Shown here: positions 1-64,000 of the stretch, one piece after another
How the letters are laid out: every line of letters starts with the position of its first letter
How positions within the stretch are numbered: position 1 is the first letter of the stretch
Assembly (NCBI GenBank): GCA_009746045.1
Contig: RPFO01000059.1
Coordinates: 684,501-748,500 of the forward strand
Direction of reading: 5' to 3'
Source: Mesostigma viride
Lineage: Eukaryota > Streptophyta > Mesostigmatophyceae > Mesostigmatales > Mesostigmataceae
Length of the DNA stretch: 64,000 nt
Translations under genes and position numbers: made by a program
Notes under the pieces: generated by a model
What the model was told of the DNA's origin: nothing
Databases searched by the model: none
Seen by the model: only the letters and a program-made list of their open reading frames with translations

Positions 1-497
1 ACACAAATAACGTGCTAGCATCCAGTTGCACTCCAGGTGGGACGAACAGAAGCACTTGTAAAGTCTGCATCTAATCGAGCCCCTGCTCCCTTGACCGGCG
101 GCATGCAATTGATGTGTTGCACTGGGCAACCTGGCCCCTCCGTCCCTACCATCTTGAAACACTGAGCACGTCAACAGGGGTTAAGCAAGGCATGCAAAGG
201 GTGAAGGAGAGGTTATGCATAAAAACCGAGATTCCAAAAGAGGAATAAACTTTCTGCATGTCATTGACAGGAGGCAAGGCCAGAGGATGATGCGCTCCAA
301 CAAAGTCAGCGGCTCCAGCAGTACGTCGCTGGCAAGACTCACAAGGCCAACACGAAAAAATCAGAAAGGTAGCCAACACAATTGGTGAAAATAGTGCTAC
401 TAATCGTGGCGCAGAGAGTAGCATGCACCTAGATATGATAACTTTTTTTCAAACAAGGTTTTTCTCCTCGCAAAATTTTCACAAGCATGGTGAGTAC
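1..497. other. Left edge: downstream part of RAD1, exons not resolved
   Basis: Minus-strand RAD1 must continue here or beyond the window, because the exon ending at 498 stops in the middle of the protein. A possible acceptor (cttgccag) lies near 325-332, but the reading frame after it does not resemble the RAD1 C-terminal half. I cannot support a further exon, and nothing else is recognised. Confidence 0.4.
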
Positions 498-1749
498 CGC
501 AGCACGAGCTCCCCATCAGGCCCCGGGTAGTTGACCTCCAGCCCCGCAAACCCGCTGGTGAACGTGCTCAGGCAGTCGGTCAGCACGGTCAGCGAGACCG
601 CCACGTGGCAACGCTTGGGGCCCCGGTACCTGAACTCTTGGAACAGCTGGCACAGGGGGTCGGTGAGGGGGAGGGCAAGCCCGGGGATTGGGTGAGGGGG
701 AAGGCAAGCAGGCACATGCACGGCACATGTTGGCATGAGACAAGCGGGGAGAAGAGCAGCGTGGAGGGTTGATGGATGCGCCCACAGGTGGGGCGCCCGA
801 TGGATCGCTGGCAGCATGGGGCGAAAGCGTTACCTTGCTAGTGCTGACACTCGACACCAGCCGTAAGGGTGAACTACTTTGGGGATCTCGCGTTGAGAAT
901 CTGGCAGTATCATCGGTGCTTGCTTGCTCCAAGGTTGCAGTGTGATCCGATCGTTGAATAGTTCTGAAGGGACCAGTTTACCAGTCCTTCCTCTAGGCAC
1001 TCCTAGCATATTAACAACAATTTTAGAGGACAGAAGAGCACGCCATGCTGCGAGAAACCGCCATAAAGGTGCAAGCTTGACTCTGTTTGGACTTTGGGTG
1101 CCGATGAAAGCTAAAGAAAGCACCCTGTGAGCAACCGGTTTTGATTTTTATATCCGACACCAGCGTGCGGAGCATACTCATACGCCACTCTACCCTACAT
1201 GGCACAGATTAGACAAGTTTCCTCTTTTGTTGGTGGCGCGCTTTCCAGGCCATAAGCTGGGCCCAAGCGCTTACAGGTTTTTTATTATGATGCCAAAAGC
1301 GGCCTGTGCAATGGTACAGAGCAGTTCGACGAACACAGCTCAGCTGCCCAGGCAATTACCGGGTCTTTTGCAGCCTAAGGTGAACTCACGTCCGTACGGA
1401 AGTACACCCTGCCTTGAAGGCATTGATGCTCATCCACGATAATCAGAATCCCGTGCTCCGACAGCTCGATGATGGCATCCTGCGCTCCGGACGCAGTAAA
1501 CAGCAGTGGACCCCGCTTTCGTCAGTGTGTCATGATAGAAGCCGATGCCACAAGCCTCAAACGCTTGAATTTCCGTACACGAACGCTTTCTGAATGGCGT
1601 CAACGCCTTTGTTTGCCAAAATGTTGGGTACCAGCTCGTACCTGTTGCTTCTTCCAGCGGACACTGACCAAGGCGTCTACTAGCCCTTGCACGCAGTCTA
1701 GCTTACAGTGTAGCTCCACATCGGGGGTTGCTGCTGCCTCATCGTCCAT
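498..1749 (-). CDS. RAD1: RAD1, 9-1-1 checkpoint clamp subunit (partial, first three exons)
   Basis: RAD1 is the PCNA-like subunit of the nuclear RAD9-RAD1-HUS1 clamp that is loaded at damaged DNA. Three exons are read on the minus strand: 1749-1642 (start MDDEAAATPDVEL), 1479-1390 and 646-498. All have GT-AG borders, and the first two introns are phase 0. The joined protein contains CKLDCVQGLVDALVSVRWKK, then DAIIELSEHGILIIVDE and CLQGRVYF, then FQEFRYRG, LTDCLSTF and YPGPDGELVLR. This order and spacing match the N-terminal PCNA-like domain of RAD1, and YPGPD.EL is typical of the plant proteins. About 115 residues are visible, so the second half (about 60% of a usual ~290-aa protein) is missing to the left. 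The gene is divergent from MEMO1, whose start lies 761 bp away. The ATG was chosen because the family starts only a few residues before the LDNVQG motif. The last donor (gtactc) is weak. Confidence 0.9.
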
Positions 1750-2510
1750 GCAGTCGAGGTGCTTTTTGCCAAAGAAATCTTCAATCGGTGCAACATAGGA
1801 TTATACACGTGTTACCGAAAGAGGTATAGCGGCATGGCTGCCAAAACACCAGCTGGCAAACCTGCTTGGCTGACCTGGTGTCGAGAGTGCCAGGCCAAGC
1901 AAGGTTCAGTGAACTTACCACAGAAACGACATGGTAGTCTGTAAGCTGAATTGTTGTTCAAACGGGAAATTTCACCTGCAGAAAGCCAAACTCGCACTTG
2001 TTTTCGGCACTCATTTTAGCCGGGACTGAATTTTGTGATACCACCATCCTCGACTTGGGAAACCTCTACTCCTCAAGCCGGGAATGTTTCATCCATATTT
2101 CCCGCGCTTTTTTAGGCATTTCGGACCCTTGACTACATTCCAATGAGACGGGGATAAGCAACGGAATGTACGAGTAGATGCCCCTGCCGTCGCGATGGAC
2201 GAGGGCTCTGGGGTCGTTGATTGATGACGAGGCAAAAGCAGCCTCGCACTGAAACGACTGAATTATACCACGTGGGTTATGTTTATCTTACGGTGGTGTC
2301 TCGCGGCCTGAAGCCTGAAGCGACAGATCGAAGCAACAAAACCTTGGGTAATTTCTCGGGTGTATGAAGGCGATGGTGAAGCAATATAGGCGTTGAGGTT
2401 TCCGGGAGCACGGATTACTGCGAAACATCTACGCGACGGAGCCCTTTAGGCGCTGCACTCAAAAGTTGCGAGAGGCTTTCTCCAATTTGACGACTTCTCG
2501 GCGGGGGGCG
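1750..2510. promoter_or_regulatory. Divergent RAD1/MEMO1 intergenic region
   Basis: This 761 bp lies between the two putative start codons and must hold both 5' UTRs and promoters. I see no TATA box at a convincing position and no repeat of note. Shared regulation is only an inference from geometry. Confidence 0.4.
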
Positions 2511-5500
2511 ATGGCGAACCATGGGGAGTCCTCATGTCGAGCTGCCACACATGCAGGCAGTTGGTACTCTGCGGATCGTAAGTTTTGGATTGCCTTCGAC
2601 CAGTGTGAGCACCAACACGCGCATGTGACGTCTAGGATTGTGCAGAAAAGTTTTCATTGTATTTGCGCTGTACCAAGGTTGTTTCGAAGGTTGTCATTGC
2701 CGAATTTTGTGGTTGTGAGAAAAGGACGATCATAAGCGAAAGTGTGTTGGGTGTACTGGGCCATTGTGGAATTTACGCCCATGAAAACCTTATCCGAGGT
2801 TTTCAGGGTGCATGCCGTATGTATAGCCATGTACGGATATGTAAAATTATGTCGAGAAAACTTGGATCCACAATTAATTTGTCCGGCAACTTAAGATCCT
2901 GACTAGTTGTTAATGCGCACAATGAATTACGTTCTTAAAGACGAAATTCACATCCGCATTGCCACGATCGAGCTGTTCATTCGTAATTCTGCTGTTGTCT
3001 TGAATATTTTCCGGATGTTCGCCCGCGATGCCCTGAACGTAAACTTCCTGTTTGGGGTCAATCTACTTGGCTTACGTGGTATCTCCTGGGTTGACACTTG
3101 TGACGCTTGCAATACTTAAACACATAAGGCAGTTGCATGCACTCCTGTGCATAGCCATCCTGGATATGGCCGGTCAAGGATCTGACTGTGCCCCAATTGA
3201 AGCCCCCTGATGCCCTCCCTTCCCTTCCCTCATCTCGGTGCCCTGCCCATTCGTGCCACAACCACCCACATCTGCATGACACACACACACATACACACGC
3301 ATGCTCTCTCTCTGTCTCTCTATCTCCATCTCTATCTCTATCTCTATCTCTATCTCTATCTCTATCTCTATCTCTATCTCTATCTCTATCTCTATCTCTA
3401 TCTCTATCTCTATCTCTATCTCTATCTCTATCTCTATCTCTATCTCTATCTCTATCTCTATCTCTATCTCTATCTCTATCTCTATCTCTATCTCTATCTC
3501 TATCTCTATCTCTCTCTCTCCGTCTCTCGCCCTCCCCCACCCCCCACCCCCACCCCCTTTCAGCCACCGTCCTCTCAGGCGAGCTCCAAGGCTGGCTGGA
3601 CGCGGCGGAGAAGAGCGCAGGGGGGGCCGTGCGCGCTATCATCGCCCCGTGAGTGCTTGATGTGGTGATGGACCATCGCCCCGTGAGTGCTTGATGTGGT
3701 GATGGCCCCCCATCGCCCCGTGAGTGGTTGATGCGTTGGTCAATCATCGCTCCGTGAGTGCTTGATGTGGTGATGGACCATCGCCCCGTGAGTGCTTGAT
3801 GTGGTGATAGACCATCGCCGCATGAGTGCTTGATGTGGTGATGGACCATCGCCCCGTGAGTGCTTAATGTGGTGATGGACCATCGCCCCGTGAGTGCTTA
3901 ATGTGGTGATGGACCATCGCCCCGTGAGTGCTTGATGTGGTGATAGACCATCGCCCCGTGAGTGCTTGACGTGGTGATAGACCATCGCCCCGTGAGTGCT
4001 TGATGTGGTTATGGACCATCGCCGCATGAGTGCTTGATGTGGTGATAGACCATCGCCCCGTGAGTGCTTGATGTGGTGATGGACCATCGCCGCATGAGTG
4101 CTTGATGTGGTGATGGACCATCGCCGCATGAGTGCTTGATGTGGTGATGGACCATCGCCGCATGAGTGCTTGATGTGGTGATGGACCATCGCCCCGTGCG
4201 TGCTTGATGTGGTGATGGACCATCGCCCCGTGAGTGCTTGATGTCGTGATGGACCATCGCCCCGTGAGTGCTTGATGTGGTGATGGACCATCGCCGCATG
4301 AGTGCTTGATGTGGTGATGGACTATTGCCCCGTGCGTGCTTGATGTGGTGATGGACCATCGCCGCATGAGTGCTTGATGTGGTGATGGACCATCGCCGCA
4401 TGAGTGCTTGATGTGGTGATGGACCATCGCCCCGTGCGTGCTTGATGTGGTGATGGACCATCGCCCCGTGAGTGCTTGATGTCGTGATGGACCATCGCCC
4501 CGTGAGTGCTTGATGTGGTGATGGACCATCGCCCCGTGAGTGCTTGATGTGTTGATGGACCATCGCCCCGTGAGTGCTTGATGTGGTGATGGACCATCGC
4601 CCCGTGAGTGCTTGACGTGGTGATGGACCATCGCCCCGTGAGTGGTTCATGGATTAGTCGATCATCGCCTTGTGAGTGGTTCATTGACGGTGCGCCGTCA
4701 ACCCATGATCGGTCACAAGCAAATCTGTCGATGTTTGCTTAGCCAATCAATCTCTGCCCTGTGAGCTGTCACAAGCAGGTGGTTGGGTTTGATATGTGCC
4801 CATCGACCATTGGCTCGTGACGGGTCCTGCCGTAGGCGTGCGGCGACGTCTGTGGGAGGACGTCAGGACGTCGAAGCACCCAGGATTTTCGCAGCTGTGT
4901 TTTTTTGGCACAATTACCCACTCAAGCAGCACAATCACCCAGAAACTAAGGGCCAGCCTGTCAAGTTGGCGTTCATCGGTAGGCGCAGTCGAGTGCTTGC
5001 ATAATATTATACTTACAGCTAGGGCATTGTGGTTCTTGTAATGGCGCCCCTATTCCATGTATATGATATGATGATAACACAGTGCGTGATATCAGGCTCA
5101 CTCTCAGGCCCCAGCAAGCAAGCCGCATGCCTGGGATCGACCACCACACCATCCGTTCTACCTGGGGCATGCCCATCCGCTGCCATCCGTTGGTGCCTTG
5201 CCCATAGGGAATCACTGCCATAGGGTTCTTCTCACGCACGCTGTTACCCCATTCGCCGGTGCGTTGTGGTTTATGTTGCCACGCCGCACGCGCAGGCACG
5301 CCGGTTACTTCTACTCGGGCCGCTGCGCCGCGTGGGCGTACAAAAACATCGACCCGACCAACATGTACGTCTGCTGCATGATGGCAGAGGCAGGCAAGCA
5401 CTCCTACTTGCATTCCTCCTCACTGCCTTACTGTCACAATGCGCTGCCTGCCTCCTTCCTCATCAGCCTCCTTTTGCCCTCATCGGCATGCGCTGCATCC

Positions 5501-8500
5501 AACTTTGTTTCCACCTTGACTGCGCCTGCCGGTCTCCGCACACGCCTGTTGTGAGTTGTCGTGTGCACTTTGTGCCGTGTGACGTGTGGGAAATGTGACG
5601 TGTGCCTGCATCCGTGTGTCGTGTGCCTCGTTTTATCCGCCAGCAACCGCGTCTTCCTGCTGGGGTCCTTCCACCACGCGTACGTGCGCAAGGTGTGCGC
5701 GACCCGCTTCACGGTCTACCAGACCCCACTGGGTGACCTACCGATCGACACCGAGGGTGAGCGGTGGTCTTCCAAGTAGCTTAACTTCCAAGGTTTGTGA
5801 TTTTGTGCAGGGGTGATTTTGTCGCCCCTGCCGCTGTCCTGGCCGCCGCCACGGCAGCAGCTGCTGCTGTGCTGTGGTGGATAGTGGATCGTTTTGAGTG
5901 CATTCATAGTGGGTGTATTAGTCTACAGCTACCCTATGGTGGACACTAAGTTGGTGCCTTCGCAGGAGCGTATCTACTGTACTAATAGTATACTTCTGGT
6001 ATATTCTATATAGCTATACTCATAGTATACTATAGTATATATGCTATGTAGTTATACTTATAGTATAGAATATACTTATAGTATGCACTTGTAGTATATA
6101 CTTATGCTGGGCAAGCAAGAGGCCAAGAGCTTTCTGGTTCCTTGGTACTGCTCAAAGCTCAACATCGGCCTTTGCTGCCGTGATTTTCTGTCGACAGGTC
6201 GTGCTTCTCGTCTACCTGTTTTGTTGTTGCGTGCTGTCCTCTCTCCCTCCCTACGAGTGGGCTCAATGGCCAGAGCAGTTTCTATTAAACAGTTTGTGTT
6301 CCCCCAAGTAAGGACTGGCGCTCATGTGATGCAGTCTACGTGAGTATTCATTGATTAAGAAAGGATGCCACCATATTATTGGCATGGCATCCTGCATGCC
6401 ACCATGTCCCCATGCCTACCACGCTCGCCTTCCACGTGTTTGCTTCGCCTCCGCACGCATCGGCCCCGCAGTGGTGAAGGACTTGCTGAAAACCGGCAAG
6501 TTTGACGTCATGTCGGAGGACGTGGACGAGGCAGAGCACAGTATGGAGATGCACCTGCCCTACATACGCAAGGTCTTTGGCACGTGAGTGTGCGCCTGCC
6601 CTACATGCACACGATCAGGGAGGGGGCAGCCTGTTGTGGGGGCCTGGCGTTTGGGGAGGCATTAACCATCCCAGGTGTATGGGTACAGTAGTCACTGGTT
6701 GAATGATACTACTTCCGTACTGCTCACTAGCTGTGACGGTAATAGGCTATGGCTACTCTATAGCTGTGGCTTTGCACGGCAGCCATCCCTGCGGTCGTGA
6801 GGTTCCTGGAAGCATGCTGCTAATAGGCATCAGTGGGTGGTTGCGGTACTGATGGGCAAACAGGGGTGCCTCGCTTGTCAACTGGAGCATGACATTGTCG
6901 GAAGGTTTTCGCGCTGCTTCGCCATTGATGCTCAGGCCTCGCGCTTCAACGGACAGAAAGCAGCGCTCGTTGAGGCGCACGTCTCGCCCTACCTTGTGCT
7001 CGTTGAGGAGCTTTTTTTGCCCTGGTTTATGGTTCCGTTGAGGCACACACACAAGTAGCTGATGCAGAGATGTCAATCCCCCGTCAGGACATCACCTGCA
7101 CCCGTATGTTCCGCTCCACTTGGTGGAAGCTGTGCGTTCCCCCGCACTGGTGGGTGCTGCACTCATTGCATCAGGTGAAGGTGTACCTTGCAAGAAGCCA
7201 TTTGAGCAGCAGCATTTTCAACCACCACCAGCGGGCACACAGTCGTATGGGGCTGCATCTTATTTCCCGACATCTTTTTCTTGCTTGCCCTGGTAGAAGA
7301 AACGGATGGGCAGGGCGGGGAAGAAACCAGGAGTGTAGTAATGAAGGTAGTTTCGTGACGGTTTGTGAACGTTTGTTAATCACATTTGACAGCGGTCCGC
7401 CACAAACATCTTCCTGTGGTCTGACCTTTCAATTGATGGCATTGCGCCTCACTGCATGATGTCATGGCGTTTCCGACATGCGTGTGAGTAAACATGGGTT
7501 AACGTGGGTAAACGTGGGTAAACCTTCCCGCTCTTCATCACCTGCGCTACCATTGGCACCCACCCACCCACCCACCCATCCCATCCACTTGGCTTCCCCC
7601 TTCCCCCCCTACCCCCCCCCACGCGCGTTACAGGCAAGCCATCACCCTGGTCCCGCTGATGGTGGGTTCCATCACCCCTAGTCAAGAGTTGGCATACGGC
7701 CGCATCCTCGCGCCCTACCTGGACGACCCGCGCAACCTGTTTGTGATTTCTTCCGACTTCTGTCACTGGGGCAGCCGGTGCGTCGCCGCACATGGTGTTA
7801 CATGCAGGGAGTCGTCGCCCCATGGCTGTGCTGATGGGCTCATCGGGGCCGTGTGGGTGATGAAATGTGCTCATCGAGCTGTGTGGGTGATGACCTGCCA
7901 CGTGGGGGAGTAATTACCTGGAGCGGGGGAGGGCATTATCATGGGGAGATGGGACATCAGCATGGCACCTTGGCATGGTCCATAGTGTGGAGCACGTTGT
8001 CTACTCTGGTACCATAGTGTGGCGTGGTTGAGAAGTACTTTGGGTTAGCATGCAGGTCGTGCAAGCTTCTTGAGAGCTTTGTGTGCAGAGCACTGGCTGC
8101 CTTATCATTTTTTGTCACCATTCTGCTGCTGGATGCCGAGTTTAGTCTAGTGCGCTGCCTCATCTTCGGGGAACAAGGTTTGCCTCATCCTCGGGTAATA
8201 AGGTTTGCCTCATCCTCGGGTGATAAGGTTTGCCTCATCCTCGGGTAATAAGGTTTGCCTCATCCTCGGGGAACAAGGTTTGCCTCATCCTCGGGGAACA
8301 AGGTTTGCCTCATCCTCGGGTAATAAGGTTTGCCTCATCCTCGGGTAATAAGGTTTGCCTCATCCTCGGGTAATAAGGTTTGCCTCATCTTCGGGTGATA
8401 AGGTTTGCCTCGTCCTCGGGTAATAAGGTTTGCCTCGTCCTCGGGTAATAAGGTTTGCCTCATCCTCGGGGAACAAGGTTTGCCTCATCCTCGGGTAACA

Positions 8501-11500
8501 AGGTTTGCCTCATCTTCGGGGAACAAGGTTTGCCTCATCCTCGGGTAATAAGGTTTGCCTCATCCTCGGGTGATAAGGTTTGCCTCATCCTCGGGTAATA
8601 AGGTTTGCCTCGTCCTCGGGTAACAAGGTTTGCCTCATCCTCGGGTAATAAGGTTTGCCTCATCCTCGGGTGATAAGGTTTGCCTCATCCTCGGGTAATA
8701 AGGTTTGCCTCATCCTCGGGTGATAAGGTTTGCCTCATCCTCGGGTAGTAAGGTTTGCCTCATCCTCGGGTAACAAGGTTTGCCTCATCCTCGGGTAATA
8801 AGGTTTGCCTCATCCTCGGGTAGTAAGGTTTGCCTCATCCTCGGGGAAGAAGGTTTGCCTCATCCTCGGGTAATAAGGTTTGCCTCATCTTCGGAAAACA
8901 AGGTTTGCCTCATCCTCGGGTAATAAGGTTTGCCTCATCCTCGGGTAATAAGGTTTGCCTCATCCTCGGGTGATAAGGTTTGCCTCATCCTCGGGTAATA
9001 AGGTTTGCCTCATCCTCGGGTAATAAGGTTTGCCTCATCTTCGGAAAACAAGGTTTGCCTCATCCTCGGGTAATAAGGTTTGCCTCATCCTCGGGTGATA
9101 AGGTTTGCCTCATCCTCGGGTAGTAAGGTTTGCCTCATCCTCGGGTAACAAGGTTTGCCTCATCCTCGGGTAATAAGGTTTGCCTCATCCTCGGGTAGTA
9201 AGGTTTGCCTCATCCTCGGGTAATAAGGTTTGCCTCATCCTCGGGTAATAAGGTTTGCCTCATCTTCGGAAAACAAGGTTTGCCTCATCCTCGGGTAATA
9301 AGGTTTGCCTCATCCTCGGGTAATAAGGTTTGCCTCATCCTCGGGTAGTAAGGTTTGCCTCATCCTCGGGTAATAAGGTTTGCCTCATCCTCGGGTAATA
9401 AGGTTTGCCTCATCTTCGGAAAACAAGGTTTGCCTCATCCTCGGGTAATAAGGTTTGCCTCATCCTCGGGTAATAAGGTTTGCCTCATCCTCGGGTAACA
9501 AGGTTTGCCTCATCCTCGGGTAATAAGGTTTGCCTCATCCTCGGGTAGTAAGGTTTGCCTCATCCTCGGGTAGTAAGGTTTGCCTCATCCTCGGGTAATA
9601 AGGTTTGCCTCATCTTCGGAAAACAAGGTTTGCCTCATCCTCGGGTAATAAGGTTTGCCTCATCCTCGGGTAATAAGGTTTGCCTCATCCTCGGGTGATA
9701 AGGTTTGCCTCATCCTCGGGTAATAAGGTTTGCCTCATCCTCGGGTAATAAGGTTTGCCTCATCTTCGGAAAACAAGGTTTGCCTCATCCTCGGGTAATA
9801 AGGTTTGCCTCATCCTCGGGTGATAAGGTTTGCCTCATCCTCGGGTAGTAAGGTTTGCCTCATCCTCGGGTAACAAGGTTTGCCTCATCCTCGGGTAATA
9901 AGGTTTGCCTCATCCTCGGGTAGTAAGGTTTGCCTCATCCTCGGGGAACAAGGTTTGCCTCATCCTCGGGTGATAAGGTTTGCCTCATCTTCGGAAAACA
10001 AGGTTTGCCTCATCCTCGGGTGATAAGGTTTGCCTCATCCTCGGAAAACAAGGTTGGCCTCATCCTCGGGGAACAAGGTTTGCCTCATCCTCGGGGAACA
10101 AGGTTTGCCTCATCCTCGGGTAATAAGGTTTGCCTCATCTTCGGAAAACAAGGTTTGCCTCATCCTCGGGTGATAAGGTTTGCCTCATCCTCGGGTGATA
10201 AGGTTTGCCTCATCCTCGGGGAATAAGGTTTGCCTCATCCTCGGGGAACAAGGTTTGCCTCATCCTCGGGGAACAAGGTTTGCCTCATCCTCGGGTAATA
10301 AGGTTTGCCTCATCCTCGGGGAACAAGGTTTGCCTCATCCTCGGGTAATAAGGTTTGCCTCATCCTCGGGGAATAAGGTTTGCCTCATCCTCGGGTAATA
10401 AGGTTTGCCTCATCCTCGGGGAACAAGGTTTACATGATCTCCCGGACGTTTTGTGTGAGCTTCCCATCATGTATCTCTGCCTAGTTCATTGCGTGCCTGC
10501 CTAGTTGTGCACCTGTCTGGCTGCAGATACCAGTTGGTTCACCAATCGCCACAGTATGATTTATCATAGGAGTATCATCCGAATGACTCCCCCCATCTGC
10601 CTGTTGCCCACCACCCTCTCCTCCCCACCAATTCCTTTAACCACTGCCCCACCCGCACCCAAACGCCCCACCCCTCTTCCAAAAGCCCCCTTGCCCCCCC
10701 CCCCGCCCAACACACCTGCCCCAACTACACCCTGGGGTTTTGCCAGCGTCCGGTTCACCCACTTGCACCTTCGCTCCTCACCTCCCTGTCATTTCCTCCT
10801 CCTTTCTGTGCCGGCATCTGCCTGGTTCTTGGTTCTTGATCTGCTTGCCTTCCCCGTCCCCCCGTCCCCCCGTCCCCCCGTCCCCCCGTCCCCCCGTCCC
10901 CCCGTCCCCCCATCCCCCCGTCCCCCCGTCCCCCCGTCCCCCCCCTCTTCAATTTAGCTGTGTTGCCAGCTTCTGCCCACTTACCTACTTAAATGTGGTC
11001 CGTTTCGCACTAACACTCCCCCGCCCCCCCCCCCCCCCCCTTGCCCCTGCTTGCCACCCACGTTTGTCTCCAGCTTCCGCTTCACCTACTACGACAGGTC
11101 GCAGGGCCCCATCCACAAGTCGATCGAGCACCTGGACCACCTGGGCATGTCCCTGATCGAACGGGGGGACATTTCGGGCTACACCGAGTACTTGGACAAG
11201 TACGAGAACACGATCTGCGGGCGGCACCCAATCGGCATACTCATGAATGTGCGTGGATGGTTGAGGGTGGTGCATTACGCATGAATGTGCGTGGGGAAGG
11301 ATTGGGTTGTGGCATACTCATGAATATACTTCATGGACAATGGCTGGTGTCATGATGAGCATGTCTTGAGGAAAGGTGGGTCGTGAACATGTGTTGTTGG
11401 AAGGGAGTTTGGGTTTTTTAAAGAATATACGTGGGATTCAATGGGTTGGCTTTGTGAGTATGGGTTACTGAATGGGGGTTTGGCACTATGATTGTGCTTA

Positions 11501-11811
11501 AAAATGCATGAGGGTGCTGGCATCATGGATGTGCGTTAGGAGTGGAAGTGGGATTGCAGTTACATTATTGTTATCCATTTTTCCTAGCCTTCCCGCGGAG
11601 TTGCACGACTACTGATTTTTTATGCGGTCTCTCTTTCGCTACACTTGCGACTCTGCATGTCAATTTCTTTGCTCAGGCCATTTCAGCGTGCAAGACCAAG
11701 ATTGCGACCAAGTTCGTGCAATACGACCAGTCCAGCCGAGTGGAGAGCCATGATGACAGCAGCGTCAGCTATGCTGCCGCTGTCAGCCGAGCTATTATGG
11801 TCTCTGCATAG
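2511..11811 (+). CDS. MEMO1: MEMO1-family protein, 8 exons, 299 aa
   Basis: Exons are 2511-2577, 3564-3648, 5296-5364, 5644-5756, 6472-6583, 7634-7777, 11074-11248 and 11677-11811. All introns are GT-AG and the phases close to 900 nt with a TAG stop. The 299-aa length fits the family (human 297). Recognisable blocks in order: THAGSWYS (residues 13-20), ELQGWL (29-34), [14 protein letters not shown] (46-59), LLGSFHHAY (79-87), [10 protein letters not shown] (133-142), [13 protein letters not shown] (183-195), [11 protein letters not shown] (213-223), [10 protein letters not shown] (242-251) and DSSVSYAAA near the end. His52, His84 and Cys245 align with the metal-binding His49, His81 and Cys244 of human MEMO1. 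In animals MEMO1 is a metal-binding cytosolic protein linked to redox and cell motility signalling; its role in algae is not established. The start ATG sits in cgATGGCG, 12 codons before THAGSWY. Introns 1, 2 and 6 carry large tandem repeats. Confidence 0.95.
3301..3524 (+). repeat. (CTCTAT)n microsatellite in MEMO1 intron 1
   Basis: This is an almost pure hexanucleotide array of about 34 units, ending some 40 bp before the acceptor of exon 2. On the sense strand it acts as a very long pyrimidine-rich tract upstream of the 3' splice site. Long RDRDRD and LSLSLS reading frames here are artefacts of the repeat. Confidence 0.95.
3641..4690 (+). repeat. 34-bp minisatellite carrying the exon 2 donor (MEMO1 intron 2)
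   Basis: The period is 34 bp (for example 3641, 3675) with about 30 copies, mostly 85-100% alike and degenerating after 4650. The first copy includes the last 8 nt of exon 2 (ATCGCCCC) followed by the donor GTGAGT, so nearly every copy repeats the full exon/intron junction. Because 34 is not divisible by 3 and stops are rare on the minus strand, long MVHHHIKHS-type reading frames appear there; they are not genes. Confidence 0.95.
5960..6105 (+). repeat. TA-rich degenerate repeat in MEMO1 intron 4
   Basis: About 145 bp built from variants of tatagtata and atactta, with many short inverted repeats. It differs strongly in composition from its GC-rich surroundings. It is intronic and no other function is visible. 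Confidence 0.7.
6584..6610 (+). repeat. Degenerate copy of exon 5 sequence just inside MEMO1 intron 5
   Basis: Exon 5 contains CACCTGCCCTACATACGCA about 30 bp before its donor. Immediately after the donor the intron reads CGCCTGCCCTACATGCACA, a 16/19 match. This looks like a single tandem copy across the donor. Confidence 0.5.
8157..10430 (+). repeat. 25-bp minisatellite, about 91 copies, MEMO1 intron 6
   Basis: Unit of 25 bp with core ggtttgcctcatcctcggg followed by a variable taataa, tgataa, tagtaa or gaacaa. The phase is kept for 2.27 kb. Variants form higher-order runs: copies ending ggaaaac recur about every 125-175 bp between 8890 and 10150, which suggests block duplications of several units. 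It fills most of the 3.3 kb intron. Reading frames through it are shadows. Confidence 0.95.
10853..10945 (+). repeat. (CCCCCGT)n heptamer array in MEMO1 intron 6
   Basis: About 12 copies of a 7-bp unit, followed by a poly-C run (11021-11041) just before the exon 7 acceptor. The whole 3' third of this intron is pyrimidine-rich. Confidence 0.9.
11241..11330 (+). repeat. Repeated exon 7 donor in MEMO1 intron 7
   Basis: Exon 7 ends GCATACTCATGAAT/gtgcgtgg at 11248. The intron holds atgaat/gtgcgtgg again at 11281 and ggcatactcatgaat at 11311-11325. These are partial tandem copies of the exon end and donor, with spacings of about 38 and 39 bp. Confidence 0.7.
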
Positions 11812-12070
11812 CATCATGCCAGCTATATTTGGGGATCAGTTACCTCTTTTCCCCTGCAGACATATCAGAAGTTTTCCGTTGAAGGACAGCATAAAGAGCA
11901 TGGGTGCAGTACCTGCTTCAGAAATTGAGCAAGTCTCTGTCAGTAACTAGAAAGCTAGGCTCGAATGAATGTGATGAAGGGACTCGGCAGGAAAACACCA
12001 AGAAGTCAATTTGAAAAAATTCAAAACGCGCGTTAAACCTATGCAAACAGTGCCCGACAGTGTTTGGGGA
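11812..12070. other. MEMO1 3' flank
   Basis: Between the MEMO1 stop and the first retroelement debris. It presumably holds the 3' UTR. No clear poly(A) signal was identified. Confidence 0.4.
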
Positions 12071-12109
12071 CCCAAAGTAGCACTTATGACAATTTGCCGT
12101 GCGCTTACT

Positions 12110-12640
12110 TGGGGTATTTAACCCCAGAAGACTGCTCAAGGCTCTGGGGATTGGGCTCACTCAGCCACCGCCCGACCTCTTTCTCCTTGACGGCTCTCGA
12201 GTCCTGTATCGGCCGGGACCGCGTCAAGTTGCTGGGTAGCTTAATCCCCATGCAGCGCTGCGAGGCCGATGTGGACCACCGTATCCCCCTCGCCTGGCAC
12301 GCTTTATGCCAATACCGGGCCCTGTGGCGCAAGCCCTTGGGCAAGCTAGAGACCTGGTCCCATGGTCAGGAGGACCTGGTCCCATGGTCCTCCCTGTTCT
12401 TGCGTACGGGGCCGAGACGTACGTGGACTAGCTCTCACTGCCCACCTTGCCAACAAGCTGTATGGCGAGGTCACCAACATGCTGCGGTCAATTTTTCGTG
12501 TAGGATACGCTGCTCATGTCCGCTTGCAAGGAAGACTTGTATCTCGGCATGCCACTTATCACCAGCACCATCAAGCAGCGGCGCCTGATGCTAGTTGGGC
12601 ACTGTCCGCCAATGATCACGCCAGCTGCACAAGGTACAAC
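12110..12640 (+). pseudogene. Decayed LINE-like reverse transcriptase 3' fragment
   Basis: Three frames together encode pieces such as DRVKLLGSLIPMQRCEADVD, IPLAWHALCQYRALWR, then LANKLYGEVTNMLRSIFR, which align in order with the intact LINE piece at 62.2-63.2 kb (DRFKLLGSWLP, IGLAWATRLRSLNTYWR, LDGTVYRMLRQVLN). This covers the region after the RT catalytic core. Similarity is much lower than between the 38 kb and 62 kb copies, so it belongs to a different subfamily. Frameshifts and a short repeat near 12350-12390 (tggtcccatggtcaggagga region) mark it as dead. Confidence 0.65.
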
Positions 12641-12708
12641 TAACTATACATCACAAAACTACACGCAGCAACAGCGCTGCCGGCCCACCATGCAGGCCTG
12701 GAAGGGAT

Positions 12709-13096
12709 CTAGACCGCATGGGTCGCGACAAAGTCGGCCCGGGTGCGGCGGAATAACACATCAGCCACGGTGCGAGTGAGGGCGAGTGACAGGCGCTGCC
12801 GCCAATACGAGGACCACGTGCGGGCCGACCACGGGGCGGTCTGACCCTCGAGGTCGAGGTGGTCTTCACGGCGCTGGCAGCACTCGTGGAAAAACTCCGC
12901 TGTCTTGGGGCCCATGGCCCCGAACTCCTCAGTTTTTGCATGGCTATATATATACAAAGGCCAGCGGGCCTCATGGTCGGCGCGGACCTGGACGTCATAT
13001 TGGCGTCAGCGCTTGTCGGTGGCGCTGACTCGGGCCATGGCTGACATCATGCTCCGCCGTACGCGGGCTGATTTTGCGGTGCAGCAGGGCTATTAG
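12709..13096. repeat. Inverted duplication of a retroelement-coded segment
   Basis: The left arm (about 12720-12850) and right arm (about 12955-13085) are diverged reverse complements. Both still code in opposite directions: minus strand TWSSYWRQRLSLALTRTVAD...FRRTRADF, plus strand TWTSYWRQRLSVALTRAMAD...LRRTRADF. The arms differ mainly at synonymous or conservative positions, so two coding copies met in inverted orientation. The protein family was not recognised; a retroelement ORF is the likely source given the neighbours. Confidence 0.6.
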
Positions 13097-13239
13097 GTTC
13101 CTCCCGTTAGGAGTTTCCATTGGTCTTATCGTAGTATAGAGATTTGACATGGCTCTGTATAGAGGTTTATAGCTGGGCGTTTGCTTTGGTTTGAGTGATT
13201 TCACTCTGCTGTAAGTAATTATATTATTATAATATGTAC

Positions 13240-13735
13240 AAAGGCTAGCTTGGGGCGTGGCTTCTCAGCAGAGAGTAACTAATTCCTGCATGGGCACTGC
13301 TGTCAGCATAATTAAATAAAGCTAGGCATAATCTGGGGTGTGGCACGTCATAGGCACACATGTACATGGTTAAATTATGCTAAGGCATCATCTGGTATAG
13401 GGCCTGTAGTAGGCGTATGTACATGTACAAGGCCACGGCTAGCTAGCTAGGCCTGACAATTCTTCACTACTACTGCTGTATTCCCCTAAGCTGGGGCGTC
13501 TGGAGGTGGCGCGCTGGGGCCGCGGGGGTCGCTTGCCAGGGCTTGTGGCCGACGTAGATGGTCGCCCCCTTAATTTCAGTACACCGGCTTCCCCACCGCG
13601 GTCTGCCGGAGCTGGAGGTAGGTCGGCCATAGCTCCCTTCGCCGTTGTTGCTGCGCCAGGGTCAAGTCGTCGTCGATCCAAGGTGAAGGGAGTCTTCTCC
13701 AGCCGCTTGCGGCGTCTGAGAAACGAAATCTAGAT
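13240..13735 (+). repeat. Dispersed repeat R2, copy A
   Basis: 13290-13500 is closely similar to 63785-64000 (shared blocks aagctaggcat, catctggtata, tacaaggccacggct, ctgtattcccctaagct). Its downstream part (tgccggagctggaggtaggt, tcggccatagctcc) recurs at 15765 and 16065. It probably derives from a retroelement. On the minus strand 13681-13439 is open without recognisable domains. Confidence 0.75.
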
Positions 13736-13896
13736 CTTGTCCCGGATGAGAAGTCTGATCAAGCGGGGGCGCCCCTGCCTTAGGTTACTACCCGGGCGCG
13801 CGGGGATCGAAGGCGGTGGGCGACCAGCTTGATCTCACCAAGATTAGGCCCATGCATGTGCGATCAAGGATTTCGCTCTCAAACGCACGTGCAATT

Positions 13897-14748
13897 CTAA
13901 AGCTTCTCGGAATTCTCACCTTCCACCATTGATCGAAGGTCTTGACGATGAGGCGTTATAAGGCTGCGCTTGGCGAGCTCGGCCTCCTCGCGGATCGAGG
14001 TCAAGCGTCTGCCGCTGGAGCTCCGGTAGGTACCTGCGATCGACAGCGGAGGTGGTGGAGGTGGTGTGCTGCTTAAGCATGTCCGCCCAGGTCGGGATAT
14101 GCCAGGAGCCAGCATCACCAGCCAGGCCCGCAGCTGGCTTGGCGGCAATGTCCTTCACCGCCTGGGTGGTGATGCCTGCGGCGTTTTGCAGGCATCCGAT
14201 GGCGATGGCCGGTTGTACGTCCTTGAGGCGCTGGTCGATGTCGCGGCCGGAGCTGGGCGGTGATGGCGTCGGAAGGGGGGGGGGGGGCGGTGGAGGAGGC
14301 GAGGAGGGTAGAAGTGGCGGTGGAGACGGTGCGGAGCTCGGCAGTCAGCGTGCAAACCAGGGCTGTCACATCTGCACCGAGGGGAGTCACGTGCTCACGC
14401 TGCTCGACAGCGTCCTTAAGGAGGTCGCGGATGACCAGTGTCGGTCACAGCGGTGGGCTCTGAGGAGATCTGGGCGGCAGAGCGTCCAAGGAGGGAGCAT
14501 TTGAAGGGCGATTTGTTGCAAGTAGGGACGGGCGAGGTTGGACATCTTTGCAGCCAGGCCGACCGTGCTGGCGCCTGCATGACGGCAGGCGAAGGCCGCG
14601 GCCCTCCCGAATCTTGAGTGCGAAGCACAATTCTAAAAGCGTGTCCCACGACTCCCGTGAAACAGGACAGGGCACCACCATGATGTATCATTAAAGGCCG
14701 GCAGCTGGCATGTTGTGCATGGGGTGGAAGAGGATTATGACTAGGCAA
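13897..14748 (-). pseudogene. Possible retroelement ORF1 (gag-like) remnant
   Basis: Minus-strand frames carry pieces with protein-like composition: VSRESWDTLLELCFALKI, then DVTALVCTLTAELRTVSTAT, a Pro-rich linker, and GDAGSWHIPTWADMLKQ. They are in order but in different frames, as in a frameshifted ORF. The style (Trp-containing short motifs, Pro/Ser/Thr linkers, retroelement surroundings) suggests an ORF1. No zinc knuckle or RRM was seen, so the identity is a guess. Confidence 0.3.
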
Positions 14749-14868
14749 TAGCTAGGGCAGGGCATCTCACTCAGCAGAGAGTAACTCTAGAGCTGCATGG
14801 GCAAAGCATGGCTAACAACTTAAAAGCCAATACATCACGATCGGATGTGGATCGATTCCATTGTAGGC

Positions 14869-15020
14869 ATATGTAGCGGCACATGTGGGTGCGAGAGGTC
14901 CCCAGTTCGATTCCGGCCTGGAATCCCTGGATTCATTCGCAGATCGCGTTTTCCGCGGACCGGCATTGAACGCAAACGGTTTTCTCCTTTGCGGAGTGCC
15001 AAATCAGAATATGTAGCGGC
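14869..15020 (+). mobile_element. 5'-truncated SINE copy with 12-bp target duplication
   Basis: The insert 14881-15008 is flanked by perfect direct repeats atatgtagcggc (14869-14880 and 15009-15020). It contains tgcgagaggtccc and the Pol III B-box-like GTTCGATTC, and ends caaatcaga, the same 3' end as the SINE copies at 39.4 and 49.8 kb. The 5' end is cut just before the tRNA-like 3' half. Confidence 0.85.
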
Positions 15021-15389
15021 GCCTAGCTGTGAGCTAGTAGGGCACTTATACCTCGCACCAACCAGGTAGTAGACACCTTACGTGGCCCCTCCGGCCGCAT
15101 GGGCTGCATGCGACCAGCTCAGCTGGGCAGGCATGCATCTCCTCACGTGGCCCGGGCCCGGCAAGGCTAGACGCCGCAAGGCTCGCACTTTCAAAGAGCA
15201 GAGCTCTAGTATATAGGACTTATTTGGGGGTCCTAGGACTCTCCGTGATGTGGAAAAAGATTATGGACAAGGCCAAGTGCATGGGCCCAGCTAGGACAAC
15301 ATAGCTCATGGACAACGACCGCCCTCCAGTGGGGAAGCGCCCGCGTGTTTGCAAACGCGGGAAGCATGCTAGACAAGACCCCTACTGAG

Positions 15390-15545
15390 CTAGGGTCGAG
15401 CTAGGGCACATTAGATATAGTAGAGTAGGATTGTTTTTGTAGATAGATTAGACCGGTAGGATTGTGTGTACCCATCCATCCATCCATTGGGGTTAATGCT
15501 CTGTGAAGTCCTCCCCAACGGGAGCACGAGTTTAATCAATTATGT
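15390..15545 (+). repeat. Dispersed repeat R3, copy with three CATC units
   Basis: Similar to 61185-61690: gaccggtaggattgt, then catccatccatccatt, then ggggttaatgctc and ccccaacgggagca. It holds three CATC units and one CATT, where the other copy has 99 units. Confidence 0.85.
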
Positions 15546-15589
15546 AATAGGCGCATACGTGTATGCCGGTATATGGCCATGCACGTCAG

Positions 15590-16235
15590 CTAAGCCTGAT
15601 ATTCTACACTACTGCTATAGTCCCCTACAGGCGGTTTTTGCTGGGGGTGCTGGGGCGGCGGGGGTCGCCTGCCAGGGAGCTTGTCCAGTACGTCAACGTA
15701 GCTGACCGGCCGCACCGGCCCCTCCAGTATACCGGCTTCTTCGATCCCTGCTGTTTGCCGGAGCTGGAGGTAGGTCGGCCATAGCTCCGGCGGCCGTCGC
15801 TGTACTAGCTGTGGTTGCCCCAAGGTCAAGTCGTTAACCCCCCGTTTAATTCATATACAGCTCCAGATGCTGGAGGCAAATATGCAAAACAATTTATTGC
15901 AAATCTGTGTAGTTAGCAAGCTCAGTTGGAGGTCCGGACGTACGGCCTAGACGGGGGTTGGTGGGGGTGCTCCAGGGCGGCGCGGGGTCGCCTGCCAGGG
16001 CTTGTGGTCGACGTAGATGACCACGCACCCCTCCAGTATACCGGCTTCTTCGATCCCTGCTGTCTGCCGGAGCTGGAGGTAGGTCGGCCATAGCTCCCAT
16101 CGCCGTTGTTGCTGCGCCAAGGTCAAGTCGTTACCCCCCGGTTAATTCATATACAGCTCCAAATGGAGGCAAATATGCAAAACAATTCGTTGCAAATATG
16201 TGTAGTTAGCAAGCTCAGTTGGAGGTCCGCACATC
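15590..16235 (+). repeat. Dispersed repeat R2, copies B and C in tandem
   Basis: Copy B 15590-15935 and copy C 15945-16235 share ataccggcttcttcgatccc, tgccggagctggaggtaggt and gcaaatatgcaaaacaatt, at a spacing of about 300 bp. Both resemble copy A at 13.5 kb. From 16236 to 16610 nothing is recognised; this is the 3' flank of the SLIP-GC-like gene. Confidence 0.75.
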
Positions 16236-16610
16236 ACTCACATGCATATCCTTCTATGAAATAAGCACCAATTCGAGTAGCCGGCACACAGCCACAAATT
16301 GTGCTATGTATCTTGAATGCGTCTGAACAATGAAAATAGAATGCAGGACGGGCACCCTAGTTGTCAATTCAGTCCATCAACACTAGAAGAGCGTCACATC
16401 TAGAGCGTGCATTCCTTTCCGGGCAGGGTCCATTTATGCCTTGCTGTCAGGCACATTCCTGAGACATTCCTGAGTCGCAGCTGCTCAGCGATTACTAGGT
16501 ATCAGGACTCTGCCAAAGGTGGCAGGATCTTATAAGTGGACATTATAGACGCGTTATAGCGCCTGAGAGAAGCACTAATGTTGATTCAAGGTAGCGCGGT
16601 GACAGTTAGG

Positions 16611-19600
16611 CTAATCCAGGACGATCACATCATCGCCATTGCTATTCGTCTCGTGCGTGTAGCCGAACGGCTCAGAGTCGGTCAGCACAATTGCATTCTT
16701 AACTGGGGCCGTGGCAAGAGTTGCGACTGGCCACCCGGCTGCATGGATGTGACGGCCTTCGGGTGTCATCGGGTTACCAGCCGGAACCTCAACTTTAACA
16801 CCCACGGGCACGAGCGCGGATGCTGGACAGGCTAGGGCCGTCTTTGTAGGGGTTGTCGCTGCTGTCGAAGGGACTTCTCCTTTCACGCCACCCGGCTTAT
16901 CACCCTTCCCACCCACCACGGCCGCGACCACCTTCCTCACCAGCTGTCCCATCCTGGACAGGGACTGAGCAGCGCCGCGGCCCCCAGGGCAGCTGCTTCC
17001 CTCAGAGTCGGCGTCGATGCATGCGTCCACAATACGCATGTCCGGGAGGCCCCCCGAAACGTCATCCTCGGACCTCGCCTCAGACATGAGCGGAGCTGAT
17101 GCACACTTCACCTCATCGTCGTCACTTGGGAGGTCGGCCAGCGTGCTATGACGACTGGCATCCCTGGTGATCCGCTGATGTGCCTGAAGAAGGCTGGCAG
17201 CCTGCTCCACACTGCTTCCCTTTGTAACGCCGCTAGAAATATCTGCACTGCGAGGAGGAGCACCATCCTCGCTCCCCTTGTTGTGAGCGACCACAGGCAC
17301 GGCCACGTTGCCTTCGGACACGGCCGACTGGGGGTTCAACATGGTTGCGGCAACAGCCGCTGGCGCCGACACAGCTGCGGTGTTGCTGCAAGGTGGCAGC
17401 GGCCCAGGCTCCTGCAGCTTGTTGGCCTCTTGATCCTGCAAGCTTGTGACCGGTACCGCTACAGGCAGCGGCTGCTCAGGGGTCAAGGTGACGGCACGCA
17501 GTGGCTCGGCTCCCTGCGCCCGCCCACAGGGCGCCCCCTTGCCATCTGGCGGCGCATCCACTGCAGGTCCCATGGCCGGTTGCGAGACGGGTGTGGCTGC
17601 GGTGGCAGTAGCTGGCACCGCAGTTGCCGAGGTTCCTGCCGTCGTTGTTGCTGTTGCTGTTGCTATTTCTGTCGTTGCTGCTGCTGCTGCTGCTGCCGTT
17701 GCTGCCGTTGCTGCCGTTGCTGCCGTTGCTGCCGTTGCTGCCGTTGCTGCCGTTGCTGCCGTTGCTGCCGTTGCTGCCGTTGCTGCCGTTGCTGCAGTTG
17801 CTGCAGTTGCTGCAGTTGCTGCCTTTGCTGTCGTTGCTGCCATTGCTGCCGTTACTGTTGCCGCTGCTGGGGCAGATGCTGTGCCGGGGAGAGTAGACAC
17901 CGTGGAGATGGGGATGACAGCAGACATATCGCCGGTGACAGTCACATCAGTGGTGACAGAAGCGTGGTGGCCGCTGGGCTCCCCTTTTGGGTCCTTTGTT
18001 GCACTCTTGTCTACGACGCTGTCCTTCGATTCACCCTCGACGACCCCTCCTTGATGCCCTTCCTCCCCCTTGCGGGGCCCGGTTTGCTTCCCCCCCTCAT
18101 CCATGCAGTCGCCGCCGCCACCATGAACATTCTTCTCCTCCCCTTCCTCCTCTCCTACCCCTCCTCCCTCCTCTTGCTCCTTCTCTCTGGCCCCACCATC
18201 TCCACTCCCCTCGTCGTCACTTCCCGTGCCCTCTTCACCTCCTTCACTGCTAGGTCCCTCACTACCGCTGCCTCGGCTGTTATCCTCACGCCCCGAGTCT
18301 CCACCATACATAGTCCGCCGCCGAAGCCACTCATCAATGTTGTCATCATCTTCAGCGTCATCATCCTCGTCATCCTCCCCGTCCTCCTCTCCCTCCTCTT
18401 CCTCCTCCTCCTCGTCTTCGTCTTCGTCCTCGTCCTCGTCTTGGCTACTGCTGCCGTCACCACTGCCCCCCGCCGGCGCACCCCCCACAGCATGTGGCAG
18501 GCCTGCCCACGCCCCCTGCGCATCCCTCGCCCGCTTGATCGCAGGACCGCTGCAAGCAATACCATCCGCCGGCCGTTTGCCACATCCAGGCTGTGCCCCC
18601 GCCGACACCCTCCCATCCGTGGGGCCAGGTCCAAACGCGAGGCCTGTGTTGGCCCCAGCCACCGGGACCAGATGCAGGGGCGCACCCTGAGCAGCCGCGG
18701 ACGAAGGCGCTCCGACAGCGCTGGTTGCCGCCGGTGGCTTGAACGCCTGCGTGACCGAGTCGGCACACGTCGCCGGCTTGTCCAGTTTCACCATGAGCTG
18801 GTCCACCTTGTCCGCAAACGCCAGCAGCCAGCGGCGCGCGGCCTTGCTCGCAGGGCCCCCCCTGGGCGCCCTCCTGGCGGGCGCCTGGAAGAGGGAGCAC
18901 ATCTGGGAGTGGACGAGGGGCACGAGCTCGAAGCACGCGGAGCGCATCGCCTGCTCGGTGGCGTCCGCCAGCTCCAGCAGCGCCGCGCGCATGGTTCGGA
19001 TCGCGTCGGCAAACAGGCGGCTCGTGGCCGGGTCCAGCGGGACCTTGCTCCGGTCGATGCAGGGAACACCGGAACTGTCCAGGGCACCCGGGGCCATGGC
19101 CCCGCCAATGCCTGCGGGCATGCCCATGCCTGCGCCCATGCCCATGCCCACCATGCCCACGCCTGTGCCCATCGGCATGTCCATGCCTCCACCCATGCCT
19201 GCGGACATGCCCACGCCTGCGGGGATGCCACGGTTGGGGTGCTGGTCCCCCCGGACGACGACGGCAGAGCCTGGGGCGGGGGGCGTGGCCGAGGGTAGGT
19301 GCAGCAAGGGGGGAAGGTCGTCGATGCCTCGGCACGGTTGCCGCAGTGAGTCCATCCCACGGTGCATCGTGTCCTTCATGCGCGCAAAGCAGCCGGGGCC
19401 GCGGTGCTGTCAAATGCGACCGCGAGGGCAACGAGCACACATGAGCAAGTAGTACGCAAATACAAGAGAGCACGCAGGTGCATGAGAACACAAGCAAGTA
19501 GTGCGCAAGTGCATGAGAACGCGGTCAGGAACAGGGGCAGGGGCAGAGTGCACAAGGCTAAGTGCACAAGCTAGAGTGCAAGAGGCGGAGGGAGAGGCCG

Positions 19601-22600
19601 AGGCAGACAGACAGAGAAGAGGCTCCGATAGGCAATACAGAGGTCACTGACAATGGAGGCAAAGAGGGATGGGAGAGATGAACTACGGGAATCATGGGAG
19701 TGACACCCGTGGCTTTGGGCGCATGAGCCCAACAAGCAAAAACAACAAGCGGAGTCAGGGACCAAGCTTTCTGTGCAGGGCATGACATGTGCAAGGCGTG
19801 TAGCGTGTTCATTCCTATAGAGTGGCAAGTGTGCATCAAGGAGTGGCAAGCGTAGAAAGGCATGCAGTGCGGATGGCATGTACCGTGCGAGGCGTGGAGT
19901 CTATCAAGGCATCGCACACGGGCCACGTGTACTAACCCCGCAACCCCCACCCACCTCCCTGGCCTCCCCGCAGAGCGGCGCGATCCTCCCCTGCACCAGC
20001 GGGACCAACATGCGGTTGATCTCGCGCTGCTTCTCGCTCGTCCAAGTGCTCATCGCCGCGAGCCGCTCCCCCAAGAACAGCTCCACCTTCTGCAGCGTGA
20101 CGGACGACAGGTGGCCCGCCAGCTCCTCGGCCACGCCCATGGACGCCAGCAGCTTGCGCAAGTCCGCCAGCAGAAGGTTGACGAGGGACTTGGCCTCGTC
20201 GCGGAAGTCGCTGAGCATCTTCTGGCAGTTTGCGAACGTGGATGACCAGATCACGCTCATGCGGTTGACTGCCTCAAGGCGGTGAGGGGAAAGCGGCAAG
20301 GGGATGGGGAGGGAGGTCGAAAGGGCGGCGCAAGGCAGGAGGAGATGGTGGTGTCGGCAAGGGGCCCGGGAAGATACCGCCGCCAAGTTACCAGGGCAGC
20401 ACGAGTGGAAGGGGCCCAGAACCAGCTGGGGATGGAAGGGTTAGTAAGGTGATGAAGTGAGGTGCAATTTGATAGCCGGCGAACTTGAGAGTGAACGTAG
20501 CAAGGGCGCTCCTAGCAACGACGAAAGAGAGAGTGGCCAGAAACCCTAGCAAGGTCACTCCTAGCAAGAGCTGATACGACAGCAAGGCTATACATATGCC
20601 GTCCGATGCTGGGCTCCGGTAGTGTAGCCATGACGCAACCAACGATAGGATGTGGACGGTTGGCCGTGGCTCGACAGTCCATGAGGATACATCAGCCACA
20701 GCAGGTGCGAAACAAGGGTAGGCCCTGCTGCTAATCTCACCGCCAGCATCATGAGCACTGCCTAAATCATAGGCACCAACGGGCATGGCCATGGGCATGG
20801 CCAAGCCCGGCCCGGGATGCGCCTGTCTCTCCAGTACACGTAGCGCGACGGTTGCTGATTCTTATGCACGTTCCTGGCGCATGCCTGTGACCCTTGTCCA
20901 GGCATGTTACTCTACTGCATGCAGGTACCTCTCTACAACACCCTATGGGTGTCCAAGCCGTGCTGCGCGCGCACACACCGATGGGCATGGCCAGGTCCTG
21001 CGGGACATTGAGCTCGCCGTACGTAGGGCTCGTATAGATGCCGTCGCGGAGCAGCATGGCCTTGTACGTGGACCTGGCGCAGGCCCACACGGACACATTG
21101 TTGTACAGCACATTGTGTCAGTCTAGTATTACAGAAATAGATGTGTTGGGCAGCAGCGTGGCCGACTACATGCACCCACGTGGCCTGGCGCATGCACACA
21201 CTGACAGATTGTTGGATAGCAGGTGGTGTTGTGCATAGACAAACAGATGCGTTGGGGGGGCAAACTTGAAAGGGTGCCCTTACACGCAGATGACGGGCAG
21301 GCACATGCCCATCGCAACACATTCAGGAATGATGCTTGTCCCCCGCGAAGCAAATCTGTCACCCCTTCATGTGGCGCCCTAACGGCACTCACCAGTGAAG
21401 GCCAAGTATCCACTCACCAGTGTAGGCAACAAATAACCATTCTGGAAAAAATGAATATCCAATCACCAGTGCAGGCAAAAAATCAATTATCAGCCAGAAA
21501 TAGATATCCACGCACCAGTGCAGCCCCCCCAGGGCTCGGTTCTCCTTGTTGACCCCCATCCCGTACTTGTCGACCGTCCGCAGGCAGGCCTCCTCTGCCC
21601 TGCGCGTGCCCCGCTGCAGCGCCTCGATCAGCTCGCTCGTGTCGTCCGCCAGTGTGCGCCGCACGCGCTGCGAGGTGGACGCCACCACCTCATGCAGCGT
21701 GCGCCGAGGGGGTGGCGCCGTGCCGCTGCCACTGGCCTTGGCACCCGCGACCGCGCCGCCCGCGCCGTTGGTACTGCCAGCACCCGCGGCGATGGCCGCA
21801 TCGATGCCTCCAATAGCGCCACCCCCTGGTGCGGTGGATGAGGCTCCACTCACGCCAGGTCTGGACACCGAGAACGGGTTGTTGGCTGTTGATGACGTCA
21901 TCCAAGGGGGCTCAGACCGGCTGGGTGACCTGCCGGTGGCATCCGTGGCCGGCGCAGTGGCGGCGAAACCCGGCCGGTCGGGCAGGAACCCCTTCCCCAG
22001 CACCTCCTCCACCTTGGCGGTCACGGCGTCAGTGTCGGCCGCGTCTAAGGAGACGTCGTTGGCCACGTGCATGGCGGCGGCCTGCACCAGCTGCTGCAGG
22101 GAGGCCGCCTGGATCTCTGCCACCGAGCGCAGCGCCGCGTGGGTGATGGAGACCACGTGCTCGCGCAGGCGGGGGATGTCCGTGTCCTCGGGCTTGGAGA
22201 AGACCCTGGTCAGGTGGGTTGAGGAGGGACAGAACAAGGGGGGAAGGGAAGGGACGCGGGTTAATGGGAGGATAAGGGGCGGTTCAGGATCGTTGACGAG
22301 AGGGTCAACACGTTAAGAGGAATTTGTAATCGCTGTGCCATGTTCTGATGGGGGATGTGGGTTAACCCCGGGTATGCTCCTAAAACCCCTCAGGCTCCGG
22401 GAGAGGCCTTTATATTCTCCCAAACCGGCGCCTCTAAATGTGTTCCAAGCCTAACTGTGGGCTCTGGACCATGGGGCAGCCTTACTGCATCCGCTATGAG
22501 TCAGCCATGCTTTGCCAATGCAGAGAGCCACTCTCTGCTGAGACGCCATCATGCCCTGGCAATTGCTTAGCCATGATCATCTTCCACCCCATGTCCGCAA

Positions 22601-25600
22601 CTTTGCAGAGCTGCTGGAATACATGGTGGTGCAGGTGCACCTCAGTTGTGCACTCCGAGTAGTTGGCAGTTTATACCCACCACCTGCAGGTTGTCACCTA
22701 GAATGTATTAAAAACCATATGCCCCTTCTCAGGGATATGTATTACATATCCTCCCCATGGAGGTATGTTCTTAACTAATTAATTAATTAATTAATGTTCT
22801 TCAACCACTTCCTGAAAATTAAGTCGTGGCTAAACAGGTACCGACCGGGAAAGCACCGTTGGGAATACAGGCCAGGGACTGGGAACAAGGGAGATATTGG
22901 GCGACCGAGGGGGTCAACCTAAAAAGGAGTGTAAGGTAAGATAGGCGTCATTGCCGATGTTGACACCCCCATCGCAGTACCCCCCCTTAGCCACCATGCC
23001 TTGCAGTCCTCTAACCCCTCACGGCCTTGCTGTTTTTCACCCCTCATTTTACCCTCCCCACGCCCCTCGCCTTGCCGCGTTCACCCCTCGCCTTGCACCC
23101 CCTTCCCCGCTAAACTGCATCGGCTTGGTCATCATTCACATATCCTTGCGACCTCTTTCCCTGCTCACATCACCTTGCCCCCCCCTGCCCACCTGACCTC
23201 GCCTCGCCCCCCCCCCCCACCATGCACTTTTTTACTTACCTGGCCTTGCCGTCCTTCTTCAGCTTCCCCTCCAGCTTAAGGCACTCATCCGCGCTGACGC
23301 AGAACACGGGCAGCTCCTCCGCCTCATCCCCAAAGTAATGCTCGCGCTGCCGCTGCGTCGTCTGCAGACCATCCTCCTCCATCTCTCTCAACAGCTCGGC
23401 CTTGCCCTCCTTGAAGTCCTGCCGCAGCGCTGCTTTGCTGTACGCGTTGCGGGCGAGCGCACACACACACTTGACCTTTTGCGCCAGGTTGGCAGCGTCC
23501 CGCTCCAAAATCCCCAGCTTGGCGTCCAGGGCCGTCCGGTCGCGCTCGTGCTGCCACACGTCAATACATTGCAGGATCGGTTTTCACCGTGGGCCATGGC
23601 AGCATTTGGGAAATCGCTTTTTCTTCGGGGATCATCACAAGCCAAGCCAGCCATGCGGAAACTATGGTCAACCACAGGCGCCGCGGGATGGGTGGGTACA
23701 CAGGGACCCAGGGATTCTGGATGCTTGGGATTTGGCATCGGATCCTTGTACCCTATCAAGTATTCTGTTTTCTGCAACCCCAGGCGGTATGCCCTGACAC
23801 AATGATACCTCCCCCTGAGATTTCCCAGGTATGGACATCATACGCACCCAGCCAATGGCCGCTGAAAGTTTAGTTCTGGAAACAGGGAAAGAGACTACAG
23901 TAAACTAGTTTCACAGCAATATATGCGCCTGCGTCGGCTATATCCGTTGTTGAACCTAGGAGGTCGTTGTTGTCATGAGAGGGACACCCTGGCAGGCAAA
24001 CACACACCACCACACGCCCACCACATAACCCAACACGTGTAAGGTCCCACCACACACACACGCACATACACGCACACGCCACCACCACACTACTCCCTAC
24101 CATGCTGCTGCCCCTACCAAACGCCCCACAAAGCTAATCCACCCACCCACCCCACCTACGCCTCACCACGCTGATCCCCGCTGCATGCACCCACCAGGAA
24201 GCGTTCTTGGTGCAGCACATCCAGCTGGACCATGGCGCTCGCCACCGCGGCCTCAAGCTCTTCGATTGACCCCCCCACGCGCGCTTGCTCCTGCGACCCG
24301 TCCCCGCACTCCTTCCCTGCCCCCTTGTGGCCGCCCCCCCGCTTACAACCGCGCCCGCCCTCGCCATCACTGCCATCATCAGCGCTAGACTCGTCCTCCC
24401 CTTCCTCGAAATCAGACTCCGACAAGTCAACCGTGACGAAATCAGTAAAGCGGCTCCCCAGGCCGCCTCCGAACCCCCCTTGGGTGGCCCCCGCAGGAGC
24501 TTGCGAGAAGTAGTCATCAATTCGCTTGAGCCGCTTCTGCCGCTGGTCCTTGAGCCGTTCGCTCATGCGCTTGCCACCCGCACGCCTCCAGCCGCCGTCA
24601 CTGTTGCGGACGCCACCCTCGGACCCCTGGTCGCTCTCGCCGCCATTCGCTAGCCTGCCTCCCTCGTCATCCTCGATGTCATCATCGTCGCCCTCCCTGC
24701 CGCGTCTGTTGCCACGCGTACCGCCCCCCCTGGCCCCGCGCTTTTGCCCGCCACCCAAGAGTCGCCTCTTGGCCCCCTTGCCCTTCTCCTCAAAGTCGTT
24801 GTCATCATCGTCGCTGCCTGCTCGCCCCTTGCCTTTGGATGAGTCCCCCGGCGAACGCTGCTCTGTGCTGCGGGTTTCGCCATCCTGGCTGGCACCCAGA
24901 AGCGCCTCCCTCTTGTCCTCCAACAGGTTCTGCAGCCGGATCAGTTCCTTCTGCTGCCGCTTAATACGTCTGATCGCCGACTTAACCTGCCGCTCCTCGT
25001 CCTTGATCTGCCGCCTGCAGAGGGTGATCTCGTCGCCCACCTCCTGTTCGTCTCTGAGAAGCCCCTCAAACTCCTCCTGGGGCGTCCCCGTCTCCCGACA
25101 GATCCACTCCAAATCCAGGTTGCTGCAGCGCCCAGCAACCAGGGGGGTGGGGTGAGCAGTAGTGGCCCTCAGGGATGTGCAAAGGCGAGATATACCACGC
25201 GACGGCAAAGTTTTGGAGCATCGCAAAGGTCTTGCAGTGGAAATGCTTTTATCTAGTTGCACACAAACCTAGGTCACTTGGGGCGTAGCCTCCCTCCGGT
25301 GTGGTCTCATAGCAGAAGCAAGTAACCCACTTCACCTTCCCTCCTCGTTCCTACCACCCATCCAACGATCTCGTGGCTCCGGTTTACGTGGGCCCACCAC
25401 TGCACCCCATGATCGTGTTGTAGAAGCCGAGCTGATTTTGACATGTAGCGTGTCCTACTACCCACCCAATAATCTCACCCTGTTTTCCTTTCCTGGTCAC
25501 TATCAGCACCTAAGTGACCCAACCACCCATGGACAGCATCCCAGCTCTCCTACCACCCCTCCCATAATCTTGTCCATTCCTCCCTTCTGCCACCACGCAC

Positions 25601-28600
25601 CCGATCATATCGTCTTCATTTCTTGTCTCTTGCATGACCTGCCCGATGATGTCACCGATTCCTCCCTTGTGCAGTTACTCACCCAAGAACCTCGTGGCTG
25701 CGCAGGTCGTCGGCCTTGGTGCACACGAACGCGAGCGACGCGTACTGCCCATCCATCATCATCTGCTGCTTGAACTCGTGGGAGAGCAGGTTCTTGGCGT
25801 CGCCGTCATCCACTGCGCGCTGAATCGGGGCCACCACCACCACACACGCGCAGCGCTGGAGGTAGCCTTTTGCGATGTTCCGGCGTGCGGCATTAGAGTC
25901 CGCCACGCCGGGCAGGTCCACCTGGCGCGTGCACGGTAAGGCACGCATGGTCGCAGGCATGACGACATGAGCGGTGATTGGTTATTGCGAGCATGATGCC
26001 GTACCTGGGAACTATCCATGCAAGCCAGGGTGTAGGTAACAGTCAAATGAACTTATAATTATGACAACTATCTGACTGATAATTATGACAACTATCAACA
26101 ACTATATGATGACAACTACCGACAACAGCAAGATCCTATCAGCGTGTTCTTTTGATGCATCCCTCCTGAAAAAAAACTCTTTTTCCTGATATCCGGTGCA
26201 GGGCCAGAGCTCCCCAGCACGCACATCGCCACTAGGTGTGAAAATACTTCCACCCATCTCCACAAGGCAAGGATGCCTTACAGTCATTCACGCCTTAAAA
26301 TGGATTCGAGTGTTTCTTCGGGTAAACCCAACTGAGGGCGTGAACCCAACTTAAGGCGTTAAGTTACCATAACTTGCGACCCCCAGCCCTGCTGATGGAC
26401 TTTTGGATGTCTTTTGACAGCTCTCGTCAAGGCCGATCGAACTGCACCAAAGAATTCACCCCCAAGGTCGTATTTCGGGTCGAAACTTGGACGCAAGTAG
26501 AAAAACCGGCTGTAGGCAGGTGAAGCACCCCACCGTGCTAGCCAAAACTGCCTAAACTTGGTGTGCTACATAAGGCATGCACGTTCAATGGGTAATTACG
26601 GTCCTTTGGCGGTAAGAGCCACACGAAGAGTCGGGAAGAGGCGCAGTGGCTATTGACCCTCTAGCCTTGACTTCCTAGCATCGACGCAAACTGTCGGTTA
26701 TCCCGTCCATGGCCACTATCACCAGAACAGGTCCAATGACCGACGGTGAACGGTTTGCACTTGAATGCCAACAACCGCGTTGCTGATCCCGGCGAAATAT
26801 ATCGCCATGTCAGAGAGCACAGCAACCCTCATTATGACAATGAGAAGGCCGGCCATAGCGGTTCAAAAGGCTGACCGACCACAGCCATGTTGCGGTGGCC
26901 GGGTGGCCAATTGGCAGGCCGCTGCCTTGAGCCCGTTCATGGACAATGGCAGTGCCCAAGATCTGCCGCAGTCCGTGAATTCTAGGTTTTAACGGAAGTG
27001 TTGGGTGGAGCGGGCTGGCGACCACCCATAAGTCGCAGCAGTCAAAACCAGTGCCACACTGCGCTAGAATCCCATTCACGCCTTAACTTGGGTTTTTGTT
27101 AGTACAGCCATCAGCCTTAAGTTGGGCTCGCCATGCAGCCAACTGCGACCCAACGTAAGGCGTGCACCCAACTTAAGCCAACCCAAGTTAAGGCGTGAAT
27201 GACTGTACCAGCAGCAGGAAAATATTACTGCAATTTCACGCAACTAAATCTTACCACGACCAGAATAAGGGTGTCACCAGCACTCCTATTGCTACAAAGA
27301 CGCCTCTTTGATCTAACCCACCAGGAGGGATGCACCGCCACTGCTATCACAATAAAGAAGAACAGGATGTAGCTAATAACTTAAAAACGGTGACTAGGAT
27401 CAGGCAGGAATGCCTCGCCAGCACTCCTATCAGAACAAAGACTTTCATACTATGTCATCGGTGACTCACCACCACTCCTAACACAATAAAGACATCTATC
27501 ACCATGAGGAGGGACGCCTCACCAGCACGGCCCCGCTTTGGAGGAAGGGCACCGGCGCGCGCATGCGGACGACCTTGACTAATGGCCATGGGGACAGTGC
27601 GTTGCGCACGTTGGGGCTGTCGATGAACCTGCTTGGCCCACGCAAAAATGTTCAAGTCAAGGGCATCGTGGCAAGGGGGGACAGCAAGGACGCAAGGATT
27701 AGGGACACGACAAGGACGCAAGGATGAGAGTGGCGACAGTTGGGGTTGTCGATGGAATCTCAGGCTTTGTAAGTGGGCAAGGAGGTTTCACGACCTTGAC
27801 AGTTACATTCCTTGAGCGTGCCCACATCGGTTGACCCGTCAGTTCCACCTTATCCCTCACGCACCCATCGACCTTTTCACTGCACCCACCGCTTGACCTT
27901 ATTAACTTCACCCACCGATTGACCTTATTTACCGCACCCACCGGTGGACCTTATTTACCGCACCCACCGGTGGACCTATTCATCGCACGACTGGACCATC
28001 CCACCACTCAAGTTGGCCTGCATAGACATTGGCCTGTTCTACGAACCCACCGGTTGACATTATTTACTCCACCCACCAATTGACCCTCTCCTGAAACAGC
28101 TTGAGCCTGCTCTCGCTGATGCGCCGCGTGCTGCCCAGATACTGCAGCATGTTGCTGTGTGCTGACATCAGCGTCTCCCTCGTCACCTCCCCATTGAACA
28201 CGCCCTCCCCCAGGACTGCCACCAGCTTGGCCTGGGCTATCCCGGCCTCCGAGGTCCTGTCCATTCGCAGCGGCGGAACGCCCCCCCCCTTGCCCCCTTG
28301 GGTGCGGCGGGCCTCAATTTTCCCCCCCGCCTCATTCTCCATGTCCTTGATGAGCGCGTTGATCTCCTCGTGCCACTCGGCCGCGGAGATGAACTCGACG
28401 TCCGCCTCAAAGTTTGTCCCGTTCGCGTTGTAGCTCACCTCTACCACCACCGCGGTGCACTGCGCACCCATGGGGTGGGTGGGAAGGTGGGCAGTCGGGG
28501 TGCCATCCCAAACATATGCGTGCACAAACATGTGTGTGTGTGTGTGTGTGTGTGTGCGCACACACACGTATGTGCGTGCGTGGGGTGGACGGAGGGGTAG

Positions 28601-31600
28601 GAAGGTAGGGGGGGCCATCGTCACAATCGCGCCGACAAGGGCGAGAAACAAAAGAGAGGACCGTTGGAGCACGAAGGAAAGTGAGTTAGTGCAGCCACGG
28701 CAGATCCCAGGGACGAGGCATCACGACTTTCCAAGGCAATCACTACTCATCCAGCGACAGGATCCCGCATCTACAGCGAAGCGTGCTACCTGCCGCGAAA
28801 TGCTGCTTACCGCGCGCATGGCGTTGGTCGGCAGCAGCCCATCGAATCCGAACATCGCGTTCAGGAGGGTGCTCTTGCCGCACCCCGTCTTGCCCACCTG
28901 CACACGCACAAGATGGAGCGGACGCACCCAGCATGCATCGTATAATGACCAGGCATAGCGCCATCCATCCATCACAATAAATCAAATATGTAGAACATGC
29001 CAGTCCTGCATAAGACGACAATGGTGGAGACCCTGGAGCGCGGCCGGTCCACCACGCCTGGCACATGGCCATCCAGCGTACTGCCATCCATCCTGCTGGT
29101 GCTCCACTCAACTATTTGTCCACTCACCTCCCCAGTCGTGTTCTTGGTGTTTCACAGATCACTGCGGCTACGAGCGGCGCAGCGTGCTTCCTAGCCAACA
29201 TCAACACCATGGTCTTATCAACATCCATGCCCGCTCACTCGCCCAACCATTGTGTGAAGCACGCGCGTACCCACCAGTGCACGCATGGAGGGGGGGTACA
29301 AGCCATGCTTGAGTCGAGTTGAGTTTATTCCCGCGCCGGTGGTCCGACAGGGTTGCAAGCAATGGTGGTCCACCTACCACGCCAATCATGGTCTTGGGCA
29401 CAGTGCACTTGTGGTGGAGCTTCTGGACCTCCGCACGCCACCCCTGCGCCGCCGCCTCCTGCACCAGTGCCGCCAGCACGCCATCAACCTTCACGCTCCC
29501 CTCCGCGTGGTCACTGGCATCCTCCTCCCTGCCCTCTTGTTTGACACTAGCCTCGAGTTTCACTGCCCCTGCCTCCTCCCCCGCTGGCCGCTTGAGTGCG
29601 ATGTCCACCTCCGCAAGCAGCTCCCTGCAGGTGCCCAGCGCCCTCTGGTACTTGGTGCGGGCGCCAGCACACGCGTCCGCGCCACTTGGCGACCTGGACC
29701 CCCTGGACCCCCCTGGCTGAGTGGGACGAGAAGGGGTCGCGCCCTCGTCACGAGATGTGACTTGCTGGGCGGCCGTAATTACCACGTCTTGCTCTACAGT
29801 GGGCTCGAATGCATCCTCTGTTTTAACTGCCGTCTCAACAGCCACCGTTCCAACAGGCACTGTGTCAACAGTTACTTTCTCCACTTCCACCATCTCATCT
29901 GCTGGGTCCCTGGGTCCTAGCAACGTGCTGCCATCCGCGGCGCCCGCCTTGCAATCACTACCAGTGCCTTTGTTGCTGCTGTCCTCGCCCCCTTCTGTGA
30001 CTTGTACGGCACTTGTAGCGGCAACGATGCCCTTGTCTGCTTCGCGCTCAGCAGGTTCCAACGGTTTTTCTACCGCCACAGGCGCTGCCGTCTGCCTATC
30101 AGGACCGCCGCTGACAGACAGTGGTGCCCCTTTCCCATCTTCACTGCAGTTCACAGTAGGGAGTTCCTCTTTCTGATCATCGCCACTAGTCACAGGAAGA
30201 GGGTCATCACCACAGCCATCTCCGCCATCCCCCAAATCAGGGGGGTCGATGTCCATGCGACCCGCACCCTGACCCGGCCCCGAACCCAATTGTGTGCCAG
30301 ATGCAAGTGCAGCGCCCCCATTCTCGATGGCCACATTCTCACCGCCGCCCGCGCTACCAGGGCCCTTGGGTGGACCGGCATCCTCCCTGACGGCATCCGC
30401 CAGGTCCGACCCCCGTGACACCTCCGCTTCTGCTAATACCTGTGTCATGGCTCCCACGTCGCCCGTGATGTCGCCGTGCCCCATGACACGCACAGGGTCC
30501 GCTGAGTGGGGCGTGAACACCGGCGGCCGAAGATAAGGAGATTGCGAGTCGGGGGTGGAGATGGTTTCTGGCATGGCCACCACCGCATTAGACTGCTTGA
30601 GGGGCGTGCAGGTGGGCTGTGAGGGTCCGGGCTCGATGAGAGGGAGCCTCCTGGGTGCCGCCACGGCTGGGGATCCCTGGTCGGGGCCAAGCACCTCCCT
30701 GAGCCGCCGCTTCACCTTCAGCTTGTACCCTACCGCCCGGATCTCCAGGGTGGTGATGAGCCAGCTGGCAGGGTCCTGGCACCATGGAATCCGGCAAGTG
30801 CCGGGATGAACGCATGGGTAAGGAGAAACGGGTTTGGGGGAGGCAAACGACACGCATGAATGTGAGAGACACGCATGAATGGGTACGGATCTGAAGTTGT
30901 GGGGAAAGTGTCGATGGGGGGACCAGTTCGCATCTATCATCCTTTCATTTCGCCCTGTCTCATCGAACAGCACGGGCTAGAGGGGACTGGGTGGGTGCCC
31001 CTGTGCCACAAACATCTCACACCGCCACTTCCCTATGCAACCATCATGGCAGAAAGGACCGCCCCCGTGCTTTACGATCCCGCTGCCCTATCTGCCTTCT
31101 CCATCTCTCAAGGCAAAGGATCCGAGTCAACATTGTTTGCGTGGAGGGCACCCTGGTGACGTGCTAGTGACCGCCAACCGTATCAACTGCACCCTGGCAA
31201 CAAGAGAAAAGACCCGATCTCCCCCATCATTTCAAGTCGACGTGTACTAAAACATGGTAACTAGTTGTCCTTAAATCATTGAGTGCAGCGCACGGCACCT
31301 GATGCCGCACTGCCCCTAACCATCACTAGAATACTGATCGCATCATAGATGGCAACACATCATACTGGTATAATGCCATGCTAGCCTGTATGCTCACTTG
31401 TATCGTCCAAGCTGGCTCACTAGCGAAAACCCTCCACGTCTGTGTAGTACTAGCGCATGTGACAAGGAATGCATCAATACGTATAATGTTTCAAGGAGCA
31501 TACAATAACCTTCCTCGTGCAAAAGCACAGGTCAAAATCAAAGGTCCTTTATCAACCTCTGGTTAGCACTCCCCACATCTGCATACTTGGTGGTATAAAC

Positions 31601-34600
31601 ACCCACCTTGGCAGCCTCCTCATCCATATGTACTCATCCTAAGTACATGGTCACCTTATCAGTATACTTGCCATATAGCAGTATGACTATGTACTATTAA
31701 GTACATAGTTACCTTGATGGCCTCCTCGTCCTAGCGTACTCACCTTTATGTGTACTTACGTCATCAGTATGGTATAAAGTACACTCTCACCTTGGCGGCC
31801 TCCTCGTCGAGGTCTGCAAGGTTAAAGAGGACCTCGCCATCCACCTTCTCCTTCCGCAGTCTCTGCACATGTGCCATTTTTTGAGGCATGCCAGTGTTTT
31901 CAAGCACACAGCGTGGTTTGCAAGCACGTGTCATGGTTCAGTTCAAGTGTGACGTGGTTTGGTAGGCAGAAGAAGAGGGTACCCGCATGCGCCCAGAACA
32001 ACAGAAGAGATGCACATCGACACCCAGATGACAATAGCACGATTGTCAGACTAGTCACCAAATAAACCAGGCATGGGCATGTGTGGCAATGATACATCCG
32101 TGTTGAGATCAACGAATCCATGGGGAACAGCGAACCCAATTCATGCACTTGCGGGGAGCATATTAGCACAAGTGTACATCCCTGTCTTTCAAATTGCGCT
32201 ACATGGTCCACCTAGCCCCCCCCCCCCCGTCCTCCCCGTCCTCCCCGTCCTCCCCGTCCTCCTCGTCCTCCCCGTCCTCCCCGTCCTACCCGTCCTCCTC
32301 GTCCTCCCCGTCCTCCCCGTCCTCCCCGTCCTACCCGTCCTCCCCGTCCTCCCCGTCCTCCCCGTCCTCCCCGTCCTCCCCGTCCTCCCCGTCCTCCTCG
32401 TCCTCCCCGTCCTCCTCGTCCTACCCGTCCTACCCGTCCTCCCCGTCCTCCCCGTCCTACCCGTCCTACCCGTCCTACCCGTCCTCCCCGTCCTCCCCGT
32501 CCTCCCCGTCCTCCCCGTCCTCCCCGTCCTCCCCGTCCTCCTCGTCCTCCCCGTCCTCCCCGTCCTCCTCGTCCTCCCCGTCCTCCCCGTCCTACCCGTC
32601 CTACCCGTCCTACCCGTCCTTCCCACCTGTCCACCCACGATGCGTGTTTCTATCTCAATCGGTACATACTGGTACAACGTGGTGCTTCCTGAGAAGCCTT
32701 CCCACCCCCAGGCATACCCGTGGGCTCTAGTCTCATGGCGTTCGATAGTCCAGCACGCGATCAACCTCAATGATGGGGAGCATTACCAACAACTACAATT
32801 GAAGTAGTGCGGAACACATCCACCTTACAATACTGTTGAAGTAGTGCGGAACACATCCACCTTACAATGCTATTAAAGTAGTGCGGAACACGTTCACCTT
32901 GATGACAGGAGGGAAGATTGATACTACTATTATGATATCCTATCTCTCTAGTTATCATGATACTACTATAATGATATCCTATCTCTCTAGTTATCATGAT
33001 ACTACTATAATGATATCCTATCTCTCTAGTTATCATGATACCACTATAATGCTATCACATCTGTCTAGTTATCATGATACTACTATAATGATATCCTATC
33101 TCTCTAGTTACCATGATACTACTATGATGATATCAATGTGGGCTACTCACCTCGATGATGGGGTCCACATCGGGATCGTTGCCCAGCACGCCCCGAAGCC
33201 ACGCTGCCATCTGCTCCACCGAGCTCTCGGCGCTGCCACCGTGGTCACGCCATGTGTCGCACAGTCAAGCATTGTGCACCGTAGAGTCATGCAGCAAAGA
33301 GTATTAGGTCATCCAGCTGAGTAATAGGCCATACTGCTGAGTAATAGGCCATACCGCTGAGTAATAGGCCATACGGCTGAATACTAGGTCATACAGCTGA
33401 GTAATAGGCCATACCGCTGAGTAATAGGCCATACGGCTGAATACTAGGTCATACCGCTGAGTAATATGCCGTACGGCTGAGTATGGCACTGCCACACGGC
33501 CTCACAGGAAAACGTCTGCGGCCCGTGCTTTCGTCCTTCAGCCCTCGTATATCAACGACAGCACTAGCAGCTTTGGTCCAGAGTTATTACTTACGAGCAC
33601 CGTAGGAATGCTGGGTACTATGAGGGTGGTATGAATCCCTGTGTCAGTCGACATTGCCACATAAGGAGGGGGAGGGGAGCAGCACCGGTCAGGTGCGTTA
33701 TACTTAGAGTGTACATTCAGTGTACATTCAACACAATGAGCAAGGGAGTTAGCATGGCAACTACTTAGCAAGCAACAGGCTATATGGAAGGAATAGCAAG
33801 CCATTCCTCCTTTCCCAACTAAACTTCAACGAAACAATGGCAAACCATGTGAACTAGAAATCCGCGGATTCAGCAAGCGAACGTGAGGGAGGAATGTTGG
33901 CAGGCAAATGTCCACATTTCATCTCCAGCGGAATGCCCACACCAGCCCGAGTAAAGCAGCAGAGAGGCCTCCTGAGGTATTGGGCGCCTGCCATTTAGCC
34001 AAACGCAACACATAGCAGTTTTGGGACACAGCCCGTCTCAAGGCACTCCGTTTGTCGGGGTGTGGTCAGGGGACAGGTTGAGTGTGGTACGCCCCGCATA
34101 TCCTCCCAGGCAACCACGCGCTAGTACGGAAGCTACAGGCAGCGGCTACAGAGGCCTGTGAGACAAATGCCACACAGAATTGTGTGCATTATGTGAACCG
34201 TTGGAGCACAGGAACAGATGCCACCGGTTGAGCGTCCACAATTCAAACTTATGCCATGTCGCCCCATTGCAGGGACAAGCGCATGGCTGGCAGTGGGGGT
34301 TGGCAAGCAGGTAAGAAACAAAACAACTACCTGCCACCCGCGCTACCCCTTGCACATATCCAGCTCTAAGAGAGCAGGTGTTCTACGGGCATTCAAAGGG
34401 AGCAGGCACGCTGCGAAAGGCACTGAGCATGCCAACCGAGTAAAGAAGGGACACCTGGCAGCCCAGCGAGCGTTCGTACTTGATCTGCTCCGGCACCGGG
34501 GGAGACACTGGGGGAGGCCTGTCCTCAGCCCGCGCTGGCTGCGGCATGGGGAGGAGGAGCTGAGGTTGTGGTGGCAACGTGGGCAGCGGGTGATGCAGCG

Positions 34601-34631
34601 GCAGTCGGGGTGGTGGCTGCTGGGGTGGCAT
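16611..34631 (-). CDS. SLIP-GC (NUGGC)-like giant GTPase with N-terminal SAM domain, ~2,550 aa
   Basis: Exons on the minus strand: 34631-34455 (putative first, Pro-rich), ~33225-33151, 31862-31791, 30775-29378, 28897-28811, 28459-28077, 27628-27523, 25921-25683, 25122-24195, 23550-23240, 22205-21516, 21073-20979, 20268-19955 and 19406-16611. From 33210 onward the phases close to 7,479 nt. Order of domains: a SAM-like domain (SSVEQMAAWLRG...DGEVLFNL...AVGYKLKVKRRL) split over three exons; a ~400-residue disordered acidic region; the dynamin-type G domain with P-loop GKTGCGKST, LLPTNAMRACTAV, FISAAEWHEEI, WPLVKVVRM, DLPGVADSNAARR and TKADD; a coiled, charged insert; then CALARNAYSKAALRQDF, LPVFCVSADECLKL, TDIPRLREHV, STYKAMLLRDGIY and RGPGCFARMK, all typical of SLIP-GC. 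A ~700-residue low-complexity tail follows (DEDE runs, ATA repeats). In mammals SLIP-GC is nuclear and linked to restraint of AID-driven DNA breaks. The human protein is ~800 aa, so the N- and C-terminal additions are odd. Least certain are the first exon and the acceptor of the second. Confidence 0.85.
17655..17865 (-). repeat. In-frame 9-bp coding repeat, Ala-Thr-Ala, in the SLIP-GC-like tail
   Basis: The plus strand reads (GTTGCTGCC)n with GTTGCTGCA variants. On the coding minus strand each unit is GCA ACG GCA, giving about 20 ATA tripeptides with no frame change. The plus-strand Cys/Leu-rich frames through it are shadows. Confidence 0.9.
20775..20985 (-). repeat. Copies of the exon end at 20979 inside the next intron
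   Basis: The exon ends GGCCATGCCCATCG/gtgtgt (minus strand). About 190 bp into the intron the same strand reads ggccatgcccatggccatgc then ccgttg/gtgcct. These look like two copies of the exon end, the second with a GT donor. Confidence 0.55.
21387..21525 (-). repeat. Four copies of a 5' splice site at the exon end 21516
   Basis: On the minus strand the exon ends CTGCACTG/gtgcgtggat. The intron repeats ctgcactg/gtgattggat (around 21460), ctacactg/gtgagtggat (around 21415) and ttcactg/gtgagtgcc (around 21392), with spacings of about 55, 45 and 25 bp. The later copies have better donor sequences than the one used in the model. Confidence 0.8.
22940..23250 (-). repeat. Degenerate gcaaggc repeats after the exon end 23240
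   Basis: The exon ends GGCAAGGCCAG/gtaagt. The intron holds ggcaaggcgagggg, gtgcaaggcgagggg, agcaaggccgtgag and tgcaaggcatggtgg at irregular spacing. This may be an old, decayed version of the same donor duplication. Confidence 0.35.
25350..25700 (-). repeat. Degenerate copies of the exon end 25683 through the next intron
   Basis: The exon ends AGCCACGAGGTTCTTGG/gtgagt. The intron repeats gacatcatcggg (25640s), gatatgatcgg/gtgcgt, aagattatggg, gagattatt/gggtgggta and, at its far end (25361-25380), ggagccacgagatcgttgga. The last copy preserves 13 of 17 exon bases. Confidence 0.6.
26279..27207. mobile_element. MITE with 18-bp terminal inverted repeats and TA target duplication
   Basis: The element 26281-27205 (925 bp) starts CAGTCATTCACGCCTTAA and ends with its exact reverse complement, and is flanked by TA on both sides. 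CAGT ends plus a TA duplication are the signature of the Tc1/mariner superfamily. Motifs like cccaacttaaggcg recur subterminally. No transposase is present, so it is non-autonomous. It lies in an intron of the SLIP-GC-like gene, between the exons at 27523 and 25921. Confidence 0.9.
27270..27530 (-). repeat. Copies of the exon end 27523 in the next intron
   Basis: The exon ends GGGGCCGTGCTG/gtgagg. On the same strand the intron repeats ggagtggtg/gtgagt (27463-27480), ggagtgctg/gcgagg (27415-27430), gcagtggcg/gtgcat (27330s) and ggagtgctg/gtgaca (27275-27285). Each is preceded by a version of gtctttattgtgatag. Spacing is 50-85 bp. Confidence 0.7.
27818..28095 (-). repeat. 26-bp minisatellite derived from the exon end 28077 and its donor
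   Basis: The exon ends AGGGTCAATTG/gtgggtggagtaaata. Downstream the intron repeats ggtcaatcg/gtgggtgaa, ggtcaagcg/gtgggtgca, ggtccaccg/gtgggtgcg (twice), gtcaaccg/gtgggttcg and more decayed forms, mostly at a 26-bp spacing. Nearly all copies keep G/GTGGGT. Confidence 0.85.
28530..28570 (+). repeat. (TG)n-(CA)n microsatellite in an intron
   Basis: A tgtgtgtg run directly followed by cacacaca around gcgc, making a short palindromic dinucleotide repeat. Intronic. Confidence 0.85.
31605..31815 (-). repeat. Three copies of the SAM exon end and donor (31791)
   Basis: The exon ends GACGAGGAGGCCGCCAAG/gtgaga. The intron repeats gacgaggaggccatcaag/gtaact (31712-31729) and gatgaggaggctgccaag/gtgggt (31608-31625), matching 16 of 18 exon bases each, with GT donors. 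Spacing is about 79 and 104 bp. Confidence 0.85.
32219..32628 (-). repeat. 9-bp minisatellite (ccgtcctcc) in the intron 33150-31863
   Basis: About 45 units with tcctcg and tcctac variants, preceded by a poly-C run. The Ser-Pro, Val-Leu-Pro and Arg-Thr-Gly reading frames are artefacts of the repeat. Confidence 0.95.
32766..33165 (-). repeat. Donor copies plus 37-bp and 39-bp tandem repeats after exon end 33151
   Basis: The exon ends CCCATCATCGAG/gtgagt. Within 400 bp the intron holds tcatcaag/gtgaac (near 32900) and cccatcattgag/gttgat (32766-32777). Between them lie three 37-bp units (from 32801, 32838, 32875) containing ggtggatgtgttcc, and about five 39-bp units (32925-33125) of tatctctctagttatcatg. 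Confidence 0.7.
33300..33485 (+). repeat. 20-bp tandem repeat upstream of the SAM exon
   Basis: Nine units of ctgagtaataggccatac with alternating variants ctgaatactaggtcatac. It lies in the putative first intron of the SLIP-GC-like gene. Confidence 0.9.
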
Positions 34632-36540
34632 GGTGGGACGCTCTCCACCTGGAAGCTGTGTGGCAAGGTGCACAGGGCATGCAAGCACAGAGGGGTGATC
34701 CTTGGAGGTCAGCGTCAAGAGCAATTTACGTACAAGTGATGACTTGCCCGTGCAAGGAATGTACGCGCAAGCCATCCACCGGCAGGCAAGTGATGCAACC
34801 TACGTGCAAGCAACATCCATGCCACTGGGGAGACGAATACAAGCCCAACAGCTTCCAAACCATTGGTGCCACGGTGCGGTGGATGGTGGCAGGCCGCAGC
34901 ATGGATGGCCGGGGGAAATCGGGGGGCATTGTCGGCAGGGAGGGCGGACACTAGGAATGTGTCACCCTTGTGAGGTATGCCAGCAGATTGATCTCTCACA
35001 CGCAGTTCGCAGCCAGCATCAGTTACCGGGGCCAGTCCGGATGCCAAGGAGAGTGGCTCACATGCAAGCCCACGGGTCGGCCCCATTGCTGGCACACATG
35101 GCAGCGGGCCGCGGTACCTCCTTCTACCCACACTTAGGGAAGTGGGGCCCAAGGCAGAGGGCGGGCCTTGGCTTGGGGGTGGGGGCACGGCAAAGGGCAG
35201 GCTTCCCACTCAGTGCCAAATTAGCATGAGAGGTACCGACGGATCTGCCACGTGGCAAAGAAAAGTCCAGCCAGGGCAGCCTCTTTTCGGAGTCCGGAAA
35301 GGTAAAGACCTCCATATAGATCAATGCCCCCCTAGTATGAATGTGTAAAGGCTGCCTGAAACCTTCAGCACCACAGATAGAGCGGTAGCAGCTGCCTCAT
35401 GCGCCATGGCAACAGCGCCGTTGTGGTGACTCACACGCGGAGGCTCGCCAGGCAATCGAGTAATAAGCCGGAACCCGTGCTGTGATGGATCCCCCTCTGA
35501 TGATGGAAGATAGACGCAGTCGCCAACGGTGAGAAGGGTCCCATCGGTCGACTGTCGGATAGAATCCGTGCTGCCATCGATCCGGTGGACCCTCAACGGG
35601 TTTTGGCCCTCATTGAACAGTATTGCACGGCGACCGTCGTCGAGGGCTTGAATTCGCATCTGACGTCGGGACACCTGTCGAAGGCAGACAGCGTGCAGGA
35701 GAACGCATCGTCTCGACGTGACTACGCACTGCAGGAACAGGAATTTCTATGCTGTGGCGCCGAAGCAAAGACTTCTGGTAGGGCTTTTCGATGTTGAGTC
35801 AGATAGCCCATTTCCATGCTACCAAGAGCAACGATCGCTTCCTGCGTCTTACTGAAAGAAAGAAAGTCGGAGCGTTAATGCGCGCACGATGAGGTTAGTT
35901 TGCGCTTTGTGAAGGATGAGATATCACGTACCAACGCTTGAGTCGCAGGAACTACTGGGAGGTATTGCTGAGGTTCTGTCGCCCTGCCCAGATATATAAT
36001 CTGAGGCGTCAGGGGATATTCATAGTCGAAGTTCGCGCTCAAGGAACGGATTCCCAACGAATTTGGCACCACCACCATCTGCACCATTATGTATTAAGAA
36101 CAAATTAAAAGCAAGGATTAGCTTAACCCGGGCGTGCCCCTACTGCAGGCACAACACGGCGACATAGCTGCCCCCAATGAGACGAAAACATCCCAGCAAA
36201 TGTGCGCACTTGAACCGCCGAGACTGGTTGCCAGTTGCAACCCTGTTGCAACTGATGAAGCTATGTACTTTCGCGGGAAAACGAACTTGAAAGAACATCA
36301 ACCTCAAGTTGTATGCGCAGGCCAAGAATTGAGAAAAGCCCGGGAAGTCTCTCCACCCAAGGCGGGACCTTGAAAGTGTACGGCTCCGTATTGAACGCCG
36401 CAACACCGCAACCCCGGCATAGCCATTATTAGCCTGGGCATAGACCTTCTAGGACATTCCTGGCTTCCCGCCGGGCGTTCTTCTGTACTGTAGATGTACA
36501 TACAGTCATCATTCTTCTACTGTAGACATAGTACATACAG
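34632..36540. other. Upstream of the SLIP-GC-like gene; unassigned
   Basis: 34632-35320 presumably holds its 5' UTR and promoter. The plus and minus frames here have no recognisable domain. Confidence 0.4.
35324..36087 (-). CDS. Unrecognised minus-strand coding candidate, two or three exons
   Basis: A first block starts MVQMVVVPNSLGIRSL at 36087 and runs to a good donor (gtacgt) at about 35931. A pyrimidine-rich tract with acceptor (ctttctttcag) follows near 35852. The long open block 35674-35324 contains RRAILFNEGQNPLRVHRIDG, GDCVYLPSSEGDP and FRLITRLPGEPP, which reads like a real globular protein. GDCVYLP resembles the start of a BAH domain, but I do not trust this. I could not join the blocks in phase, so this may be a pseudogene or a model with a missed exon. 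Confidence 0.35.
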
Positions 36541-36830
36541 TTATCATTCCCGCCAAATTGGGGGCGTCGTAACTTAACGCTGGAACGTAACTTAACGTGG
36601 GTAGGTAACCTTAGCGATAGAATCAGCCCAACCCCTCCTCTGACGGACTTCTATACGGCAATCGACCGCTCTCGCCAAGCCCGATCCAACTGCAGCATCG
36701 AAGTCGCCCGAAGTACATTTTTCCGGCCAAATATTTACGGAAAGGTGGGCGGTGAGCTCAGGAAACGCCGCCAAAATCTTGGCGTCGTAACTTAACGCGG
36801 GAACGTAACCTTAAGGGGACGGTCCCGGCG
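36530..36830. mobile_element. Partial relative of the TA-flanked MITE
   Basis: Starts TA/cagttatcattcccgcc and contains cgtaacttaacg blocks and ctctcgccaagcccgatcc, matching the interior of the 26.3 kb MITE (ctctcgtcaaggccgatc). The right terminus was not found. Just upstream (36480-36545) is a two-copy repeat of gtacatacagt.atcattc. Confidence 0.45.
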
Positions 36831-38385
36831 CGAATATTTTGGCGCCAAAAAATTCGCGGTACCCGTCCGTACCGTGAAAAAGTGGTGCACGGTGCGCGCA
36901 CCCCTACCGGAGCTGGCCATGGGGCCGTGCTGTCAGGCAGAGTAGAAAAAGATAGCTCACGGAATGCAGAGAAACTGTGCGAATCTTAAAGACGATGAGT
37001 TAATGATATTACTTCGTAGCGGACTTCGCGTTTTTTGCAGTGTCAATTATTTTATTGATGACCATCGCCGCCACGGGGGTCCAATATGAAGTTCGCGTCG
37101 AGAGGAATAAATTAGAATGCACGCTGGCGGCGGTGATTGTCAGGTTTTATGGGATTTACCTAGCGTCAAGGATGCGTTTAAATTGTTATTGGTAAAGCTT
37201 TTAAAAATTTGCTGGGTTTCGGCAAGATTTCCGTCATGATCGGTAAGACACTCTCCAGGCTCGCGGGATGCGCGTCTTATTATTCCATGGAAGGTTTTTC
37301 TTTCTTGCGCCGCTGGGCGAAGGACAATGCCGGTAATGGTACGAGCGTGTGCTCAGCGTCACCCTATGAATGTTTCGCTTCCTTTATGGTCTATCAACGC
37401 AGGTTTTCGGCTTCTTTCCGTGCATTTAGCGCCAAGTAGAATGCCATTCCGTGCTGCGCATCGCCAGATTCCTGGCACCTTTTAGTGGTTTTTATGTACG
37501 TCGCATGGCTGGGACGTGTCCAAGCGTGAGCCGTGGCATATCGTCAAGTTGTCAGGGATTTGCTGAGTAGTTTCTTGGAAGGAGATCGCTAACAGCACTC
37601 AGCCGTTTTGTGTGAATAATGACGCAGCCTTTCTTAGCAGCGGCTTCATTGTGGTTAGAGGCTCACAAGCTTGAGGTTGTTTCTTGGCAAACAATGGCGC
37701 TGGAAAGAAAGGTGGCAGTGGTTGTTCTGAAGGGCATACTGCATGGGTGGAACTGCACGTAGGTAGGGGTTATCGTTGTCTTGTTGGCCTTTCTCCCACT
37801 AAAATGGGAGAGCCCTAATTCATAGATAGTATGCTAGCAAGGCAAGGTAACCATGGTAAGAAGCCTTGGCAAGCAGCATGTATGATACTTATGCTTTCTC
37901 TGTGGACTGTCTGTTGTAACCCTTGTTGGGCAATTAGTGGATATTATGGCTCTCTAGGGTGTGTTTGAATTTGGTCAGCTTGGTTTTGGGATGATGCCCA
38001 CACCCGCATAAACTTGGAATATGCTTTAGAAGTGTTGGCTAGGCATGTAGAGCTACCTGCCTCATTGTTGTGCACACATGCAACAGGTTGCCCGTGTCGA
38101 TGTAAGGCAAGGGCGCATGACGTGCCCAGCCACCTCCTTGCACATTGTGGTCAAATTGGGCATGGTCAGGAGCTTTTTGGATGGCATAGGAAGTGTTAGT
38201 GTGCCTTAATACTCACTATTGCCTTCCTTAGCGTCTGCACAGGTGGCCAACTGCCAACGATAATAACTTCTACAGCTGAGCTCAGAATGGCACCAAACTT
38301 TGACAGTGCCTTCTATGGTCATGGCAGCATTTGTCTTGTGCTTTTCAGTCATTATTGATGTGTCACGAGTGTATACGGGGATGGC
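36831..38385. other. No gene recognised
   Basis: A less GC-rich stretch with only short reading frames (longest at 37209-37439, no domain). It resembles in composition the non-coding interiors of the elements at 41-44 and 46-49 kb, so it may be an old insertion. Confidence 0.4.
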
Positions 38386-39037
38386 CTAAAACCCTAACTA
38401 TTCTACTCAGCAAAGCGCCCCTTCCTCTTGGGGGGGGGCTTGCCCACAGCCGGGGCTGGCGTGTGAGCCTGGACAATCGTCTTCCACCTCTTCTTGTTCT
38501 GCATAGCAGTCCAAGCAAGAGAGAGGGAGTGAATGCGATGTTCAAACGGGGCTGGGACCACTAGGTCAGCCAGCAACTGCTGTGCAGGTAGGTCATGACA
38601 TGTTTACCTACCCTTTTAGGAATGTCCTTGGGGCCAGGCCAGGTCAGGATATGCCGCCCCGGCTGGCCAAGCCGCTGGGGGCCGGCCAGACCGAGGTTCG
38701 TCAGTGTCTACGTGCATGACTGGTGCGGGCAAGATGTCCTACGAATGCTATCCTACGCTGTCTAATCTCGTCCGAAATGCGAGGCATACCCTGGTACAAA
38801 GATTCTAAAGACCTATGCGTGGAAAACCCTACGTTCAGGGCCTGGCGGAGCATCCTGGTTACCGTGCCGTTCAGCCGTGTGGCCATCGTGTCCGTGAGCG
38901 TCCATGCCTCGGCGCCATACGTGAGCACCGTGAGGACCAGGACCTTGAGGAGCATGCGCTTGCAGTGCTCGCCCAGGTCCTTCGAGTGCCAGTAGGTTTT
39001 GAGCGAACGATGCCTATAGCCCAGGCCAGGCCGATGC
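38386..39037 (-). pseudogene. LINE copy L2, 3' half (left side of the split)
   Basis: Reverse transcriptase C-terminal region: SLKTYWHSKDLGEHCKRMLL, VLTVLTYGAEAWTL, TRMLRQALNVGFS and QGMPRISDEIRQRRIAFVGH, then frameshifted KPPP..KR, stop GAGTAG. Very close to the copy at 62.2-63.3 kb. Its homology stops abruptly at 39037 (ccgatgc) and resumes at 52350 (atgcggatgtcc), so the 13.3 kb in between was inserted into it. Confidence 0.9.
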
Positions 39038-40468
39038 CTGTCGCGTTTGCGTGCCATTATATCCTAGCCTATCACTTGGAAGGCATATCCATAGCAATAG
39101 AGTACTCATGTGTGTGATCCACTATATTAATATTCAGTGTGAATGTGTGATGCAGGTCACGGACATACTTGGCCGCCTCCTACACACAGATCTCGAGTGA
39201 TTTATCTAGTACCAAATCCGAAAGGCTTGCATCACTCCCCGGACAGGAGAACTTTTGCGGATGACTGTAGGTGTAAGTTGGCGATGCCATGGTAACCGGA
39301 GACGTCCGTCCTATAGTCAGCAAAATTGGTGCGAGAGGTCCCCAGTTCGATTCCGGTCGGATTCATTTGCAGATCGCGTTTTCCGCGTTTTCCGCGGCCC
39401 GGCACTGAACGCAAAGGTTTTCACCTTTGCGGAGTGCCTGATCAGAATACTTGGCCGCCGACCTCATGACAGGCAATTCCGTAGCCAGCCAGGTGTAGAA
39501 TAAAACCATGATGCTTTATATATTTGGAAAGCAACCAAACCATTCACATTTAATTTCAAAAGACATCGACAAGAATACAAGTGTTGTCTAGTCGTATAAT
39601 GTCGTACTTGTGCGTCACTGTCCAAATAAGGCTAAGCGGTTCTTGATAACCTAGCAGGCCTCGGGTGACGCCACACTGATCCGCTTGGCTTACGGCTGAC
39701 AGTGTCCTTAAGCGCCCCCTATCCTGTCTACCTAGCTATCCCGCTTACCCCAGCTATGGCTCACTGGCCAACGACGACCGGGTTCCTTCCCGAGTCTCGC
39801 CCACAATACACACATCATCTTGATGAAACCAAACAGTTATCACTTCCGTCAACCAATCTCATGACAATTACTCATTGCACTGACCACTCTCGGGGGCTGC
39901 TCCGGATTGTTCCACTATTAAACCCCTTGACGACAACACCAAGTTGTGAGGGAGAGTAACGAGCGAACAACGACCACCATGGCCGCTGCCGTGCTCCTAA
40001 ATACCTCCAAAAATCCCGGCATCCATGCGCTGTCGCATTTGCCAGCAAGCCGCCTGACGTGCAGTTAGACTGCCAGCAAAATGCTTAGCAAGTCTGTTCG
40101 ACAGCCACGTGCGAGCCAGCACACCGCACACTACGATCTGCATGCGTATCTAGCTTTGTCCGATGGACTGAACATCATTCCGTCTGGACAATACAAAAGA
40201 TTCGTAACTGCCAAATGTCACGCACCGGAATATTGCGCAAGCCACCAAGGCTTTGCGCCCCAAAGTCTTGTGCCTGAACCTAAGTCAGGTCACCTAAGAC
40301 TGTCACTCTAGAAATTCAGGCCTTTCCGGCGCGGCGCTCCACACCGGCCCAAGGAACAAAGCCTGCGGCGTACTGAATCGGAACCAACCAAACGTCGGTA
40401 ACGATTCCGATTACGGCAACCGCGTAACTTCTTGAGTGCACGGACGTAAATGATCACGGACGTGACAG
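39038..40468 (+). mobile_element. X1, first copy of the tandem TIR element X
   Basis: X begins CTGTCGCGTTTGCG and ends CGTGACAG, imperfect inverted ends (CTGTCRCGTYYGYG). X1 is 1,431 bp including a 282-bp SINE insertion, so 1,149 bp net. It lacks a ~306-bp segment present in X2 and X3. Short open frames (for example 40081-40311) are identical in all copies because the copies are nearly identical, not because of visible protein constraint. No transposase is recognised. Confidence 0.85.
39165..39459 (+). mobile_element. SINE copy inside X1, 13-bp target duplication
   Basis: The insert 39178-39446 (269 bp) is flanked by atacttggccgcc on both sides. The empty site is present uninterrupted in X2 (~40911) and X3 (~49620). 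It contains tgcgagaggtcccc and B-box-like GTTCGATTCC, and ends ctgatcaga. The tgcgagaggtccc string matches the 3' half of plant-type tRNA-Ala. An A-box is only weakly suggested near gttggcgatgccatgg. Confidence 0.9.
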
Positions 40469-41108
40469 CTGTCGCGTTTGCGTGCCATTATATCCTAGCC
40501 TATCACTTGGAAGGCATGTCCATAGCAATAGAGTACTCATGTGTGTGATCCACTATATTCCCCCCCCACTTTTTAGCTCGAAAAAAGGGGAAGAGCCAAA
40601 AAGTAAAAAAAAAAAAAAGGATCACATAGGAAAAAAAAATTCCCACGGCAGGACCACACATGCTTTTCAAATAGGCTAAGCAATAACCTCTTCAGTGCTT
40701 TTTCAAGGATAAGCATAATCCTCTTCATGGCTTTTTCAAGGATAAGCCTAATCCGCTTCATAGCTTTTTACAGGATAAGCTTAATCCTCTTCCAAGTGCT
40801 CCACCCTGCAAGCACCTTGGGTATACCTCCGGCTCGCCGGGGCTGGCCGAACTGAACCCGCCAAGGGTTGTTCGCTTGTTAATATTCAGTGTGATGCAGG
40901 TCACGGACATACTTGGCCGCCGACCTCATGACAGGCAATTCCGTAGCCAGCCAGGTGTAGAATAAAACCATGATGCTTTATATATTTGGAAAGCAACCAA
41001 ACCATTCACATTTAATTTCAAAAGACATCGACAAGAATACAAGTGTTGTCTAGTCGTATAATGTCGTACTTGTGCGTCACTGTCCAAATAAGGCTAAGCG
41101 GTTCTTGA

Positions 41109-44100
41109 CACATCACCTAAAATCGGTCCGTCCGGTTACATGAGATCCTGGGAATTTTGGCGCGAACGCGTCGCGTTGAGGACGACGGGACCAGAAAAAT
41201 TCCACCTCGCATGGCTGTCGACCCTATGTCCGCCGGAATATCAGTCAAAAGTCAATTATGCATGTTAAGTCGCTGCGATGGATGCAAACGACGCGTAAAC
41301 TCTCCTGCTTTGCGATGATGCATGGTAGATATTATTCGCGTATGTTCATGCGTCAAAATAATTCGCAAACTGAGACGCTGATTTTTTGTGTCGGCCAGAT
41401 CTGGAATTGGCAGCGAAAATGCATGTTTATTAATTGTGGGGGAAACTTTTTTGTTGGAAGCTCACAATTCCCAAAAGGTGGAATCCGAATGGGCTTCAAG
41501 TCTACTTTCACGAGCGCTAATCAGTTTTTCGAGAAACGAATCACATTTTCCAGGCTGTCGCATTACCTGCCGGCAGGTCAGATTTTGCTGTTTTCAGTGA
41601 CGTTTACGACCGTCCTTGCTTGATGCGTTTCTTCCTTTTTTTCGGCTCACGGCATGGCGGGGCTTGTTCCAACATGCCTGCGGAGGTGTAAGCTGTGTAG
41701 CCATGATTTAAAAGTCACATATTGCTCTCGCGCCACCATCTGTTACTGCTCGACACTGCAAGAAACACTGGTTGCCTGCTCGCAACGCAAGCACAAGCAC
41801 GACAACGGTGCCCTAATCCACATCCAGGCGTGTATTTCCGAGAAAAACTTCAGGCTTTTGTCGCGGCATACCTTCGGTGTTCCAAGCCGTTCACCGCTCC
41901 CCGAAATAGTCTTATGACTCGCTTTTATAGCATTGTGGGTTCGCGTCCGCCATCTCCGCCGGGTGCTGACACGAGATGTTCGCGCTGAACCTGGACTGCA
42001 AGGTCGCCCGCTACCGGCTAGCTGTACGTATTTAGCAAGCTCTGGATGATATTGTCATGGTTTTGGTGCAGGAAGGTGCTGTGGGGGGGTCTATCTCACC
42101 TCTTTACCTAGCTTTCCTCCTCCTAGCTTGACAGCTAAGTTTGCATCAGGAAGTCATGCTTGTTGACAAAGCTCGATGGATATAAACCTTGGGATGTGCT
42201 GTGAAGGTGTTAGCATGCTTGCTTGAAGAATTGAATGCGTATTTGTGCAAGCCATGGACATTTTTTATTAAGGGCAGTAGGTAGCAGCCACGTTCTTATT
42301 CAATTGTGTCAGGACGTCTATGTTGCCTTTACTGCACTCTGTCCTAGAGGAGTTTGATGCCACTGTAGATGACTATGACCAGTGGGGTGGTGAGGATGGG
42401 CCGGTGTGCTGGGGTGAGCCTGAAGGGCACCTTGGATCACGTGACCCTTAGGCAATCATGCGAGGCTGTGCAGTTTATGGCTTGTGATGTATGGATGCAG
42501 CGGGTGAGGCAGGTTGTCGTTGCCGTGGCCTGTGTTAGTGAACTCTATCATCTTTTAACTTACCCAAAGCCCCCCTAGACCTAAACTGCCTCGCCTTCTT
42601 TGAGGGGTTGCCTTCTTTGAGGAGTGCCATGTCTTGAAAGGTTTGTTGGGGCCCTGGCATTTCAGAGTAGGTTGAGGTGGAGAGGGGTGGCACACTGCTA
42701 GGTGATGGCAGGGCCATCCATGTGATGCACCTTACGTTGGGATGGGGACCATGCATTTGTTCTTGTTGCTAGCATGGGCAGGGTGAGCGGCTGGGAGTAA
42801 GGTGTAAGTGCTACTTGCGCCACTGTCCGAAAGGGGAGCTCCATGCGGTGGGCAAACAGCGTTGCAAGCGTACACTTAGCACAAATGTGGTCTGATGCAC
42901 TCAGCTGACCTGCCATTTCTCTTGATGCACCAAACCACAGTAAAGGCTTGATATAGCCGGTAGGAAATGCATGTGCATGCAGTGTCAAAAGCAGAGAGGG
43001 ACACTGTTAGCACATGAGTGTGATTGTAAACCGATGAGTGTGAGCCTCCCCGTGCCATCCCATGCATTTTACACCTATTTTTGGCAAGCCCCCATCATGC
43101 CGCAGTTATGCACCGCCTATGCAAGGGGGATGAATAGACAGTTATAGGTGTGTTGAGGGATGAGATAAGGGTAAACATGAGGAGCCATGCAGGCTAAAAC
43201 GGAAGGGCGATGTCAACAGTGTGTTTGCCCAGATTTTGATGTCAGGAGGGGCTGAAAGATCAGTGGCCACGATAAACCTAGGTGGATTACATGAGAGATG
43301 ACACGACCATGAGAGGGTGGTAGATGAGTTCAACTGAGAAGAGCTAGCATTACATGCACAGATTCTTAATGACCTATGGACTGTCCAAGGGTTGGAGTTC
43401 AGTGCACGTTCCAAAGACTATGATGAGCATGACGATGATGGCAAGGGGGCGGGGGGGCGCAATTAGGACAGGCACTGATGCAGAATTATCAAAGAGACAA
43501 CCAGCGCAGGCAGAAATTATGTTGTACAGCAGCTAGGTGCTGAGCTCAATTGAATAGCAGCCCAAGCCACTGCTGTCCTTGATTGCGCTTTGTATTTCCA
43601 TGTAGCAGAGAGGCACCTGGCAGATATATATTTGGATTAGCTGCTATAAGACACGCACAGCAGGGGTGCCCAGCAGAGTGGGCCAAGTACTGCAAAGGAG
43701 ATTGTGTGTGCTGCCGAGCGGGGCCCGTTTAGAAAAGAGACTGGTCAGCCGACAGGCACGACTGGTCAGCCAAGCTCCCCTTCTTGAGGCTTGTAGGCAC
43801 TATGGTGCTTGTTCCGAATGCCAGCATCTACTGTGATTGATGGTGATTTTATCCCTTGATGATCGCATTTTTAGTCTGTGTTGGCTAATGTATCCAGCCC
43901 CAGTGGCATGTATATGAATCCCATGACAGCCATGACGATAATTGAGTGAAGAATGCAAAGTTTTCCAAGACAATGGCGCAGAATATGGAGTATTTTTGCA
44001 AAAATCGCTCTATTTCTGCTTGCATCCGTCACTTTTAGTGGGCCGGCAGTGGTCCTAATATGTCCAACTTGTGTTCTAGTGTAAATTCAAGTATTGTGCT

Positions 44101-44537
44101 ATTAATGTGACGAATTCTGGCATGATTGGGCCGCATATGTGCTGGCAGGGGCTTCATAAGTTTGAAAATAATGCACTAAAACGGTGTTTTGGCTCATGTA
44201 TGCCAGAATTATAGCACATAGTTTGGTCCTACATTGCATACTTAAGGGCGGTTTTTGTCTTTGGATATAAATTAATAAGCATGACCATTTCCAGCTGAAT
44301 TGGACTACATTTACTACTTGTGTGTGGCTGCTATGCCTCCTTATGCCTGGAAAACATCGTTTTTTGCACTTTTCCACGTCACGGTTTGATGCTAAAAATA
44401 GGTCAGTTGGCCCCCCAATTTATGTGATGTGAACAGGGTCCTAGGGGGACCTTAAGTCCAGAAAGGCACCCCGATCTGACTATATGTGTGGGAGATATGA
44501 CCCCATGTAACAAAAAAGGCCGTTTTTAGGTGATGTG
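41109..44537. mobile_element. 3.43-kb element with terminal inverted repeats and no target duplication
   Basis: It starts CACATCACCTAAAATCGG and ends with a reverse complement differing at one of 18 bases. X1 and X3 give the empty site ttcttga/taacct, so insertion fell exactly between A and T without duplication or loss. No transposase, replicase or other domain was seen in the small internal frames. The interior has loosely repeated ~150-bp AT-richer motifs near 43950-44400. Lack of a target duplication is unusual for a TIR element. A/T insertion recalls Helitrons, but the TC start and CTRR end are absent. Confidence 0.8.
43484..43520 (-). mobile_element. 25-bp 5'-truncated copy of retroposon RT-tail family
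   Basis: The insert 43490-43514 (caaagagacaaccagcgcag plus 5 bases) is flanked by aattat on both sides. It is the reverse complement of the 3' end of the 3.8-kb insertion at 45604-49430. Confidence 0.75.
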
Positions 44538-45603
44538 TAACCTAGCAGGCCTCGGGTGACGCCACACTGATCCGCTTGGCTTACGGCTGACAGTGTCCTT
44601 AAGCGCCCCCTATCCTGTCTACCTATCCCGCTTACCCCAGCTATGGCTCACTGGCCAACGACGACCGGGTTCCTTCCCGAGTCTCGCCCACAATACACAC
44701 ATCATCTTGATGAAACCAAACAGTTATCACTTCCGTCAACCAATCTCATGACAATTACTCATTGCAACCACTCTCGGGGGCTGCTCCGGATTGTTCCACT
44801 ATTAAACCCCTTGACGACAACACCAAGTTGTGAGGGAGAGTAACGAGCGAACAACGACCACCATGGCCGCTGCCGTGCTCCTAAATACCTCCAAAAATCC
44901 CGGCATCCATGCGCTGTCGCATTTGCCAGCAAGCCGCCTGACGTGCAGTTAGACTGCCAGCAAAATGCTTAGCAAGTCTGTTCGACAGCCACGTGCGAGC
45001 CAGCACACCGCACACTACGATCTGCATGCGTATCTAGCTTTGTCCGATGGACTGAACATCATTCCGTCTGGACAATACAAAAGATTCGTAACTGCCAAAT
45101 GTCACGCACCGGAATATTGCGCAAGCCACCAAGGCTTTGCGCCCCAAAGTCTTGTGCCGGAACCTAAGTCAGGTCACCTAAGACTGTCACTCTAGAAATT
45201 CAGGCCTTTCCGGCGCGGCGCTCCACACCGGCCCAAGGAACAAAGCCTGCGGCGTACTGAATCGGAACCAACCAAACGTCGGTAACGATTCCGATTACGG
45301 CAACCGCGTAACTTCTTGAGTGCACGGACGTAAATGATCACGGACGTGACAGCTGTCGCGTTTGCGTGCCATTATATCCTAGCCTATCACTTGGAAGGCA
45401 TGTCCATAGCAATAGAGTACTCATGTGTGTGATCCACTATATTCCCCCCCCACTTTTTAGCTCGAAAAAAGGGGAAGAGCCAAAAAGTAAAAAAAAAAAA
45501 AAGGATCACATAGGAAAAAAAAATTCCCACGGCAGGACCACACATGCTTTTCAAATAGGCTAAGCAATAACCTCTTCAGTGCTTTTTCAAGGATAAGCAT
45601 AAT
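44538..45603 (+). repeat. Right part of X2 and start of X3
   Basis: 44538-45352 completes X2 (homologous to 39647-40468). From 45353 X3 begins, again without spacer. Differences from X1 are a handful of substitutions and small indels, for example loss of one agct near 44625. Confidence 0.85.
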
Positions 45604-48600
45604 GGTGGTCCTCGCAAATGGTGGGAGAGCGATCGCAGCAACTGGTGCTCACCACTAGACACTCCCGGCCAGCTAGGCTAGAAACACACGCCCTGATCAA
45701 GCATGCTGTTTCCGGCCCCACCGTCTAGGTCATCTAGTCGCTCCACACGTAAGCCAGCCACAACGGTCTGAAAGTGCCAAAAAACACCCATCTTACTCCT
45801 CCTAGCTGCACTAATATTCGGATGATGGTCAAACTTGGTGGCTGGCTTCTCCATGGTACCCAGATTTACTGTGCCAAGTCACACCTTGGTTGGCCACTTG
45901 GTGCTCACAGAATGGTGACGTCCAAAAGCATAAAAAACGCCAAAATTGCCAGTTTTATTCATAATTAATTCCACAAACAACACAATTAATGTCGTTTTGA
46001 CCTGGAAATGGGCAGACACATTAAATATAACATATGCAGCTCAAGTACCAAGTTGCAACCGAAATAGAGATGGGATGGCCAGAAATTATGCTGTCAACCG
46101 TCACAAATACGGTCATTTGGAGCATTTTATGGATCATTAAATGCACCCAACAGTGCAAATGAGCTCAGATTAACCTGGAAGTAAGCAAACACTTCACTTG
46201 CAACATCTGCAGGCTGGCTGCAAAGTTGCACCTTGATTGAACACCAACTAGTTACATGATTCTGCTGTCACGCGTCACTCTCGCGCAAAATTTGGATATA
46301 TAATGCACCACAGGTAGCGCAAATGAGTTCAGACAGAGCTGAAATTTTTAATGCAATTTAAATAGAGCATGCTGAACATGATTGCCAAGTATTACCTCAG
46401 TCACACCACAGATGACGATGTGTCACAGTGACACGTGACAGCAGCCAACATCATAGTAGTATAATATTTCCTTACAAGTTCATACCCCATAACAGTACGA
46501 GCTGAGGTAAGGTTGAACTCCAACTTGGTTATCTCCACCCATACATGTGGCATGCACTTCATCATGGAAATACATGAACAGTTGTCTCTTTGATACATCA
46601 ATAGTATTAACTACCAACATTCCAATGGTGGGGCGTGTTGAGAGAGAGCAACTAGTTGGCAAGTCAAATAGTGGTTCGAAGCAAACATGGCTGCACACTA
46701 CATTTGCTTGCAGTTGCTATCTAACATCTCTAGCACATTAACTAGCCAGCTAGCTCGCATGCCAAACAATCTTCTAAAGGTGCATGGGCATTTTTTTATG
46801 TGTTGTTCATCGTGCACCCTGGACTACCTATCCTAGTGAAGCATGGGCTATGCACGGCAGATGGAGGATGTGGCCATGGGCATGCCATGAGCTGATGCCA
46901 GCGAAGGTGCTGGCAGCGGGCAGGTCAGGCAGCAGTAGTGGGATCTAGTGATGCAGAAGAGAGTGGCACATGTGGTAGAAAGTAATGCAGATGGCAGTAG
47001 TATGGCCAATGGCACGAGGCAGCGATCATGAAGGCTATCGGTTATGCAGATAGATGTTATGGTCTAGCCTTGAGGTTATGTTGCTACTGCTGCATGATGG
47101 AAGGGAAATTTATGTGGCAGGTGGCACGGTACAGCCAACAGTGGTGTAGTGTGCAAACCAACTCATTGGGGTGGGCTTGTGGTGAAAGCTCTCCATTCAG
47201 ATTTCCGTGGCAACACACCAGGTCATGATATTCTGTGGTGCTGGCAAGTGGTAGTGACAGATTGATCATGCCAGTGATTGATAGCAATGGTGAGCAGTAG
47301 GGTGCCTTCTTTGATACTACTGGCATTATCTGTTGTGCCAGGTGCCAGGCGCCAGCTATGCCAGCTGCCGATGCTGCTAAATGTGGCCCCAGTTTCTGGT
47401 GCTACGATAGAAGAGATGAAGAGGGCCGGCAGGAACTTGTGGCTGCAATCACGATCAAGGCGCTGCGATGGGCGAAGTCAATATGGCAGATTGTGGCAGC
47501 AATGGTGCAGGGCCTGGCGTTATCGTTTATGGCAGATTCCATATACTGAGTTGTAGGGACACTGCCACCAGTTACACCAACAGGCGAGACTCATGGTGGT
47601 GGACGTTGCTCCTGGTGGGAGTCTATAATATCTGTCACATGGGTATGCGCACACGATGCACCTGGTGGTCCTCCATGCTAACGACAGGAATGTTGGTACT
47701 GCTATGCAATCGTGGCACTGCTAACAACGGCGTAACAGTGGTAGGTGTGTTGGGGTGGTGGGGAGTGATGTGGCAGTGGTGTGGCAGCAAGCACTTTGGT
47801 AATCGTTATTGTGATGTTGTTGTGAGCCCGTAGAAGGTGTCCTGGTGAGATTCATGCCTCTTACGCAATGCTGTAAGCCCATTGTGCACTCTGTTGTGCC
47901 CGCAACAATATTCATCATCATAGGCAGCAACCATATCAAAGACAAATCAGCCCCCTTCCATGTATAGTACTTAATTCTCAGCCTGCTTCAACATATCTGA
48001 ATGTAACAAGGGCAATGAATCCTGGGTTTCCCAAGGCAGCAACAGCATCTGCGCACTTCACATACCTGGGCTCCCCCCTGGTTTCTTCGTGCCTCCCAGC
48101 CCCAGATCAGAACACGCCGCCCATCATTGATAAACATGGTGCATTATAATCTGGCCAAGGAAAGAGGTTGAAATACTTACCAACAGTCCGCTAAAGTGGA
48201 GCCCCAGCAGCGTGTTGTATGGCCTGTTAAAGCTGGATAAGCTCCAGGGTTGCACATCAACACACCTATATGTGCTGACTGTTGAATACAGGACATGTAC
48301 CTTCTGTTTGTTGCCTTCAGGCTCAGCTTCCTACGCCATGAATTACACTTGGAAGAATGAACAGGCGCACATCACGCTGTTTGGGGAGGCTGGCCATGGC
48401 TTACGTCTCCCTCTCGAGCAGCGATGCTTGACGAGGCGTCCGGCGTAACATGAACGAGGCGCTTTCACGAGCCTCGGGGAAAGAGACAGGCAGAAAATCT
48501 GGAAGGGGAACGGGGCTGGCTTCACCCTACCTTGGATCCGGATGCCGAAAAAGCAGGTTCCACTGTACAGCGTCGACTCAACCAGCGCAATGCGTATTCA

Positions 48601-49435
48601 TGCTTCATTTCGCAACGATCGCAGGCGATATTCAGTGATGAGCGCAGGTCTACACTACAGAGCCAGCAAAAAATCAGGCTGGGCTTCGCTCTAGAAGTTG
48701 TTGAAGCGCCCTGCGCAAATGGGATGACAAAAATGAAAGAAACGAGGGAGTGGCATATTTTTACGTGCGTTGCCATGATCAGCCCCGCACGCACCCTCCT
48801 GGCAGTTCCAACTGCTGCGGCAACGAGGCATTTACAATGGCAGTCGTTTTAACAAAAAGTTTTTCGGTCAAAAATTTTTGAATTAGTCATAGAATCGTGC
48901 GAGCGGCTTACCTTGAACTACACTGTCGCCGTTTTCGATAAGTTTCCGGTGTGACTTTTTGGGGGTCCACTGCAAAATGCAGCGGACCTGACCCGACCTC
49001 GCGAAAATGCCCGCCCTTTTTCTGTTTTCCTGAAAAAATGGACCGATTTCTTTAGGATAAAAAAATATCTACGTGAAGTAGATGAGTTATGAAGGCTCAA
49101 AATGAATTCGCTGTCCGTAATGTGATCTCAGGACGGTCGCTAGGATTTTCACGGCCGCCATGGGTGCTGCGTGACTTTTTGCCTCGTCGTCACCTTCCCG
49201 CCCACCAGATTTTCGGGATCTCGCGCCAATTTGGTGACGGAGTAAGATGGTCGTTTTTGGCGGGGCTCGGACCGTTGTGGCCATAATTTCAATGCACAAG
49301 GATACACATTTCCATCACCATTCATCTTCATCATCCTGAACGACTCGAAAACGCGGAAAAGATAACGGCAGGCTCGAGCTACCATGGTCCGGATTCTCCC
49401 GATTTCTGGCCTGCGCTGGTTGTCTCTTTGATAAT
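45599..49435 (+). mobile_element. 3.83-kb insertion with retroposon-type 3' end
   Basis: The insert 45604-49430 is flanked by ataat, with X2 as empty site (ggataagcataatcctc). There are no terminal inverted repeats and no LTR-type TG/CA ends. Its 3' end, ctgcgctggttgtctctttg, is shared with shorter inserts at 43.5, 52.6 and 63.8 kb. It has no recognisable RT; the interior shows degenerate ~180-bp repeats (46000-46340) and only short frames. It is probably a non-autonomous retroposon or one carrying captured DNA. Confidence 0.7.
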
Positions 49436-49755
49436 CCTCTTCATGGCTTTTTCAAGGATAAGCCTAATCCGCTTCATAGCTTTTTACAGGATAAGCTTAA
49501 TCCTCTTCCAAGTGCTCCACCCTGCAAGCACCTTGGGTATACCTCCGGCTCGGGCTGGCCGAACTGAACCCGCCAAGGGTTGTTCGCTTGTTAATATTCA
49601 GTGTGATGCAGGTCACGGACATACTTGGCCGCCGACCTCATGACAGGCAATTCCGTAGCCAGCCAGGTGTAGAATAAAACCATGATGCTTTATATATTTG
49701 GAAAGCAACCAAACCATTCACATTTAATTTCAAAAGACATCGACAAGAATACAAG

Positions 49756-51475
49756 TGTTGTCTTCTGATCAGACACTCCGCAAAGGTGAAAACCTTTGCG
49801 TTCAGTGCCGGGCCGCGGAAAACGCGGAAAACGCGATCTACAAATGAATCCGACCTGAATCGAACTGGGGACCTCTCGCACCAAATTTTGCTGACAATAG
49901 GACGGACGTCTCCGGTTACCATGGCATCGCCAACTTACACCTACAGTCATCCGCAAAATTTCTCCTGTCCGGGGAGTGATGCAAGCCTTTCGGATTTGGT
50001 ACTAGATAAATCACTCGAGATCTGTGTGTAGGAGTACTACACACGTGTCTGCACGCGAGACTTGTTCAGTCTCGCACCGTGAGACGGGCTGAACACGGCT
50101 GAAACCTTCTCTCGAAGGGGGCGTAGCCGGTACTATCGAAATCAGCCAAGCGTATATTCTGATCAGACACTCCGCAAAGGTGAAAACCTTTGCGTTCAGT
50201 GCCGGGCCGCGGAAAACGCGGAAAACGCGATCTACAAATGAATCCGACCTGAATCGAACTGGGGACCTCTCGCACCAAATTTTGCTGACAATAGGACGGA
50301 CGTCTCCGGTTACCATGGCATCGCCAACTTACACCTACAGTCATCCGCAAAATTTCTCCTGTCCGGGGAGTGATGCAAGCCTTTCGGATTTGGTACTAGA
50401 TAAATCACTCGAGATCTGTGTGTAGGAGTACTACACACGTGTCTGCACGCGAGACTTGTTCAGTCTCGCACCGTGAGACGGGCTGAACACGGCTGAAACC
50501 TTCTCTCGAAGGGGGCGTAGCCGGTACTATCGAAATCAGCCAAGCGTATATTCTGATCAGACACTCCGCAAAGGTGAAAACCTTTGCGTTCAGTGCCGGG
50601 CCGCGGAAAACGCGGAAAACGCGATCTACAAATGAATCCGACCTGAATCGAACTGGGGACCTCTCGCACCAAATTTTGCTGACAATAGGACGGACGTCTC
50701 CGGTTACCATGGCATCGCCAACTTACACCTACAGTCATCCGCAAAATTTCTCCTGTCCGGGGAGTGATGCAAGCCTTTCGGATTTGGTACTAGATAAATC
50801 ACTCGAGATCTGTGTGTAGGAGTACTACACACGTGTCTGCACGCGAGACTTGTTCAGTCTCGCACCGTGAGACGGGCTGAACACGGCTGAAACCTTCTCT
50901 CGAAGGGGGCGTAGCCGGTACTATCGAAATCAGCCAAGCGTATATTCTGATCAGACACTCCGCAAAGGTGAAAACCTTTGCGTTCAGTGCCGGGCCGCGG
51001 AAAACGCGGAAAACGCGATCTACAAATGAATCCGACCTGAATCGAACTGGGGACCTCTCGCACCAAATTTTGCTGACAATAGGACGGACGTCTCCGGTTA
51101 CCATGGCATCGCCAACTTACACCTACAGTCATCCGCAAAATTTCTCCTGTCCGGGGAGTGATGCAAGCCTTTCGGATTTGGTACTAGATAAATCACTCGA
51201 GATCTGTGTGTAGGAGTACTACACACGTGTCTGCACGCGAGACTTGTTCAGTCTCGCACCGTGAGACGGGCTGAACACGGCTGAAACCTTCTCTCGAAGG
51301 GGGCGTAGCCGGTACTATCGAAATCAGCCAAGCGTATATTCTGATCAGACACTCCGCAAAGGTGAAAACCTTTGCGTTCAGTGCCGGGCCGCGGAAAACG
51401 CGGAAAACGCGATCTACAAATGAATCCGACCTGAATCGAACTGGGGACCTCTCGCACCAAATTTTGCTGTTGTCT
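49756..51475 (-). mobile_element. Head-to-tail SINE array, 4.3 units of 394 bp, single insertion
   Basis: Units start at 49764, 50158, 50552, 50946 and 51340 (period 394), and the last is cut at 51467. The whole 1,704-bp block is flanked by tgttgtct (49756-49763 and 51468-51475), with X1 and X2 as empty sites. In element orientation (minus) it begins with a 5'-truncated unit and ends with the canonical SINE 3' end ctgatcaga. Each unit holds tgcgagaggtcccc and B-box-like GTTCGATTC, plus a ~120-bp head absent from the X1 SINE with inverted repeats gtgtgtag/ctacacac. Units are virtually identical. Small frames inside are shadows. Confidence 0.9.
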
Positions 51476-52349
51476 AGTCGTATAATGTCGTACTTGTGCG
51501 TCACTGTCCAAATAAGGCTAAGCGGTTCTTGATAACCTAGCAGGCCTCGGGTGACGCCACACTGATCCGCTTGGCTTACGGCTGACAGTGTCCTTAAGCG
51601 CCCCCTATCCTGTCTACCTAGCTATCCCGCTTACCCCAGCTATGGCTCACTGGCCAACGACGACCGGGTTCCTTCCCGAGTCTCGCCCACAATACACACA
51701 TCATCTTGATGAAACCAAACAGTTATCACTTCCGTCAACCAATCTCATGACAATTACTCATTGCAACCACTCTCGGGGGCTGCTCCGGATTGTTCCACTA
51801 TTAAACCCCTTGACGACAACACCAAGTTGTGAGGGAGAGTAACGAGCGAACAACGACCACCATGGCCGCTGCCGTGCTCCTAAATACCTCCAAAAATCCC
51901 GGCATCCATGCGCTGTCGCATTTGCCAGCAAGCCGCCTGACGTGCAGTTAGACTGCCAGCAAAATGCTTAGCAAGTCTGTTCGACAGCCACGTGCGAGCC
52001 AGCACACCGCACACTACGATCTGCATGCGTATCTAGCTTTGTCCGATGGACTGAACATCATTCCGTCTGGACAATACAAAAGATTCGTAACTGCCAAATG
52101 TCACGCACCGGAATATTGTGCAAGCCACCAAGGCTTTGCGCCCCAAAGTCTTGTGCCTGAACCTAAGTCAGGTCACCTAAGACTGTCACTCTAGAAATTC
52201 AGGCCTTTCCGGCGCGGCGCTCCACACCGGCCCAAGGAACAAAGCCTGCGGCCTACTGAATAGGAACCAACCAAACGTCGGTAACGATTCCGATTACGGC
52301 AACCGCGTAACTTCTTGAGTGCACGGACGTAAATGATCACGGACGTGAC

Positions 52350-52621
52350 ATGCGGATGTCCACATCGTCGGCGGTGTCGATCAGGGAGCATGCTCCGCCC
52401 CTAGCAGTTTGAAGCGATCACGGAACTAGCTCGACCTCATTCGATCCCGTCTAGCACCCGCGGCAGCGATGGGCGACTGGTTGCCCCAACCATCATCGCC
52501 TCAGTTTTGACACTAATCTCCAAGCCCACCGCCCGCGCCTCCAAGCCCAGACAGTCCAGCCAGTTCTGAATGTCAAAGAGACAACTGAATGTGCTCGGGG
52601 CGCTCCATGAGGGTGGTATCT
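52350..52621 (-). pseudogene. LINE copy L2, RT core half (right side of the split)
   Basis: The minus strand continues LINE homology with the sequence coding for RPEHIQ, LDCLGLEARAVGLEISVKTEA and later the DTADDVD region, matching 62420-62660. It ends near 52621 inside the TTLIAR region, so this LINE was 5'-truncated or deleted there. Confidence 0.85.
52566..52592 (-). mobile_element. 11-bp retroposon tail with perfect 8-bp duplication inside LINE L2
   Basis: The intact LINE reads ctgaatgtgctcgg. Here ctgaatgt is duplicated around caaagagacaa (52574-52584), the exact terminal sequence of the family that ends ttgtctctttg. Confidence 0.7.
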
Positions 52622-53558
52622 AGCTAACTCTATGCTAACAGCACAATGATCGAATCTGATAGTAGTATGAAATTAACATGACTCCGTTGGGAGATCATGT
52701 AGCACATATTCCCTTGCTGGATGGATGGAGGTGGGTGAAGCCGCGAAACCGAAATAAAACTCATGCTCCCGGTGAAGGGGATGGTTGCGGTCTCGGACGC
52801 TCCGGTAATGAGGTTGAGCGCGCGCTGGCTAGCATGCAAGGGCACGAGAACTTGTAGGTGTCGCCGTGCATGACCCATGACAGGTGGCCTTGCATGTTTA
52901 TGAATGGGAACTCACGAGGCCGGACGTCCGCAGGAGAGCGTCATATGGGGCAGGAGACTGATGAGGGATCTGGACATCCTTCCAACATCACCACGAACCG
53001 AGAAACGCTCCACATTAATTCCCTTCACAAATGTGTATGTGCGTCAAGTTCAGTAGTGTTGATGGCCGTCCGTGACCCCTTCAGGGGGGCGCGCGACTAA
53101 TGATTTATTGAGTCAAGAGTTTTAGACGTGGAGCCACGGTCTGCCGATTCAAGAACCAGCTGCAAAGCATATCATGCGCTCTAAGTGTAGGACGAGTCCA
53201 GTAGAAAGGCAAGCACATTGGCCGATAACTACCACTTCCAAGACCGCTACCGGCCTGAATATCATCGATGAACATGTGGAATGGAACGCATCCATATGAG
53301 CAGGTAACATGGATGTGCATGCCCTGGTCAGACCCCATGGAACATTCACATGCTTGGTCCATGTGGTCCCGGCATGCCAGGACCCGCATGCCAAAGCAGG
53401 CGGAACAGCAACAAAACAGCGCCTCCTTCATCGCTGAGCTTTGTGACCATGCCGCACCAAGAAGTACCTCAACATTCTCCGTGGCATGCCTCAAGTGCAT
53501 GTTCACGTACTGCCTCCCGTCGGGGCCATGCCACAACTTGGCCTGTTGACTTGGCCGT
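52622..53558. other. VDE 3' flank, no gene recognised
   Basis: 52680-52730 (ttgggagatcatgtagcacatattccc) resembles in reverse the LINE 3' flank at 63370. The rest has only short frames without domains. It includes the VDE 3' UTR next to 53558. Confidence 0.5.
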
Positions 53559-56500
53559 TTACTTCATGACCATGTCGCGGGACTCACGCAGAGCGCGGTC
53601 CTTGCCAAACAGGTTGACAAAGGCGCGCGCGTCCATCTCAAACTCGCCCAGCAGCCGGCGCTCTGCTTCGGTGAACTTGCTCATCAGAAGCTCCTCCTCC
53701 TTCTGGACCGCCATCAGCAGCGCCTTCTCCTCCTTGGTCAGCTCCTCGGCGATCACCATCTCCTCCTTCTCGATCACCTTCTCCAGGCGCAAGGGAAGCG
53801 GCTGCAGAGGCGGGCAAGAGTTGTCGGTGATGATCATCTTGTCAAAGCTGACGCCCACGCGGCGCAGCGCCACCTGGTAGTTGTACCTGCCGTCATGGCG
53901 CAACAACAATGACAATTGGACAGGCCGCAAACAGCAGGGTGTACAGGACAGGTACGTTAAGGTGGGCCATTGGCATGCATAGATGCAGCTGTGGTGCGAA
54001 GGCGTGCCTTGAACAAGGATGCCACCAGGAACCGGGGATGATTGCATGGCTAGCCTGTGCCCACTCGCCTTGAAACACTCACAGCGACCACCACTCCCAT
54101 GAATGGGCACGCCATCGTGAGGCTACATGGCTTACGTAGGTAGCCCCGAATGTACCTAGTAGTACAAGTACCTAGTACATGTACCTGAAGTAGCACCGGA
54201 GAGAAAGGGTTTTGTCGCAATACAAGGCATCCCAGAGAAACCCGGCATTCTAGGATATCCAGAGCACTTGCCCCCATCCGATCCACCCGCGCATCCCACA
54301 GTTCTTCGGTACAATCCCAAAGACTGTCCGCTGCGCCCGAATCCCTGCGGTGCAGCCCAAGCCCTTTATGTCTGTGTGCATCTACCTATGTGTGTGTGTG
54401 TGCCGCGCTGGCTTACTTGTACTTCTCCGGCAGTGTCTTGCTGCGCGTGTAGATGGTGGCGCCACCGTAGCCGTCCCACGCGTCGTTCTTGCCCTTGTAG
54501 TAGACGATGAAGTAGTCGTCCGGCTTGCCATCGACCTTGGCGTCCACAATGTACCAGTCATCCTGGGAAGGATGATTCCGTGCAGACAGTACAGCCCATG
54601 CCACACGCCCGTGCAGAGAAAGCACAAGTGCAGAGGGTAAGAGGGAGCACAAGCACAGGATACGTGGCTGTGCAACCCATGCTGGGACCCACACGCCTGA
54701 GAAACCCTGGGAGGGAGGAACAGGTGTAACCAGTTTCCTGTGCTGAAGAGATACGCTGCAACAGACACGTCCTCAGTCTTCGAGGAACAGCTTCCCAACT
54801 TGAGAAGCCGTGGTGCGCATGCTATAGAACCGCACCTGGTAGTGCAGGAACTCGTTGTCGTGGTTGTAGAGCGCACCCGGGTGGTCCGGATCAGCCACAA
54901 AGTTCTGGTCCGTCTCGCGCGTGACAAACCCGCCGTCGATCGTGGGTGTGCGCCAGCGGATGTGGATGGACATCTTGCCCTCCTGCCTGGCGCTGAACGT
55001 GTGGCGCTGGCGAGACACAGTGGATGCAGAAAAAGTGAGTGGTTGGTTGGTTGGTTGGTTGGTTGGTTGGTTGGTTGGTTGGTTGGTTGGTTGGTTGGTT
55101 GGTTGGTTGGTTGGTTGGTTGGTTGGTTGGTTGGTTGGTTGGTTGGTTGGTTGGTTGGTTGGTTGGTTGGTTGGTTGGTTGGTTGGTTGGTTGGTTGGTT
55201 GGTTGGTTGGTTGGTTGGTTGGTTGGTTGGTTGGTTGGTTGGTTGGTTGGTTGGTTGGTTGGTTGGTTGGTTGGTTGGTTGGTTGGTTGGATGGATGGAT
55301 GCGGGGATGGGTGGGTACAGTGACAGGTGGGTGGCACGACGGTGCTTAGATTGACATGTGCGAAGTTTGGCGAACGCAAGGCATCGAGGCGGGTAAATGC
55401 AGGGCCAAGGAGGCAGCAGCAGCCGCCCGCTATAATCCACCGCTGCTCACAAGTCTTATACCGACGACACTCACACAACCAGCACAGGCTTGGCATCAGG
55501 ATGTATCCACAGGAGCCTAGAGAGCCAGGATCCATTCTAGAGCCCCCACTCACCGCGCAGAGCGCCACCGCTACCGCCTAACAGCACAATAACTAACAAT
55601 CTAGCGCGCTCTTGCCACCAATCTAGAGCACGATCATGCAGCTGGTGTATCAGCCAGGTGCCCACCAGAACACATGGCGATGTGCCCCACTCGTACCGCT
55701 TTGCCCACCTGCGCGGCTCAGACTTGTCCCAACAACGGTGTGCCCATCATCCACAGATCCAATGCAACCTGTCAACCAACCCCACCAATCGCCACCCTCT
55801 GGCCGATCCCCCCCTACGTGCCCTCATTACCCATTGCCTCCCACCGCCTAAGAAAAAAAAAATTCCGATGGTTCGTCAAGGGAAAAAAAATCCCATCGCA
55901 GTCTTTCCCCCCCACACACACAATGATCCCCCCCCCCCCCCCCCCCCCAGCTGCAAGTCCCCCCTCACCTGGCAGTCGAACGTGTCGAAGGACGGGTTGA
56001 GCCCCGCAGTGATGTACCAGTCGCCGTTCAGGTCAAGCGTTGAGAAGGAGGGCACGACCGCGTCCCACGAGGGCACACGGAAGGTGCCGTCGTTGGCCTT
56101 CTGGGGCACGCAGCCACCCTTGGAGATGGCGCACTTGTTGAACTCGTCCACCACGCGGTTCTCAAACAGGTCTCCGCACTTGAGCTGTGGGAAAGGGGAG
56201 GAGAGGTGGGGGAAGGATGGGTGGGCAAGAGATGGATGATATGCGACATGGATGGGCGCGCACAGAATGAAAGATTTTGGGACAAGCACACGCGCCAAGA
56301 ATCTGCACACACCCATGACACAATAACTGCTCAAACAAGAGAGAGAGACAGAAGGGGGGAGGGGGGGGGCGGAGGCACGTGTCTTGCTGTGACCGTTCAG
56401 TCCACAAATCAAAGTGTACACATATCCAGCCACGGTGCCAAGTAAATGTGTAAGGCAGGAGGGTGCTTGCAATTGAGACCTGGCAGCCGCAGCAAGAAAC

Positions 56501-57758
56501 TGCCGTGCAAGGGGAAGCGGCGCACATACTGCGCAAAACCGATGCTGAACCTGCACATGCTGAACGTGCCCCTGCCAGGGTCCCAAGCAGCCCAACCCAG
56601 AGCCTGAATTCCGCAGTCTTGTGTGAAATGAGCGACCAGATGTGAGGCCAGCCGCTGTGTATTTATGCAGAATATCTTGCTGTGCTGCTACCCCTGGTGA
56701 TTGCCAACTGTCATACGCAACACACTGTTTAATTAGCCCCTTCTGGGTTGCCATATATGCTTTCTGACGACAACATATGCATACATGGGGCCTAACAGAG
56801 ACTGAGACATCATGGTAAATGGTACCCTAGTCCTCATGCAAATGGCGCGGGGCCATTTGCAAGTACTTATTTATTTTACTTAATACAAGTCTCCTGGGGT
56901 CGGAGAGACACTCCAAAGCAACATCACATACTAGTAGCGCCTGCAGGGTTGTAATTGAAAGTATACCTGGCATTCCGTCTCATCAGGCCGGTTGTTGCAT
57001 GTGTTCAGACAGGCCAAGTTGGCGGCACAGCCTGGATCGGCCACGCACCGGGCCAGCTCGGCTCTGCAGTTGCCTAGAAGACACTTGCAAACAGCAATAG
57101 AGTCCACGGCATTCGCAGGGCTTGGAGACGCGAAGAGCAGCAAGGCCGCGGATGTCGCAGCCGCAGCCGTGTAAAAGCGGCTGAGCCACTGTGGGGTGTC
57201 GGAGGCAGACTCGCCAGGAATGTTCGACTTCGCTGCCGCTGGGCGCAGGACACACGAGCAGCAGAAGTAGCCGGGAGGGGTTAAGGGCACGGCCCTTCGG
57301 CAGCAAATCCGAAGCAGTTAAGACTGTACACCTGGACTTGAACATCTACAACTACTGCTTCCAATCACAACTTGGGAACACCAGGGAACGTCCTCGTCAG
57401 CAGTTGGGTGTGAAGACGCTCGCAGAAAGCAAGGACACCACTCTGTCGCAAATGGCATGTAAGCTGTATACGTATTCTGCCACCATTCTGCCTCGACTGC
57501 TATACACTGTAGACTGATTTAAGTTATGTAGGCAGGAGAATTTTCAATTCAAGTTCTCGGCCGCTGATTCATGCGACGTGGAGAATTACTCAATTTACCC
57601 TTTGCGCTGACGGCAAAATGTCGAAGGCTTTGCGGCCGAGTTGGTGCCGGCCTAGCGAGCCTCTGACCAAGCCAAGCATGGCCGCAAACACCATTCTTGG
57701 CAGGAAAAACTGGGGAAGTCACGGGCTGCGGTGAAATGAGGGTAGCCATCGTCGCCAT
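53559..57758 (-). CDS. VDE: Violaxanthin de-epoxidase precursor, 6 exons, 430 aa
   Basis: The lumenal enzyme that converts violaxanthin to zeaxanthin with ascorbate at low pH. Exons (minus): 57758-57599, 57238-56967, 56184-55969, 55006-54836, 54562-54417 and 53886-53559. Phases close to 1,293 nt. Residues 1-57 form a plant-type stromal transit peptide ([16 protein letters not shown]). A twin-targeting hydrophobic stretch [17 protein letters not shown] ends at an AxA site, so the mature protein starts near Val98. The Cys-rich domain ([15 protein letters not shown] ... NNRPDETEC ... KCGDLFEN) plus FDCQ and DNSCPP gives 13 cysteines, the number conserved in plant VDE. The lipocalin domain shows [32 protein letters not shown] and [10 protein letters not shown]. 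The C-terminus is Glu-rich with FTEAERRLL. The first exon was chosen because its phase and transit-peptide character both fit. Divergent from ZEP. Confidence 0.95.
55037..55303 (+). repeat. (GGTT)n microsatellite in VDE intron 3
   Basis: About 62 tandem ggtt units with a few ggat at the right end, within the intron between 55968 and 55007. The NQPT and VGWL reading frames are artefacts. Confidence 0.95.
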
Positions 57759-58900
57759 GATTATGGCGCAATGTTACCCTATCCACTGTAGTAACTGTTG
57801 CGGTGGTCGGTGAGTCTTTGAAATGGTTTCCGTGGACTCCCCCAGTGCAACACCACGTTCTGTCGTTCCGCCTTTTCGTGAAACCGTTTATCCGGTGGTT
57901 GATATTTCTGGGCAACTTTAACTGATCACCGTCTGGAATCACAGATAAAACATCAAGCATTGGCGCTTACTAATCGAAACTCGGCTTTTCGTCCTGTCAG
58001 CAACTGTATGCGCCTAGTACGTAGAACATAGCACGGTCCACGTGTTATACATACTTGACGAGTGTTGGCGGCCTTCGAGGCATGGGTAAGCTAAAGCTTT
58101 CGTTGCTGAGCCTCCAGTACCGGTTGGAAACTAGTTGACTTATCTTTCTTGTTTTCAGTTGTTGTTGTTGTTGTTGCCGCCCACGCCGCACATGGGCAGC
58201 AGAGTTAACGTACAAATCCTGGAGGTAACGTACAAATCTCTGCATGTGCGGCGCAACAACAACAAGAGGTAACTGCATGTTCCCATCAGCTGCTATCTAC
58301 AGTGCCGTAAGCGGAACCGCCCACACAACAAGAGGTAACGTAGAGTACACGTGTAGTCTTGGTCGATTTGCCACGCCGCGAAGCAAACTACATGTAACTT
58401 GTAGAGTATCCTTCGCTGGCAAATTCTCCGAAAGGCGAAAGAACCCAAGGGAACGCCAGGCGACAGTTAAGCTTCCGCCAAGTCCTGCATGCGCAGTTGC
58501 GCACGCTATTTCCGTAACTGGCAGGTTGGTGGCAACGTGTCTTGCTCATGATAGTCAGTCAATCAGGTTCTCCTCTTGACAGTGGCGCGAACTCGGTCCC
58601 ATCTCCCGTGAGTTGTTCTTGACGCACCACGTGGGTCAGAATTGATCTGTGATTGTGCCACGTTGCCATCTTCGTCCCCTCTTGTACGGCCCACAGTGCC
58701 AGGCTCCAATCGATGCATCCAGCGTTTCCAGGCATCCACGAATGCTCACGAAGAGCAGTGACATCCAACTCGTAATCTCTTTATCTCCATAACGACGGAC
58801 ACTTTGTATGATCTCACCGCACGTCGTTTTGACTTCGTGGTTCGCAACCTGCTGACGAGTGCGTAAACGAGGCGAGGGGCAGCCATACTCGAGGAAAAGC
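57759..58900. promoter_or_regulatory. Shared VDE/ZEP divergent intergenic region
   Basis: This 1,142 bp separates the two start codons. Visible direct repeats: taacgtacaaatc at 58207 and 58227, and caacaagaggtaac near 58259 and 58326, with a CAA-rich tract between (reverse of gttgttgttgttg at 58157). These are candidate shared regulatory motifs. No TATA box is convincing. Confidence 0.5.
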
Positions 58901-60451
58901 ATGGCATCGCTCGCATTCCTCGGTCAAGCGCCTGCCGCGGGACAGCTGCAAAGCTTTTCCGGAGGCTGGAAGGATAATGCCAAAGTATCCTTCCGTCGAC
59001 CTGCACGCAGTGGGCGATTGTCGGTGCGGGCAGCTGCCATCGACACTCTAAGCGAGAAAAGGGACAAAATCCTTATAGCTGGCGGTGGAATCGGAGGCCT
59101 TTCGCTGGCTCTTGCATTTAAGCGAGTAGGTTTGGATTCGATAGTGTTCGAAAGGGTCAGGGAGTATAAACCGTTCGGTGGACCCATTCAGCTGCAATGC
59201 AACGCGCTCGGAGCTCTGGAGTCGATCTGCCCTCAATTCGCTCAGAAGGTGATTGAAAGAGCAACGATCACGGGAGACCGTCTTAACGGCCTGGTCGATG
59301 GCGTCACCGGCGACTGGTATTGCCGCTTCGACGTGCGCAGGCCCTGCCGCGAAAACGGACTGCCGCTCACGTTGGTCATCTCTCGGTACGAGCTGCTTGA
59401 GCTCCTAACCAAGGAGGTTGGACAGGATGTCGTGCAGATCGGCACGGAGGTCGTCGGCTACGAGCAGGACGACCACGGTGTGACCGCAATTCTGAGCAAC
59501 GGCCAGCGCATTGCGGGCAACATCCTCGTGGGCGCGGATGGCATCCGGTCCAAGGTCCGCCAGCAGATGCGCGGCGACTCCCCGCAAAGCTACTCCACCT
59601 ACACGGTGTACACCGGCATCGCCAAGTACACCCCCCCTAACCTCGACAAGATCGGCTACCAGGTGTTCTTGGGCGAGCTGAACTACTTTGTGGCCTCGGA
59701 TGTGGGTGACGGCCTGCAGCAGTGGTACGCGTTCCACGAATGCCCCGCCGGCGGCGTGGACACGATCAAACCCAAGGACCAGCTGCTCCAGTACTATGAC
59801 GGCTGGTGTGACGAGGTCATCAACCGCATCAAGGCGACCCCCGATGATGTCATCGAGCGCCGCGACGTTTACGATGTCATCCCCTCCATCAACGGCTGGG
59901 CCAGCGACCGCGTGGCGCTGCTGGGCGATGCCATCCACGCCGTACAGCCCAACCTGGGCCAGGGCGGTGGCCAGGCGATTGAGTCCGCCTTCACACTCGC
60001 CAATGAGCTGGCCAAGCTCAACCACGACTACTCTGACATCAATAAGGTGCGCCTCGCCCTCTGGCGCTACACCTCACGTCGTGTGATCCGCTGCGGCTCC
60101 ATCCACGGCCTCAGCCGCATGGCCTCCCTCCTCAACACCGTCTACCGCCCCTACCTGGGCTCCCAGCCGTACAGCTTCTACCCGGAGCCAGTCCAGAAGT
60201 TCTGGCTCGAGGTGGCCAAGCTCAAGATCCCCCACCCAGGCCGTGTCGTCGGCCAGATCATGATCATACTGACCATCCAAGCGGTGCTCGAGTACGTGGG
60301 CGCGGGCTTTGGCATCCCGGACTTCTTGGGCGGCCCCTCCATGTCCAAGAACCGCATCAAGTACTGCCAGGTGCCGGGCATCTCAGCGCCCAAGCGCCCG
60401 CTCACCGACGATGACTTCAAGATGAAAGGCATTCCCGGCTTCGCCAAGTAA
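58901..60451 (+). CDS. ZEP: Zeaxanthin epoxidase precursor, single exon, 516 aa
   Basis: FAD-dependent monooxygenase that re-epoxidises zeaxanthin to violaxanthin on the stromal side, opposing VDE. Residues 1-46 form a transit peptide ending VRAAA, without an ER signal. The Rossmann FAD motif LIAGGGIGGLSLALAF is at 58-73, followed by ERVREYKPFGGPIQLQCNAL. The second FAD motif GADGIRSKVR lies near 212 and GDAIHAVQPNLGQGGGQAIE near 342. The C-terminal hydrophobic stretch GQIMIILTIQAVLEYVGAG may be membrane-associated. The FHA domain of land-plant ZEP is absent, so it is shorter than the ~660-aa plant enzyme. ATG 58901 (agcATGGCA) is preferred over the upstream in-frame GTG. The lack of introns contrasts with the neighbours, and the coding part turns much more GC-rich after codon 200. 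Confidence 0.95.
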   Translation: MASLAFLGQAPAAGQLQSFSGGWKDNAKVSFRRPARSGRLSVRAAAIDTLSEKRDKILIAGGGIGGLSLALAFKRVGLDSIVFERVREYKPFGGPIQLQCNALGALESICPQFAQKVIERATITGDRLNGLVDGVTGDWYCRFDVRRPCRENGLPLTLVISRYELLELLTKEVGQDVVQIGTEVVGYEQDDHGVTAILSNGQRIAGNILVGADGIRSKVRQQMRGDSPQSYSTYTVYTGIAKYTPPNLDKIGYQVFLGELNYFVASDVGDGLQQWYAFHECPAGGVDTIKPKDQLLQYYDGWCDEVINRIKATPDDVIERRDVYDVIPSINGWASDRVALLGDAIHAVQPNLGQGGGQAIESAFTLANELAKLNHDYSDINKVRLALWRYTSRRVIRCGSIHGLSRMASLLNTVYRPYLGSQPYSFYPEPVQKFWLEVAKLKIPHPGRVVGQIMIILTIQAVLEYVGAGFGIPDFLGGPSMSKNRIKYCQVPGISAPKRPLTDDDFKMKGIPGFAK

Positions 60452-61184
60452 GCGAGCACCTAACTTGGGGTTGGTGGAATGTGTGCACGAGAGGTGGAGG
60501 GAGGCAGCAGGGAGGACCCCATCGCAGCCTCTTGTGCGCGGTATTTAAACATGGGGGTGGGCCTGGTTCTGCGTCAGCGTGGTCCACCCCCTGCTGGTTC
60601 TTCAGGTGTTTTCTGCTAGAGAGCAGTCCCGCTTCGTATTGGCAAGCAGCTTAGAGGATACTGTGGACCCTTAAACTGAGGACGCTGTGCCAGCAGGAGT
60701 TGGTGGCCCCCGTTGCACTGGCAGGGAGCAGAGGGTCCCTGGAAACTAGCCTGCTGCTGGAGCCCCTGCCAGGGCGTTTGTCTTCCACTCAATGTGGGCT
60801 CGCCGCCTTGCGTGTTTGCCAGAAGGTGGCAGTAATGGAGCTGCCTGTCCGTCAGGTCCTTGTCTCCTGTTCTTATCCAGCGTCCTGCTGTTTGGTTGGG
60901 CTGTGTCAGTAGACCTGCTGGCATCAGCATCAGCTGCTCTCTGGCTATGTCCAAGGTCCTCACCATGACAACAGCTGGCTTGGGCAAAGTCAAAACATGC
61001 AATATGCTGTGCTGAATACAAAGAGCATGTTGTGCTGCATCATGTCCTGCATTGCTCTAAAAGTGCTACGGTTCAACCCTGATGAGGGTGATGCTGCCAT
61101 GCGTGAGGGTCGTGGATCCATAGGTATTGAAACTAGAATGTTACTATAGCATTCCCCACCCTTGCAGGACTATTAGTTAGATGT
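60452..61184. other. ZEP 3' flank
   Basis: Contains the ZEP 3' UTR. No gene or repeat recognised; short frames on both strands have no domains. Confidence 0.5.
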
Positions 61185-61690
61185 TGTAGGTAGCTGATGT
61201 AGATAGCTTAGACCGGTAGGACTGTTTGCACCCATCCATCCATCCATCCATCCATCCATCCATCCATCCATCCATCCATCCATCCATCCATCCATCCATC
61301 CATCCATCCATCCATCCATCCATCCATCCATCCATCCATCCATCCATCCATCCATCCATCCATCCATCCATCCATCCATCCATCCATCCATCCATCCATC
61401 CATCCATCCATCCATCCATCCATCCATCCATCCATCCATCCATCCATCCATCCATCCATCCATCCATCCATCCATCCATCCATCCATCCATCCATCCATC
61501 CATCCATCCATCCATCCATCCATCCATCCATCCATCCATCCATCCATCCATCCATCCATCCATCCATCCATCCATCCATCCATCCATCCATCCATCCATC
61601 CATCCATCCATCCATCCATCCATCCATCGGGGTTAATGCTCCGTGACTCCCCAACGGGAGCATGAGTCTATCTAATTAATTAATTAATTG
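61185..61690 (+). repeat. Dispersed repeat R3 with 99 perfect CATC units
   Basis: Flanks gaccggtaggactgtttg and ggggttaatgctccgtg with ccccaacgggagcatgag match 15450-15540. The CATC array spans 61233-61628 (396 bp) without an interruption, against three units in the other copy. The WMDG and PSIH frames are artefacts. The right end is taattaattaatt. Confidence 0.95.
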
Positions 61691-61885
61691 CAGGACTAAG
61701 GTGTTCAAAGAAGTGCCTCCAAGGGGTGGGCATCTGTGGAAGTCTGGTCCATGTCATTTTGCAGGCTTGTCTCATGTTACCAGTGCCCCGCGAAGGTCTG
61801 ACAGCATGCATGTAACATTTAAGATTCTGGAAGTGTTGCGCGTATTAATTTTCTCGGAGTTGCGCGTATTACCCACTGCGATGTA

Positions 61886-61953
61886 CAAAATGTACCTGAA
61901 CGCAAATGGTTTTCACATTTGCGGCGTGCCAAATCAGAATCAAAATGTACCTG
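61886..61953 (+). mobile_element. 42-bp 5'-truncated SINE tail with 13-bp duplication
   Basis: The insert 61899-61940 (aacgcaaatggttttcacat and on to aaatcagaat) is flanked by caaaatgtacctg (61886-61898 and 61941-61953). It matches the last part of the SINE. Confidence 0.85.
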
Positions 61954-62205
61954 GATGAATCATGAGTTGTTAAATTTGTTGAACACGAGTAAGGTGCAAT
62001 CCTGCTCTTGCCGAAAGATTATCCTGAGCTAGTATGGACCGCGGGTGTCTCACTTTCTCACTCAGATCTCTTGCGATGATTCTAATTTATATGCCATTGG
62101 GCTGTACTTGTAAGTAAGTACTTGCGTGTCATTCGCATGGGTATTATTTAATTGATTTATTAATTATTTAGGAACATAAGTCCGCTGGGAGTATATGTAG
62201 CACAT
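61954..62205. other. Short unassigned spacer before the LINE
   Basis: AT-rich (tattatttaattgatttatt). Its end gtatatgtagcacatat is repeated inverted beyond the LINE (aatatgtgctacat at 63369). Confidence 0.4.
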
Positions 62206-63290
62206 ATGCCTGTCACCACGGGGGGTGGCATGCAAGGTTGTGTCCTGTCCCCGGCCATACCTGTTCATTATTGTCGTGGATCACGTCATGCGCCGGGCAC
62301 GTGCGCGCTTTACTGGGATTCGAGCCAGGCTTGGACATCCTTAACGAGAAAGACCACGGCGGGGTTGAACCTAGCTGGCTACCGCCTGGCCGACCTGATT
62401 TATGCGGATGACACCACCCTCATCGCGCGCCCCGAGCACATTCAGACCTGGCTGGACTGTCTGGGCCTGGAGGCGAGGGCGGTGGGGTTGGAGATTAGTG
62501 TGAAAACTGAGGCGATGGTGATTAATTGGGGCCTCCAGTACACCGCCGCTGCCGCGCGCCTGCTCGACGGGACGACGGTCGATCCGTTCCGGGATCGCTT
62601 CAAACTGTTAGGTAGCTGGCTCCCTGACACCGCCGACGATGTGGACACCCGCATTGGCCTGGCCTGGGCTACTAGGCTTCGTTCGCTCAACACCTACTGG
62701 CGCTCCAAGGGCCTGGGCGAGCACCGCAAGCGCATGCTCTTCAAGGTCCTCGTCCTCACGGTGCTCACGTACGGCGCCGAGGCATGGACACTCACACCCA
62801 CCCTGGCATCTAGGCTAGACGGCACAGTTTACAGGATGCTCCGACAGGTCCTGAACGTAGGGTTTTCCAAGCGCCCGTCATCAGAGTCTTTGTATCAGGG
62901 CATGCCTCGTATTTCAGACGAGATTAGACAGCGTAGGATAGCATTTGTAGGACACCTTGCTCGCACCAGCCAGGTCGACACCGCTCTTGGTCTGGCAGGC
63001 CCCCAGCGGCTTGGCCAGCCTGGGCGGCACATTCTGACCTGGCCTGGCCCCAAGGGCATTCCCAAAAGGGTAGGGAAACATGCCACGAACTACGTCCAGA
63101 TGCTGCTGGATGACCTACTGGTCCCAGCCCAGTTTGAATACCGCATCCACTCTCTCTCCCTTCTTTGGACTGCCATGCAGTTCTAACAAGACGCGGTGGC
63201 AGAAGATTGTCAAGGCTCACGCGCCCGACCCTGTGGGCAAGCCACCTCCCCCCAAGAGGAGGAGGCGTTTTGATGAGTAGGGTAGTTAGG
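62206..63290 (+). pseudogene. LINE reverse transcriptase, C-terminal portion
   Basis: The best preserved LINE piece. It holds QGCVLSP (RT motif with GC.LSP), then after a frame slip LADLIYADDTTLIARPE with the catalytic YADD, EISVKTEAMVINW, FKLLGSWLP, then the thumb region KVLVLTVLTYGAEAWTL, YRMLRQVLNVGFS and RQRRIAFVGHLART. The end KPPPPKRRRRFDE is in a second frame, followed by TAG. Endonuclease and most of the RT fingers are missing, and frameshifts are present, so it is dead. The YADD block and LTYGAEAWTL thumb are typical of non-LTR elements. Confidence 0.9.
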
Positions 63291-63738
63291 ATTTTTCTAG
63301 ACTAGATATCTAGACTAGAGTTAGGTTAGTTAGATTACGTGGCTCTTCCCACTCCACCATCCATCAAGGAATATGTGCTACATGGTAGATCCCAATGGAG
63401 GCATGTTAATATTTAATTTAATATGCCTGAGACGCAGTCACGTGTCTATTAATTAATTAAATAATGCCTGAGACGCGGCATATGGCCTATTATAAACTCT
63501 TGGCGCGCTACTTCCTAGCTGCAGGTGGGGGAATGTAAACTGCCACAGGTACTCTGGGTGCACAAAAGGCACCTGCACCACCGTGATCTATCAAAGCCCG
63601 TCCCAAAGGTGGCCCGTCATGGGGTGGAAGTTCAGCATATGGCTACACAGGATTGGTTGTCTCCTTGGTACGCGGGAGCTAGCGCATGGCGTCTCAGCAG
63701 AGCTAGTAGCTTGCTGCGTGGCCGGGCACAGCATAGCT
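63291..63738 (+). repeat. LINE 3' flank and start of R2 copy D
   Basis: 63360-63480 is AT-rich with two versions of aatatgcctgagacgc. From about 63600 the sequence resembles the 14.7 kb region (catggggtggaag, cagcagag). Another ggttgtctccttg (63652-63664) may be a further retroposon tail, without a clear duplication. Confidence 0.5.
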
Positions 63739-63788
63739 AAATCCGGATTCTCCCGATTTCTGGCCTGCGCTGGTTGTCTCCTTGAAAT
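63739..63788 (+). mobile_element. 42-bp retroposon tail with 4-bp duplication
   Basis: The insert 63743-63784 (ccggattctcccgatttctg, then gcctgcgctggttgtctcct tg) is flanked by aaat. Copy A of R2 at 13305-13320 (cagcataattaaataaagct) is the approximate empty site. Confidence 0.75.
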
Positions 63789-64000
63789 AAATGAAGCTAG
63801 GCATCATCTGGTGTGTGGTGCATCATGGGCACACATGTACATGACTAAATACTGTTCATGAGTCAGCTAGCTGGTATAGTGCCTGTAGTATGTGTGCATG
63901 TACAAGGCCACGGTCTAACTATTCTACACTACTACTGCTGTATTCCCCTAAGCTCAGTGGGGCGTCTGGAGTCGCTGGGGCCGCGGTGGTCGCGGGGGTC
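63785..64000 (+). repeat. Dispersed repeat R2, copy D (runs off the window)
   Basis: Homologous to 13312-13530: aagctaggcatcatctggtg, ggcacacatgtacatg, tgtacaaggccacgg, ctgctgtattcccctaagct. Continues past the right edge. Confidence 0.8.

Follow-up and report, generated by a model that had tools for sequence, protein, structure and literature searches.

Worn copies of the donor junction in about one fifth of sampled introns of Mesostigma viride

A 64,000-nt stretch of the Mesostigma viride genome (the window) carries on its minus strand a SLIP-GC-like gene. The question is whether the end of an exon, together with the splice donor that follows it, is repeatedly copied into the downstream intron. 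The initial annotation had proposed this for seven exon ends (33151, 31791, 28077, 27523, 25683, 21516 and 20979). All seven coordinates are exact, each exon end directly abutting a GT donor, and the exons between ten hand-derived introns maintain one reading frame. A junction query of 20 exon and 10 intron bases was matched to its own intron and compared with shuffles of that intron; on this basis six of the seven introns hold copies beyond chance, 33151 being borderline, whereas 27523 is not significant alone. Junction 29378 is an extra positive absent from the original list. The junctions and their copies, including one in a neighbouring gene, are given below with the number of 200 shuffles that scored as well.

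33151/33150, minus strand, donor junction of intron 31863..33150: copy at 32764-32778, 14/15 bases; 2/200, borderline
31791/31790, minus strand, donor junction of intron 31790-30776: copies at 31699-31730, 31641-31657 and 31596-31624 (span 31596..31730), scores 20, 11 and 19; 0/200
29378/29377, minus strand, donor junction: copy at 29118..29147, ungapped 30-base match, score 16; 0/200
28077/28076, minus strand, donor junction: 26-bp array at 27953-27976, 27927-27950, 27901-27924 and 27876-27898 (span 27876..27976), scores 14-18; 1/200
27523/27522, minus strand, donor junction: weak copy at 27406..27424, score 13 with a longer query; 33/200 in the 30-nt test, not significant
25683/25682, minus strand, donor junction: copies at 25356-25381 and 25459-25476 (span 25356..25476), scores 14 and 12; 0/200
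21516/21515, minus strand, donor junction: copies at 21455-21474, 21407-21425 and 21386-21403 (span 21386..21474), scores 16, 15 and 12; 1/200
20979/20978, minus strand, donor junction: copies at 20791-20811 and 20774-20790, weak copy at 20938-20963 (span 20774..20963), scores 15, 13 and 11; 0/200
11248/11249, plus strand, donor junction in the MEMO1 gene: copies at 11272-11294, 11311-11336 and 11523-11545 (span 11272..11545), scores 18, 16 and 13; 0/200

For junctions 28811, 24195 and 23240 of the same gene, 17, 130 and 13 of 200 shuffles were as good. Junction 33151 fell outside the set with at most 2/200 in one run, yet reached at most 1/100 in another; at 20979 the top match is purely exon sequence, and another copy extends into the donor. 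At the acceptor junctions of the ten hand-derived introns, two (the introns after 28077 and 21516) lacked an equally good shuffle. Copies had also been reported in introns 2 and 7 of the neighbouring gene, which we take to be MEMO1 from the name given in the annotation and from its motifs. Of its six plus-strand introns in our gene model only one, that with donor 11249, is a clear positive (score 18), the remainder scoring 7-9, so that one of the two reported cases stands; the reported intron numbering could not be matched to the model. None of the three VDE introns, which score 11, 10 and 8, is among the positives, in line with the annotation.

The wider survey covers about 0.36 Mb of the 440-Mb genome, the 64-kb window counted in, and any genome-wide statement thus refers to about 0.08% of the genome, the largest part of which is a single 264-kb block. 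Introns were predicted with a self-trained gene finder, whose intron and length penalties were hand-tuned to the point where it gave reasonable models and found all ten known introns (10/10 hand-derived introns recovered); the first two settings were dropped because they fused nearly everything into giant genes. Family searches for dynamin, helicase and chaperonin were used solely for placing genes. Introns were retained if both flanking exons scored >8, the length was 80-3000 and no N lay nearby, which reduced 187 predicted introns to 98 by exon score and to 88 through all filters; 15 introns from L030-L034 and 10 chaperonin introns, the latter entered without the exon score filter, complete a set of 113. 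Of the ten hand-derived SLIP-GC introns, four fall below the score filter and are thus outside this set, two of them positive (29378, 28077) and two not (28811, 27523). Long low-complexity arrays are present in introns, and one array case (home block, plus strand, donor index 261995), with copies 46 bp apart, possibly follows a false exon; it is included in the 113 introns, the 26 positives, the 74 copies and the segment identities, and is excluded from the comparison of source-copy with copy-copy identity and from the extent and distance figures.

Worn copies of an intron's own exon end and intron start occur in about one fifth of the sampled introns, and the other intron end is rarely copied. 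The donor junction matched its own intron better than all 100 shuffles in 25/113 introns, compared with 1/113 for an exon-interior window and 3/113 for the acceptor junction; junctions and random exon positions therefore do not match at equal frequency, and the copying is centred on the 5' junction, as had been claimed. In 30-base windows exceeding all 100 shuffles over the 113 introns, the exon side gave 0-1.8% at -90 to -50 and 4.4% at -40, rising to 10.6% at -30, 22.1% at -20 and 19.5% at -10, with 9-16% past the donor within the intron and 1.8-2.7% at the acceptor junction. The copied sequence differs intron by intron, in agreement with the annotation: at a score of at least 14, own-intron matches were found for 25/113 junctions, against 20 of 6863 comparisons with other introns and 122 of 12656 in which an own donor was joined to a foreign exon end. 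A common sequence in many introns, as expected of an introner or mobile intron element, was accordingly not found (20/6863 at this score).

Junction copies also recur on other contigs, with 4/27 introns outside the home contig positive, three of them in the two chaperonin genes CCT theta and CCT beta, whose ten introns include three with junction copies. In CCT theta, identified, like the chaperonin exons, by PDB alignment, we found a fresh direct duplication with a 40-bp unit made of 31 exon and 9 intron bases, common to two allele-like contigs sharing 97.9% identity over 3 kb. When the positive introns are removed, the PDB alignments of both proteins are gap-free at the joins, and the first donor must therefore serve in those introns. 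Near one of its exon ends the CCT beta protein carries 5 inserted residues, and the donor there (score 7, negative) is thus possibly misplaced. Tandem duplication spanning a splice donor, with direct-orientation copies that include exon end and donor, is seen in CCT theta, in the array after 28077 and in the 25/113 introns; the copies are contiguous with a constant period in some cases (28077, CCT theta) and irregularly spaced in many others. That the junction itself is the unit of duplication is not established: the freshest unit spans 40 bp, 31 of them from the exon, and older cases retain weak homology farther into the intron, not farther into the exon. Units may originally have been longer and have decayed wherever their source lacked protection.

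The donor motif by itself does not attract such copies. Outside arrays, 17/93 true donors were duplicated, compared with 1/70 strong cryptic donors of donor-negative introns and 3/147 intergenic cryptic donors. An apparent equality of cryptic and true donors (18.2% of 88 in donor-negative introns versus 25% of 80; Fisher 0.35) was rejected, 15/16 matches lying in a single array of one intron. Any cryptic-donor match was present in 2/31 donor-negative introns and in 6/19 donor-positive ones, the latter being expected if the matches are the copies themselves. An intergenic control of 0.3% of 300 windows was discarded as unfair, arrays being masked there and unmasked in introns; in matched windows, intergenic and intron frequencies were 10.4% versus 17.3% unmasked and 2.4% versus 4.2% with long arrays masked. 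Setting junctions against intron interiors, with three classes of interior windows from introns holding at least 5 of them (104/113; 88/97), gave a ratio of 2.36 (CI 1.50-3.63) over all introns and 4.5 (CI 2.8-7.2; bootstrap P(ratio <=2) 0.001) when introns with long tandem arrays were left out. For the youngest copies (score at least 20) it was 0.68 (CI 0.20-1.54) and 2.4 (0.4-8.8), respectively, and near-identical copies (score at least 22) were found for 0.9% of 113 junctions versus 8.9% of 1339 interior windows, where they cluster in arrays.

The copies themselves look neutral, given that GT is lost from part of them (retained in 56/74, or 46/64 without the array case) and that the best-copy shifts are spread across all three frames (7, 6 and 9). 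If used, copy donors with GT and a score of at least 3 would cause a frameshift or bring in a stop codon in 50/53 cases (40/43 without the array case); in two introns, including that after 21516, a copy donor is usable in frame with no stop. Source-copy identity exceeds copy-copy identity in 15/17 multi-copy introns (means 0.76 versus 0.69), a comparison biased in this direction by the selection of copies for their likeness to the source. By segment, identity is 0.77 in the exon-derived part (-12..0) and 0.84 in the donor (0..+6). In the 15 cases measured, the exon part of the copies is short, averaging 19 nt with a median of 18 nt. The smallest shift has a median of 63 nt, and the 64 copies lie at a median of +132 from the donor and at least 103 nt from the acceptor. 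Up to 8 copies occur in one intron, the array case aside, and some contain AG/GT. Introns had been proposed to lengthen in this way; positive introns are indeed longer (median 745 versus 536 nt, p 0.006), which may merely reflect more target sequence.

We propose, at a probability of roughly 60%, that continued use of the first donor makes tandem duplications across the donor tolerable and that selection on their source keeps them recognisable, duplications of the acceptor being purged. Short tandem duplications with units of tens of bp would arise in these genes, some spanning the 5' splice site and leaving exon end and donor repeated downstream within the intron. With the first donor still spliced, as we infer, the mRNA would be unchanged and the duplication would persist, often to be re-duplicated. 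Selection would keep the exon end and functional donor of the first copy constant, with wear confined to later copies, so that the pair would remain recognisable for longer, most of all near the junction; an acceptor-spanning duplication would place a complete acceptor upstream, causing mis-splicing and removal. The data suggest tolerance of small duplications spanning the first splice site, and such duplications may help introns grow. The fall of the profile into the exon, which is expected of units spanning the junction, favours tolerated duplication, as do the fresh CCT theta unit, the neutral look of the copies, the higher source-copy identity and the ratio of 2.36 over all introns. Against it stand the ratio of 4.5, higher than protection of the source, which by our reasoning permits about 2 at most, should yield; the rarity of near-identical copies at the junction, though creation should be equal there; the short exon parts relative to the 63-nt shift, which random breakpoints would make longer; and the in-frame, stop-free copy donors of two introns.

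That same 4.5-fold excess, together with the contrast of true donors (17/93) with cryptic (1/70) and intergenic ones (3/147) and the closeness of the copies to the donor, lends some weight to a less probable alternative, in which the 5' splice site in use acts as a mutational hotspot, with template switching or damage tied to transcription or splicing copying some 30 junction bases into the intron. In this lineage such a hotspot would act repeatedly and lengthen introns from their 5' ends, the splicing machinery taking the first of several near-identical donors. However, the ratio falls to about 2 over all introns, and the youngest copies have no clear junction enrichment (0.68 or 2.4, with wide intervals). 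It is unlikely that the extra donors are retained for function as alternative 5' splice sites, decoys or U1 snRNP docking sites in long introns. The strength of the copy donors (about that of the true donor in 17/26 positive introns, array case included) and the 8 copies in one intron would fit such a role, but the exon-derived bases, unneeded for U1 docking, are conserved nearly like the donor (0.77 versus 0.84), GT in 46/64 copies is about what general identity predicts, frame-keeping shifts are not favoured, and splicing at 50/53 usable copy donors would disrupt the frame or introduce a stop.

Chance or composition (GT-rich introns with recurring donor-like words), or wrong gene models, appears highly improbable. 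Long low-complexity arrays, the possibly false exon at 261995 and a reverse-complement junction that matched a little more often than expected at p 0.05 (10/103) could be read that way, but at p 0.01 the reverse complement gave 3/103, matches to other introns or with foreign exon ends are rare (20/6863 and 122/12656 at a score of at least 14), and the chaperonin exons agree with the PDB check. Rogers-type intron gain reportedly creates new introns by tandem duplication of AGGT segments, and introns born in this way from an AGGT-bearing exon segment might keep leftover units as copies. It resembles our cases in duplicating across splice-site-like sequence, and AG/GT does occur in some copies. 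Here, by contrast, the copies sit in existing introns without involvement of the acceptor, donor and own acceptor junctions matching in 0/113 introns at a score of at least 11 (cross pairs 1.7%), which makes this origin the most improbable of all.

Tandem alternative splice sites are separated by a few bases; here the distances are tens to hundreds of bases and exon sequence is copied too. Such neighbouring alternative sites are treated in PMC2423196. A single-gene precedent for a splice junction turned tandem array is human IFI6 (6-16), where, as outlined in PMC4526556 after Turri et al. 1995, exon-end repeat units of a donor minisatellite act as splice donors. That account concerns one gene with downstream units used as donors, whereas here about one fifth of sampled introns are affected and the copies are worn, irregularly spaced and would mostly break the frame if used. 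In Chlamydomonas and Volvox, introns are densest in tandem repeats, which lie more near intron-exon junctions and toward intron ends, with GT/AC dinucleotides abundant (Zhao et al. 2013, PMC3887541); the passages on these repeats say nothing on junction copies themselves or on a donor/acceptor difference. Were the hotspot real, it would represent a mode of intron growth beginning at the splice site. The donor-acceptor contrast (25/113 versus 3/113) may directly measure selection on splice-site duplication, and the positive introns with a comparably strong copy, 17 of 26, offer many natural tests of spliceosome choice among near-identical donors.

Duplications across the donor junction are common and persist in the introns sampled here, whereas those across the acceptor are rare, below even the level of the intron interior. 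Ten introns of the minus-strand SLIP-GC-like gene, each named below by its preceding exon end, were delimited by hand in the sequence; a single reading frame is kept through the exons between them, one of which encodes VGKTGCGKS, a motif that we take to be P-loop-like. The initial annotation had described further copies of the exon end after seven exons of this gene, and all seven ends lie at exactly the coordinates claimed, directly followed by GT. Each junction (20 exon plus 10 intron bases) was aligned to the remainder of its own intron and to 200 dinucleotide shuffles. At most 2/200 shuffles were as good for junctions 33151, 31791, 29378, 28077, 25683 and 21516, and also for 20979; 33151 is borderline, reaching this level in one run and not in another. 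Significance was absent at 27523 (33/200 shuffles as good), 28811 (17/200), 23240 (13/200) and 24195 (130/200), so that the copies reported after 33151 (borderline), 31791, 28077, 25683, 21516 and 20979 are upheld and those after 27523 are not. Two of the ten acceptor junctions likewise scored above all 200 shuffles in this test and are an exception to the donor-only tendency:

Intron 28076-27629, minus strand, acceptor junction with an upstream copy
Intron 21515-21074, minus strand, acceptor junction with an upstream copy

The assembly around the window comprises 440 Mb in 2243 contigs, from which about 0.36 Mb, window included, was sampled (200 kb around the window, six 10-kb stretches from other places, eight short loci and another three small pieces). 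Introns were predicted by a gene finder of the generalised hidden Markov type, with the SLIP-GC-like gene as seed and the sample as training set; it recovers the ten hand-derived introns, which are also its seed. Filtering left 103 introns, and ten from two chaperonin genes brought the number to 113. The predicted chaperonin fragments align along their length with CCT beta and CCT theta in PDB, by which those exon joins are checked, save for a 5-residue insertion in CCT beta near one negative donor.

The share of 30-base windows scoring above all 100 shuffles in these 113 introns was 0-1.8% at exon positions -90 to -50, 4.4% at -40 and 10.6% at -30, rose to 22.1% at -20 and 19.5% at -10, and was 9-16% in the intron interior and 1.8-2.7% at the acceptor junction. 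In counts, the donor reached this level in 25/113 introns versus 3/113 for the acceptor (Fisher 8e-6), 1/113 for the exon -60 window (2e-7), 11/106 for the intron +60 window (0.03) and 11/102 for the intron -130 window (0.03). The matches are specific to the intron: a score of at least 14 was found in the own intron for 25/113 junctions, in other introns for 20/6863, and for 122/12656 when the own donor was joined to a foreign exon end. In 73 pairs of consecutive introns, a donor junction matched its own intron 17 times and the preceding intron once, and the previous donor never matched the next intron. The reverse complement of the junction gave 3/103 at p 0.01 and 10/103 at p 0.05. Positive donors numbered 20/106 with the SLIP-GC-like gene excluded and 4/27 off the home contig; since just 1/15 donors in the initial set taken from other contigs reached p 0.01, the evidence there is thin and draws on the chaperonin genes (3/10 positive) for its support.

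The simplest account of this asymmetry would be use of whichever donor is made first, so that a downstream copy is harmless, while an acceptor copy, lying upstream, would be used first. We infer use of the first donor from the reading frames and the chaperonin proteins. A less probable rival explanation would be that donors themselves attract duplication. Long arrays occur within sampled introns; removing introns with an array of 200 bases and at least 4 copies left 97, with 20/97 at the junction, 2/97 at the acceptor and about 2-9% in interior windows. Without any Tandem Repeats Finder array, 65 introns gave 13/65, 1/65 and about 0-5%, a filter that flatters the junction because it also drops recent interior duplications. 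The bootstrapped junction/interior ratio came to 2.36 (1.50-3.63) when all introns were counted; leaving out those with long arrays raised it to 4.54 (2.77-7.24). At a score of at least 16 the two values were 1.36 (0.72-2.47) and 3.57 (1.73-6.80), respectively. By our reasoning, selection on the source would halve the divergence rate of a pair and so explain a ratio of up to 2; the ratios fall between such selection and a genuine hotspot. Copies of strong cryptic donors are rare (1/70 outside arrays in donor-negative introns, 3/147 intergenic), so the cause is not the GT-rich motif by itself.

The 26 introns positive at no more than 1/100 shuffles as good hold 1-10 donor-spanning copies each, 74 in total with GT in 56, or 64 with GT in 46 when one array case, possibly a false exon, is left out. 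Leaving out that case, the median copy position is +132, three quarters of the copies fall in the 5'-most third of the intron, and the nearest copy to an acceptor is at least 103 nt away. Among the best copies, 7 keep the frame, 6 shift it by 1 and 9 by 2. Use of 50 of the 53 copies having a usable donor would be expected to cause a frameshift or stop, the three exceptions sitting in two introns, one of them after 21516; in 17/26 introns a copy donor is at least about equal in strength to the true one. Identity between source and copy is 0.77 at -12..0, 0.84 at 0..+6, 0.60 at +6..+20 and 0.56 at +20..+50, but farther into the exon 0.51 at -25..-12 and 0.50 at -40..-25 (random places, 0.41-0.51): homology declines gradually into the intron and ends early in the exon.

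CCT theta holds the most recent case, 31 exon plus 9 intron bases directly repeated as a 40-bp unit; both L035 and L036, two sampled 3-kb contig pieces with 97.9% identity across 3 kb, carry it. One base differs inside the copy, a 5-base indel adjoins it and more bases differ downstream. Small indels, for example of 18 and 10 bases, also separate the two pieces. From their sequences L035 and L036 look like alleles; this identity and the small indels suggest that the assembly carries both alleles in places, and such seeming allele pairs can reveal repeat dynamics.

In human IFI6, as cited in PMC4526556, a minisatellite supplies several splice donors, and PMC3887541 describes tandem repeats as abundant in the introns of Chlamydomonas and Volvox, close to their junctions with exons. 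None of the matches listed from the open-licence literature described, by title and start of abstract, copying of the junction as habitual across many introns.

Two open stretches in the window are probably non-LTR retroelement remains, judging by sequence:

62164-63186, plus strand, open stretch with a YADD-like motif
38833-39057, minus strand, open stretch resembling the later part of 62164-63186

The YADD-like motif is presumably that of reverse transcriptase; 62164-63186 had no Pfam match at E 0.001. The window also holds the following repeats:

49763-51469, 394-bp unit, 4.3 copies, reported 100% matching
8156-10431, 25-bp minisatellite, 91 copies, within the predicted intron 7778-11073 of the neighbouring MEMO1 gene
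55040-55298, nearly perfect tetranucleotide array (TGGT)65
61232-61628, nearly perfect tetranucleotide array (CCAT)99

The 394-bp unit includes GAATCGAACTGGGGACCTC, which we assume to be B-box-like, and on that ground is perhaps tRNA-derived. A single stretch similar to this unit lies near 39200-39450.
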